Origin: Bacteroidota bacterium
GTDB taxonomy: Bacteria; Bacteroidota; Rhodothermia; Rhodothermales; Bin80
DNA length: 43,040 nucleotides
Direction of reading: 5' to 3'
Assembly (NCBI GenBank): GCA_028875125.1
Contig: JAPPGC010000081.1
Location: 1 to 43,040 of the forward strand
Positions 1-43,040 of the stretch are shown piece after piece. The notes under the pieces were generated by a model, which worked only from the letters and a program-made list of their open reading frames with translations, had not been told where the DNA came from and ran no database searches. Each line of letters starts with the position of its first letter. The stretch's first letter is position 1. The translations under genes and the position numbers were made by a program.

Positions 1-160
1 CAAAATGGCCATTTGTGCCCCCGAGTCAACCCGTACCTGTCGAAGTCAGGAGTGGTTACCACTTACGGATCCCCAAAGACAATCAAACAAGAGAATCTGC
101 AGGAATGCGACTCCTCTCAAACCTGACTATATAGGTACTCCGTCCTGCAAACCAACACAC

Positions 161-778
161 TCATTCCGGCACAGGATGCGAATCCTGGATAGGTGAACCC
201 AACGACTCAGGATTGGCGGGTTCCTCCGGAGACTGCTCAGCAGTCACCCCGGCTAGAAATTTTTTCTGGAATACCAGAATTCCTATCACTCCGCCTACTA
301 TTCCAATATCTGCCACATTGAAGATGGGAAAAAGTGCCAAATTCACATCCCCGATCAAGGGCAGAAATGAAGGTAGTTGACCCTGCCAGATATCGAAATG
401 AATAAAATCAACGACGCGCCCCTGAAAAAAAGGCGCGTAGTCAAACACCATGCCGTAGAAAAGGCGGTCAATGATATTACCCAAAGCCCCACCGAGTATG
501 CATGCCAGACTGACCGTGTACGGTAGATAACCAGTCCGTACACGGTACATGTAGACCGTTATCATGGCGGCGGCTAAGAGGGAAAAAATTGTGATCAGTC
601 CCGCCGGGCCGAAAGTAATCCCGAAAGCCATTCCAGAATTCTCGGTGTAGGTAAACTTGAGCCAGTCGCCCACAAGATCGATCGCCCCAAGGTGACCCAT
701 ATCCATATTGAGTCGCACTATCAGCTTTGTCGCCTGATCCAGCACCATTACTCCGGCGACAATCCAAAACAATCGCAT
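161..778 (-). CDS. lspA: Lipoprotein signal peptidase (signal peptidase II)
   Basis: Inner-membrane aspartic protease that cuts the signal peptide from prolipoproteins after the lipobox Cys is acylated. The 205-residue product has four hydrophobic segments and the family blocks: an early DQATK (residues 14-18), a TENSGMAFG block near 45-53, GNIIDRL with catalytic Asp104, and FNVADI with catalytic Asp157. It is longer than the usual ~160-170 residues because of a hydrophilic, Pro/Glu-rich C-terminal tail of about 30 residues and an extended loop between the two aspartates. The ATG at 778 lies 8 bp after the traR/dksA-like gene, so it is probably the last gene of an ileS-dksA-lspA operon, an arrangement common in Bacteroidota. 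The many predicted lipoproteins in this window are its likely substrates. Function is secure. Confidence 0.96.
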   Translation of the reverse strand: MRLFWIVAGVMVLDQATKLIVRLNMDMGHLGAIDLVGDWLKFTYTENSGMAFGITFGPAGLITIFSLLAAAMITVYMYRVRTGYLPYTVSLACILGGALGNIIDRLFYGMVFDYAPFFQGRVVDFIHFDIWQGQLPSFLPLIGDVNLALFPIFNVADIGIVGGVIGILVFQKKFLAGVTAEQSPEEPANPESLGSPIQDSHPVPE

Positions 779-786
779 GCGACAGA

Positions 787-1215
787 CTAGCGATTTTGCT
801 TTAGTTTGGCCTCAATAGAGATCTCCGTATGAGGGACCGCCTCTAGTCGCTCTTTCGATATGGGTTTACCCGTCACCCTACATACTCCGTATGTTCGGTT
901 CTCAATACGTTCAAGGGCACGGTCAAGGTAACCGATGTACTTTTGCTGACGAGCCAGCATCAGGTACAACTTTTCGCGCTCCATTGCATCAGTTCCGGCA
1001 TCCGCCATATGAAAACTGTAGGCTGAGTCACTCTCCGATTGCTCGCGTGAGTCCTTGATCTGGGCCTGCATTCGTTTGACTTCCTCAATCGCGTTTCCAC
1101 GCTTATCAAGGAGTAACGCGCGGAAATGGGCCAACAAGTTGTCATCAAAGGGTGTCACTGGACGGCTACCCTCTTTGGTCTCCGATTCTGACTGGCCTGT
1201 TTTCTGAACACTCAT
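787..1215 (-). CDS. TraR/DksA-family protein, degenerate zinc finger
   Basis: DksA-like proteins insert a coiled coil into the RNA polymerase secondary channel and tune transcription, often with ppGpp. The 142-residue product has a charged disordered N-terminus, an antiparallel coiled coil (about 25-105) with an acidic tip (MADAGTDAMEREK, Asp72 and Asp76), and a C-terminal finger of the form YGVCRVTGKPISKERL. Only one Cys (112) of the usual four remains, so zinc binding is doubtful; this reduced finger is, from memory, frequent in Bacteroidota. The gene sits between ileS (33-bp gap) and lspA (8-bp gap), consistent with co-transcription. Family assignment is firm; whether it acts as a true DksA is not shown. 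Confidence 0.9.
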   Translation of the reverse strand: MSVQKTGQSESETKEGSRPVTPFDDNLLAHFRALLLDKRGNAIEEVKRMQAQIKDSREQSESDSAYSFHMADAGTDAMEREKLYLMLARQQKYIGYLDRALERIENRTYGVCRVTGKPISKERLEAVPHTEISIEAKLKQNR

Positions 1216-1248
1216 GGTAAAAACATTCTACTTTTATACGGAGTCTCC

Positions 1249-4200
1249 TCACATCAGACGACTCACGCCGATCGTGAACAACTCCTCACCGATGCTGAAT
1301 CGTTCTACTCGCTCTCCCGTGGGAGACTTGACCGACTCCAACGTAACTGCCAGTGTTTCGTTTCTTACATGCTCAGCATATCGTTCTATCGCTCTGGACA
1401 AAACGTCAGTTGCATTGTACTCGATATGGATCCGGTCAGTAACATCAAATTTTGCAGCTTTTCTGAGGTTCTGGAGCCTGTTAATGCTTTCACGCACCAA
1501 ACCTTCATACAGCAACTCCTCAGTAATCACTGTATCCATTGCAACCGTATATCCCCCCTCCTGTCCCACTAGCCAACCTTTGATTCCCTCGGTCACGATC
1601 TCAATGTCCCCAGGCTGTAAGTCTAGTTGAAATCCATCTCCGGTGATCGTTAATGATTCGCCCGCAGCATAATTCTCGAGGTCCTTTGCCTCGAGAGCTA
1701 AAATTGCTTTTTTTACTTTGGGCATATGACGTCCAACTCTACGGCCCAACTGACGAAAATTCGGACGTGCCTTTCGCCATACAATGTTACTGGAGGCATC
1801 AACATATTCTATGGCCCTAGCATTCACCTCGTCCAGAATTATTGAGGCAACCGGAGCAACCATGTCTTCAGTACATTTTTTGTCCACGACCACCAACACA
1901 CGACCCACCGGTTGTCGAATATTCAGCTTCGCCTGATTGCGCAATCCCAATACAATTGACGATACCACCTGGGCCAGCTTCATTCGCGTTTCCAATGAAG
2001 CATCGACGAGCGTCTCATCCTTTTCAGGAAATGTTGCCAGATGAACCGACTCGGCTGCCCCGTCATTATTTATGATAAGCTGCCGATACAGCCATTCACC
2101 ATAATGCGGAGCAATCGGAGCCATGAGGCAAGTGAGCGTCTCAAGACAGGTATGCACCGTATGATATGCCGCCCATTTGTCGGCATCTGATTCAGAAGGG
2201 GAATTGGCTTTTGCGCTCCAGAATCGTCTTCTAGACCTGCGGATATACCAATTGGACAGATCCGTTACAAAGTCTTCAACAGCACGCGCTGCCCTCGTGG
2301 GATGATAATCTGCTAGCGCTCTGTCCACAAATCCAACTGTAGACTGTAGCCGACTCAATATCCACCGGTCCAGTTCTGGACGTTCAGCTATCGCAGGAGC
2401 TGCTTCTGCACTCGTAAAACCATCAATATTGGCGTAAGTCGCAAAAAAACTATAGACATTGGTCAGAGTGCCGAACAGTTTCCGCTCTACCTCCTTAACC
2501 CCGGTAAGGCTGAATTTGAGATCCTCCCAAGGCGGTGAATTGCTCATCATGTACCATCTCACCCGGTCTGCCCCATACTCATTTATCACTTCGAAAGGAT
2601 CCAGTGCATTGCCACGGGTCTTGGACATTTTCTCGCCGTTGGCATCCAACAGCAGTCCATTCACAACACAATTGCGGAATGAAACATTATCCATAACCAG
2701 GGCAGCAATCGCATGCAGTGTATAGAACCAGCCCCGCGTCTGGTCTACCCCCTCAGCAATGAAATCCGCGGGAAAACTTCTCTCGAACTCCGCTTTGTTT
2801 TCGAACGGGTAATGCCATTGGGCAAATGGCATGGCCCCCGAATCAAACCATACATCAATCGTCTCCGGGACCCGACGCATCGTCCCCCCGTCTGAACCGA
2901 TCCATGTGAGTTCATCTACAAACGGTCGATGCAAATCAATATCCTCATCCCTGGCAGGCAGTTGATCCCCACACCGTTCACGTAACTCCTGAATAGAACC
3001 GATCACCTCAATGATATCTGGATCACGGTCAGATACCCATACAGGAAGTGGAGTACCCCAAAAACGCTGACGACTGAGCGCCCAGTCTACATTATTGGAC
3101 AACCACTCACCGAACCGCCCCTGTCCGATAGACCTAGGTTGCCAGCCGATAGTCTCATTGAGTTCCACCAACCTATCACGAATTGCCGTTGTACGGATGA
3201 ACCAACTTTCCACTGGGTAACTCATAAGCGGAGTGCCCTTGCGCCAATCATGTGGATAGTTATGCACATAACTGTCGTGACGGTGAAGGAGCCCACGCTC
3301 TCGCAGGTCCCGGATGATATGTATGTCGGCAGCCTTGAACCAAAGCCCCCCCACAAGAGGCAAATCCGGAAGAAAATGCCCCCGTAAATCAATGGGATTC
3401 AATACTGGAAATCCATTAAGTTTTCCGACTGCGTAGTCGTCCGCCCCAAAAGCAGGAGCTATATGTACGATTCCCGTGCCATCTTCTGTCGATACAAAAT
3501 CTGCCGCAACTATCCGCCAAGCATCTTGGTTTTGGTTTTTGAAGAAACCGAAGAGCGGCTCGTATCGCTCCCCCACGAGTTCATCCCCGCTCAATGTTCC
3601 GGTTATCTCGTAATCTTCACGTAACATCTCAAGTCGAGCCCGTGCCAGGATCAACTCTGACTCGGGAAGAGAAGTGCAGTGAACCGAGACATACTCTATG
3701 TCCGAACCCACTGCCAGAGCGGTATTGGAAATGAGCGTCCAAGGGGTCGTTGTCCAGGCAAGCAAATACGTATCCGGCCGATCGAGTGATCTGAATCGGA
3801 CGGTCACACTGGGATCTTGAACCTCTTTATAGCCCAGGCTCACCTCATGTGAGCTCAAAATCGTGCCGGACCCAGGACTGTACCAATGAATCTTGTGTCC
3901 CTTGTAGAGGAGCCCCTTCTCGTATATTTTCTTGATCAACCACCATTCGGTTTCAATATATTTTGTCTCGAACGTGACATAGGGATTATCTAGGTCTACC
4001 CAATAACCCATTTGACGCGTCAGTTCGTCCCACTCCTCTTTGTAGATTAGTACACTCTCACGGCACTTCTGATTGAACTTTGCCAAACCATAGCGCAGAA
4101 CATCTTCGCGTCCATCAAGATTGAGCGCTTTCTCAACTTCAATTTCAACAGGTAACCCATGCGTGTCCCAGCCTGCCTTACGCTCAACGAGGCATCCTTT

Positions 4201-4425
4201 CATTGTATGGTACCTGCAGAACACATCCTTGATGGTCCGGGCCATCACATGATGTATGCCCGGGTGTCCATTTGCTGTGGGTGGTCCTTCATAAAAGGTG
4301 TACGTAGGTGCTCCCACACGTGCCTGGAGACTTTTCTCGAAGATACGCGCTGACTTCCACCAATCACGGACCTGCTGCTCAATAATCTGGGCGTCAATAC
4401 GCCGAATTTCCCCAAAACGCTGCAT
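1249..4425 (-). CDS. ileS: Isoleucyl-tRNA synthetase (IleRS)
   Basis: Class I aminoacyl-tRNA synthetase that charges tRNA-Ile and edits mischarged valine. I chose the ATG at 4425 (1058 residues); the frame stays open to a TTG at 4446, but homologues begin near the ATG. Counting from it, the HIGH block reads PPTANGHPGIHHVMAR, with the signature as GIHH at 56-59. The CP1 editing domain shows TTTPWT (225-230) and a GTGIVHIAP block near 316-324. KMSKT is at 599-603, and an anticodon-binding domain follows. The tip of CP1 that often carries a Cys pair has Ser183 and Ser186 instead. Length and motifs fit the IleS2/eukaryote-like class. It is the first gene of the ileS-dksA-lspA run, with 261 gene-free bases upstream that should hold its promoter; I found no clear consensus there. 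Confidence 0.97.
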   Translation of the reverse strand: MQRFGEIRRIDAQIIEQQVRDWWKSARIFEKSLQARVGAPTYTFYEGPPTANGHPGIHHVMARTIKDVFCRYHTMKGCLVERKAGWDTHGLPVEIEVEKALNLDGREDVLRYGLAKFNQKCRESVLIYKEEWDELTRQMGYWVDLDNPYVTFETKYIETEWWLIKKIYEKGLLYKGHKIHWYSPGSGTILSSHEVSLGYKEVQDPSVTVRFRSLDRPDTYLLAWTTTPWTLISNTALAVGSDIEYVSVHCTSLPESELILARARLEMLREDYEITGTLSGDELVGERYEPLFGFFKNQNQDAWRIVAADFVSTEDGTGIVHIAPAFGADDYAVGKLNGFPVLNPIDLRGHFLPDLPLVGGLWFKAADIHIIRDLRERGLLHRHDSYVHNYPHDWRKGTPLMSYPVESWFIRTTAIRDRLVELNETIGWQPRSIGQGRFGEWLSNNVDWALSRQRFWGTPLPVWVSDRDPDIIEVIGSIQELRERCGDQLPARDEDIDLHRPFVDELTWIGSDGGTMRRVPETIDVWFDSGAMPFAQWHYPFENKAEFERSFPADFIAEGVDQTRGWFYTLHAIAALVMDNVSFRNCVVNGLLLDANGEKMSKTRGNALDPFEVINEYGADRVRWYMMSNSPPWEDLKFSLTGVKEVERKLFGTLTNVYSFFATYANIDGFTSAEAAPAIAERPELDRWILSRLQSTVGFVDRALADYHPTRAARAVEDFVTDLSNWYIRRSRRRFWSAKANSPSESDADKWAAYHTVHTCLETLTCLMAPIAPHYGEWLYRQLIINNDGAAESVHLATFPEKDETLVDASLETRMKLAQVVSSIVLGLRNQAKLNIRQPVGRVLVVVDKKCTEDMVAPVASIILDEVNARAIEYVDASSNIVWRKARPNFRQLGRRVGRHMPKVKKAILALEAKDLENYAAGESLTITGDGFQLDLQPGDIEIVTEGIKGWLVGQEGGYTVAMDTVITEELLYEGLVRESINRLQNLRKAAKFDVTDRIHIEYNATDVLSRAIERYAEHVRNETLAVTLESVKSPTGERVERFSIGEELFTIGVSRLM

Positions 4426-4686
4426 GCCCTTAGAGCTTAAAAGCAAGCACGCTGAACGAATCTTGGGCGCTCTTGTTCGACTGCCAGACTGCGTCCCTGC
4501 CCTGTTCCAGACCGCCTGTATGTGAGATTTCTGTTCTGGAGATCACACCCTCTGCGGAGTTGCACCAACGATTTGCCCCGTCCGCACTTGTTTGATTTTT
4601 TTCAGCAATGGAGCAATGTCTCTACGGATCTCCCACGAAATCTGAGAATGCGAGCGGCGCGCACTAGAGATTCGGTTTATTCTTAC

Positions 4687-5547
4687 TTACCACGACTGCC
4701 CTTCATCGAGAGACACAACCATTTCTGACATGATTGTTGTAAGCTTTGGCTCTGCGATACCTGCGGCTTCTAAAACTTCTTCAAGCGTAACAGGCTGAAG
4801 CGTATCAGGGAAGCATTCATCAGTAATGACACCAATGGCCATCACGCGTAAATCCATGTGTCTTGCAACGGTCACTTCCGGCGTTGTAGACATACCTACC
4901 ACATCCGCACCTATCGTACGCAGAAATCTGTATTCCGCCTTTGTTTCCAGGTTGGGACCCAATACAGACACATATACCCCCTCATGAAGCTTGATTGCGT
5001 GCTCATCTGCAATCTGCTTCGCACGAGCCCGCAGCACTACATCGTACGGTTCACTCATATCCGGAAATCGTGGTCCCCAAGCGTCCACATTTGGTCCAAC
5101 AAGTGGATTGACTCCCTGCAGATTGATGTGATCCGAGAGTAACATCAGTTCGCCGCGGCGATATGCCGGATTCATGCCACCACAGGCAGTGGATATAAGC
5201 ATGCATTCAACTCCCAAGCCGGCTAACACACGGATAGGAAAAGTGACCTCCCTAGCACTATACCTTTCGTATACATGCATACGCCCCTGCATGCAAATTA
5301 CTGGAACCCCCTCCAGCGTGCCGATAAGCAGACGACCATGGTGAGACTCAACCGTTGAAACCGGAAAATGCGGAAGCGAGTCATATGGTATGGTGTGCTG
5401 AACGTCAATTTTCTCGGCTAATTTGCCCAGACCGGTACCCAGTATCAAGCCAACCCTAGACTTAAAGTCCGTAACTGCACGCACAGCGGCTATCGCAGCA
5501 TCTACCCGCGCTACCTGTGTTTCAGAATCTGGAATGTTTGCCTCCAT
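4687..5547 (-). CDS. Purine nucleoside phosphorylase (trimeric, PNP-I type)
   Basis: Phosphorolyses purine nucleosides to base plus ribose-1-phosphate in nucleoside salvage. The 286-residue length is typical of the trimeric class. Visible motifs are the phosphate loop GTGLG (37-41), ESHHGR (67-72), TACGGMN (120-126), SDHINL (138-143), GPNLETKAE (197-205) with purine-binding Glu201, and GMSTTPE (218-224). The residue normally Asn243, which contacts the purine 6-position, is Asp243 here (VITDEC). In mammalian PNP an N243D change is known to allow adenosine, so specificity may be broader than inosine and guanosine. The start ATG at 5547 lies 24 bp after the yggS-like gene, making this the likely last gene of the ybbA-ybbP-yggS-pnp run. 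Confidence 0.94.
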   Translation of the reverse strand: MEANIPDSETQVARVDAAIAAVRAVTDFKSRVGLILGTGLGKLAEKIDVQHTIPYDSLPHFPVSTVESHHGRLLIGTLEGVPVICMQGRMHVYERYSAREVTFPIRVLAGLGVECMLISTACGGMNPAYRRGELMLLSDHINLQGVNPLVGPNVDAWGPRFPDMSEPYDVVLRARAKQIADEHAIKLHEGVYVSVLGPNLETKAEYRFLRTIGADVVGMSTTPEVTVARHMDLRVMAIGVITDECFPDTLQPVTLEEVLEAAGIAEPKLTTIMSEMVVSLDEGQSW

Positions 5548-5571
5548 CTAACCCACTGAGTTGAATACTAA

Positions 5572-6240
5572 CTATCGCCGGGGGCCGAACAGCGCAGAAC
5601 CAACCCGCACATGTGTAGCCCCTTCCTCTATTGCGATTTCATAATCGCCACTCATACCCATCGACAAGTGCCGACAGCCTAAATGTACAAACCTGGACCG
5701 TATACTCCGCAATAGGCGAAATTCCTCACGTACCTTGCGAATACTCGGGGAAGCCAAAGTCATCAATCCAGTCAGTCGCAAATGTTCGAGATCGCTCAAC
5801 TGCGCCATAAATTCATCAACCAATGGCGGGCGCAAACCAAACTTGGAATCCTCTCCAGACACATTCACCTGCACGAAACAGGGCAGTACGCGGTCCGCCT
5901 GTTCTGCGTGACGGTTTAGTGCCTTGGCCAGGCGTAAACTGTCCAATGCATGAAACTCCCGTGCATGTGACACAGCCTGACGTGCCTTGTTGCGCTGCAG
6001 ATGCCCAATCATGTGCCAGTTGGCTGTTGGAAAAAGCGGGGCCTTGGCAATCAGTTCCTGGACTTTATTTTCTCCGAAATCCGTCAGCCCAGCCTCCAAT
6101 GCAGCTTCTACGATTTCAGGAGGCCAGGTCTTAGTTACAGCAATGAGCGTTATCTCTCCAACATCGCGCCCAGCTTGACGACATGCCCTGGTAATCCGTT
6201 CTTGAACCTGACTGTACCTTTCGGATATCTGGTGCATCAT
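5572..6240 (-). CDS. YggS/PROSC-type pyridoxal phosphate homeostasis protein
   Basis: Members of this family bind PLP on a TIM-barrel fold like that of alanine racemase, have no proven enzymatic activity, and affect PLP and amino-acid homeostasis. The 222-residue product has the PLP lysine in LIAVTK (Lys37), then GENKVQE, the family block WHMIGHLQRNKA, and the phosphate-binding C-terminus LSMGMSGDYEIAI followed by VRVGSALFG. Length is normal. It starts with two ATG codons in tandem at 6240 and 6237. The 18-bp gap from the ABC permease and 24-bp gap to the phosphorylase suggest co-transcription. No functional link to the transporter is evident. Confidence 0.93.
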   Translation of the reverse strand: MMHQISERYSQVQERITRACRQAGRDVGEITLIAVTKTWPPEIVEAALEAGLTDFGENKVQELIAKAPLFPTANWHMIGHLQRNKARQAVSHAREFHALDSLRLAKALNRHAEQADRVLPCFVQVNVSGEDSKFGLRPPLVDEFMAQLSDLEHLRLTGLMTLASPSIRKVREEFRLLRSIRSRFVHLGCRHLSMGMSGDYEIAIEEGATHVRVGSALFGPRR

Positions 6241-6258
6241 GCCATACTAGACTGCCAA

Positions 6259-8856
6259 TCAACCTTCTGCACGCAGTACAGAGAGCGTCGGTTGCTCATA
6301 AATGCTCCTGCTGCTCAAGAATCCAACTGTTACGGTTAAAGCAATAACCACAGAAGTAACCAACAAAATAGATTGACCTGAAATTCTCAATGGGATTTCA
6401 AATGCTGTCACAGACAGAACCCATCCAGCTGCCAAGGACAATATCAGACCGGCGGCACTGGAGAGGAGGCCCAGTACGGAGTACTCCGTGAGCGCAATGA
6501 TTAACAATTGTCTTCTGCTGCCTCCAAGAGTCTTGAGTAGCCCACTCTCTTCAATTCGTTGCAGACGTCCAATCAAAAGCGCACCTATCAGCACTAATAT
6601 TCCAGCAGCAAAGCAAAAATATGCCATAAACTGAATGGCAAAACCAATCCGATCAAGCACTTCGCGAATAATCCTCACAATAGTCTCTAAACTAAGTGCA
6701 GTGACACTCGGATAAGAAGCTGCTACGGCTCCCTGCAACGAGTCAGGTGTAGTACCCTCCCCCCTGCGACTTGATATTATGTGTGTTTGCGGGGCCTCTT
6801 CCAAAACGTTGGTTGGAAAAACAACAAAAAAATTCGACCGCATCTGCTCCCAATCCACCTCTCGGAAACTGGCAACCCTGGTGGGCACCTGCATTCTCTG
6901 GACGTCAAAGATAAGCGTATCTCCAATCTCTGCCAGTAATTCGGTGCGCGCAAAATCTTCTTCTATAGAGATCTGAACAAATGCTGAATCTGGATTATGT
7001 ACTCCCGTAAACGTACCGCTGACAAGTTCCTCGGCGTCCGTGAGCTGTGCGCGATATGTGGACCTGTATTCACGAACTAGCGGCCACGTTATTTCACGAC
7101 TGGAGTCCTGTACAATTTCTTCAACGGTCTTATCACCTACTGTATGCAGGCGCATGTTCACTATCGGAGAACTGTCAACAATTGACCAGCGCTGCTCCTC
7201 AATCAGCTCAGTGACTCCCGCTAACTGATCTTCCTGGATATCAAAAAATATCATATCTGGTCGACCTTCACTACCGACCCTATCAATCTGCCCGGTAATT
7301 ATGCTCTCGCTAATGAGCAAAACCATGACAATAAATGTGCCTAGACCTAGTGCTATCATCACCAACACAGTCTGATTCCCCGGTCGATGTAGATTGGCCG
7401 GTCCCTGACGAAGAGGATAGAATGGTATACGGTTTGTAATTCGTCTTGCGAGCAGCATTAACAGTTTAGCAACCAGCAAGAGTGCGCCCAGAGCAACTGT
7501 GATCGCCAACGCATAATAGGCACTCGCCGCCCAGCTTCCGGACTGCAATGCAGCAGTTACAATCAAGCCACCCACGATTACCAAATATGCAAGCAAGCGT
7601 ATGCGCGCCGGAGTGAGCGGCTCAATACTGGAGCGGAGTGCACGAAGGGGTGAAACACTGCGTACATCCAGAAGAGGAAGAATTGCGAAAATCAGTGTCA
7701 CCGTCAGCCCCACACCGAATCCCATCGCCATGCTTGACCAGGAAATCCGAAATGCAATCTCAAACGGCAGGAAGGAACTCAGTGCATACGGAATTAGCAT
7801 TTGTGAAAGTGCCCCACCAATACATCCAAGCACCCCGGCAATGCACCCGAGCATTAACGCCTGGACGAAATAAACAGCAAAAACTCCCCCACTGCCCGCG
7901 CCCAGGCATTGCAATACTGCAATATTGTTAAAACAGCGTCGAACATGCGCTCTGATTGCTCCTCCCACGCCAAGTCCTCCAAGTATCAGCGCACCAAACC
8001 CTGCTAAACCCAGGAATTTGCTGAAAAAATCCAGTGCCTCTTCCCAGTTCTCCCGCTGCTCTGCCGCTGTATCAATATTTACTGTAAACTCGGAAGAAGA
8101 ACTGCTTAAGGAACCACGTACGTCTTCAGCATCCTCATCAGGGATTTCAAGGATGAGGTTTCTTGCCTCGGTCATTGCTCTCTCCAAGGTATCACGTATC
8201 TCTTCAGAATCCTCGTCAGGGGCAAGCTTTACGTAGACTTCATAGTTCGCCATTGCCCCAATTCCGAGTAACGAGGTGTCCAGCGTTTCCAGCGGAACAT
8301 AGATGGAGGGCATGACGATCATACTGATCTCGGACTCGCCCGGTGCACCCACAAGCGAACCAGCTATAGCGTATTTGTGTCTGCCTACCTGGACGGTATC
8401 TCCTACCGCAACTCCCAACATTCGCATTAATCCCTGATCAACCAAGGCCCCTGACCCGTTTCGGAACTGGCTGGCTGCCTCTACTGGATCAGTCTTGAGC
8501 GACCCGTAAAACGGATACTTCCCCTCAGCAGCGTGTATGCCTGACAAACGCGCCTGGCCCTGCGCCGGAAAATAGGCCACTGACAGTATCGAGATTCGCT
8601 GCGCCTGATCAACGCCTATTGTATCAATGGCCGCATTGGTCACATCAGAAAACGGCCGATTGAGTGAGAACCGCATATCGGCGCCAAGAAGCGCTCGTGC
8701 CTGTTCATCTACGCTGTACTGGAGACTATCTGATGTGGAGGACAAGGCTACCAGAAGCGCAACACCGACCACCATTGAAGACAAGAAAACCATTAGCCGG
8801 CGACGACTGCCCCGACTTTCCCTCCATGCCATGCGCAAAGTCCAAGTACCGATCAT
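6259..8856 (-). CDS. FtsX/YbbP-type ABC transporter permease
   Basis: Inner-membrane subunit of an ABC system of the MacB/LolC/YbbP superfamily. The 865-residue product has a first membrane helix at about 22-42, a large extracytoplasmic domain, and an FtsX-like core from about 275 to 390. Further helices and a second extracytoplasmic domain follow, then a second FtsX-like core at about 745-860; I count about ten membrane segments. This duplicated architecture matches YbbP rather than the four-helix MacB or LolC. Its ATG overlaps the ATPase stop (ATGA, 8853-8856), so the two are translationally coupled. The nearby divergent GDSL esterase makes it a ybbA-ybbP/tesA locus, suggesting a role in lipid or envelope-substrate handling. 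The substrate is unknown. Confidence 0.9.
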   Translation of the reverse strand: MIGTWTLRMAWRESRGSRRRLMVFLSSMVVGVALLVALSSTSDSLQYSVDEQARALLGADMRFSLNRPFSDVTNAAIDTIGVDQAQRISILSVAYFPAQGQARLSGIHAAEGKYPFYGSLKTDPVEAASQFRNGSGALVDQGLMRMLGVAVGDTVQVGRHKYAIAGSLVGAPGESEISMIVMPSIYVPLETLDTSLLGIGAMANYEVYVKLAPDEDSEEIRDTLERAMTEARNLILEIPDEDAEDVRGSLSSSSSEFTVNIDTAAEQRENWEEALDFFSKFLGLAGFGALILGGLGVGGAIRAHVRRCFNNIAVLQCLGAGSGGVFAVYFVQALMLGCIAGVLGCIGGALSQMLIPYALSSFLPFEIAFRISWSSMAMGFGVGLTVTLIFAILPLLDVRSVSPLRALRSSIEPLTPARIRLLAYLVIVGGLIVTAALQSGSWAASAYYALAITVALGALLLVAKLLMLLARRITNRIPFYPLRQGPANLHRPGNQTVLVMIALGLGTFIVMVLLISESIITGQIDRVGSEGRPDMIFFDIQEDQLAGVTELIEEQRWSIVDSSPIVNMRLHTVGDKTVEEIVQDSSREITWPLVREYRSTYRAQLTDAEELVSGTFTGVHNPDSAFVQISIEEDFARTELLAEIGDTLIFDVQRMQVPTRVASFREVDWEQMRSNFFVVFPTNVLEEAPQTHIISSRRGEGTTPDSLQGAVAASYPSVTALSLETIVRIIREVLDRIGFAIQFMAYFCFAAGILVLIGALLIGRLQRIEESGLLKTLGGSRRQLLIIALTEYSVLGLLSSAAGLILSLAAGWVLSVTAFEIPLRISGQSILLVTSVVIALTVTVGFLSSRSIYEQPTLSVLRAEG

Positions 8857-9548
8857 GTCAATACAGGTACTTCAACCTCACCGTTATAGTCCTGAACAAT
8901 CCGACCTGCCTCGAGCTCCAAGACCCGATGGCATAAATGCGCCAATCTGAGATCGTGTGTTACAACAACCAATGCTGTCCCGGCCGTACGATTCAAATCA
9001 AGCAGCAGTTCTTCAATCCTGATACCCGTAGTTGTATCAAGATTGCCCGTAGGTTCGTCAGCGAAAAGGATAGCTGGACGGTTAATGAATGCCCGGGCTA
9101 GTCCGACTCGCTGTTGCTCACCCCCACTCATTTGTACGGGGTAATGATGCTCGCGCCCATTCAGCCCAACCTCATGGAGTAATTCCAAGGCACGCTTGCG
9201 GGCACCACCTTGACCACTGAGTTCCAGGGGAACCATGACATTCTGCAGCGCAGTAAGCGTCGGGATCAACCTGAACGTCTGAAAAACGAATCCGACCGCA
9301 TTACGTCGAATTTCTGCACGCTCATCTTCGGAGCATCGGCTCAAATCTTGCCCTGCAAGCTTTACGTTGCCCGAAGAAGGCGAATCCAAGCCTGCGCACA
9401 ATCCAAGTAATGTGGTTTTTCCACTGCCGGACGGCCCTACTACAGCACAGGTATCTCTTGCATTAATTGCAAAAGTAACATTATCCAGGACTGTCAGTAA
9501 TCGGGACCCACTTTGATACGTCTTGGTAAGCCCTGTAACTTCGAGCAT
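8853..9548 (-). CDS. YbbA-type ABC transporter ATPase
   Basis: Cytoplasmic ATPase partner of the downstream permease, in the LolD/MacB/YbbA class. From the ATG at 9548 (231 residues) it shows Walker A GPSGSGKT (38-45), Q-loop Gln90, the signature SGGEQQR (141-147), Walker B LFADEPTGNLD with Asp164 and Glu165, and H-loop His198. A GTG at 9554 is in frame, but GGGGTGAT, close to a full Shine-Dalgarno sequence, precedes the ATG at 9548 and decides the start. The stop overlaps the permease start by 4 bp. The gene is divergent from the tesA-like esterase with only 9 bp between start codons, so each promoter must lie inside the neighbouring coding sequence or further away. Confidence 0.95.
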   Translation of the reverse strand: MLEVTGLTKTYQSGSRLLTVLDNVTFAINARDTCAVVGPSGSGKTTLLGLCAGLDSPSSGNVKLAGQDLSRCSEDERAEIRRNAVGFVFQTFRLIPTLTALQNVMVPLELSGQGGARKRALELLHEVGLNGREHHYPVQMSGGEQQRVGLARAFINRPAILFADEPTGNLDTTTGIRIEELLLDLNRTAGTALVVVTHDLRLAHLCHRVLELEAGRIVQDYNGEVEVPVLT

Positions 9549-9557
9549 TATCACCCC

Positions 9558-10225
9558 ATGGTCTTGATTGACTTTTTTCCAACCCGGCTCCTATACACGG
9601 CTTGCCTCCTCTGTGTTCTGCCGTATGTACGAGTAGCAGTCGCGCAGGATTCAGTCAGCCCTGTACGTGTGGTTTTTTGGGTAACAGTCTTACTTCAGGC
9701 TATGGCCTTTCAATAAAGGAGGCCTACCCTGCACTCCTGCAGACACGAGTAGATTCGCTGAGGTGGCCCGTAATCATGGTAAACGCCGGGGTGAGCGGTG
9801 ATACTTCTTCGGGAGGTCTCCGAAGACTGGGCTGGCAGCTGCGTATCCCACCCGATGTTCTGGTTGTAGCTTTGGGGGGAAATGACGGCCTCCGGGGAAT
9901 TTTACCTGCCCTCACAAAAACCAACCTGATACAAATTGTCGATCAGACCAAGGCAGCGAACCCCGCAGCCACCATCATTATAGCGGGGATGCAGATGCCC
10001 CCAAATTTGGGGGCACAATTCCAGGAAGAATTCAGTGCAGTGTTTCCTGCCGTAGCTGAAGAGGCCGGCACCGGTCTGATCCCCTTTCTGCTCGAAGGGG
10101 TTGGGGGTATTGCCAAGCTCAATCAATCAGACGGAATTCACCCCACTGCTGCCGGACAGCGAATACTCGCTGATAATGTCTGGGAGGTTTTGGCACCCGT
10201 CCTTCAGTCACACATCGAGCACTAA
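9558..10225 (+). CDS. TesA-like GDSL esterase/lysophospholipase, apparent frameshift
   Basis: SGNH hydrolase exported to the periplasm; the family hydrolyses acyl esters, thioesters and lysophospholipids. The reading frame is split. Frame 1 starts at ATG 9558 with a signal peptide (VLPYVRVAVAQD) and runs to VRVVF. At the T run 9673-9678 the homology moves to the other frame, which gives FLGNSLTSGYGL (block I, GNSL in place of GDSL), GGND (block III) and DGIHPTAAGQR (block V, Asp-His pair). Adding one T restores a single continuous protein of about 222 residues. The cause may be a sequencing or assembly indel, a true frameshift mutation, or slippage at TTTTTT. The C-terminal domain is otherwise complete, and the gene is divergent from ybbA as in many bacteria. 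Confidence 0.82.
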
Positions 10226-10247
10226 CAGCTTACTTTGAGCACCATTG

Positions 10248-10265
10248 CCACTGTAGTGGATTTTT
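10248..10265 (+). terminator. Weak candidate terminator after the esterase
   Basis: The stretch CCACTGTAGTGG (10248-10259) can form a short hairpin of 4-5 bp and is followed by ATTTTT. It lies 23 bases after the esterase stop in the 133-bp gap between two convergent genes, where a terminator is expected. The stem is short with a tight loop, so this is only a suggestion. Confidence 0.3.
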
Positions 10266-10358
10266 CGCGAGGATTCCCCGCCTCTGGTATCCACGCTCAT
10301 GTCGCAAAGGTCTTTTCTCTGACCAGTAATATTAATCGACACGGTCACTCGAACGAAT

Positions 10359-10685
10359 CTACTCGCTACCAGGAATCCAAAGGTGACGTGAGAGAATCAC
10401 ACAACCATCTTCATCAAAGGTTACTCCTTCCCCCCGGAGCAGGTGTTCCATAACGTCAATCCCCCCAAACTGCTTCGCCCCCGACAACGCACCATAACGG
10501 TTTACAACCCGGTGACACGGCAAGTGCGACCCTTTCGCTGCCTTGAGGGCCCACCCAACTGTGCGCGCTGCACTCCTGCTTCCCAAGTATTCGGCAATAT
10601 GCCCATAAGTGGTCACCTTTGAAACTGGAATGATGGCAACCGTATCCCAGACTTGCTGAAAAAAATCCACTCGACTTACAATCAT
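10359..10685 (-). CDS. MGMT-family DNA alkyltransferase domain protein (one domain)
   Basis: A 108-residue protein made only of the C-terminal DNA-binding domain of O6-methylguanine-DNA methyltransferase. It has the helix-turn-helix region with the base-flipping arginine (SARTVGWAL) and the active-site motif PCHRVV with the acceptor Cys (57 from this start). Alkyltransferase-like proteins of the Atl1 type replace that Cys with Trp or Ala, so this one may still be a suicide repair enzyme despite lacking the N-terminal domain. I chose ATG 10685, which shares one base with the stop of the GWxTD gene (TGATG); a TTG lies one codon upstream. It is the last gene of the long susC run; co-transcription with envelope genes may be incidental. 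Confidence 0.88.
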   Translation of the reverse strand: MIVSRVDFFQQVWDTVAIIPVSKVTTYGHIAEYLGSRSAARTVGWALKAAKGSHLPCHRVVNRYGALSGAKQFGGIDVMEHLLRGEGVTFDEDGCVILSRHLWIPGSE

Positions 10686-12463
10686 CAACGCATCTCCACG
10701 TGAAGCAGCCTGGATACTTCCAGACCTGATATTTCATCTCTGACCCTAACCCTTATGCGAATCTTTCCTATCCTTCTACCGATATCCAGAGCAACTTTGA
10801 TTCCCTCCATCCGGCTCTGCCCCTCATACTCTACACTGGTCGATGAAGTGCGCCGGCGCTCTGGCATAACCTCGTAAGTAACCGTGTATGAGGTTGCATC
10901 TTGAGCACTGTACGTGAGATGGTAAATTTCAAATTCCAGGCCGAACCTCATATCAGGAGAAACCCAATCATGAGGCCATGGCATCTGGACCCCGCTTTCG
11001 GTGTAGACAAAGGGCTTTAGATCACTCATTTCCAAAGCAAAACCGCTTGCATCCAGCGAACGGAGTGAGTCTAATCGTCGGGATGTAACCTGCAAACGAG
11101 GGCCCAATTTCTCAGCGTTGACCCCATACTGATCCCATTGAAGTGCCAAGTGATATAGTCCGGTATCTCCGGTCACCCTAATTGTCTGTACCGGAATTGT
11201 TGTCGGCTCATCAGAAGGCGGGATCTGAATGCGTATCGCATCCGAACTGCTGTGTCGCAATGAATGATCAGCCCTCTCCTGCGCTGCGTAGATTTGTACG
11301 AAGTATACCGGCTCTGATGCATGCCCCGGAGCAATCAAACCGCCGGGTTCAGGGTGCCAATAGATCTCTGTTGTCGTCGTGCCATCGGGGTCCAGAAATC
11401 TCGCATATCGTACGCCCAATGGCAGTGCGCGCAAGGTAGACAGAACGTCCGAGGTACTAGGAGGCAGCAATATTTCCTTTTGGTAGGCGGCCTGGTCATC
11501 TTCAAGTCGTGAATTCATGATCATGCCTTGGGCAAAAATATGAGCAGGCTGGCCCAAATCCTGGTCGAACTCCATGGCTTCGGGGCGCTCACCCTGGGTC
11601 AGCAAATTAGCCCCTGCAATTATCTTCGCGTTCTCCGTTAAGTCGCGGCTCTGCAGGCGCCCCGGCTCCTCGTGAGCAGCCAACCATCTATCAACCTCAT
11701 TGAATCTAGATCCAAAATGATAGTGCTCCAAGGCAAGCTGTCTGTACATGGAGCACATAACAGCAAGTACCATCCTGGACTTGACCAGTCCACGCCCGCC
11801 CTGCCCCAGACCAGACCGAAGTGCTATAGGCAATAGGTCATAGGTATCGCCAAGTCGGTACGGCTTACCATCTTGAATAAAGAGGAAATAGGCATCGCGG
11901 TCAATATTCAAATATCTCCAGAATTCATTTTCCGGAAAATCTCCGGGGCTCACAGCAACCCCTGGTTGATAAATTGCGTCAATAAGCAATGGATCATCAA
12001 ATACAATCCGCGTAATGCGCTCCGGTGCACCATATCGAACATAAATCTCCCCGCGTGCATCGTAACCCACCGGACACGTATTACATACATAGTGCTCCAG
12101 CGCATATTCCACACGCCGAACATGCTCCATCATTCGTTCATTGACCTCAGAGGCGGGGAGCGGATCCTGTGCTCTCCACCAACCTAAAATGGCGTCTCGA
12201 GCATCTGAAGTTACATGGACAGAATCCGATACCATTACCATGTGGGCAACAGTTTCAGGAAGTAATGGGAGAAGCCGCTGGACCTCAATGATCTGGGTAC
12301 CATCATTCATTGAGGGATCAGCCGCCAGAACACTCTCGTATTGGGCTACGGACTCGGCTATGGCCTCCAGATCTGTCGACTGTGCATGAACTGCCTGCAT
12401 GGTCACCAGACAAGCGGCTAAGCAGAGTACTGAATGCAATCCCGAAGACTTCTCAAAAACCAT
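10685..12463 (-). CDS. GWxTD-domain exported protein
   Basis: Member of the GWxTD domain family found in Bacteroidota, Acidobacteriota and related phyla; the function is not established. The 592-residue product has a type I signal peptide (cleavage near VHAQ, 25-28). The domain hallmark reads GWWRAQDP (94-101), followed by ERMMEHVRRVEYAL and YDARGEIYVRYG (134-145). The rest is rich in beta-strand-like sequence with no enzyme motif I recognise, and a beta-rich C-terminal region from about 380. It follows the 717-residue CRTAC1 gene with a 9-bp gap and shares one base with the alkyltransferase start. Its position at the end of a SusCD/FG-GAP run suggests an extracytoplasmic structural or binding role. 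That is inference. Confidence 0.85.
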   Translation of the reverse strand: MVFEKSSGLHSVLCLAACLVTMQAVHAQSTDLEAIAESVAQYESVLAADPSMNDGTQIIEVQRLLPLLPETVAHMVMVSDSVHVTSDARDAILGWWRAQDPLPASEVNERMMEHVRRVEYALEHYVCNTCPVGYDARGEIYVRYGAPERITRIVFDDPLLIDAIYQPGVAVSPGDFPENEFWRYLNIDRDAYFLFIQDGKPYRLGDTYDLLPIALRSGLGQGGRGLVKSRMVLAVMCSMYRQLALEHYHFGSRFNEVDRWLAAHEEPGRLQSRDLTENAKIIAGANLLTQGERPEAMEFDQDLGQPAHIFAQGMIMNSRLEDDQAAYQKEILLPPSTSDVLSTLRALPLGVRYARFLDPDGTTTTEIYWHPEPGGLIAPGHASEPVYFVQIYAAQERADHSLRHSSSDAIRIQIPPSDEPTTIPVQTIRVTGDTGLYHLALQWDQYGVNAEKLGPRLQVTSRRLDSLRSLDASGFALEMSDLKPFVYTESGVQMPWPHDWVSPDMRFGLEFEIYHLTYSAQDATSYTVTYEVMPERRRTSSTSVEYEGQSRMEGIKVALDIGRRIGKIRIRVRVRDEISGLEVSRLLHVEMR

Positions 12464-12472
12464 AATCCTCGG

Positions 12473-14626
12473 CTAAGTGTCAGGGGCTCCAAGTTGTACA
12501 GACCTGAAGGGTACCTTCTCAATTGTAGAAGTTTCTTCACGGATGCCAATCAGGTGCCGCATCGGCACGTTCTCAAACTGCTGTACTATGCCGGTGGCCG
12601 GCCATTCGATCGTCACCAACTCAATTACTGTGGCCTTGCCGAGACCAATTTCCAAGCGAAGCGGTGACGACCCAAAACTAGCACCCGTTCCGACCGTACG
12701 ATGAAGGGTGTCCGCATCTGTAACGATTGATACACGCGCTCCAACGGCACTTCGATTGGACCTTTTTCCCTCTAGAGAAAGCACAACCCAGGCATTTGAA
12801 TGCCCTGGATTCTCAAAGAGCACGTTGCGCGCGAGGTCTCCCTCAAAGGCTCCCCCCATAACCTGATACACATCCTGCGCTCCGTCTTGATTTATATCTC
12901 CGAACGCCACACCGTGTCCTTTCTGTAGGTGGCCAAAACCTCCTGCGGCCGTGACTTCTTCAAAGTGAGCCCCCCCTACATTCCGGAACATCCTGTTAGG
13001 CATGAGCGCCCGTAAGTCTGGATCACCAGTCCCCACATAAAAATCCAGCCATCCGTCTCCATCCAGATCTCCGTAGTTACACCCCATTGTGTACATAACT
13101 TTATTCAGTCCTGCCGTTTCGGTGACATCTTCAAAAGTACCATCCTGCCGATTCCGGTACAATCGGGGGCGCTCGTCTCCACCAGACATGCCAAGAAATT
13201 CGGCCGCTATATCACCGGCTGTGGCGCGCCAACCAGAAACAAATAGGTCTAGCCAGCCATCCTGATCAAAATCCCAGAACCACGCCGGGAAGCTATCTAT
13301 TGGTTCCTGTACACCTGCAGCGCCGCTTACATCCGTAAATACCCTTCCATTCTCATTACGCATAAGCAGGTTTGATTCGAGATACCTGCTGACATACAGA
13401 TCAGGCCATCCATCATTGTCATAATCCCCCCAGACCACGGCCTTCACATAGCCCATAAGCGCAATTCCATATTCACGTGCGGACTCCACAAAAGTCCCAT
13501 TACCCTGGTTAACAAATAACTCGCTTGGATGCCGCCCTGCTTGTGGATTGGACTCATTTCCTATGAACAGATCCAGATCTCCATCACGGTCAAAGTCGCT
13601 CCATGCAGCTGTCTGGGTCGGATGACGGGAATACAGTCCAGATTCTATGGTAACGTCTTCAAATTTTCCGTGACCATTATTGCGCAGAAGCGAATTGGGA
13701 TGACCCTCGCTCAGCCAAGCACCACGCAGTACAAAAACATCCTGATCGCCATCATTGTCGTAGTCTGCGTGCACCAGGTTCAGCCCCCCTGTCAAACCGG
13801 TCAACCCGGCTACGTTTGTACGCTCCTCAAAATTGCCTTTACCATTATTCTCAAAGTACCGAATCTGATCACGCAATCCCCAAGATGAAACCATAAGATC
13901 AAGCCATCCATCGCCCGACAAATCATCCAGTACAACGCCTCCAGACAGCCCCATAACATTAACACCTAAGAGCGGTCCCACATCCACAAATCTCGAAATT
14001 GATGACCCCTCTTGGAATCGATCCACGGGAATCCTCCACTTGGCATCAACACTATCTGGGTGCGTACCCAGCGTCATGTGAGCCAGATTCAGCAACCACA
14101 AAGCATTCAAATCCTCTGAGTCCTCTTCAAGAATTTTTTCATACCACGGTATGGCCATTGCTGACCCCCTGGGCAGCGTATGAACGCCTGTGGAACCGAT
14201 CGGGAACAGGCATCGTGTGGAACTGTGATCCACCAGGCAGTTTTCTTGCTCTCCAATCCGCAGATGGCTGAGCGCCAGATGATCCATAGCAGCCAAACGC
14301 CACGACGGATCAAATTCATCCGGGGAAGCCTCCAGTAATTGTAGGATCTCATCAAATACCCCAACTGCAGCTTCGCTATCCCCTGCCCGCAGCAGCTCGG
14401 TCCCGAGTAAAGCGCTGTACTGTATTCGATCGGGAAGTGCTGTTGGAATGGTCTGCATGCCCACCGCGGCTGCGCGTGCCACATTTGCATGAGCATTTCG
14501 GCGCGGGTTCCGGTCGGTTTCCGCCGCAATTGCTTCAAGCTCTGCGACCATTCGTGCCGTGCCCTCGGGCTCGGTTGAACTGCACGCAGCGAATAACAGA
14601 AAGACCAGTGTCAAATGACGTAACAT
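12473..14626 (-). CDS. CRTAC1-family FG-GAP/UnbV lipoprotein (717 aa)
   Basis: Exported lipoprotein; the signal peptide ends LLFAAC, giving Cys15 (Phe at -3 is unusual). Residues about 25-200 form a TPR-like helical region ending in the block conserved in this family (ENCLVDHSSTRCLFP, then a GS..AI..YEKIL helix). From about 205 to 600 there are seven or more FG-GAP/VCBS repeats with calcium-loop signatures such as DYDNDGDQD, DFDRDGDLD and DYDNDGWPD, predicted to make a beta-propeller. An ASPIC/UnbV domain closes the protein (about 630-705: VGARVSIV, a GTGASFGSS block and IEWPATG). No catalytic residues are recognisable. It is 4 bp downstream of the second 1200-residue paralogue and is clearly in the same transcription unit. 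Confidence 0.9.
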   Translation of the reverse strand: MLRHLTLVFLLFAACSSTEPEGTARMVAELEAIAAETDRNPRRNAHANVARAAAVGMQTIPTALPDRIQYSALLGTELLRAGDSEAAVGVFDEILQLLEASPDEFDPSWRLAAMDHLALSHLRIGEQENCLVDHSSTRCLFPIGSTGVHTLPRGSAMAIPWYEKILEEDSEDLNALWLLNLAHMTLGTHPDSVDAKWRIPVDRFQEGSSISRFVDVGPLLGVNVMGLSGGVVLDDLSGDGWLDLMVSSWGLRDQIRYFENNGKGNFEERTNVAGLTGLTGGLNLVHADYDNDGDQDVFVLRGAWLSEGHPNSLLRNNGHGKFEDVTIESGLYSRHPTQTAAWSDFDRDGDLDLFIGNESNPQAGRHPSELFVNQGNGTFVESAREYGIALMGYVKAVVWGDYDNDGWPDLYVSRYLESNLLMRNENGRVFTDVSGAAGVQEPIDSFPAWFWDFDQDGWLDLFVSGWRATAGDIAAEFLGMSGGDERPRLYRNRQDGTFEDVTETAGLNKVMYTMGCNYGDLDGDGWLDFYVGTGDPDLRALMPNRMFRNVGGAHFEEVTAAGGFGHLQKGHGVAFGDINQDGAQDVYQVMGGAFEGDLARNVLFENPGHSNAWVVLSLEGKRSNRSAVGARVSIVTDADTLHRTVGTGASFGSSPLRLEIGLGKATVIELVTIEWPATGIVQQFENVPMRHLIGIREETSTIEKVPFRSVQLGAPDT

Positions 14627-14630
14627 GAAT

Positions 14631-17600
14631 CTACGGCCTTGTCAGCAACACCCTGCTGCCCTCCTCCAGCTTCACTGTAACCGGTTGCCGACCACCTGGC
14701 CAGGTCACTTCAACGCCAACTGGAGTGCCGCTATACCCAAGTGTAGCCGTTGTCGCATTCTGCGACCAATATCCCGTTCCTCCAGTTACTAAGCGGGCCG
14801 GTCCTTTACTCCCATCTGAGTAGACTACACATAGAATTGCCCCAATAGCATCCGTAGCAGAAGCAAATCCAATAGAAATGCCCTTCTTATCCGACGCTTT
14901 TCGATACACAAGTGTCGCACCATTGTGCTGTGAAAATGCGACCTCATCCTGTCCGTCTCCATCAAAATCTCCAATAGAGACTGCCCGCCCTTCTCCATAG
15001 ACTTCAAAACCGGATTGGGGCGCCGACGTGAACGTGCCATCACCATGACCCAAAAGCAAGAGCCCCCGGCCTGCATCCTGCCTCGGTGTTGAAAAAGGGA
15101 AAGCGAACCAGTTCTGAGATAAAATGATGTCTTCGTGCCCATCAAGATTCGCATCCAATACAACAGGGCTGATCCCTGCACTGTATTGTGCTTCGGCAGG
15201 CAATGGACGGTGCTCAAAATGATCTCCCCTGTTGAGAAAAATACTTGATGCATAGATATCAGCTTCGACGATCTGAGCATTATCGGTTGCTGCTGGCATA
15301 AGCTGTGCGACCTCCATGGTGCTGAAGTCCTGGTGCGATGTAACGCGCATCTGCATTGGAGGGATGACCGATATCAGATCAGCGAGCATGCGTGAGGGCC
15401 GATAACTATTCGTGACCGGATCCAGAAAGGATTCCAGAATGTCAGTCGTACCACTAGCATCAATATCCCCGTAGTACAGTCGCACCCTTGTGCTGCGATC
15501 ATAACGGCTGTTCCACCCAGCATTTGAAGCAACAATATCCAGTCTGTGATCACCGTCAAAATCACCGATTGATACACCACGCCACAAGCCTCGGAAGGAT
15601 TGAAGACCGAACAATTCAGTCTGATCTGAAAAACCCTCCTCTCCGTTTATCAGTATTCGAATCGGCCCCCATTCCGTGGCAAGCACCAGATCCGTGCGTC
15701 CGTCTCCGTTTATATCTCCGAACACACTGCCGCTTACAGGCCCTAATCCTGTCAGAGATTCTCCAAGCCCGTAAGCTCCTCGTTCGTTCAAGTAGAAATG
15801 ACTGTTTGCAGCGCTCGGATACACCCCGGGAATGAAATGTCCCCCTACGAAAAGATCAAGATCCCCATCCAAATTGATATCCGCCACCGACAGCGGTCCG
15901 GGAACACCCATACCAAAGGGGATCCTTTGATGCTGTAATTCCTCGCCATTCGGCGCGATATCGTAAATATGAACCCAGGACGAGTCTGGAAAGCGCTCGT
16001 AGCCGGACTCCCCCACCATTACGCGTATACGGCCAGGGATGATGGGGAGAGCAATCATGCCTGTTGCGTCACCTGGCAGTGGGTCCAGGATCGGACGGCC
16101 CTGAAGTCTGAAGGTCTGGCTCCGCCCTGCACTTTCCAGTAACTCGAAACGACCATCTCCATCAACATCTACGGCAGCGATTGCCGGTCCCCGCCGGCTG
16201 AGGCGCCAGGGCAGTAGCGGCTGGAGCTGAAAATCATCAAACCCAGACTCTAGCCGCGGCTCGGTCAGCGAATGTAGTGTGTACAAAGGTGCTACCTGGG
16301 AAGCCGACTGTAATTCAGTCGGATGCGTAGCCCCCGATTCTTCAATCACATACAATCGGTTTGCCGCCTCCACGTCAACACTTGAATGTTTCCCCATCGG
16401 CCAGGAAACTTCAATCCGGCATGGAGCAGATCCCACTGCAAAAACCGCGATCAGTTGATTGGACGACAGATAACCTCCGCCCAAAGACATTTGCTTGGAC
16501 TGCTCCGGTAAACCTGCACAATGTACACGTATGTCCGCCCCAACCCCACCCGTGTTTGGGGGCTCACCTTCCAGCATAACTGCCAACCGATCCGCCTTCC
16601 CGGTATTGCGATAAACACCTGGGGGCGCATTCAGCCTGTTTGTAACGACGTCCAAATCTCCGTCTCCATCCAAATCTCCCAGTGCCATTCCATGCGCGAC
16701 ATCGGCGCTTTGACCCAACCCCCATCCCCCAGGCATATCCTCAAACGTTAAATCTCCACGGTTTCGAAACGCTATATTTTCAAGTTCAAGGGGCGGAAAA
16801 TTCAGGAGTAATCTTCTGGCTGCCTGCCATGAGGGAGCGGACGCCATGCGAAGCTGCTCCATCCCTTGTGCATCCAGATCCTGTACATCATATACGTGTC
16901 CCGTGGTGATCAAAATGTCTTCCCAACCATCCAAATCAACATCCATGAAACTCGTAGCCCAAGACCAGTCAGATGCAGCCACCTGTGCAAACCAGGCTAG
17001 TTCCGCGAAGGTAGTGTCTCCACGACCAATCATGAGTGCATTTTGCATTTCCTGCGGACGAAACGACAAATCACCTGGTGGACCTTCTAAGGGAATACGC
17101 GTGTTCCGCTGACGCAGCCGCCGGGAATAATCGCGACTCAACATGTCCGTCATGAAAAAATCAACAATACCGTCACGGTTCACATCTGAAAAATCCACTG
17201 ACATTGTAGCATTACTCGTCTTGCGTAACGCACGATCGGGAGCATATCGAAAAACACCATTTCCAAGCCCGATCCAGAGTGCATCGGGGCTGTCAAAATC
17301 ATTGCAGACATACAGATCTGCTATCCCGTCTCCCGTCACATCATAGAACTTGGCCGTGAGTGCCCAATCCCTCGGGATTGATGTTATTGGGTTCCCTTCA
17401 GTATCGAGAAAAGCGCCCTCGGTCCACGGGACCGGAGCAAATTGGCCAGACCCATCATTCAAATAAAGCCCGTCCGGCTCTGCAAGTTCGCTGCGTATGA
17501 CTTTGGTTCCGACTTGTGTAAACCTGTAATGCGCCTGGAATTCCTCTTTCGGAACCTGTTCCCCATCCGAGAGAACCGCTTCCCAGCTGATGGCCGCAGG

Positions 17601-18233
17601 ATGCAGGCTGTCGGCCAGTGCAATGCGCTTGTAACGGGCAATGTATGCATCCAAATCTCCGTCATGATCAACATCAGCCAAAGTCGCAGTTGTGCTGGCG
17701 TACGAAGAATTCAGTCCTGACGCGTTAGGGACGAGCTCAAACCTGCCCCCTCCCAGATTGTGGAATACTGCCCCTGGACCAAGCGGCATCGTGAGGAGCA
17801 GATCCAAATCTTGATCACCATCTAGATCAGCCATAACCACCCCGGCAGTGGCACGGACTGTGCTGTCCACGCCCGCGCGTACAGAAATATTCTCAAACCT
17901 CCAATCACCAAGATTCTGATAGAGTACGTCGGGTGCTGTTAACCGGGCTACGTAAACATCCGGGAGTCCATCCCCCGTCACATCCCCAATTGCAATACCG
18001 GACCCATGCATCATGTGCCGGTTGGCGATTATCGCGTCCTCTGACACAGCATTGACCGCTTTGATCCCTGACCGCTGCGAATCAACCTCCGTGAAACCCG
18101 TACGCGAACGGCCCTGCACACTCAACTCCCGATAACGAAAACCATCTCCCTGCGTCCAGTTAGTCGTCGGATGAGTACAGCCTGCTATCGTGATAACGGT
18201 AACGATTGCCCATATTCGATAACCAGCATTCAT
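14631..18233 (-). CDS. Large FG-GAP/UnbV lipoprotein, paralogue B (~1200 aa)
   Basis: Lipoprotein with lipobox IAGC (Cys19). It has two tandem halves, each a set of FG-GAP/VCBS calcium-loop repeats closed by a UnbV-like domain. The first half (about 70-640) contains DVTGDGLPD, DLDGDQDLD, DVDHDGDLD, DVNRDGIVD, DVDLDGWED and DLDGDGDLD, then a UnbV domain (GVGADIRV and VSWPMGKHSS). The second half contains DVDGDGRFE, DINLDGDLD, DINGDGRTD, DFDGDHRLD and DFDGDGQDE, then AIGAILCVVYSDGS and VTWPGGRQP. Non-repeat blocks shared with the upstream paralogue include VCNDFDSPD, TDMLSRDY, RPQEMQNA and TTGHVYD. Start chosen: ATG 18233; a GTG immediately precedes it at 18236. It begins 4 bp after the paralogue A stop. 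Function unknown; likely a surface binding or assembly protein. Confidence 0.9.
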   Translation of the reverse strand: MNAGYRIWAIVTVITIAGCTHPTTNWTQGDGFRYRELSVQGRSRTGFTEVDSQRSGIKAVNAVSEDAIIANRHMMHGSGIAIGDVTGDGLPDVYVARLTAPDVLYQNLGDWRFENISVRAGVDSTVRATAGVVMADLDGDQDLDLLLTMPLGPGAVFHNLGGGRFELVPNASGLNSSYASTTATLADVDHDGDLDAYIARYKRIALADSLHPAAISWEAVLSDGEQVPKEEFQAHYRFTQVGTKVIRSELAEPDGLYLNDGSGQFAPVPWTEGAFLDTEGNPITSIPRDWALTAKFYDVTGDGIADLYVCNDFDSPDALWIGLGNGVFRYAPDRALRKTSNATMSVDFSDVNRDGIVDFFMTDMLSRDYSRRLRQRNTRIPLEGPPGDLSFRPQEMQNALMIGRGDTTFAELAWFAQVAASDWSWATSFMDVDLDGWEDILITTGHVYDVQDLDAQGMEQLRMASAPSWQAARRLLLNFPPLELENIAFRNRGDLTFEDMPGGWGLGQSADVAHGMALGDLDGDGDLDVVTNRLNAPPGVYRNTGKADRLAVMLEGEPPNTGGVGADIRVHCAGLPEQSKQMSLGGGYLSSNQLIAVFAVGSAPCRIEVSWPMGKHSSVDVEAANRLYVIEESGATHPTELQSASQVAPLYTLHSLTEPRLESGFDDFQLQPLLPWRLSRRGPAIAAVDVDGDGRFELLESAGRSQTFRLQGRPILDPLPGDATGMIALPIIPGRIRVMVGESGYERFPDSSWVHIYDIAPNGEELQHQRIPFGMGVPGPLSVADINLDGDLDLFVGGHFIPGVYPSAANSHFYLNERGAYGLGESLTGLGPVSGSVFGDINGDGRTDLVLATEWGPIRILINGEEGFSDQTELFGLQSFRGLWRGVSIGDFDGDHRLDIVASNAGWNSRYDRSTRVRLYYGDIDASGTTDILESFLDPVTNSYRPSRMLADLISVIPPMQMRVTSHQDFSTMEVAQLMPAATDNAQIVEADIYASSIFLNRGDHFEHRPLPAEAQYSAGISPVVLDANLDGHEDIILSQNWFAFPFSTPRQDAGRGLLLLGHGDGTFTSAPQSGFEVYGEGRAVSIGDFDGDGQDEVAFSQHNGATLVYRKASDKKGISIGFASATDAIGAILCVVYSDGSKGPARLVTGGTGYWSQNATTATLGYSGTPVGVEVTWPGGRQPVTVKLEEGSRVLLTRP

Positions 18234-18237
18234 CACA

Positions 18238-21200
18238 CTATTCCCGTGTGATTAGCATTGACGGTGCACCAGCCGGTACGGCTGTAACAGTAGCCGTACC
18301 ATCCGGCCAGTTTACATGTACTTTCACAATCTCGTCACCCGGAGCCAGTATAGGTTCAGCACTGCTCTGCGACCAATACCCGCTTCCAGCAACTATAGGC
18401 ACGGAGGGACCCAGGCTGCCATCGCGATATTCCGCGCGTACATTCCCCCCAACTCCAGCCTGATTCGCGCCAAACAGACGCAATTCAACACGAAGCCCTT
18501 TCGCGGCAGTCCTATTCCGGAGGAGCACTACCGGTCCTGCATTCTGAGCAACTGCAAGATCCAGTCGACCGTCACGATCAAAATCCGCTCTCACCGCTGC
18601 CCGCTGTGAACCGTATATGTAAATACCTGATACCTGCGCCGGCTGGGGGACAAGCTGATGAGATTCATCCGCCAATAGTAGCAGTCCCAGACCACTGTCC
18701 AAACGTGGGTTGCCTGAGGGCACAGCAAAAAAGTTTTGACTCAGAAACAAGTCTGTGCGCCCGTCACCATTGAAATCCCCCGGTACAGGTGCAAAAGCGG
18801 GCGACCATTGGGCTTCATCGGCGAGCGGCACCGCCTCGTAGTGAGATTCCCGATTCAGGAACACCATTGTTCGCCATTCCGTGACCTCGTGATAATTAGC
18901 CTCGCTCAATACAGGGCCAAAAATACCCATCGCCGAGCTTGTCGCAAATTCCTCGTAAGTCCGAATATGCTGCCGCAGCGTCGGCAAAGCATGCGTGAGT
19001 GTGCGAAAATCCCGTACCAAACCAAACGCATCTAACTCCGGGATATGCTGTACTTCCAGAATATCCAGACTGCCATTGTTATCCAGGTCTCCGTAATACG
19101 CACGGAGCGGTACATCTTGGGCATATGGATGATTCTGTCCCCAGTTGGTTGCAACCAAGTCTATTTTTCCGTCCCCGTCAAAATCTGCGGGTGCCACACC
19201 ATTCCACCATCCCGTATGCTCGGCTAATCCCAACGCACGCGTCATCCGTACTAGCTGCCCGCCCCCCCGGTTGTGAAATACATGAACGGGCCCCCACATC
19301 GTCGCAAGTGCTAAATCGGTAGTACCATCACCATTGAAATCGACGGCAGTAGCGCCGGAAACGAGCCCCAGTTTTTCGAATGGTGCACTAAGCGTGTCAT
19401 CTCGTACAAGCATTCCGCCTTCGTGCCGATAAATGGCACTGCTCACATTCACCGGATACTGTCCGGGCATGAAATGCCCACCTACAAAGAGCTCAAGCCT
19501 ACCATCACCGGTAAAATCTCCCAATGCGAGTGGCCCGGGGCTCTCCTGTCCGAAAGTAAATGAGGTATCGCCGCCGTCCTGCATTGAGACCCGAGTGATT
19601 TTCGAATCTTCTGCTAGATCCTCTGGCGTGCGTTCATAGTTGCTCATTCCTGCCAGCACATTATCGCTACCCGGGAAAACCACTATACCCCCGTGATCGC
19701 CTGAAGAAGGCTCGCTGAAGCTCCCAGAAATATTGAATCGACCGCCGTTATTTTGTATGAACCTAAGTGGCTCGCCCTTGCCTCCCCCCAGAATCAGATG
19801 CTCATAGCCGCCACTATCCATGGCTGTGACCGCTAGCGCTGGGCCCCGCTGGCTAAGTTTATGTGGCAGAAGTGGTTGTCGATCAAAGTCTGGATAACTG
19901 GATTCCTGGTGCTCCAACCCTATGCTCAACACTGTGAACATCGTCCCTGTTACCTGTACCACAGACGGTTCGGACGCTTCTATTTGAGGCTGGAAGATCC
20001 GGTACTCGCTACCAGGCAGGACCTCCTCTATGACACTGCGACTACCGTCTGCCCAATGCACTTCAATCTGTGCGCCGGGTGCATAGGCAAACGTAAGCGA
20101 TGCGTCGCTTGAGGAGAGGTATAGTCCACCTACAAGGATTTCTTGCCGCTGAGGAGGTAGGTTCTCGCTGGTAACCTGCACCACAGCGCCAACCCCCTGC
20201 GGGTTCGGCGCATTCCCCCGAAGACGAACAAGAATTCGCTCACCTTCGGCATCATTCCGAAATACACCCACCGGGGCGTCCAGGCGATTAATGATCACAT
20301 CCTGATCTCCGTCTTCGTCAAGGTCTGCGAAGGCCATTCCATGTGCTACATCAGCGACGACCCCAAGCCCCCAACCTTCCTCAACCCACTCAAACCGGGC
20401 GTCACCGAGATTGCGAAACGCAATATTTGGTAGATCCAGATCTGGAAAATCCAACAGAACTTCCCGCCAGGGGCGTCGGGAAGACCCTGCGGCGATTTGT
20501 GCATCTGCATCCATTGCATCGTATGCATGACCGGTAGTGAGGAGCAAATCCTGCAGACCATCCAGGTCCACATCAATGAATGCACTGCTCCATGTCCAGC
20601 CCGTCGCGGCAACGCCACTCATGCGTGCTATTTCGGAATAGGTTGTATCGGAGCGATTCAATAGCAGCATGTTCTGCATCTCCTGAGGACGTGCATGAAT
20701 ATCTCCCATCATTACAACTTCGGGAGGTATTACAAAATGCTGTTTTTGCCTACGTACATAATCCTGACTCAGCATATCCGCCAGAAATATATCCACGTCT
20801 CCATCTGCATCAATATCTGCGGCGGCCACGGACATCGTCGACTGACTGGTCTTCCTCAGGGCCAGTGTAGAGACTGCCTTGAAAGTACCTTCTGCGCTGC
20901 CCAACCAAAAATGATCAGGGCTCTCGAAATCATTGCACACATAAAGATCCTGGTGCCCATCTCCGTTAAAGTCCTGAAAGCGTACCGCGAGCGTCCAATC
21001 TCGCGGGGTTTCCCTCAGCGGATGACCTTCTTCGTCCAAAAACAGTCCTTCGGTAAAGGGTACTTCGGTAAAGAATCCTGTCCCATCATTGAAGAATACG
21101 CGATCCGGCTCTGCCAACTCCACACGCATCAAGCGGTCGCCCTGGCGTATGAGTTTGTATTCATCGGCCCAGTAATCATTGACCACGAACGAGTCTGCTA

Positions 21201-21876
21201 CTTGTTTCACGACTCGTTCAAAGGCGATTTCATTGGGCGGCCAGATATCTTTGACTGTGGCCTCCTTGTAAAAGCCTGCATACAGATCCAGATCACCATC
21301 CTGATCCATATCTGCCAGCGCAACCGAGGTTGCGCCGCCGGACTGCGGAAGGTTTGCCTGTGCGGTATGGTCCGTGAATTGACCTACTCCATCGTTCAGG
21401 AATAGTTGTACACCGCTTCCGAGCGATGTCACAAACAGATCCAGATCACCGTCAGCATCAACATCAACGAACGACGCTCCGGTTGCGCGCGGGTTCACCA
21501 ATCCCAGATTAGCCCGAAGGGTCACATCCTCAAATTGCCAACCCCCCTGGTTGCGATGAAGCGTACTCCGATGTTCCATACCTGGCAGAAAAACATCTGG
21601 CAGACCGTCCCCGTCGACATCACCCGTTGCCACCCCCGATCCATTTACAACATGCCGGTTGGTTACGAAAGCCGAGGTGCTGATTGCGTTGCTGAACGCA
21701 ATGGAATTGGAGACTTCGGTAAACCCTGTACCTTTCCCGATCGGGGAAAAAAGCGGACGTACTTCATACCCTTCGAAAGGCATCCACGTACGATCGGTCT
21801 CCCGACCGCATCCGAAGAAGACCGGCGCGCCAAGCAGGACGAAGCACAGGGTGCTATTCACAGGCCATCTGTACAT
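18238..21876 (-). CDS. Large FG-GAP/UnbV lipoprotein, paralogue A (1212 aa)
   Basis: Same two-half architecture as the downstream paralogue, indicating a tandem gene duplication. The signal peptide ends VFFGC (Cys23; Phe at -3 makes the lipobox non-ideal). Calcium-loop repeats include DVDGDGLPD, DVDADGDLD, DMDQDGDLD, DFNGDGHQD, DIDADGDVD, DVDLDGLQD and DLDEDGDQD in the first half, closed by a UnbV domain (GVGAVVQV and VHWADGSRSV). DFTGDGRLE, DFNGDGTTD, DFDGDGKID, DFNGDGRTD and DFDRDGRLD fill the second half, closed by GVGGNVRAEYRDGS and VNWPDGTATV. The family carries no known catalytic residues. It starts 14 bp after the small lipoprotein gene. Long antisense open frames inside it are codon-bias shadows. 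Confidence 0.9.
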   Translation of the reverse strand: MYRWPVNSTLCFVLLGAPVFFGCGRETDRTWMPFEGYEVRPLFSPIGKGTGFTEVSNSIAFSNAISTSAFVTNRHVVNGSGVATGDVDGDGLPDVFLPGMEHRSTLHRNQGGWQFEDVTLRANLGLVNPRATGASFVDVDADGDLDLFVTSLGSGVQLFLNDGVGQFTDHTAQANLPQSGGATSVALADMDQDGDLDLYAGFYKEATVKDIWPPNEIAFERVVKQVADSFVVNDYWADEYKLIRQGDRLMRVELAEPDRVFFNDGTGFFTEVPFTEGLFLDEEGHPLRETPRDWTLAVRFQDFNGDGHQDLYVCNDFESPDHFWLGSAEGTFKAVSTLALRKTSQSTMSVAAADIDADGDVDIFLADMLSQDYVRRQKQHFVIPPEVVMMGDIHARPQEMQNMLLLNRSDTTYSEIARMSGVAATGWTWSSAFIDVDLDGLQDLLLTTGHAYDAMDADAQIAAGSSRRPWREVLLDFPDLDLPNIAFRNLGDARFEWVEEGWGLGVVADVAHGMAFADLDEDGDQDVIINRLDAPVGVFRNDAEGERILVRLRGNAPNPQGVGAVVQVTSENLPPQRQEILVGGLYLSSSDASLTFAYAPGAQIEVHWADGSRSVIEEVLPGSEYRIFQPQIEASEPSVVQVTGTMFTVLSIGLEHQESSYPDFDRQPLLPHKLSQRGPALAVTAMDSGGYEHLILGGGKGEPLRFIQNNGGRFNISGSFSEPSSGDHGGIVVFPGSDNVLAGMSNYERTPEDLAEDSKITRVSMQDGGDTSFTFGQESPGPLALGDFTGDGRLELFVGGHFMPGQYPVNVSSAIYRHEGGMLVRDDTLSAPFEKLGLVSGATAVDFNGDGTTDLALATMWGPVHVFHNRGGGQLVRMTRALGLAEHTGWWNGVAPADFDGDGKIDLVATNWGQNHPYAQDVPLRAYYGDLDNNGSLDILEVQHIPELDAFGLVRDFRTLTHALPTLRQHIRTYEEFATSSAMGIFGPVLSEANYHEVTEWRTMVFLNRESHYEAVPLADEAQWSPAFAPVPGDFNGDGRTDLFLSQNFFAVPSGNPRLDSGLGLLLLADESHQLVPQPAQVSGIYIYGSQRAAVRADFDRDGRLDLAVAQNAGPVVLLRNRTAAKGLRVELRLFGANQAGVGGNVRAEYRDGSLGPSVPIVAGSGYWSQSSAEPILAPGDEIVKVHVNWPDGTATVTAVPAGAPSMLITRE

Positions 21877-21890
21877 TCAGGACGCCCCGG

Positions 21891-22379
21891 CTACATCACG
21901 CCACCCTTGAACTCATTCTCAAGGTACTCGGCAATTTCTTCAAAGTATGCTTCACGTCCGGACATGATTGGAACTTCTACCCAATTACCGCCCCCTGCAA
22001 GCTGCCCCTCACACTCGGCTACCATACGTGCGGCAAATGTACTGCCTGTACCTCCCGCGCGGCTGCGCGGACGTGCCGTGACCGAAACGCGCACTCTCAC
22101 TTGAGAATACCCGGCCAGTTGTTCCTCTTCAAGCGCATTAACTGCCTTCCACGATGTCTCCAAGCGTACATCCTCAGCCGTGTCTACGCGTCGATCTAAT
22201 CGATATCCGTACCGTGTCAGCAGCGCATTTTCAGCGGTTGTGACGATATGATTCCGCGCTGAGGTCCCTAGGTTGAACCTCAGCGTACTACTGGGGGCAT
22301 GGTCACCCTCAGAACCGGGACCGGAGCAGGCCCCCAGGAATAATGCGATGCCCAAAGCCAAAATCGTTACACGATACAT
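21891..22379 (-). CDS. Small lipoprotein of unknown function
   Basis: A 162-residue predicted lipoprotein with lipobox LGAC (Cys18) and a short Gly/Ser linker after it. The rest is a compact alpha/beta-looking domain with alternating strands (VRVRVSVTARPR), a Gly/Arg-rich patch (SRAGGTGS) and a C-terminal amphipathic helix (EAYFEEIAEYLENEF). I do not recognise the family; its size and envelope location are reminiscent of LptE-like or DUF4136-like lipoproteins, but no motif supports either. I chose the ATG at 22379 over an in-frame TTG one codon upstream. It lies 102 bp after susD, behind a strong stem-loop and a promoter-like element, and 14 bp before paralogue A. Confidence 0.75.
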   Translation of the reverse strand: MYRVTILALGIALFLGACSGPGSEGDHAPSSTLRFNLGTSARNHIVTTAENALLTRYGYRLDRRVDTAEDVRLETSWKAVNALEEEQLAGYSQVRVRVSVTARPRSRAGGTGSTFAARMVAECEGQLAGGGNWVEVPIMSGREAYFEEIAEYLENEFKGGVM

Positions 22380-22409
22380 CAAATCTACCCGTATTTAGTC
22401 ATGATTATC

Positions 22410-22417
22410 CAAATATA
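22410..22417 (-). promoter_or_regulatory. Putative Bacteroidota -7 promoter element
   Basis: Read on the minus strand this is TATATTTG, an exact match to the Bacteroidota -7 consensus TAnnTTTG. It sits 31 bases upstream of the small lipoprotein ATG and just past the intercistronic stem-loop, so it could restart transcription of the downstream genes independently of susCD. I see no convincing -33 TTTG element at the right distance, which lowers confidence. Confidence 0.4.
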
Positions 22418-22421
22418 CACA

Positions 22422-22458
22422 CAGGGAGGTCAGCGCTTCCGACGCACTGACCTCCCTG
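22422..22458 (-). terminator. Perfect 12-bp stem-loop after susD (attenuator/terminator-like)
   Basis: CAGGGAGGTCAG (22422-22433) is the exact reverse complement of CTGACCTCCCTG (22447-22458), with a 13-base loop between them. In the direction of susCD transcription it begins 23 bases after the susD stop and is followed by TGTGTATATTTGG, which is only moderately U-rich. It may act as a partial terminator or as an mRNA 3' stabiliser, allowing more susCD product than downstream lipoproteins. The inverted repeat is seen directly; the role is inferred. Confidence 0.7.
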
Positions 22459-22481
22459 ACCTTGCCTCTTGTCATATATGT

Positions 22482-24107
22482 TTAGCGGGGACGGACATTG
22501 TCGGAATCCTGCCGATAATCATCCCGTAGATAGGCCACCGGAGCACCTCCAGTGCTACCAACACCACCAAACGTATAATTTTGTAATCCCAGCGTCTCCA
22601 GTTCCCTGCCTGGCACAGGGAAATGGATGGGGGTACCTGTGACAAGGTCACCCAGTCCCCTATCATCATAATATGCCAGGCCAGCCCAAGTCTGGAATGT
22701 TTCTATGCGCCGTTCATGCTTAAGCTTCGCCCACAGACTAGCCGAATCCATGTGACTCTGCGCATCTGTAGACGAACCGGGGGAATCCGTAGCAGCGGCC
22801 GGATTTAGCATTCCCCGACTCACGCGGGTTTTGTTAATCAGATCAGCAACCACGGATGCACTGCCATTTGTACGCAAAAGGGCCTCGGCTTTGTACATAT
22901 CCATCTCTGCCATAATCATGTGGGGCATTGCGCCATTTGCGTTCCCCTGATTGTAGTACTGATAACGCTTATGATTATGCGATGAATAGTGATAAACACC
23001 GCGTGCAGCCGGGAATGGCCCATTGTTTCCCTGATATTGGAAGTCGGAGCCATCGACACTTAGGTCGGTGGCGTCTCCAACGATCCTGCGATCTGCTGTG
23101 GCAATGTCGAAGACTAAGCGTTCGCCCAAAGGTTTTGCCAGCCATGCATTGTAACCGCCAGACTCATCTGCCGGCCCAATCGTGCGGTAATCAACTCTGC
23201 TCCAGGTAGTCCCGTTTTGTCCATAGAACTTAAGGCAATCCCATTCCGTATTGCCGTCGTCATCACCAATGGGCGAGAAATCTTCGGTAATCCCGGCATC
23301 TACGCGACTCATAACTTCGCTCCAGTTTACCGCGGCGCGTTCAGACTCGTCACGAGCGACCTGAACATTTAACCGGGCGACGAACGAATTAATCAGTTTA
23401 ACCATTTCGTCTGAAGTTACATCCAAGCCCCAGATCCAATCTTCAGCCGCGGTAAACGAAAATGAGCCTGCCTGCGCAATCGCACGCGCCTCTTCAAGCA
23501 TCTCAATGGCCGCCTGGTTCACCTCCATGTACGGACGCAATTCCAGCGCATCATTCTCCAGGTCCACCGTCTCATCAACAATGAACGCTTGATCAAAGAT
23601 CAAGGAGAGTGATCCATGCATGAGGCCCTGGTTCATTTTTGCAAATGCCTTCAGGCGTGCTGTGTCAAAACCTTCGCGTGTGAAAATGTTGTTCTCCACA
23701 CTTTCTTCTTCTTCAGCACGCGCGATAGCCTGCAGGGCGTCGTTCGCATTTGAGATACCCCGGTAGGAATCAAACCATGGTTCCCTCGTGGAAGCGGCGC
23801 GACTATAGGTTGAACTGTTATCCCAGGCAATGCGAGGCTCACTTGACATGTCTCTCATTCCCCAGTTGGCCCAAGATGAGGAGTTCTCATCTGCCAATGT
23901 CGAAAAGAACATTGCACCATTGCTGCAATTCTGGATGCTGAGCCAGTAATCAGCAAACGTACCTTTGACTAGGTTCACAACATCTCCGGGCTGCGCAAAA
24001 GCTATCGTCCGGTCTGGAGCATTATTGTTTTCAACGGCCAAATCCTGGCAGCCGACAGCACTCAACGACAGTATGCCGACCAGTGCATAAAAAGCGATTC
24101 GCTTCAT
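22482..24107 (-). CDS. RagB/SusD-family nutrient-uptake lipoprotein
   Basis: Surface lipoprotein that caps the SusC pore and captures ligand. I chose the ATG at 24107 (541 residues), which starts directly with a lipoprotein signal peptide ending SAVGC (Cys20), followed by QD. An ATG at 24131 and a GTG at 24137 are in frame but would precede the signal with a charged stretch. Family features visible are the helical N-terminal repeats, WFDSYRGISNANDAL, a Glu/Asp-rich middle, and a C-terminal block with AEMDMYKAEALLR, INKTRVSRG and LKHERRIE.FQTW.GLAYYD, typical of SusD. It follows susC by 38 bp. No glycoside hydrolase or SusE/F-like gene follows; instead come FG-GAP lipoproteins, so the ligand cannot be guessed. 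Confidence 0.94.
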   Translation of the reverse strand: MKRIAFYALVGILSLSAVGCQDLAVENNNAPDRTIAFAQPGDVVNLVKGTFADYWLSIQNCSNGAMFFSTLADENSSSWANWGMRDMSSEPRIAWDNSSTYSRAASTREPWFDSYRGISNANDALQAIARAEEEESVENNIFTREGFDTARLKAFAKMNQGLMHGSLSLIFDQAFIVDETVDLENDALELRPYMEVNQAAIEMLEEARAIAQAGSFSFTAAEDWIWGLDVTSDEMVKLINSFVARLNVQVARDESERAAVNWSEVMSRVDAGITEDFSPIGDDDGNTEWDCLKFYGQNGTTWSRVDYRTIGPADESGGYNAWLAKPLGERLVFDIATADRRIVGDATDLSVDGSDFQYQGNNGPFPAARGVYHYSSHNHKRYQYYNQGNANGAMPHMIMAEMDMYKAEALLRTNGSASVVADLINKTRVSRGMLNPAAATDSPGSSTDAQSHMDSASLWAKLKHERRIETFQTWAGLAYYDDRGLGDLVTGTPIHFPVPGRELETLGLQNYTFGGVGSTGGAPVAYLRDDYRQDSDNVRPR

Positions 24108-24145
24108 TTGATTTACGTTTTCAAGTTTCATGTTCACTCACCAAA

Positions 24146-27100
24146 CTAAAACTGGAATTCCAGCTTCGCCCGAATCGTGCGAAAGGGTGGATAATTGAAG
24201 TCGTCCACACGGTATAACGTCGCATCTGATCCTGAGCCTACTTCGGGATCAAACCCTGAGTAATCAGAGAATGTCAGTAGATTGCGTCCGATGATGCTTG
24301 CTGAAACGGAATGCAGTACATTCCCAAAGATCCGTGAGAGTTGCTGGCGGTTCAATGTATATCCCACCGAGAGCTCACGCAGCTTTATGTATGTGGCATC
24401 TTCTACAAAGTGACTGTTCCTAGCAGTAGCATCGTAGAGTACTTCGTAATACGTGGTGGACTTCTTCATGTCTTCTTGTTTACTCCCCTGGTCCTGGTCG
24501 GTGTTGCGACCATCGCGATAGCTCCACTGCTTTGTGAAATTATAAACATCGCCGCCAATTTGAGCGCCCCACAGCATGTACAAAGTTAATCCCTTGTACC
24601 GGAACGTAGAGTTCAATCCAATGCTGAAATCTGGGAGAGCATCAGCGATCTGAACCTGGTCCGTCTCATTGGCCTCGTCGTAGTACTTGATCGGGATTCC
24701 CCAGCGATAACTGTTGTCGCCCGCAGAAACCCTGGTACCCCATAGATCATCCTCCCCACCCAAGACGCCATCTGCACCCGGACCACTTGTATAGCTGTTC
24801 CCCTGACCAACCGCTACGACATAGCCATCGTCGTTCACATCAAAGTAGCTCGCATCTACACCGGTGGGCAGCTCCGACAAATCTGTAATAAACCTATTGC
24901 CGTACATTGAACCCAGAATTTCGCCTTCCCGATAGAAGAACAGGTCCCGCGGTCCACCTAGATATGGATTGGAGTGAAATTCGGTGATCTCCTGACGCGT
25001 TCGGTCAAAGATGACGCCGACCTCAAAATCCATATCGCGAGAATTGTAGACATTCGCATTCACACTGGCCTCTACCGTATTTGATGCCAGGTTACCGGCA
25101 TTGCGCCACTGTGTACTGAATCCATAGTATCCCGCAAGTGGAACTCGCAGAAGGAGATCCTCCACTTCGGTATCCGCATACACCAACTCAACAAATATGC
25201 GATCCAGGACCCCTACATCCAATCCAATTTCTGTTTCCGTCTGCAATTCCGGCTTCAGAAACGCATTCCCCAGGGTCGCCTTTGAAAGCGTACCATTATT
25301 GAGTGAGAGTGTCTCATATTGTGCCTGGAATTCAGGGCGACCGCCGGCTGTCCCGACCGAGGCACGCAGCTTCAACTCGGTTACTGGACTGTTGGCCGGC
25401 CAGAAGTCCTCTTCCGATACACGCCATGCAGCACTGCCACGATAGTAAGATTGCCAACGCTCTTCTGCACCGAACAATGAACTTCCGTCCCGACGGAAGA
25501 ATACATCCACAATATACTTGTCCGCGTAGTCCATCCCGGCTGTTGCATAGTAGCCTTCAGACCGGACCGTTGAGGAGCCATTGCCAAGTAATTTCTCGCC
25601 TTCAGTCTCCACATTGGAGAGGTCCGAGATACCCAGGGTCACGATATCGGTCCCCAGTACAAATTCTGAGAATGAATCAAAATCTTCCACCTGCGCCTTG
25701 AGCTGCGCACGAGTGGTGAAGGATCCAAACCGCTTGCGGAAAGAAGCCGTAATATCATAATTGATCGCCTCACTGACCGAATTACGACGTTCAATGCGGC
25801 CATCATTTAGCGAAGAGGGATCAATCGTTTCGAATCCGATGTCGTAAAACTCCAGTTTATCCCTGTCGGAACGGTCATAGCTGAAATTGCTTTCCAGATC
25901 CATCCAGTCAAGCAGACTCCACCGTGCCCGGAAATTTCCAAGAACGCGCGAGCGATCCTGATTCATATCAGCATTCTCAATCACGTACAGCGGATTTTCC
26001 TCTACCGCCAATGGATCTGCCTGAATCTTGAGCCCACCACCATCATCCGTTGCTGAAAGGTTGACCAGTGGGTTAGTGAACATCAAACCAAAGAACGGAT
26101 TGATGTTTGAATTATTAGCCAAAGATGACCTCACCGCATCATTCTTTGACTGAGAATAGAATCCCGAAGTTGAAAGGGTTAGGGTAGGCCGAATCCGGTG
26201 ATCCAAGTTAACCCTGACGTTCCTGCGCTGGAGACCTTTCAGACCCTGAATAGCCCCCTGCTCGACAACATTCGTAAACGAAGCCAGGAAATTTGTCTTG
26301 GAACTGTTCTGACTTACACCGACATAGTTGGTCCATGTATTCCCAGGATTAAAAAATTGGTCAAACGCGTTATAGAGCGTGCCTTGATAAGGGTTGTCGT
26401 AGAAAGCAGCTCCATGTGGGTTCGTATCCTGGAGCGTACCTGGGCCGTACCCATTGCTCAAACAAGTAGCACACTCATTTTTTGCTCCTGAATCATCCAG
26501 GAAATTCCCAGATCCGTCTACCCTCAGATCGTGAGACGTATTGGCCTGGAATGACTTGACCACACCACTCACACCATACTCGTTACGAACCGTCACACGG
26601 GTCTGGTTGAGGGGAACGGCTCCGCCCCGCTGCGTTGTGATATTGATGACACCATTCTGGGCCCGTGATCCATATAGTGAAGAGGCTGCTGCCCCCTTTA
26701 CGATTTCTACATTTGCTATATCAAGCGCATCAATGTCGACCTGGTTAGCCCCGAGGACTACTCCGTCAACAATGTAAAGCGGTTGGTTATTCCCGGTAAT
26801 GCTGGTGGCTCCTCGCAGGCGTACGGAAATCCCGTCCCCCGGCGAACCAGTGCGTGCCTGAACAGCCACACCGGCAACCTTACCCTGGATTGAAGCAACG
26901 GGGTTTGACGCCGGCGCCAATGTAATCTCCTCGGAGCCTACCTGGCTCACGGTGAAGGCCAGTTTCTTCCTGGGCGTAGCTTCGGCGACACCGGTAACTA
27001 CGAACTCGTCCAGCTGCAACAGATCAGCAGACAGGACAAAATCTTCTGTCATAATGCCTTCGCTGATCGTGACGGTTCGAACTTGATCTGTAAAACCAAT

Positions 27101-27337
27101 GTAGACAGCGGTCAACTCCAATGTCTGTCCGAGATTTGCAGCAGGCACCTGGAAGGTGTAGTTTCCATCTAGGTCGGTGGACGCACCTATGGTCAGCGAC
27201 TGAATGAGCACATTCGCTCCAATGAGCGGCTCGCCTGTTTCATCGGTAACCGTTCCAGAGATTACACTCTGTGCGTTCACCAACCCTGGTAAAAGCAGCG
27301 CACATAACAACGCTGCTGCCAAAGAAAGCGTTTTCAT
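24146..27337 (-). CDS. SusC/RagA-family TonB-dependent outer-membrane receptor
   Basis: TonB-dependent import channel of the outer membrane. From ATG 27337 (1063 residues; an ATG at 27349 is also possible) it begins with a signal peptide ending GLVNAQ. A carboxypeptidase-regulatory-like domain follows (about 25-105: ISGTVTDETGEPLIGANV, DLDGNYTFQV), then a TonB-box-like region (DEFVVTG). The plug domain shows the SusC signatures PLYIVDGVV, VEIVKGAAASSLYGSRAQNG and VINITT, and a long beta-barrel ends in an aromatic residue (KLEFQF). GGGAAG-like spacing is absent, but GGAAGACTT precedes the chosen ATG. It is the first gene of the 17-kb minus-strand run and pairs with the following susD. The ligand is unknown. 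Confidence 0.95.
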   Translation of the reverse strand: MKTLSLAAALLCALLLPGLVNAQSVISGTVTDETGEPLIGANVLIQSLTIGASTDLDGNYTFQVPAANLGQTLELTAVYIGFTDQVRTVTISEGIMTEDFVLSADLLQLDEFVVTGVAEATPRKKLAFTVSQVGSEEITLAPASNPVASIQGKVAGVAVQARTGSPGDGISVRLRGATSITGNNQPLYIVDGVVLGANQVDIDALDIANVEIVKGAAASSLYGSRAQNGVINITTQRGGAVPLNQTRVTVRNEYGVSGVVKSFQANTSHDLRVDGSGNFLDDSGAKNECATCLSNGYGPGTLQDTNPHGAAFYDNPYQGTLYNAFDQFFNPGNTWTNYVGVSQNSSKTNFLASFTNVVEQGAIQGLKGLQRRNVRVNLDHRIRPTLTLSTSGFYSQSKNDAVRSSLANNSNINPFFGLMFTNPLVNLSATDDGGGLKIQADPLAVEENPLYVIENADMNQDRSRVLGNFRARWSLLDWMDLESNFSYDRSDRDKLEFYDIGFETIDPSSLNDGRIERRNSVSEAINYDITASFRKRFGSFTTRAQLKAQVEDFDSFSEFVLGTDIVTLGISDLSNVETEGEKLLGNGSSTVRSEGYYATAGMDYADKYIVDVFFRRDGSSLFGAEERWQSYYRGSAAWRVSEEDFWPANSPVTELKLRASVGTAGGRPEFQAQYETLSLNNGTLSKATLGNAFLKPELQTETEIGLDVGVLDRIFVELVYADTEVEDLLLRVPLAGYYGFSTQWRNAGNLASNTVEASVNANVYNSRDMDFEVGVIFDRTRQEITEFHSNPYLGGPRDLFFYREGEILGSMYGNRFITDLSELPTGVDASYFDVNDDGYVVAVGQGNSYTSGPGADGVLGGEDDLWGTRVSAGDNSYRWGIPIKYYDEANETDQVQIADALPDFSIGLNSTFRYKGLTLYMLWGAQIGGDVYNFTKQWSYRDGRNTDQDQGSKQEDMKKSTTYYEVLYDATARNSHFVEDATYIKLRELSVGYTLNRQQLSRIFGNVLHSVSASIIGRNLLTFSDYSGFDPEVGSGSDATLYRVDDFNYPPFRTIRAKLEFQF

Positions 27338-27464
27338 AAGTCTTCCCATGTTTTTGCTCAGTGAGTGGATTAGTATGAAGGAGAAGGGGTCCAACAGATC
27401 ACATGACCCGTGGACTTCTTAGGTTAAGAATTATTGCAATAAACAACAACGCCTCTTTAATCAG

Positions 27465-27474
27465 GGTGTACACC
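27465..27474. promoter_or_regulatory. 10-bp palindrome upstream of susC
   Basis: GGTGTACACC is a perfect palindrome 128 bases upstream of the susC ATG, in the 200-bp gap between the SPFH gene and susC. A dimeric regulator could bind here, but no regulator gene is adjacent and a single 10-bp palindrome can arise by chance. Confidence 0.25.
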
Positions 27475-27537
27475 GTGTGTCCCCGAACAGATAGGGGTTG
27501 CCTGACATATGGGCGTAAACTCAAGTTGCCCAATGTA

Positions 27538-28377
27538 CTACTGGCCGCCCAGAATCAATGGCAATCCATCACTGCCGCTGCCCACAATTACGGTCTTTGT
27601 ATTCGGGGAATTTGCCAGTTGCTGCGTGGCTTCAATGCCCTTGAAGCGAAGGAATTGAGACGAGAGGCTTGCGGTGATGATCTGCTGGTAGGCCGCTTCA
27701 CCCTCCGCCTCGATGCGTTTACGTTCGGCCTCGAGGCGTTCTTTCTGAATAGTGAACTCGTATCGCTCCGCCTCCTGCTCCTCTTTTAACTTGTTCTCAA
27801 TAGCGACTTTGATTTGCTCGGGAAGCCGTACATCCCTAATAAGGATGGCCTCAACAATAACATCCTCACTCTCTACATTCCCCTTTACACGGGAAAAAAT
27901 CTGATCCTGTAATTCGGTCCTTCGACTAGAATAGAGTTCTTCGGGTGTGAACTGACCAATTACCTCACGCACTACGCTGCGGAGCTCTGGGCCAATCAGC
28001 TTCCTGAAATAATCAACCCCATAGTTCTTATGTAGCATCGATACGGTTTCCGATCTTGGCCTCCAGCGTACGGAGATATCTGTACCAATAGACAATCCAT
28101 TTGAGGAGAGGGCCTCCATATTTTCCAGTTTCTCCTGCACTCGTACATCGTATTTAATCACTCTCACCCACGGGGCGTGAAAGTTGAGTCCTTCACCGTA
28201 TACTTTACTGGTATCTGTTCCCCCGAAGCGAGAATAGCGCACTCCAGCCTGCCCCGAGTCCATGGTCGTAGTCATACAACCAGCGGCTAATGAACCAACA
28301 ACCAGAATCAAGGCAAGTAGTATAGCCCCTCTGGTCAACAAACGCGTCGGGTTCGAAAAATTTGGTCGGTTGTTCAT
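27538..28377 (-). CDS. SPFH/prohibitin-family membrane protein with a lipobox-like Cys
   Basis: Prohibitin-like proteins form membrane-anchored rings that scaffold proteases or lipid domains. From ATG 28377 (279 residues) there is one N-terminal hydrophobic segment (about 12-34) ending in LAAGC (Cys34), which resembles a lipobox, so the protein may be either a single-pass protein or a lipoprotein. The SPFH domain runs about 40-200 (GVRYSRFGGTD, YGEGLNFHAPWV, DVRVQEKLE, ISVRWRP, TPEELYSSRR and VEAILIRDVRLPEQI). A charged coiled coil follows (KEEQEAERYEFTIQKERLEA) with a glycine-rich tail. The frame opens further to a TTG at 28395, but the ATG is preferred. It lies upstream of susC on the same strand and is divergent from the murB-like gene. 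Confidence 0.9.
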   Translation of the reverse strand: MNNRPNFSNPTRLLTRGAILLALILVVGSLAAGCMTTTMDSGQAGVRYSRFGGTDTSKVYGEGLNFHAPWVRVIKYDVRVQEKLENMEALSSNGLSIGTDISVRWRPRSETVSMLHKNYGVDYFRKLIGPELRSVVREVIGQFTPEELYSSRRTELQDQIFSRVKGNVESEDVIVEAILIRDVRLPEQIKVAIENKLKEEQEAERYEFTIQKERLEAERKRIEAEGEAAYQQIITASLSSQFLRFKGIEATQQLANSPNTKTVIVGSGSDGLPLILGGQ

Positions 28378-28416
28378 TTTCTTGTTCTTGTGCAAGCAAT
28401 AAGTTTACAGTTTGGT

Positions 28417-28441
28417 GGGATGACGTTTCCCATGACGTGGG
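28417..28441. promoter_or_regulatory. Overlapping inverted and direct repeats between divergent genes
   Basis: In the 121-bp gap between the SPFH gene and the murB-like gene, ATGACGT occurs twice (28420-28426 and 28432-28438), 12 bp apart. GGGA/TCCC and CCCA/TGGG flank each copy and share the central CCC, so two mutually exclusive hairpins are possible. This may be an operator for one or both divergent genes; the function is a guess. Confidence 0.3.
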
Positions 28442-28498
28442 TACAATCAACGGTATGCTTTGTTGCAGAGTACCCGCTCTATTACTTTGTTACCTCAA

Positions 28499-29512
28499 AT
28501 GAAACGAGCGCTTGAAAATCTTCTTGGTAAAGACTGCATTCGCGAGAATGTAGTACTGGCGCCGTACACAACGATGCAACTGGGAGGCCCCGCAGACCTC
28601 TTTGTCGAGGTTACAACTGCCGATGCACTCGCACACGCAGTCAAAACCGTGCGTGAACTTGACCTGCCCTACTTCCTGTTAGGTTATGGGGCCAACGTAG
28701 TCGTAGGAGACGCCGGTTTTCGCGGTGTTGTTATCCGTAATGCTGGTCAAAACATTGACTTCCGCGGTAACCGAGTGACTGCGGAAAGTGGTGCTATTGT
28801 GTATCCTGACCTGATTGAAGCATCTGTCACCAGGTCACTGTCCGGCCTGGAACATTACGTTGGCATCCCCTCAACCGTGGGAGGGGCACTTTGGCAGAAC
28901 CTTCACTTTCTTTCTCCGGCTCCCGCTCGCGAGCGAACCATGTTTATTGAGGAGGTTCTGGAACATGCAGATCTCATAACCGAAGAGAATGACCTTCGTC
29001 GTGTGGATGTAGATTACTTTGAGTTTGGATACGATTACTCCATCCTGCATCGCAGAGATGACATTGTACTTCGGGCGACCTTCCGGCTTACACCCGCACA
29101 GGAGCCGGATTTACGCAAAATAATGGCCGAGAACCTTGCTTGGCGTGCCCTGAGGCACCCTCCATTGGATACCGAACCTAGCGTTGGGTCTATCTTCAAA
29201 AAGATTCAGGGCATCGGAGCCGGGCGTCTGATTGACGAGTGTGGACTTAAAGGCGCCAGTTTTGGAGGCATAGTAGTTACGCATCGCCATGCTAACATCA
29301 TGGTCAATCAGGGAGGAGGAACCGCGGCAGATGTTCAGGCGCTGGTAGCCTACATTCAGAAAGAAGTGGCTGCGCAGACAGGCTACTATCTGGAAACTGA
29401 AATTGATTTTATCGGTGAATTTGATCCACCGACCAGTGGATCCCCCGTGTTTGTCCCCCGTCCGCCGGGCTTAATTACAGCCGAAGAGTTGGCTGCACGC
29501 CGAGCAACATGA
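28499..29512 (+). CDS. murB: MurB-like UDP-N-acetylenolpyruvoylglucosamine reductase, divergent
   Basis: MurB reduces UDP-GlcNAc-enolpyruvate to UDP-MurNAc in the cytoplasm, using FAD and NADPH. I chose ATG 28499 (337 residues); an upstream in-frame TTG at 28460 has no homologous sequence. FAD-domain motifs are present: YTTMQLGGPAD (23-33), LLGYGANVVVGDAGFRG (60-76) and GIPSTVGGALWQN (122-134). The C-terminal domain has the catalytic Ser in VGSIFK (Ser231), AGRLIDECGLKG (241-252), HANIMVN, and Glu301 in LETEIDFIG. The substrate-binding YR pair usually found in FGYRxS reads FGYDYS (178-181) here, so the Arg is missing, and the loop after GGALWQN is unusual. Overall it is probably the cell's MurB, but a divergent one. 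The stop overlaps the ccmB start (ATGA). Confidence 0.85.
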   Translation: MKRALENLLGKDCIRENVVLAPYTTMQLGGPADLFVEVTTADALAHAVKTVRELDLPYFLLGYGANVVVGDAGFRGVVIRNAGQNIDFRGNRVTAESGAIVYPDLIEASVTRSLSGLEHYVGIPSTVGGALWQNLHFLSPAPARERTMFIEEVLEHADLITEENDLRRVDVDYFEFGYDYSILHRRDDIVLRATFRLTPAQEPDLRKIMAENLAWRALRHPPLDTEPSVGSIFKKIQGIGAGRLIDECGLKGASFGGIVVTHRHANIMVNQGGGTAADVQALVAYIQKEVAAQTGYYLETEIDFIGEFDPPTSGSPVFVPRPPGLITAEELAARRAT

Positions 29513-30213
29513 TGGCTTCCAGAAAATCCTCAAGTTGGGCCAACGGAGCCGTAGGAGTGCTACGGAAAGATCTCCAATTGGAGCTACGTAACAAATCAGT
29601 CCTAGGTACGCTGATTGTTTTTGTCCTAAACACAATGTTCCTAATCCTGGTTTCAGCAGGTAGAGGCGACCTTGAACCGCGAACTGAGGCGGCGCTGCTC
29701 TGGATTGTAATCTTCTTCACAGCAGCCTTGGGCCTTGGACGGGCGTTCCTGTCTGAGAAAGAGCAAAAAACCAGACTTTTTTTGCGGATACATACGCAGC
29801 CTCTCATGGTCTACGTCGGAAAACTGTGCTACAGTTTTCTTACGATCCTCTGCGCGAATGTCGTTTCAGCATGCATTTTCCTGCTGCTGCTGGGCGTGGA
29901 AGTGACTCTGCCGGGCTTATTTATACTGACTCTCATCCTGGGGACGCTGGGGCTCGCCGGAGCAACGACACTGTTAGCCGCCATTATTGCGAGAACAACA
30001 CGAAGCGGGATACTCTTACCTGTGTTGATGTTTCCGCTTCTGATCCCCCTTCTGCTCGCAGCCGTTGAGTCTACATTCTACAGTTTCGTCGGTCAGTCTT
30101 TCGCCGAGGGAGGGTGGGCTGCATCCCTTGGATCCTTACTCACGATAACTAGTTTCTCGAGCGTGGTTATCGTTGCATCTGTTCTGTTGTTTGACTACGT
30201 GTGGCAGGATTAA
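29509..30213 (+). CDS. ccmB: Heme exporter membrane protein CcmB
   Basis: Membrane subunit of the CcmABCD complex that releases holo-CcmE for cytochrome c maturation. The 234-residue product has the CcmB opening (VLRKDLQLELRNKSVLGTL), six hydrophobic segments, and the cytoplasmic loop FLSEKEQKTRLFLRIHTQP in which family members interact with the ATPase. Its ATG overlaps the murB-like stop by 4 bp (29509-29512), so the two are co-translated. The ATPase partner CcmA is not in this window, so it must be encoded elsewhere. ccmC follows after 15 bp. Confidence 0.93.
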   Translation: MMASRKSSSWANGAVGVLRKDLQLELRNKSVLGTLIVFVLNTMFLILVSAGRGDLEPRTEAALLWIVIFFTAALGLGRAFLSEKEQKTRLFLRIHTQPLMVYVGKLCYSFLTILCANVVSACIFLLLLGVEVTLPGLFILTLILGTLGLAGATTLLAAIIARTTRSGILLPVLMFPLLIPLLLAAVESTFYSFVGQSFAEGGWAASLGSLLTITSFSSVVIVASVLLFDYVWQD

Positions 30214-30228
30214 CGAGTCTTCCCCCGA

Positions 30229-30939
30229 ATGCGCCATAAATACAAGACCGTACGCCTTGTAATTATCATCTGGATGACACTCGTGCTGTTGGGGGCATTT
30301 TCCTTTGGCGGAACTTGGCTGAATATTCCAAAAGTGGCTATGCTGGAGCATACGGCCCGGAATCTGTATTTCCATGTTCCTATGTGGTTCACCATGATGG
30401 CGTTGACTGCCCTTTCGGCAGTGCATGCTATCCAGTGCCTCCGGACAAATAGTCCTGTTAGCGACATTAGATCCCGTACCGCGGCACTGATTGCGGTAAC
30501 ATTCGGCATACTGGGTCTTGCCACAGGTAGTGTCTGGGCACATTATACTTGGTATGAGGGCACAAACATATGGTGGAATTTTGACCCTAAGCAATCAATG
30601 GCGGCTGTTCAGGTCTTGATTTATTGCGCGTATTTTGCCCTTAGGAGTGCGCTGGACGATCCCCGCAAGCGGGCTCGCATCGCCGCCGTTTACAATTTGT
30701 TTGCCTTTGCAACTGTGCCCTTCCTGCTCTATGTACTTCCGCGTCAATTAGAGAGCCTGCATCCTGGCGCAGAAGGCAACCCTGCCTTCAGCGACATCAC
30801 GGATCCAATCATGCGAGCAGTCTTTTATCCCGCAGTCCTTGGATTCATAGGTGTTGGTTGGCTACTCTACACTCAACGTGTCAGACTGGCCTGTGCTTTA
30901 ATGACGCTGCGGAGCATAGAGGAAGACAACCATTTTTAA
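30229..30939 (+). CDS. ccmC: Heme-handling protein CcmC
   Basis: Inner-membrane heme-handling protein that presents heme to CcmE. The 236-residue product has six membrane segments, a periplasmic heme-ligand His in YFHVPMW (His49), and the tryptophan-rich motif EGTNIWWNFDP (110-120), which corresponds to the WWD heme-binding motif although one Trp is replaced. A second His lies in the last periplasmic loop (LESLHPG). It follows ccmB by 15 bp and precedes ccmD by 2 bp in a tight plus-strand operon. Assignment to CcmC rather than CcsA/CcmF rests on size and neighbours. Confidence 0.93.
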   Translation: MRHKYKTVRLVIIIWMTLVLLGAFSFGGTWLNIPKVAMLEHTARNLYFHVPMWFTMMALTALSAVHAIQCLRTNSPVSDIRSRTAALIAVTFGILGLATGSVWAHYTWYEGTNIWWNFDPKQSMAAVQVLIYCAYFALRSALDDPRKRARIAAVYNLFAFATVPFLLYVLPRQLESLHPGAEGNPAFSDITDPIMRAVFYPAVLGFIGVGWLLYTQRVRLACALMTLRSIEEDNHF

Positions 30940-30941
30940 AC

Positions 30942-31154
30942 ATGAGTATGATACTCCTATTGATTCAGGCAGCCCGAAACATTGAAACTGTCATGTTGGA
31001 CAATGACAAACTATTGGTCGTTCTTGCCGTTGTACTTATTATATGGATAGGAATCATGATCTTCATTTATTCCACAGATCGAAAGATTGATCGACTGGAA
31101 TCATTGGTAAAGGCCCTGCGCAGTGAGGAAGAACCACCGATTGATCGTAGTTAA
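30942..31154 (+). CDS. CcmD-like small membrane protein
   Basis: A 70-residue protein with one membrane helix (about 24-43, LLVVLAVVLIIWIGIMIFIY) followed by a charged cytoplasmic tail (STDRKIDRLESLVKALRSEEE). This layout, and the position between ccmC (2-bp gap) and ccmE (12-bp gap), match CcmD, which helps release holo-CcmE from CcmABC. I chose ATG 30942 because longer starts would run into ccmC. CcmD proteins are poorly conserved, so the identity rests largely on context. Confidence 0.8.
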   Translation: MSMILLLIQAARNIETVMLDNDKLLVVLAVVLIIWIGIMIFIYSTDRKIDRLESLVKALRSEEEPPIDRS

Positions 31155-31166
31155 CCGGACTCAGCC

Positions 31167-31586
31167 ATGCGTAAACCTCGCACTATTATCAGTTTTATAG
31201 CCCTGGTAGTCTTTGCCTCCCTTCTACTGTTCAGTTTTGGAGACCAGGTGGGGGTGTACATGCATTTTGCCGAAGCCGAGGCTTCCGGGACACGCGCTCA
31301 TGTCGTTGGCAACTGGGTGGAGTCCGAAACTACGCACTATGACCCTGAAAAAAATCTTTTCAGATTCCATCTGCGTGACAACGAAGGGGCCGTGCGCGAA
31401 GTGCATTACCGGGACCCAAAGCCGGCGAGCTTTGAAGATGCCGAAAAAATCGTCGTGGAGGGATACCTAGATGGAGGAATATTTGAGGCCGAACATATCC
31501 TCATGAAATGCCCCTCCAAATACAGCGCTGAGAGTGCATTGGATGAGGCTTTGCCTGTGTCAGGTACGGGCGAGTATGCTCAATAA
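31167..31586 (+). CDS. ccmE: Cytochrome c maturation heme chaperone CcmE, CxxxY variant
   Basis: Membrane-anchored periplasmic chaperone that carries heme covalently on its way to apocytochromes c. The 139-residue product has one N-terminal helix (about 7-24) and a beta-barrel OB-fold (GNWVESE, YDPEKNLFRFHLRDNEG, EVHYRDPKPASFEDAEKIVVEGYL). The heme-attachment loop reads LMKCPSKYS: the usual HxxxY histidine is replaced by Cys115, with Tyr119 conserved. Such CxxxY forms are known in Desulfovibrio, some archaea and other lineages. It is the last gene of the murB-ccmBCDE run; no ccmF, ccmG or ccmH follows. Confidence 0.93.
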   Translation: MRKPRTIISFIALVVFASLLLFSFGDQVGVYMHFAEAEASGTRAHVVGNWVESETTHYDPEKNLFRFHLRDNEGAVREVHYRDPKPASFEDAEKIVVEGYLDGGIFEAEHILMKCPSKYSAESALDEALPVSGTGEYAQ

Positions 31587-32064
31587 GACCGCAGACCGGT
31601 GTGTACCCCATTTACCCGGTTATAGGACGCCCCCGCATCGCCGACAATACTTTATTGGCCGAGGTTTGTAGGTGAATTACAGCATGGCATAACGTCCTCT
31701 TAGAAGTAATCTCGACATTGATAGACTCAACAAAACTCTGTCAAGACTGGTCCGAAGGCGCCAGGGCAAGTATGCGGTAAAGCAGTGATTACTCAAATGA
31801 CCACCTTTCGGAGGGACTCCAAATCATTCGCGCATCCAGCGTACCGCTGATGCAGTCCCGGTTCAATTCTTCAATCAATAAATGACGGATCCTGCTGTAT
31901 ATGGTCCACACCGCTACAGTGAGATCAACCTTGGCCCTGTGGAGAAACTTTGAATATCGCTGATGAAAAATGTAAGTGACGCCGGGCAGATGCGATCTCT
32001 TCCCTGATAATCAAGTTCTTTCGTACATCGTACAACTCGCCACCGATAAACGATTGTATCTGCT
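31587..32064. other. Gene-free interval after ccmE (478 bp)
   Basis: No open frame here has a recognisable product and I find no convincing RNA gene. ccmF would often be expected next to ccmE, but nothing resembling it is visible. The interval probably carries the ccm operon terminator and the promoter of the DUF4159 gene. AACTTTG at about 31947 with an upstream TTG is a poor promoter-like match. Confidence 0.5.
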
Positions 32065-32736
32065 GTGACTAGATCACTGCTCTTTGTCTGTCTGATGTTT
32101 GCCACTCCCTGCGTGGCGCAGGAGTATGCCCTGTCAATCGCACGTGTTAAATATAGCGGGGGAGGAGATTGGTACAGCGACGAACAGTCGCTACCTGAAC
32201 TCCTTTCCTACGTCCGAAACGAAACGCTGGTAAATGTGAACCCCAGACCGGATATCGTCGAACTTTCGACTGATCGGCTGTATACCTTCCCCTATCTGTA
32301 CTTGACAGGACACGGGAACGCTGTCTTCACGGAACAGGAAATCATTCGCCTGCGACAATACCTGGAGCACGGAGGTTTCCTGCACATAGACGACAACTAC
32401 GGCCTAGACCTTGCCATCCGCCGTGAAATGGCCCGCGTATTCCCGGAACAGGAATTCGTAGAACTCCCGTTTGATCACCCCATTTACCATTCGCACTTCT
32501 CATTCCCCAACGGTCTCCCAAAAATTCATGAACATGATGGCAAACCGCCCCAAGGATTTGGACTGTTTGACCAGCATGGGCGTCTGTGTGTATTCTACAG
32601 CTACGAGAGTGATCTGGGAGATGGCTGGGAACCGGAATCAGTGCACGATCTTCCACTGGACGTCCGGGAACCTGCCCTGCAGATGGGAACGAATATCCTG
32701 GTATTTGCTCTGACGGGCACCAGTCCACATAACTGA
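32065..32736 (+). CDS. DUF4159-domain exported protein
   Basis: A 223-residue protein starting at GTG 32065 with a signal peptide ending CVAQE. The mature part matches the DUF4159 pattern: ARVKYSGGGDWYSDEQSLPELL near the start, then YLTGHGNAVFTEQEIIRLRQYLEHGGFLHIDDNYG, and a C-terminal block naming a Tyr/Glu-rich strand (FYSYESDLGDGWE). The fold resembles a glutamine-amidotransferase-like domain in which the catalytic residues are not obvious. DUF4159 genes often accompany MoxR/BatA-type clusters in Bacteroidota; none is seen here. glyA follows after 9 bp on the same strand, probably co-transcribed. Function unknown. Confidence 0.82.
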   Translation: MTRSLLFVCLMFATPCVAQEYALSIARVKYSGGGDWYSDEQSLPELLSYVRNETLVNVNPRPDIVELSTDRLYTFPYLYLTGHGNAVFTEQEIIRLRQYLEHGGFLHIDDNYGLDLAIRREMARVFPEQEFVELPFDHPIYHSHFSFPNGLPKIHEHDGKPPQGFGLFDQHGRLCVFYSYESDLGDGWEPESVHDLPLDVREPALQMGTNILVFALTGTSPHN

Positions 32737-32745
32737 AAACTAAAC

Positions 32746-34041
32746 ATGAATCATCTCGCGTCGCAAGATCCCAAAATCTTTGCCGCCATTGAACGTGAAG
32801 TACATCGGCAGAACAATGGACTGGAGCTGATTGCCTCGGAAAACTTTGTATCCCGAAGCGTCATGCAGGCTATGGGCTCTGTGTTCACCAATAAGTATGC
32901 GGAAGGATTACCTGGACGACGCTACTATGGAGGCTGCGAGTTCGCAGATTCTGCGGAAGATTTGGCTCGCGAACGCGCCAAAAAGCTCTTTAAATGCGAC
33001 TGGGTTAACGTTCAGCCACACTCCGGCGCATCCGCCAACGCGGCCGTATACCTGAGCTGCTTGAATCCCGGTGATACATTTCTCGGCCTGGATCTTGCTC
33101 ACGGCGGTCATCTAACACACGGAAGTCCTGTGAATTTCTCAGGAATATGGTTCAAGGCAACCTATTATGGCGTTGAACAGGATGGTCATATTGACATGAA
33201 CCGCGTCCGGGAGAAAGCAAAAGCTGCCCGCCCAAAACTCATCTCAATCGGAGCCAGCGCATACTCCCGTGACTTCGACTATGAGGCCTTTCGTGCTATC
33301 GCTGATGAGGTGGGGGCACTCCTGTGGATGGATATGGCGCACCCTGCCGGGCTGATTGCTGCAGGACTGCTTAATGACCCGCTGCCATACGCTCACATCG
33401 TTACAACAACAACCCATAAAACGCTTCGCGGACCACGTGGCGGAATGATCCTTGTCGGACGTGACTTTGAAAATCCATTTGGCAAAGTCGCACGGAAAAG
33501 CGGCCGTGTACGCAATATGAGCGAACTGCTGGACTCGGCTGTGTTTCCCGGTATGCAGGGGGGACCGCTCGTGCATGTGATCGCAGCCAAGGCCGTCGCC
33601 TTTGAGGAAGCGCTGCAACCCGAATTTGTTGCGTACTCGCGGCAAGTGCAGCGCAATGCAGTTGCAATGGCAAACTCATTTTTGTCGCGTGGATATGATG
33701 TCGTAAGCGGCGGGACTGACAATCATCTTGTTTTAGTTGACCTTCGAAGCAAAAATTTCACGGGCAAGGATGCAGAGCGCATATTGCAGGCAGCAGACAT
33801 CACGGTCAATAAAAACATGGTCCCCTTTGATGATAAGAGCCCCTTCGTCACAAGTGGGATTCGCCTCGGAACCGCCGCGGTCACTACGAGAGGATTCAAA
33901 GAAGCAGACATAGAACACACGGTTGCGCTGATTGACCATGCGTTGAGTGCACCGAATGACGAATCCGTTCGGCATGAGATAAGGAAGGAAGTTCACTCGC
34001 TCTGCACCGCTCACCCACTGTACGATTTCGTGATCGCCTAA
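32746..34041 (+). CDS. glyA: Serine hydroxymethyltransferase
   Basis: PLP enzyme that interconverts serine and glycine while charging tetrahydrofolate with a one-carbon unit. The 431-residue length is standard. Motifs are [10 protein letters not shown] (27-36), [16 protein letters not shown] (48-63), [11 protein letters not shown] (88-98), the PLP-contact Asp196 and His199 in MDMAHPAG, and the PLP lysine Lys225 in [21 protein letters not shown] for the active-site contact comes later. No unusual insertions. It starts at ATG 32746, 9 bp after the DUF4159 gene, and is followed by a 241-bp intergenic stretch. Confidence 0.98.
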
Positions 34042-34189
34042 ATGACCGGCGTGCGCACCCCCAATTGATTACATAACATGGTCCAGGGAGTAGCGGTGGG
34101 CTCTGTATAACCCGCTAAATTCATGACTTATCGTAGATGACTCCGAGTACGGTTTTCGTTGCCGAGAGGTGTAGAATCCACCCTTTGAG

Positions 34190-34232
34190 CGGTTCAGACT
34201 CGACGCATCTTGATTATATCCCACCTGAACCG
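34190..34232. promoter_or_regulatory. 8-bp inverted repeat upstream of the phosphoribosyltransferase gene
   Basis: CGGTTCAG (34190-34197) and CTGAACCG (34225-34232) are perfect inverted copies with a 27-base spacer, in the 241-bp gap between glyA and the phosphoribosyltransferase gene. A TATACT hexamer (34249-34254) lies just downstream and 29 bases before the next ATG, so the repeat could be an operator or a loose terminator for glyA. Only the repeat itself is seen directly. Confidence 0.3.
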
Positions 34233-34282
34233 AGCATCTTACGCTTGGTATACTCTGGGCGTGTTTTACGCGGATACGTCAG

Positions 34283-34891
34283 ATGACACAAGAGAAGATA
34301 GATTATTGGCCCTACCTGCACCAATCTGGTCTGTCCCAAAAGATTTATGACAAGGCCTTGGTGTCGGGCAGTCGCGAAACACTTCTTGACCCTGAAGGCA
34401 GGCTCGTTGAGTGGCTCCTGGATATGCGTCTCCCTCTCCTGGATGGCAAAATGTCCCGTGAGATTGGTAAACTGGTTGCCAACCGATTACGCATGATTGG
34501 AATCAGACAAGTCGCCGGTTCCGGCATTGGCGCCAGCGCCATGGTCTGCGCAACAATTAATGCGTCTGGCTCACCGCCCCTCCGGGGAGGACTCGTCAGA
34601 CTTCAGCCCAAACCCTATGGACGTCGCCGCCTGATTGAAGGGCCACTGGATCCCACGATTCCGGTGGTAATTCTTGACGATCTGCTCAATAGCGGAGGAA
34701 CTGCCAAGCGTGTTCTCAAAGAGCTCAGAAGAGAAGGATTTACTGTTGAAGGATACCTGACCATTTTCGAATTCTCATGGGGGGATGGCCGAACGGCACT
34801 TGAGCAGGAAGGGTTATGGGTTGATGCGTTGATGGAACTAACATTAGGTCAGGAAAATGCGGGCAGTTCCGATTCGGCTACACATGCCTAG
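34283..34891 (+). CDS. PyrE-like phosphoribosyltransferase-family protein
   Basis: Type I phosphoribosyltransferase of 202 residues. The PRPP loop reads PVVILDDLLNSGGTAKRV (127-144) with the acidic pair Asp132-Asp133 and SGGT at 137-140. A KPYGRRRLIEG segment (110-120) parallels the flexible loop of orotate phosphoribosyltransferases. The length fits OPRTase, and GSGIGASAM (79-87) fits the usual GI.xGG-type substrate loop only loosely. It could be PyrE, or a related transferase of unknown specificity; no other pyrimidine genes lie nearby. tatC follows after 5 bp, so the pair is probably co-transcribed. Confidence 0.8.
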   Translation: MTQEKIDYWPYLHQSGLSQKIYDKALVSGSRETLLDPEGRLVEWLLDMRLPLLDGKMSREIGKLVANRLRMIGIRQVAGSGIGASAMVCATINASGSPPLRGGLVRLQPKPYGRRRLIEGPLDPTIPVVILDDLLNSGGTAKRVLKELRREGFTVEGYLTIFEFSWGDGRTALEQEGLWVDALMELTLGQENAGSSDSATHA

Positions 34892-34896
34892 AGAGA

Positions 34897-35796
34897 ATGG
34901 CTTTCAATTGGAGAAAAGCGTTTAAGCGTGCTCTCAAGTCAGAAACGTCCAGTGGGGTTCAGGCAGCAGATACGCAGGCCCTTGCCGAGCCACGCGAGGA
35001 TTTGTTGCCGGAAGGCGGCGAGATGTCCTTCCTTGACCATCTGGAAGATCTACGCTGGACAATTATAAGGGGAATCAGTGGCGTTGTCATTATGACTATC
35101 GTCGCAGCAATATTCCATAATTGGGTGGTTGATGTAGTCCTCATGGGCCCCGCAAAATCGGACTTCATCACATACCAACTCCTGGGATTCGACTTTGAGG
35201 ATTTACATCTGCAAAACCGTACGGTGCCTGGCCAGTTCTTTGCACTCATGGGCATTGTTATGGCCGTAGGACTTGTAGCCGGCTCCCCCTTCCTCATTTA
35301 CTCCATCTGGAAATTTATAGAGCCTGGTCTATATCCGAAAGAAAAAGCCGGCATGCGATTCATTGCTGCCTTTGCAACCATCTTTTTTATGATAGGCATC
35401 CTGTTCGGATACTTTGTGATCACGCCGTTAGCATTGAATTTTTTCAACAACTTCAGTATTTCTGACATTATCCGGAATGAGTTTGACATCACACGCTATT
35501 TCAGCAGTGTGACCTGGTGGGCTTTTGGCTCCGGTATACTCTTTGAACTCCCTGTTATAATCTATTTTCTTGCAAAGCTGGGTCTTGCTACACCAGAGCG
35601 ACTACGTGCCTTTCGCAAGTATGCGTTTCTGGCCGTTTTCGTGCTTGGCGCCCTCGTTACTCCTGCCGACCCTTTCTCCATGTTCGCAGCCGCCATACCG
35701 TTGTACCTGCTTTACGAAGGCTCAATACACGTGGCTACCTGGGTGGAGCGTAATCGAATTCGTGAGCTGAATAAAGCTTTTGGGGATGCACCTTAA
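34897..35796 (+). CDS. tatC: Sec-independent (Tat) translocase subunit TatC
   Basis: Receptor for twin-arginine signal peptides in the inner membrane. The 299-residue product has about six membrane segments after a soluble N-terminal extension of roughly 40 residues. Conserved blocks are MSFLDHLEDLRWTI (43-56), FIEPGLYPKEK, FELPVIIYFLAKLGL and TPADPFS. In the signal-peptide-binding block HLxELR the Glu is Asp51 here, a conservative change; the Glu in PKEK is kept. No tatA/tatB is adjacent. Its TAA stop overlaps the stop of the convergent Nramp-like gene (35793-35796), leaving no room for a terminator between them. Confidence 0.95.
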   Translation: MAFNWRKAFKRALKSETSSGVQAADTQALAEPREDLLPEGGEMSFLDHLEDLRWTIIRGISGVVIMTIVAAIFHNWVVDVVLMGPAKSDFITYQLLGFDFEDLHLQNRTVPGQFFALMGIVMAVGLVAGSPFLIYSIWKFIEPGLYPKEKAGMRFIAAFATIFFMIGILFGYFVITPLALNFFNNFSISDIIRNEFDITRYFSSVTWWAFGSGILFELPVIIYFLAKLGLATPERLRAFRKYAFLAVFVLGALVTPADPFSMFAAAIPLYLLYEGSIHVATWVERNRIRELNKAFGDAP

Positions 35797-36998
35797 CTCA
35801 GCTGCCCCCAAACCCAAATAAGCGTTCGACCACCAAGCCCGGCGCATATAAGTGTCACCAGGATTCCAAGCCCCAAGTACCAGTGCGGTAGCGTTATGGT
35901 CTTTTGCCGCACGGCTAGGAATAGCACAAACACGGCTATAAACGGCAAAAGTAATCCATTCGCCGCCTGGGCAGCAATAATAATCTCCAAAGGGTTCCGC
36001 CCAAACAGTGCAAACACCATTCCAGTAAGCAGAACAGATATCCAGACAACCCGAAACCCTGGATGCTTTGTATTATCTGGCCATCCAAATATTTCCCGTA
36101 CGCCACAAGCGGCTGCCAAAGGGGCGGTTACTGCTGAGGTAATTCCGGCCGCAAACAGTCCCACCCCAAAAAGTATCTCCGCAAAAGGTCCTCCAGCTGG
36201 ACGAATCACCGGGGCAATTGCAGCCACCGATTCGACTGCCTCAACCTCCAGAGTTGCACCGGCGAGAAGGATGGCAACAGAAATGATCCCCCCAAGGGGC
36301 AAAAAAATGGCCATACCGGTAAGCTCACGCCGCCATGCGAACTGGGGATCCTCGTGGGCCCAATACTTCTTGGCTGCACTTCCGTGTAAGAATAGATTAT
36401 AGGTTACAACGGTAGTACCTACCAGCGCAATTGTACGCACCAAACTACCGTCAGGAATTCGAGGGATCATTAGCCCCTGAATTGCGGCCTGCCAATCTAC
36501 CGGTGCAAGAATCACCGTGACCAGAAATACTGTACTCATAAGTGTAACAAGCCCAGCCAGCAGCTTTATTACCATTTGCAGCTGCAGAGAGAGTGCAGTC
36601 GCCGCAAACAGACCGATGAGCAAAACCAGTACGCTTCGCGGAAGCAAGCCGCCAGTGAGACTGCTGACTCCAGCCACAGCACCGGCAATGTTACCCGTTT
36701 CGAATGCCGCAGTACCTGCCCAAAGTCCCAGAATTACCAACGCGCTCACAATCCACCGGGTCGGCGACCGCTCGGTGTACACGCGCAGAGCTTCCCCCAT
36801 GCCGAGCCTAGACCAAATCCCCGCTCCGGCCGTAAATGATTGTAGCACAAACGTGGCTCCGACAGAGAACAATAGTACCCAACCCAACGCATAGCCGAAG
36901 TCAATGCCCGCAGTGGCACAGGTCAACACCGTACCGGGGCCTACGAAAGCAGCTACAGTGAGGGAGGATGTCCCCAGTTTAAATCTGGACTGTTTCAC
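35793..36998 (-). CDS. Nramp/SLC11-family transporter lacking canonical metal ligands
   Basis: Integral membrane protein of 401 residues with about 11 membrane segments, starting at GTG 36998. It aligns with Nramp metal transporters. TM1 reads FVGPGTVLTCATAG where Nramps have DPGN, so the metal-binding Asp and Asn are Gly20 and Thr23. TM6 reads GTTVVTYNLFLH where Nramps have the MPH motif, so the Met and His are Val and Tyr. The Nramp signature NLFLH/NLYLH after TM6 is kept. Loss of these ligands points to a different substrate or mechanism, as in the Nramp-related magnesium and aluminium transporters. It follows korB by 14 bp. Confidence 0.88.
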   Translation of the reverse strand: MKQSRFKLGTSSLTVAAFVGPGTVLTCATAGIDFGYALGWVLLFSVGATFVLQSFTAGAGIWSRLGMGEALRVYTERSPTRWIVSALVILGLWAGTAAFETGNIAGAVAGVSSLTGGLLPRSVLVLLIGLFAATALSLQLQMVIKLLAGLVTLMSTVFLVTVILAPVDWQAAIQGLMIPRIPDGSLVRTIALVGTTVVTYNLFLHGSAAKKYWAHEDPQFAWRRELTGMAIFLPLGGIISVAILLAGATLEVEAVESVAAIAPVIRPAGGPFAEILFGVGLFAAGITSAVTAPLAAACGVREIFGWPDNTKHPGFRVVWISVLLTGMVFALFGRNPLEIIIAAQAANGLLLPFIAVFVLFLAVRQKTITLPHWYLGLGILVTLICAGLGGRTLIWVWGQLS

Positions 36999-37012
36999 AG
37001 CACACCAGGAGG

Positions 37013-38086
37013 CTACTGGATGGTCCAGGTATCAGCCGCGTACAGCAACGCATCTAGATCTCCCTGACCCTGTCTTTCTGTGATTGCCGCAATCTGCTCC
37101 CATAGCAAATGTTCGTAAGTTGGGCGTTCTTCGCAGAAAAATACCCCAAACGGTCTAGGCATATCCGGTCGTTGCGACATCCGGCTCACAATCCCGGCAA
37201 GCTCCAAAGATGTTTCGTCGTAAACAATGGCATCGTTCACCGAGAAATCCCGCCCTTCAATATCGAAAACGCTTGTCTTGAATCCATCCAGCCTGACGCC
37301 TCGTTTGCCATTCGCAAAAAGCATAGGCTTGCCGTGCTCCAGGTAAACCGTCCGATCAGCCTTCGTGGCTCTCTCGGTAAAGTCAAAAAAAGCGCCGTCG
37401 TTGTAGATATTGCAGTTCTGATAGACCTCAACAAACGCGCTGCCTGGATGGGTATGTGCACGCTTAAGCACCTTGGTAAGGTGCTTCGTATCACGATCGG
37501 CAGTGCGCGCCACAAATGATGCCGAAGCGCCGAGCGAAAGTGAAATAGGATTAAACGGAGGCGTAATTGAGCCAAATGGACTACTCTTGGTCACTTTGCC
37601 GATTTCACTTGTTGGGCTGAACTGCCCCTTGGTTAGCCCATAGATCTGATTATTGAACAACAGGAGTTGCAGGTTCACATTCCGACGCAGCAGATGAATC
37701 AAGTGATTCCCCCCAATAGACAATGCATCCCCGTCCCCTGTTACCACCCAAACATCAAGGTCCGGCCTCGAGGCTTTGAGCCCTGTAGCCATTGTAGGGG
37801 CGCGTCCATGGATGGAGTGCATCCCGTACGTATTCATGTAATACGGAAACCGGCTTGAGCAGCCTATACCACTGACAAACACTACATTTTCCCGCTTCAC
37901 TCCCAGTTGCGGCATTAGCCGCTGCACGCTCGCGAGAATCGCGTAGTCTCCACAACCCGGGCACCATCGTACATCCTGATCACTGGCATACTCTTTGCGG
38001 CTTGTCCGGGCCTTCGGTGGGCCAGCTCTGCGCGGTCCACGACCTGGGGGTCGTACAGGTTTCCTGGAAGGAGGGAGCGTAGGCAT
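37013..38086 (-). CDS. korB: 2-oxoacid:ferredoxin oxidoreductase, beta subunit
   Basis: Thiamine-diphosphate subunit that oxidatively decarboxylates a 2-oxoacid (probably 2-oxoglutarate) and passes electrons to ferredoxin. The 357-residue product has WCPGCGDYAI (41-50), with Cys42 and Cys45 as two of the 4Fe-4S ligands, and GIGCSSRFPYY (73-83) with Cys76. The TPP/Mg2+ motif is GDGDALSIGGNH (117-128), followed by LLLFNNQIYGLTKGQ. Its start ATG directly follows the korA stop with no gap, and the Nramp-like gene follows after 14 bp. A basic, Pro-rich N-terminal extension of about 30 residues is unusual. Substrate specificity cannot be read from sequence alone. Confidence 0.94.
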   Translation of the reverse strand: MPTLPPSRKPVRPPGRGPRRAGPPKARTSRKEYASDQDVRWCPGCGDYAILASVQRLMPQLGVKRENVVFVSGIGCSSRFPYYMNTYGMHSIHGRAPTMATGLKASRPDLDVWVVTGDGDALSIGGNHLIHLLRRNVNLQLLLFNNQIYGLTKGQFSPTSEIGKVTKSSPFGSITPPFNPISLSLGASASFVARTADRDTKHLTKVLKRAHTHPGSAFVEVYQNCNIYNDGAFFDFTERATKADRTVYLEHGKPMLFANGKRGVRLDGFKTSVFDIEGRDFSVNDAIVYDETSLELAGIVSRMSQRPDMPRPFGVFFCEERPTYEHLLWEQIAAITERQGQGDLDALLYAADTWTIQ

Positions 38087-39979
38087 TTAATTGATCTCTT
38101 CGCAATGATTGATGGCAGCCTCAATAATTTCACTGGCCTTGAATGGTTGCCCCTGAATTTTGTTAAGCGCGGTAAATGGTAGTAGGAATCGGTCCCGGAG
38201 AATACGAACCAGTTGCCCCTTGTTCATCTCAGGTACCAAATAACCATTAAAGCGGCCCAGAATAGCACCTAGATCTGACGGTAGCGGATTAATGTAACGC
38301 AACTGAATCGTTCCTATTTTCAATCCACGGTTGTGCAGTCGATCGACGGCGGTTTTGATTACCCCGTCAGTTGATCCCCAACCAACTATGAGTAAATCTC
38401 CTTCTTCATGACCGTATATCTCTGTGCGTTCAATGAACTGTCCTACCCGCTCAACTTTGCTCGCCCGGAGATTCGTCATGAATTCGTGATTCTCTGGATC
38501 GTAAGAAACATCTCCTGTCTCGTGTTGCTTCTCCAGACCCCCCAAACGATGCTCTAGGCCCGGCGTCCCGGGCTTTGCCCAAGGCCGAGCCAGCGTAGAT
38601 GGATCTCGCACGTAAGGAAGAAACACATCTTTACCATCCACCTTCCGATTCGTCTTTCCTGCGAAGTTGACATCAAAACCTCCGAGTTCGCTGGACGATG
38701 GAATACGCCAAGGCTCAGCACCGTTGGCTACATATCCGTCCGCTAACAAAATGACCGGCGTCATGTGGCGAATCGCTACCATGCAGGCCTCATATGCCGC
38801 ATAGAAGCAATCTCCCGGGGTTGAAGCCGAAAGCACTGGCAAGGGTGCTTCACCATTGCGGCCATACATGGCCTGTAGCAAGTCACTTTGCTCGGTCTTG
38901 GTTGGCAGCCCCGTAGAGGGCCCTCCACGTTGCACACCGATAATCACCACGGGCAACTCCATCATAACCGCAAGTCCAGTGCTTTCCGCTTTCAGTGTCA
39001 ACCCTGGACCGCTGGTTGCGCAAACCCCTAGATTCCCCCCGAAGCTGGCTCCGATAGCTGCCCCAATTGCCGCAATTTCATCTTCTGCCTGAAAAGTCTT
39101 TACGCCAAAATTTTTGTACCTGCTCAAATGATGGAGCAGATCCGAGGCAGGGGTGATTGGATAGCTGCCATAGAAAAGGTCTAGACCACTCTTGCTGCTG
39201 GCGGCAACCAAGCCAAGAGCAAGTGCCTCCACTCCGCGAATCGCCCGATATGTACCAGGTGAAAGTCGTGCCGGAGCGACCTCATACTGCACAACAAAAT
39301 CTTCCGTCGTTTCACCGAAATGGTATCCCTTCTTCAGTAAATGAATATTCGCCTTCACAAGCTCAGGGCGTTTGGCAAATTTCTTCGACAACCACGCAAT
39401 CGCAGGCTTCAGTGGACGCGAATAAAGCCAAAGTGTCAATCCCAGCGCAAACATATTCTTGCTGCGATCGACTGCTTTCTTGTCGAGCCCAAAGCCCTTG
39501 AGCGCTTCCTCGGTCATCCGAGACAGCTCAACCTCAAAGACCCGGTAGTCCTTCAATTCTCCTTCCTCCAACGGATTGCCGTCTTTATAACCTGCCAGTT
39601 TTAAGCTGTGAGGCTTAAAGGCATTCACGTTAACGATGATTGCCCCACCCCGTCGAACACGCTCCAGATTGACCTTAAGCGCAGCCGGGTTCATGGCCAC
39701 CAGTAAATCAACCTCGTCCCCCGGCGTCCGAACGTTCACGGATCCGAAGTGCAGCTGGAAACCACTTACACCGTAAGTCGTCCCTGCAGGTGCACGGATT
39801 TCCGCCGGGAAATCTGGCAGGGTTGCCAGATCGTTCTGGGCAAAGGCAGTCGCCAGCGTAAACTGAGACCCGGTTAACTGCATACCATCACCTGAATCTC
39901 CCGCAAAAAGCACGGTGACTTCGTTGAGTGACTCCACGGATTTCGTGGCAGCAACAGTACTTACGGGGAGGCTCTCCAT
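38087..39979 (-). CDS. korA: 2-oxoacid:ferredoxin oxidoreductase, alpha subunit (gamma-alpha fusion)
   Basis: Partner of KorB. The 630-residue product fuses an N-terminal gamma-type domain (about 20-205, with GDSGDGMQLTGSQ and an FPAEIRAPAGTTYGVSGFQ block) to the alpha pyrimidine-binding domain (about 240-480, with GSYPITPASDLLHHLS, FQAEDEIAAIGAAIGASFGG and ATSGPGLTLKAE) and a C-terminal transketolase-like domain. No ferredoxin domain is present, so external ferredoxin is the acceptor. The fused two-subunit form with korB is typical of aerobic and microaerobic Bacteroidota and actinobacterial KorAB. The gene starts at ATG 39979 with 406 gene-free bases upstream. Confidence 0.94.
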   Translation of the reverse strand: MESLPVSTVAATKSVESLNEVTVLFAGDSGDGMQLTGSQFTLATAFAQNDLATLPDFPAEIRAPAGTTYGVSGFQLHFGSVNVRTPGDEVDLLVAMNPAALKVNLERVRRGGAIIVNVNAFKPHSLKLAGYKDGNPLEEGELKDYRVFEVELSRMTEEALKGFGLDKKAVDRSKNMFALGLTLWLYSRPLKPAIAWLSKKFAKRPELVKANIHLLKKGYHFGETTEDFVVQYEVAPARLSPGTYRAIRGVEALALGLVAASSKSGLDLFYGSYPITPASDLLHHLSRYKNFGVKTFQAEDEIAAIGAAIGASFGGNLGVCATSGPGLTLKAESTGLAVMMELPVVIIGVQRGGPSTGLPTKTEQSDLLQAMYGRNGEAPLPVLSASTPGDCFYAAYEACMVAIRHMTPVILLADGYVANGAEPWRIPSSSELGGFDVNFAGKTNRKVDGKDVFLPYVRDPSTLARPWAKPGTPGLEHRLGGLEKQHETGDVSYDPENHEFMTNLRASKVERVGQFIERTEIYGHEEGDLLIVGWGSTDGVIKTAVDRLHNRGLKIGTIQLRYINPLPSDLGAILGRFNGYLVPEMNKGQLVRILRDRFLLPFTALNKIQGQPFKASEIIEAAINHCEEIN

Positions 39980-40385
39980 GAGCTAACCTAAATATTCAGA
40001 CTCCAGCACAGAATATACCAATTCGTTGCGATAGCTTGCTCTTTGGCATGTCGTGATATCCCTGTAACGCGTCCAAAGCAGACAGCATTTATCCGCAAAT
40101 AAGCGTTTTCAGTAGTAATCTACCGGTACTACAAATCCTGTTCATGTTCCAAGCCAATCGTAGCGTGGCCAAATTCAGCACACGGCAACATCAAGAGATC
40201 AAGAAATTAGGAACTCGCAACAAGCAACCCTGGCAGGCCCGGTAAAAATCACTGCCGCGGCATACGTTGTACTCTGCAGACATTAGAGGATAACCACGAA
40301 AAGACCATTTTGTCCCACTTCGCAGGGCGAGTAACTAAAGCAATCACACTCAACGACATCCAAATCACCCTGCAACCACAACAAG
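39980..40385. other. Gene-free interval upstream of korA (406 bp)
   Basis: This separates the korA start from the end of the xylose-isomerase-fold gene, both on the minus strand. It should hold the korAB promoter and the terminator of the upstream pair. GGCAG/CTGCC (40232-40256) forms a weak stem with a 15-base loop. I see no small gene, RNA or repeat and no clear TAnnTTTG element. Confidence 0.5.
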
Positions 40386-41546
40386 TTAAGCAACATGCGT
40401 TGATAGTGTATGGCTGATAGGAGGTAAAACCGTTGACTGGGGGGCACGCGCCCGTACCATATACGCCTCCAGAAATCCCCTGTGCTTACCTGGAGCTTCG
40501 GCTGCTTCAACTATCCGCTCGTGATTGATTGAGTTGATACGATCGCACGCAGCACGTATGGCATCCATCGAAATCTTAAGCGCTATATCCACCGGCATGC
40601 GCTCTGGATTTATGTCCAGACCATACCAGGCATCGTACCCGTGCATTTTGAGCACATAAAGTCCCGCCTCCATTTGCTCCGGTGATACTAGGCCTGCGTT
40701 AAGGTCCTGATCGTAATTACCCAGCGGTTGACTATTCCAATGCGTATGCGCCAGACGCCCCTCCGACAAAGGCCAGCTCAGGGCATAAGCAGTGTCTTCA
40801 AAGCCCATAAGCAGGTGTCCGATTTCGGGATTCATACAAACCAGTTTATGGCCTTCCGCAAGCAGGGTTCGATTTTTGTCATGCTGTAACATTTCCTCAA
40901 CCTGCTGCCCAAGGAGCACGCCCTCCGGAGTCAGACTGTAAAGAATGCGCCCTCTGGGCTCATAAGGCTTGGGTTCAAAAGCTATACGCATCCCTGGAGC
41001 TACGTCCAACGCTTCCGCCAACCCCGCAGCAAATCGCTGACGCATATGGGCCATATTCATCCCAAACGGATTCTCATAGCCATCAATCCCTGGCCACACG
41101 ACTGAAAAATCACACTCAAGCTCCCGGGCCAGACTCAGCGAGCGTGCCGTTCGATCAATCGCCATCTGACGAACCTTGTCGTCGGGGTTTGAAAGCGAGC
41201 CAAATTCGAACTCCGCATCGTAAAAAAGTAATGGAATGACTGTCAACAAACGGATGCCGGTACTCTGGGTAAAGGCTTTCCAGAGTGGAAGATTATCCTC
41301 ATTTATCTCGTTCGGATAATGTGCTTCCAAGGCATCCAGACCGTAATCTTTCAAAGATGCGGCAATCTCGAGTCTGGCCTCAATTGATTCATCTGGCTTG
41401 TACTTGGCATGAAACCTTGAATCCGCTGGTGAAAAAAACCAGATACCTGCAGAAAACCTGAGAGTGAGATCAAACGAATTCAGATGAGCAACTAGGTCTT
41501 CACCTGTCCGTATCCTGGCCTGTCCACGCAAGTCAGTTATGGGCAT
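40386..41546 (-). CDS. Xylose-isomerase-fold sugar isomerase/epimerase-like protein
   Basis: TIM-barrel protein of 386 residues with a metal site like that of xylose isomerase. Matches are LEAHYPNEI (His76, aligned with the catalytic His of XylA), FEPKPYEP (Glu191 and Lys193), NPEIGH (Glu241, His244), NYDQDL (Asp279, Asp281), and YGLDINPE with Asp311. The segment corresponding to IDLN of XylA reads HTHWN (267-271), so one metal-ligand Asp is His269. Overall identity to classical XylA looks low, and no xylulokinase is nearby, so the substrate is open. It lies 43 bp after the DUF3500 gene and the two are probably co-transcribed. The first 20 residues look disordered. Confidence 0.82.
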   Translation of the reverse strand: MPITDLRGQARIRTGEDLVAHLNSFDLTLRFSAGIWFFSPADSRFHAKYKPDESIEARLEIAASLKDYGLDALEAHYPNEINEDNLPLWKAFTQSTGIRLLTVIPLLFYDAEFEFGSLSNPDDKVRQMAIDRTARSLSLARELECDFSVVWPGIDGYENPFGMNMAHMRQRFAAGLAEALDVAPGMRIAFEPKPYEPRGRILYSLTPEGVLLGQQVEEMLQHDKNRTLLAEGHKLVCMNPEIGHLLMGFEDTAYALSWPLSEGRLAHTHWNSQPLGNYDQDLNAGLVSPEQMEAGLYVLKMHGYDAWYGLDINPERMPVDIALKISMDAIRAACDRINSINHERIVEAAEAPGKHRGFLEAYMVRARAPQSTVLPPISHTLSTHVA

Positions 41547-41589
41547 CGGTTAAGATTGTTTTTTGTCAAGAGATGGGAGGAAACCAGCA

Positions 41590-42723
41590 TCACCTATGAT
41601 GCTCCTCATAATGGGTTTCCAGCCAATCTTCTCCGTAATCGTTACTGGGATCCCTGACAATCGTATGAATATGATTGCTTCCGTTCTCATCTCCGCCAAC
41701 TCCTCGTTCACGCACATATTCGATCAAGACGGACGGACCATGTACCCGATAGTAGTATCGACGCTCCATATGCTCTGTAGGTCCGATCCACGCAAAGCTT
41801 AACGCTTCCAGGCCGTCCGAGCGAATTTTGGCCAATTGTGCGTTTGCAGCTCGATGATCCGCATTACGGACATACTCCTCAATCAACTCCCACAGCAATA
41901 CCTGTTGGGCTTCGTCTAAGGCAGAAGCTTGTATGCCCTCAATTGATTCAAGCCTATTACGCTGTCCCGGACCTTCGAAAATGTCATTTGGTACAGCTTC
42001 CCCCAGTACAGCAATCGCGCGCTGCCCATTGGTGAGCGTCTGCATGAGCCTGAACCCTCGTTCCCGTTCGTGAGAAAGGATCCGCCAACCCGCATAGGGG
42101 CCTGATTCAACGATATACGGTTCCGCACCCAAGAATAAAGGAGTGAACGCAACATTATCCCCAACTATGGTAAAGCTGGCAGAAAGGTGATGCCCTGTCA
42201 GAAGCCAACCCCATTGCTCATCCGTCTCAGGGTTTCCGAAAACAGATACCCAGTAATTCTCTGTCGTCCAGCTCTCAATCAGCTCAGCCATTCTACCGGA
42301 CGCACCACGCTCCGCAGCCGCCTCACTGAGTACATCATCAAGCCACATCACACCTGCAATTTTCAAGTATCCCTGACTGCTGGTGGATGCCCTGATCAGG
42401 TCATGAAGATGATGACGCTGAGTGACGGTCATGTCCCCGGCACGCAACCCTCCACGCTCATAAAAAATACTGGGCAGGTTGCTCCACCGTGTACGGGCGT
42501 CCATGTCTGAGAACTCAAATTGAGTCTCAGACAACTGCTCATTATCAAGTGAGCCAAGAAACGCCACGGCCATCGCACGCATATCCTCCGGATTTAGCGG
42601 CTGAGCCGCAACTACCGGCTGCACCGCAGCATTTTGGACAGTCCCCGCTTCCTGTGGTAAGCTAAAGGGGATCAGACTGAAAAAACCGAACAAAACAAGT
42701 AAGCGACACGCTGGACAGTTCAT
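41590..42723 (-). CDS. DUF3500-domain exported protein
   Basis: A 377-residue protein with an N-terminal hydrophobic signal (about 8-22). A DUF3500 domain follows: AVAFLGSLDNEQ, FEFSDMDARTRWSNLP, YERGGLRAGDMT, GHHLSASFTIVGDNVAFTPLFLGAEP near the middle and SFAWIGPTEHMERRYYYRVHGPSVLIEY towards the end. A His-rich end (HIHTIVRDPSNDYGEDWLETHYEEHH) is usual for this family. DUF3500 has no assigned activity; conserved His and Asp residues suggest a metal site. It precedes the xylose-isomerase-fold gene by 43 bp, hinting at a shared pathway acting on an imported substrate, which I cannot confirm. Confidence 0.88.
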   Translation of the reverse strand: MNCPACRLLVLFGFFSLIPFSLPQEAGTVQNAAVQPVVAAQPLNPEDMRAMAVAFLGSLDNEQLSETQFEFSDMDARTRWSNLPSIFYERGGLRAGDMTVTQRHHLHDLIRASTSSQGYLKIAGVMWLDDVLSEAAAERGASGRMAELIESWTTENYWVSVFGNPETDEQWGWLLTGHHLSASFTIVGDNVAFTPLFLGAEPYIVESGPYAGWRILSHERERGFRLMQTLTNGQRAIAVLGEAVPNDIFEGPGQRNRLESIEGIQASALDEAQQVLLWELIEEYVRNADHRAANAQLAKIRSDGLEALSFAWIGPTEHMERRYYYRVHGPSVLIEYVRERGVGGDENGSNHIHTIVRDPSNDYGEDWLETHYEEHHR

Positions 42724-43040
42724 GAATGAAAATCCCCTTGGATTAGTGCAAGATTGGGGGATGTTACACCAGTGAAATGTTTGGGTTTCGGAAATTGTTG
42801 ACGTTCACCCCGAGGCAGGAGGGATCCGGTATGGCTTTATATCGAGTCCTGAGTAAACTGTAAAACCCTGAGTCAAACCAGATTGTTGAGAACAATATCG
42901 TAGGATACAGACCCGAACCCAGACGATCAAGGTCTGCCCATTCTGGACTAATTGGCGCTTGCACAGAAAATAGAGGGTAGCTTGGTTTAGATCTTATAGT
43001 AGGGCTTTCCCGGCTGGTTGAGCTACATTAGCTCGAGTTC
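42724..43040. other. Gene-free right edge of the window (317 bp)
   Basis: This is the upstream region of the DUF3500 gene and probably contains its promoter. GAGCT/AGCTC (43020-43034) forms a tiny hairpin at the very end. I see no gene, RNA or repeat here; a gene could begin past the window edge. Confidence 0.5.

Follow-up and report, generated by a model that had tools for sequence, protein, structure and literature searches.

The best-known relatives of the proteins considered here are CRTAC1 and the bacterial CRTAC1-family or ASPIC/UnbV proteins, in which PF07593 accompanies FG-GAP repeats (PF13517/PF01839). Vertebrate CRTAC1 has an EGF-like domain, and its core, which includes a UnbV part known as the "transthyretin-like" domain, binds metal ions. 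Also related are Bacteroidota FG-GAP/UnbV proteins of approximately 1100 residues that are encoded beside SusC/SusD genes and are annotated as 'VCBS repeat-containing protein'. A third point of reference is the SusCD utilisomes of Bacteroides, including those for levan and dextran, in which SusC, SusD and extra surface lipoproteins come from one operon.

The window (the whole stretch of DNA analysed, 43,040 nucleotides) encodes two adjacent proteins, A and B, that resemble all of these. Each half of A has the propeller-plus-UnbV core of the CRTAC1 family; however, the chains of A and B each contain a pair of propellers and a pair of UnbV domains instead of a single propeller, and we therefore class them as a tandem variant of the CRTAC1-like family. 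They differ from that family also in having conserved blocks in the BC loops of blades 4–6. No EGF family appeared among the Pfam matches of A and B at E 0.01, and orthology to the animal CRTAC1 gene is not claimed. With the ~1100-residue Bacteroidota proteins, A and B share conserved residues and, by alignment, the order propeller–UnbV–propeller; those proteins have one UnbV domain, whereas A and B have two, and the 14 rows compared were 27–32 % identical to A. As in the utilisomes, A and B belong to a predicted operon with SusC and SusD, but scans of this operon revealed neither a glycoside hydrolase nor any recognized glycan-binding family. On balance, we lean towards A and B being lipoproteins that serve a TonB-dependent uptake system in an accessory binding role, capturing a ligand together with SusC/SusD. 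Among the papers listed by the literature searches, none was a functional study of these long FG-GAP/UnbV proteins.

Architecture and predicted fold

Protein A (18238..21876, minus strand, 1212 aa) consists of a lipoprotein-like signal, propeller 1, UnbV1, propeller 2 and UnbV2, and its paralogue, protein B (14631..18236, minus strand, 1201 aa), begins with a signal whose lipobox is IAGC. The two ORFs are 1 bp apart, and their products are identical at 481 of 1207 positions (40 %) in a pairwise alignment that is co-linear across nearly the whole length, so that the tandem ~1200-residue paralogues proposed in a first-pass annotation of this DNA are indeed present. A Pfam scan detected FG-GAP_3 and two UnbV_ASPIC stretches in A, and likewise in B, in agreement with the two UnbV domains per protein that had been read from the sequence. 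On the minus strand, propeller 1 of A (20254..21723) and propeller 2 (18514..19938) were placed by the structural model and the CRTAC1 match, and the UnbV1 (20002..20196) and UnbV2 (18277..18456) domains by Pfam. The corresponding parts of B, also on the minus strand, are propeller 1 (16605..18095) and propeller 2 (14898..16283), placed by alignment to A, and UnbV1 (16350..16547) and UnbV2 (14667..14849), again from Pfam. With one strict pattern, Dx[DN]x[DN]G-type motifs number 12 in A and eight in B.

Whereas this architecture, together with the conservation and gene order of A and B, is observed directly, the fold is a prediction. The AlphaFold model of A (pLDDT 90.3, pTM 0.91) has two propellers with a UnbV domain after each, and propeller 2 was predicted again when the second half was folded alone, which favours the double propeller suggested earlier. 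The best solved structural match of both halves is murine CRTAC1 (9etn): half 1, taken inside the whole model, gave Z 33.3 (450 aligned, rmsd 2.5), and half 2, folded alone, gave Z 39.9 (441 aligned, rmsd 2.6), a score 9 above that of the next-ranked structure. A sequence search against solved structures likewise placed CRTAC1 first (E 1.5e-35). Blades were assigned from our reading of the model strands. Both propellers of A are read as seven-bladed, the N-terminus supplying strand D of blade 7 in propeller 1, and an insert of ~93 residues interrupting blade 5 of propeller 2. Eight blades were first suggested for propeller 2 by a DSSP strand count (eight quartets), but seven are preferred, because we interpret the stretch between strands B and C of blade 5 as an insert and because the match lists are filled by known seven-bladed propellers. 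A structure search of a viral library returned propeller resemblances of low coverage, with a TM-score to the query of ≤0.41 among the matches listed.

Two other structural matches bear on function. The propeller of aldos-2-ulose dehydratase, which carries a metal-bearing active site, was also returned for half 2 (Z 30.4, 342 aligned, rmsd 2.9, 12 % identity), as might be expected if the conserved face described below were catalytic and A and B were surface enzymes, e.g. a sugar lyase or dehydratase, replacing a classical glycoside hydrolase. We regard this as unlikely, as the match is no better than those to many non-enzymatic propellers, including LGI1 (Z 30.9) and coat proteins (about 29). 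Integrins too have FG-GAP propellers, and A and B might be integrin-like adhesins or matrix proteins that tether cells to particles or to one another, with SusCD being a loosely related neighbour. FG-GAP proteins in marine flavobacterial single-cell genomes have been interpreted in this way (PMC2668756). The profile matches to integrin alpha are nevertheless weak (E 8.5e-4) and far poorer than the match to CRTAC1, and the resemblance of propeller 2 to integrin alphaM/beta2 (Z 26.5) is comparable to that to many other propellers. Together with the gene order discussed below, this makes an adhesin quite improbable.

Conserved blocks and faces

The four non-repeat blocks to which the first-pass annotation drew attention were located in both proteins, all on the minus strand and all within propeller 1. 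In A, they are VCNDFESPD (20914..20940), at the end of strand B and in the BC loop of blade 4; DMLSQDY (20758..20778) and RPQEMQN (20671..20691), at the start and end of the BC insert of blade 5; and TTGHAYD (20518..20538), at the end of strand B and the start of the BC insert of blade 6. Their counterparts in B are VCNDFDSPD (17283..17309), DMLSRDY (17127..17147), RPQEMQN (17040..17060) and TTGHVYD (16887..16907). In the model of A the blocks are BC loops, not calcium loops, consistent with the view that a calcium-loop repeat would not need them. By the order of the model strands, they fall in the BC loops of three consecutive blades, and so they should lie on one face, probably the one opposite the calcium-loop face of propeller 1. 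Scattered and unconserved blocks would have spoken against a shared site; the predicted topology instead gathers them together, and their key residues are kept in Bacteroidota, Verrucomicrobiota, Planctomycetota and Gemmatimonadota, with Planctomycetota and Gemmatimonadota contributing few rows.

With residues numbered as in mature A (add 23 for the full-length protein), the face of propeller 1 includes N292, D293, D298, M325, M345, Q375, N379, W404, W406, G426 and D435, each present in 91–94 of 94 long homologues from the four phyla. Propeller 2 has a conserved face of its own, with W838, W868, N888, N892, Q1000 and N1025 each kept in 89–94 of the 94 long proteins. This second face, the restriction of the blocks to propeller 1 and the SusC/SusD context of A and B were points that the first-pass annotation had missed. 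When conserved loop positions were defined as those occupied by a single residue in ≥90 % of the 94 long proteins, and the calcium (AB) loops were excluded, 16 fell in BC/DA loops and two in CD loops of propeller 1, as compared to 18 and none, respectively, in propeller 2. Their location on the BC/DA face is partly expected, as the BC/DA loops contain most of the loop residues outside the calcium loops; in propeller 1, the conserved share of BC/DA (16/231) is no higher than that of CD (2/30), where both conserved positions are repeat glycines. Among the BC/DA positions of propeller 1, conservation is concentrated in blades 4–7 (15/122) vs blades 1–3 (1/109; Fisher p 5e-4, for a sector picked after seeing the data).

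That the blocks are simply scaffold for the propeller and its long loops, with the proteins being calcium-stiffened spacers or assembly factors without a ligand site, would fit the several near-invariant Met, Gly, Pro and Trp residues, which are typical of packing. Yet the conservation is confined to blades 4–7, and single-propeller UnbV proteins manage without the blocks, making this reading very improbable. Using loose patterns, both the W-[ST]-W and the ND signature were found in only three of 32 short UnbV ORFs. The former occurred in L072 and L099, which are fragments of long proteins, and in L060:1907-3739, the closest short kin of the long proteins; the latter occurred in L099, L060 and L069. 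The idea that the blocks are general UnbV features was dropped on the same counts. As to catalysis, the conserved face does offer invariant Asp residues, but no invariant His/Cys metal-ligand cluster was found in the homologue alignment. The dN/dS values of A, B and the next gene, C (0.13–0.18), indicate purifying selection.

Operon context and proposed role

A and B are the fourth and fifth of seven minus-strand genes. The first encodes a SusC/RagA TonB-linked outer-membrane protein (24146..27394; TIGR04056, 544 bits) and the second, directly behind it, a SusD-like lipoprotein (22482..24137), recognized by its position and by a PF14322 match below the curated cut-off (E 5.7e-4). The third product is a small lipoprotein-like protein of 163 aa (21891..22382) with no Pfam match; judged by size and position only, a similar ORF occupies this place in the regions of eight relatives. 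Following A and B are protein C (12473..14626, 717 aa), a short UnbV protein with a single propeller and one UnbV domain, and, as the last gene of the operon, a GWxTD-domain protein (10685..12463; TIGR04514, 38.6 bits), a domain on which a literature search found no paper. From SusC to the GWxTD gene, the intergenic gaps are 8, 99, 14, 1, 4 and 9 bp, and the order is the same or similar in relatives. Such tight packing, like the recurrence of the SusC–SusD–long-gene order in Bacteroidota and in one Gemmatimonadota contig, runs counter to SusCD being only loosely related to A and B. The lipobox is clear in B and weak in A (FFGC, failing the strict rule). Among relatives, the numbers passing this rule were 17/25 for the window's two-UnbV kin, 10/32 for one-UnbV Bacteroidota proteins, 1/19 for two-UnbV Verrucomicrobiota proteins and 3/3 for Planctomycetota proteins.

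In the uptake role that we favour, A and B would sit on the outer membrane as surface lipoproteins, each with two CRTAC1-like cores. Calcium loops on one face may stiffen the propellers, and the opposite face of each propeller would be a putative site rich in Asn, Asp, Gln and Trp. Partnering the SusC/SusD pair of the operon, A and B might capture a ligand and present it for TonB-dependent import, much as the extra lipoproteins of a utilisome may do. The face that carries the site, surface exposure, the binding role and the SusCD partnership are inferred. The ligand is probably a glycan or similar polar polymer, but a glycan is a guess, because Pfam and further scans of the seven operon proteins found no carbohydrate-active enzyme family and no known glycan-binding family. 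The lack of such an enzyme could also be accommodated by A and B being enzymes themselves. With its residues named, the conserved site opens the function of the family to direct tests by mutagenesis and ligand binding, and the family could account for SusCD operons that have no carbohydrate-active enzyme.

Distribution and neighbourhoods of relatives

Neighbours were counted at 78 of the best 80 loci, with L099 and L104 excluded because neither offers an unbroken long frame in which a UnbV domain was detected. Among these best loci, 31 of the 50 Bacteroidota ones with the one-UnbV form have SusC upstream on the same strand at a distance of no more than 6 kb, a raw count and not an enrichment, and a further 13 of the 50, each with at least 4 kb of sequence, lack it. 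Of 31 SusD-sized genes lying between SusC and the long gene, 10 were scanned and all proved to be SusD. SusC was upstream in none of the 24 Verrucomicrobiota/Planctomycetota loci, 16 of which have at least 4 kb upstream; the protein therefore cannot depend on SusCD everywhere, a point that an adhesin would accommodate. Within the window's own order, matches to a two-UnbV profile occurred in 114 of 114 genomes at E ≤0.001, although some weak ones (down to 7e-4) could reflect similarity at the level of the repeats or come from short relatives.

Ten selected neighbours of the Verrucomicrobiota/Planctomycetota copies, mostly chosen for their recurrence between loci, included a 3-keto-disaccharide hydrolase, two sulfatases and a sulfatase-modifying enzyme. 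The hydrolase and sulfatases would suit enzymatic A and B, but the scanned neighbours are a selected few and sulfatases are common in Verrucomicrobiota and Planctomycetota. Sulfate-assimilation type genes also adjoin one copy (G054). A sulfated-glycan substrate was considered and set aside, the sulfatase and sulfate-assimilation neighbours being suggestive but few, hand-picked and uncontrolled.

Extending the uptake role beyond this locus, tandem CRTAC1-core proteins might define widespread SusCD machines that operate without glycoside hydrolases, their two faces binding and processing one class of ligand that is also handled by the relatives in Verrucomicrobiota, Planctomycetota and Gemmatimonadota, with A and B splitting the task within one operon. 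We hold this wider proposal to be rather unlikely.

Origin of the double form and divergence of A and B

The two halves of A are related. BLASTP aligned them at 36.6 % identity over 131 aa (E 2e-12) and, in the UnbV region, at 33 % over 104 aa (E 2e-7), and profile–profile comparison matched them over 466 columns (E 1.4e-51; UnbV1 vs UnbV2, E 3.7e-23), as compared to E 0.66–0.86 for three column-shuffled controls. However, against single-propeller UnbV proteins half 1 scores a median of 236 bits, as opposed to 149/118 bits against half 2. Half 1 is also the better-scoring half for 31 of 32 short UnbV ORFs; only L026, which is the C-terminal piece of a long protein, departs from this. A fusion is thus plausible: such scores would be expected had two units that already differed been joined, but also had half 2 diverged quickly. 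They lend no support to simple internal duplication of one propeller–UnbV unit, although unequal rates could mimic the pattern.

Phylogeny was assessed with a FastTree of 94 rows (44 out of 88 one-UnbV proteins together with the full set of 50 two-UnbV proteins, near-identical copies having been removed), on which three changes suffice to explain the one-UnbV and two-UnbV labels. With FastTree as the only method, the A clade and B clade each have 100 % local support and each reach other genera, supporting the view that the double form arose first and that gene duplication then yielded A and B. Of the ancient fusion followed by gene duplication that had been suggested from the internal doubling, the gene duplication thus stands and the fusion is plausible, whereas the doubling itself found no support here. 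Among positions fixed in both clades, the proportion that differs between A and B is 17 of 174 for propeller 1, as against 2 of 99 for propeller 2 (p 0.014). This count replaced a per-residue one (17/463 vs 2/466, p 3e-4), which was inflated because propeller 1 is more conserved than propeller 2. With the same site residues in both proteins and the fixed differences mostly in propeller 1, the alignment suggests that the ligands or partners of A and B are related but not identical.

Tandem paralogues and their divergence

A and B, the two long UnbV genes, lie on the minus strand at positions 18238-21876 and 14631-18236, respectively, as placed in the first-pass annotation, and 1 bp separates their ORFs. 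Within each protein, a Pfam scan identifies FG-GAP repeats and two UnbV_ASPIC stretches. The annotation had described tandem paralogues and proposed aligning both the paralogues and their halves (each a propeller plus UnbV domain); A and B are 40 % identical over 1207 alignment columns, and, by profile comparison, half 1 matches half 2 at E 1.4e-51 and UnbV1 matches UnbV2 at E 3.7e-23, vs E 0.66-0.86 for three column-shuffled controls. All four non-repeat blocks that it had named (VCNDF.SPD, DMLS.DY, RPQEMQN and TTGH.YD) occur in A and also in B. The gene duplication that it proposed is likewise supported by a FastTree phylogeny of 94 rows, where A and B fall into separate clades with 100 % local support each; since both clades extend into other genera of the family, the duplication is older than those genera. 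Between the A clade (12 rows) and the B clade (10 rows), 22 positions are fixed differently, including 17 in propeller 1, two in propeller 2, one in UnbV1 and two outside the propeller segments. Among positions fixed in both clades, this amounts to 17/174 in propeller 1 vs 2/99 in propeller 2 (p 0.014). Because the fixed differences are concentrated in propeller 1, A and B may differ in specificity or partner via that propeller; the invariant site residues are common to both.

Predicted structure

The AlphaFold model of mature A, built with a 40-row alignment, has a mean pLDDT of 90.3 and a pTM of 0.91, and the second half folded alone reaches 93.2 and 0.93. Among solved structures, murine CRTAC1 (9etn) comes closest to the whole model, aligning to half 1, residues 26-608 (Z 33.3, rmsd 2.5 over 450 residues), and the same structure leads for half 2 alone (Z 39.9, 441 residues, rmsd 2.6; next row 30.9). 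With 9etn the best match for each, both halves are predicted to be CRTAC1-like propeller-UnbV cores, in agreement with the double propeller first read from the sequence. CRTAC1 also ranks first by sequence (profile E 1.5e-35; A alone 9.8e-12), and both cores belong within the known FG-GAP/UnbV (CRTAC1-like) family.

Conserved faces

In propellers, the BC and DA loops form one face and the AB and CD loops the other. With blades assigned by reading strand order in the A model, the Dx[DN]xDG calcium loops are AB loops, while VCNDF.SPD covers the strand B end and BC loop of blade 4, DMLS.DY opens and RPQEMQN closes the BC insert of blade 5, and TTGH.YD spans the strand B end and start of the BC insert in blade 6. 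Since BC and AB loops occupy opposite faces, the four blocks would share one face, opposite the calcium loops. By model topology, the mapping proposed earlier thus points to one face, although the location is partly expected, as BC/DA loops supply 231 of the 261 non-calcium loop residues of propeller 1, and their conserved share (16/231) is not above that of CD loops (2/30). The stronger point is crowding into one sector, with 15/122 BC/DA positions conserved in blades 4-7 vs 1/109 in blades 1-3 (p 5e-4, the sector being picked post hoc). Propeller 2 likewise has a conserved face, with 18 conserved BC/DA positions (W838, W868, N888, N892, Q1000 and N1025 among them) vs 0/25 in CD loops.

Rather than being unconserved in other phyla, key site residues (mature numbering of A) are kept. 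D293, M325, N379, W404, G426 and D435 are present in 94/94 long proteins, D298, M345 and W406 in 93, N292 in 92 and Q375 in 91; D344 (85/94) and D430 (77/94) are less constant. Leaving out those two, the eleven residues from N292 to D435 are kept in 25/25 two-UnbV kin of the window's order, 18-19/19 two-UnbV Verrucomicrobiota, 3/3 two-UnbV Planctomycetota and 30-32/32 one-UnbV Bacteroidota. Of two two-UnbV Gemmatimonadota rows, Q375 is missing in one and D344 in both, and D430 is missing in all three Planctomycetota rows.

Origin of the doubled form

Relatives of ~1100 aa with one UnbV domain, placed by alignment between two propellers, are common in Bacteroidota. Among the 78 of the best 80 loci that were classified by form, the two-UnbV protein occurs at 24 (Verrucomicrobiota 19, Planctomycetota 3, Gemmatimonadota 1, Bacteroidota 1) and the one-UnbV form alone at 54 (50 Bacteroidota). 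The two-UnbV label requires three changes on the 94-row tree, and the window's own genome has both forms. On another contig of that genome (C29; L060:1907-10874), two long proteins of the one-UnbV form come after a single-propeller UnbV protein with block signatures.

Scored against the half-2 model, half-1 rows reach a median of 149 bits, and the converse comparison, half-2 rows against the half-1 model, gives 118 bits. For 32 short UnbV ORFs, including three fragments of long proteins (L072, L099 and L026), the medians are 236 bits against half 1 and 137 against half 2. These scores fit a fusion of two already distinct units, or quicker change in half 2. Hence, of the ancient fusion suggested by the first-pass annotation, a joining of distinct units is consistent with the data, and plain internal duplication gains no support from these scores.

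Operon context

The window is one entire contig of a 3.3 Mb assembly with 15 UnbV matches. The minus-strand order is SusC (TIGR04056), SusD (PF14322 match below cut-off), a 163-aa lipoprotein-like ORF (21891-22382; lipobox-like LGAC, no Pfam match), A, B, C (12473-14626; a 717-aa protein with a single propeller and a single UnbV by Pfam scan) and a final GWxTD-domain protein (10685-12463), with successive gaps of 8, 99, 14, 1, 4 and 9 bp. dN/dS values of 0.13-0.18 (NG86, against G009; B also against G004) indicate purifying selection on A, B and C. All seven genes, the small ORF being ~160 aa, recur at L042 and L045, and L049, L050 and L056 have most of them with additional genes. G002 and G006 have A after SusC-SusD, with the B match on a different contig. 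ORFs of 158-182 aa, matched by place and size, occupy the SusD-A position in eight relatives, and GWxTD relatives end the operon at L041, L042, L044, L045, L049, L050, L054 and L056; the term GWxTD was not found in the literature searched.

C, a shorter UnbV lipoprotein, has ~200 N-terminal residues that look helical by eye. Its relatives (~46 % identical) adjoin a long two-UnbV gene at L067 (Gemmatimonadota) and L074 (Akkermansiaceae, without SusC), so the long-plus-short pair may predate the SusCD operon. At L043:9985-13764 (G007), A and B are ~3.9 kb apart, with three other ORFs between them, one matching DUF5128 (six-bladed propeller). In G004 (L041:10726-14364), the A gene has several stop codons in its final ~50 codons, as if the UnbV2 end were truncated or frameshifted; assembly error is possible.

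Proposed role

The best reading is that A and B are accessory surface lipoproteins with two putative ligand-binding faces that would serve SusCD uptake. Architecture, predicted fold, conservation and gene order are established; surface exposure, binding and partnership with SusCD we infer. The utilisome study (PMC7618045) describes additional lipoproteins seated on SusC that pass glycan to SusCD, a precedent for the role proposed for A and B. Lipobox support is uneven across the family (17/25 kin, 10/32 one-UnbV Bacteroidota, 1/19 Verrucomicrobiota, 3/3 Planctomycetota). Rival readings would make A and B an enzyme, an adhesin or a scaffold without a ligand site. A tandem design of this kind, in which one chain has two UnbV domains and a pair of conserved faces, is not described in the literature searched.

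As to the SusCD partnership, 31/50 one-UnbV Bacteroidota loci (raw count among the best 80) have a SusC-like gene no more than 6 kb upstream and in the same orientation; at the others it is farther away (1), absent (13) or there is <4 kb of upstream sequence (5). SusD was confirmed in 10/10 scanned from 31 SusD-sized gap ORFs. A SusC-like gene is also upstream at L082 (one-UnbV Gemmatimonadota) and L061 (two-UnbV), SusD is present on the two-UnbV Gemmatimonadota contig L067, and upstream SusC was found at 0/24 Verrucomicrobiota and Planctomycetota loci, of which 16 have at least 4 kb of upstream sequence. Neighbours hand-picked for scanning include sulfatases, a sulfatase-modifying enzyme and a 3-keto-disaccharide hydrolase. 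At L052:9925-14549 (G054), sulfate-assimilation type genes adjoin the SusC-SusD-long UnbV group, encoding a PAPS reductase domain, an APS kinase fused to an EF-Tu-like GTPase and a citrate/sulfate-type transporter.
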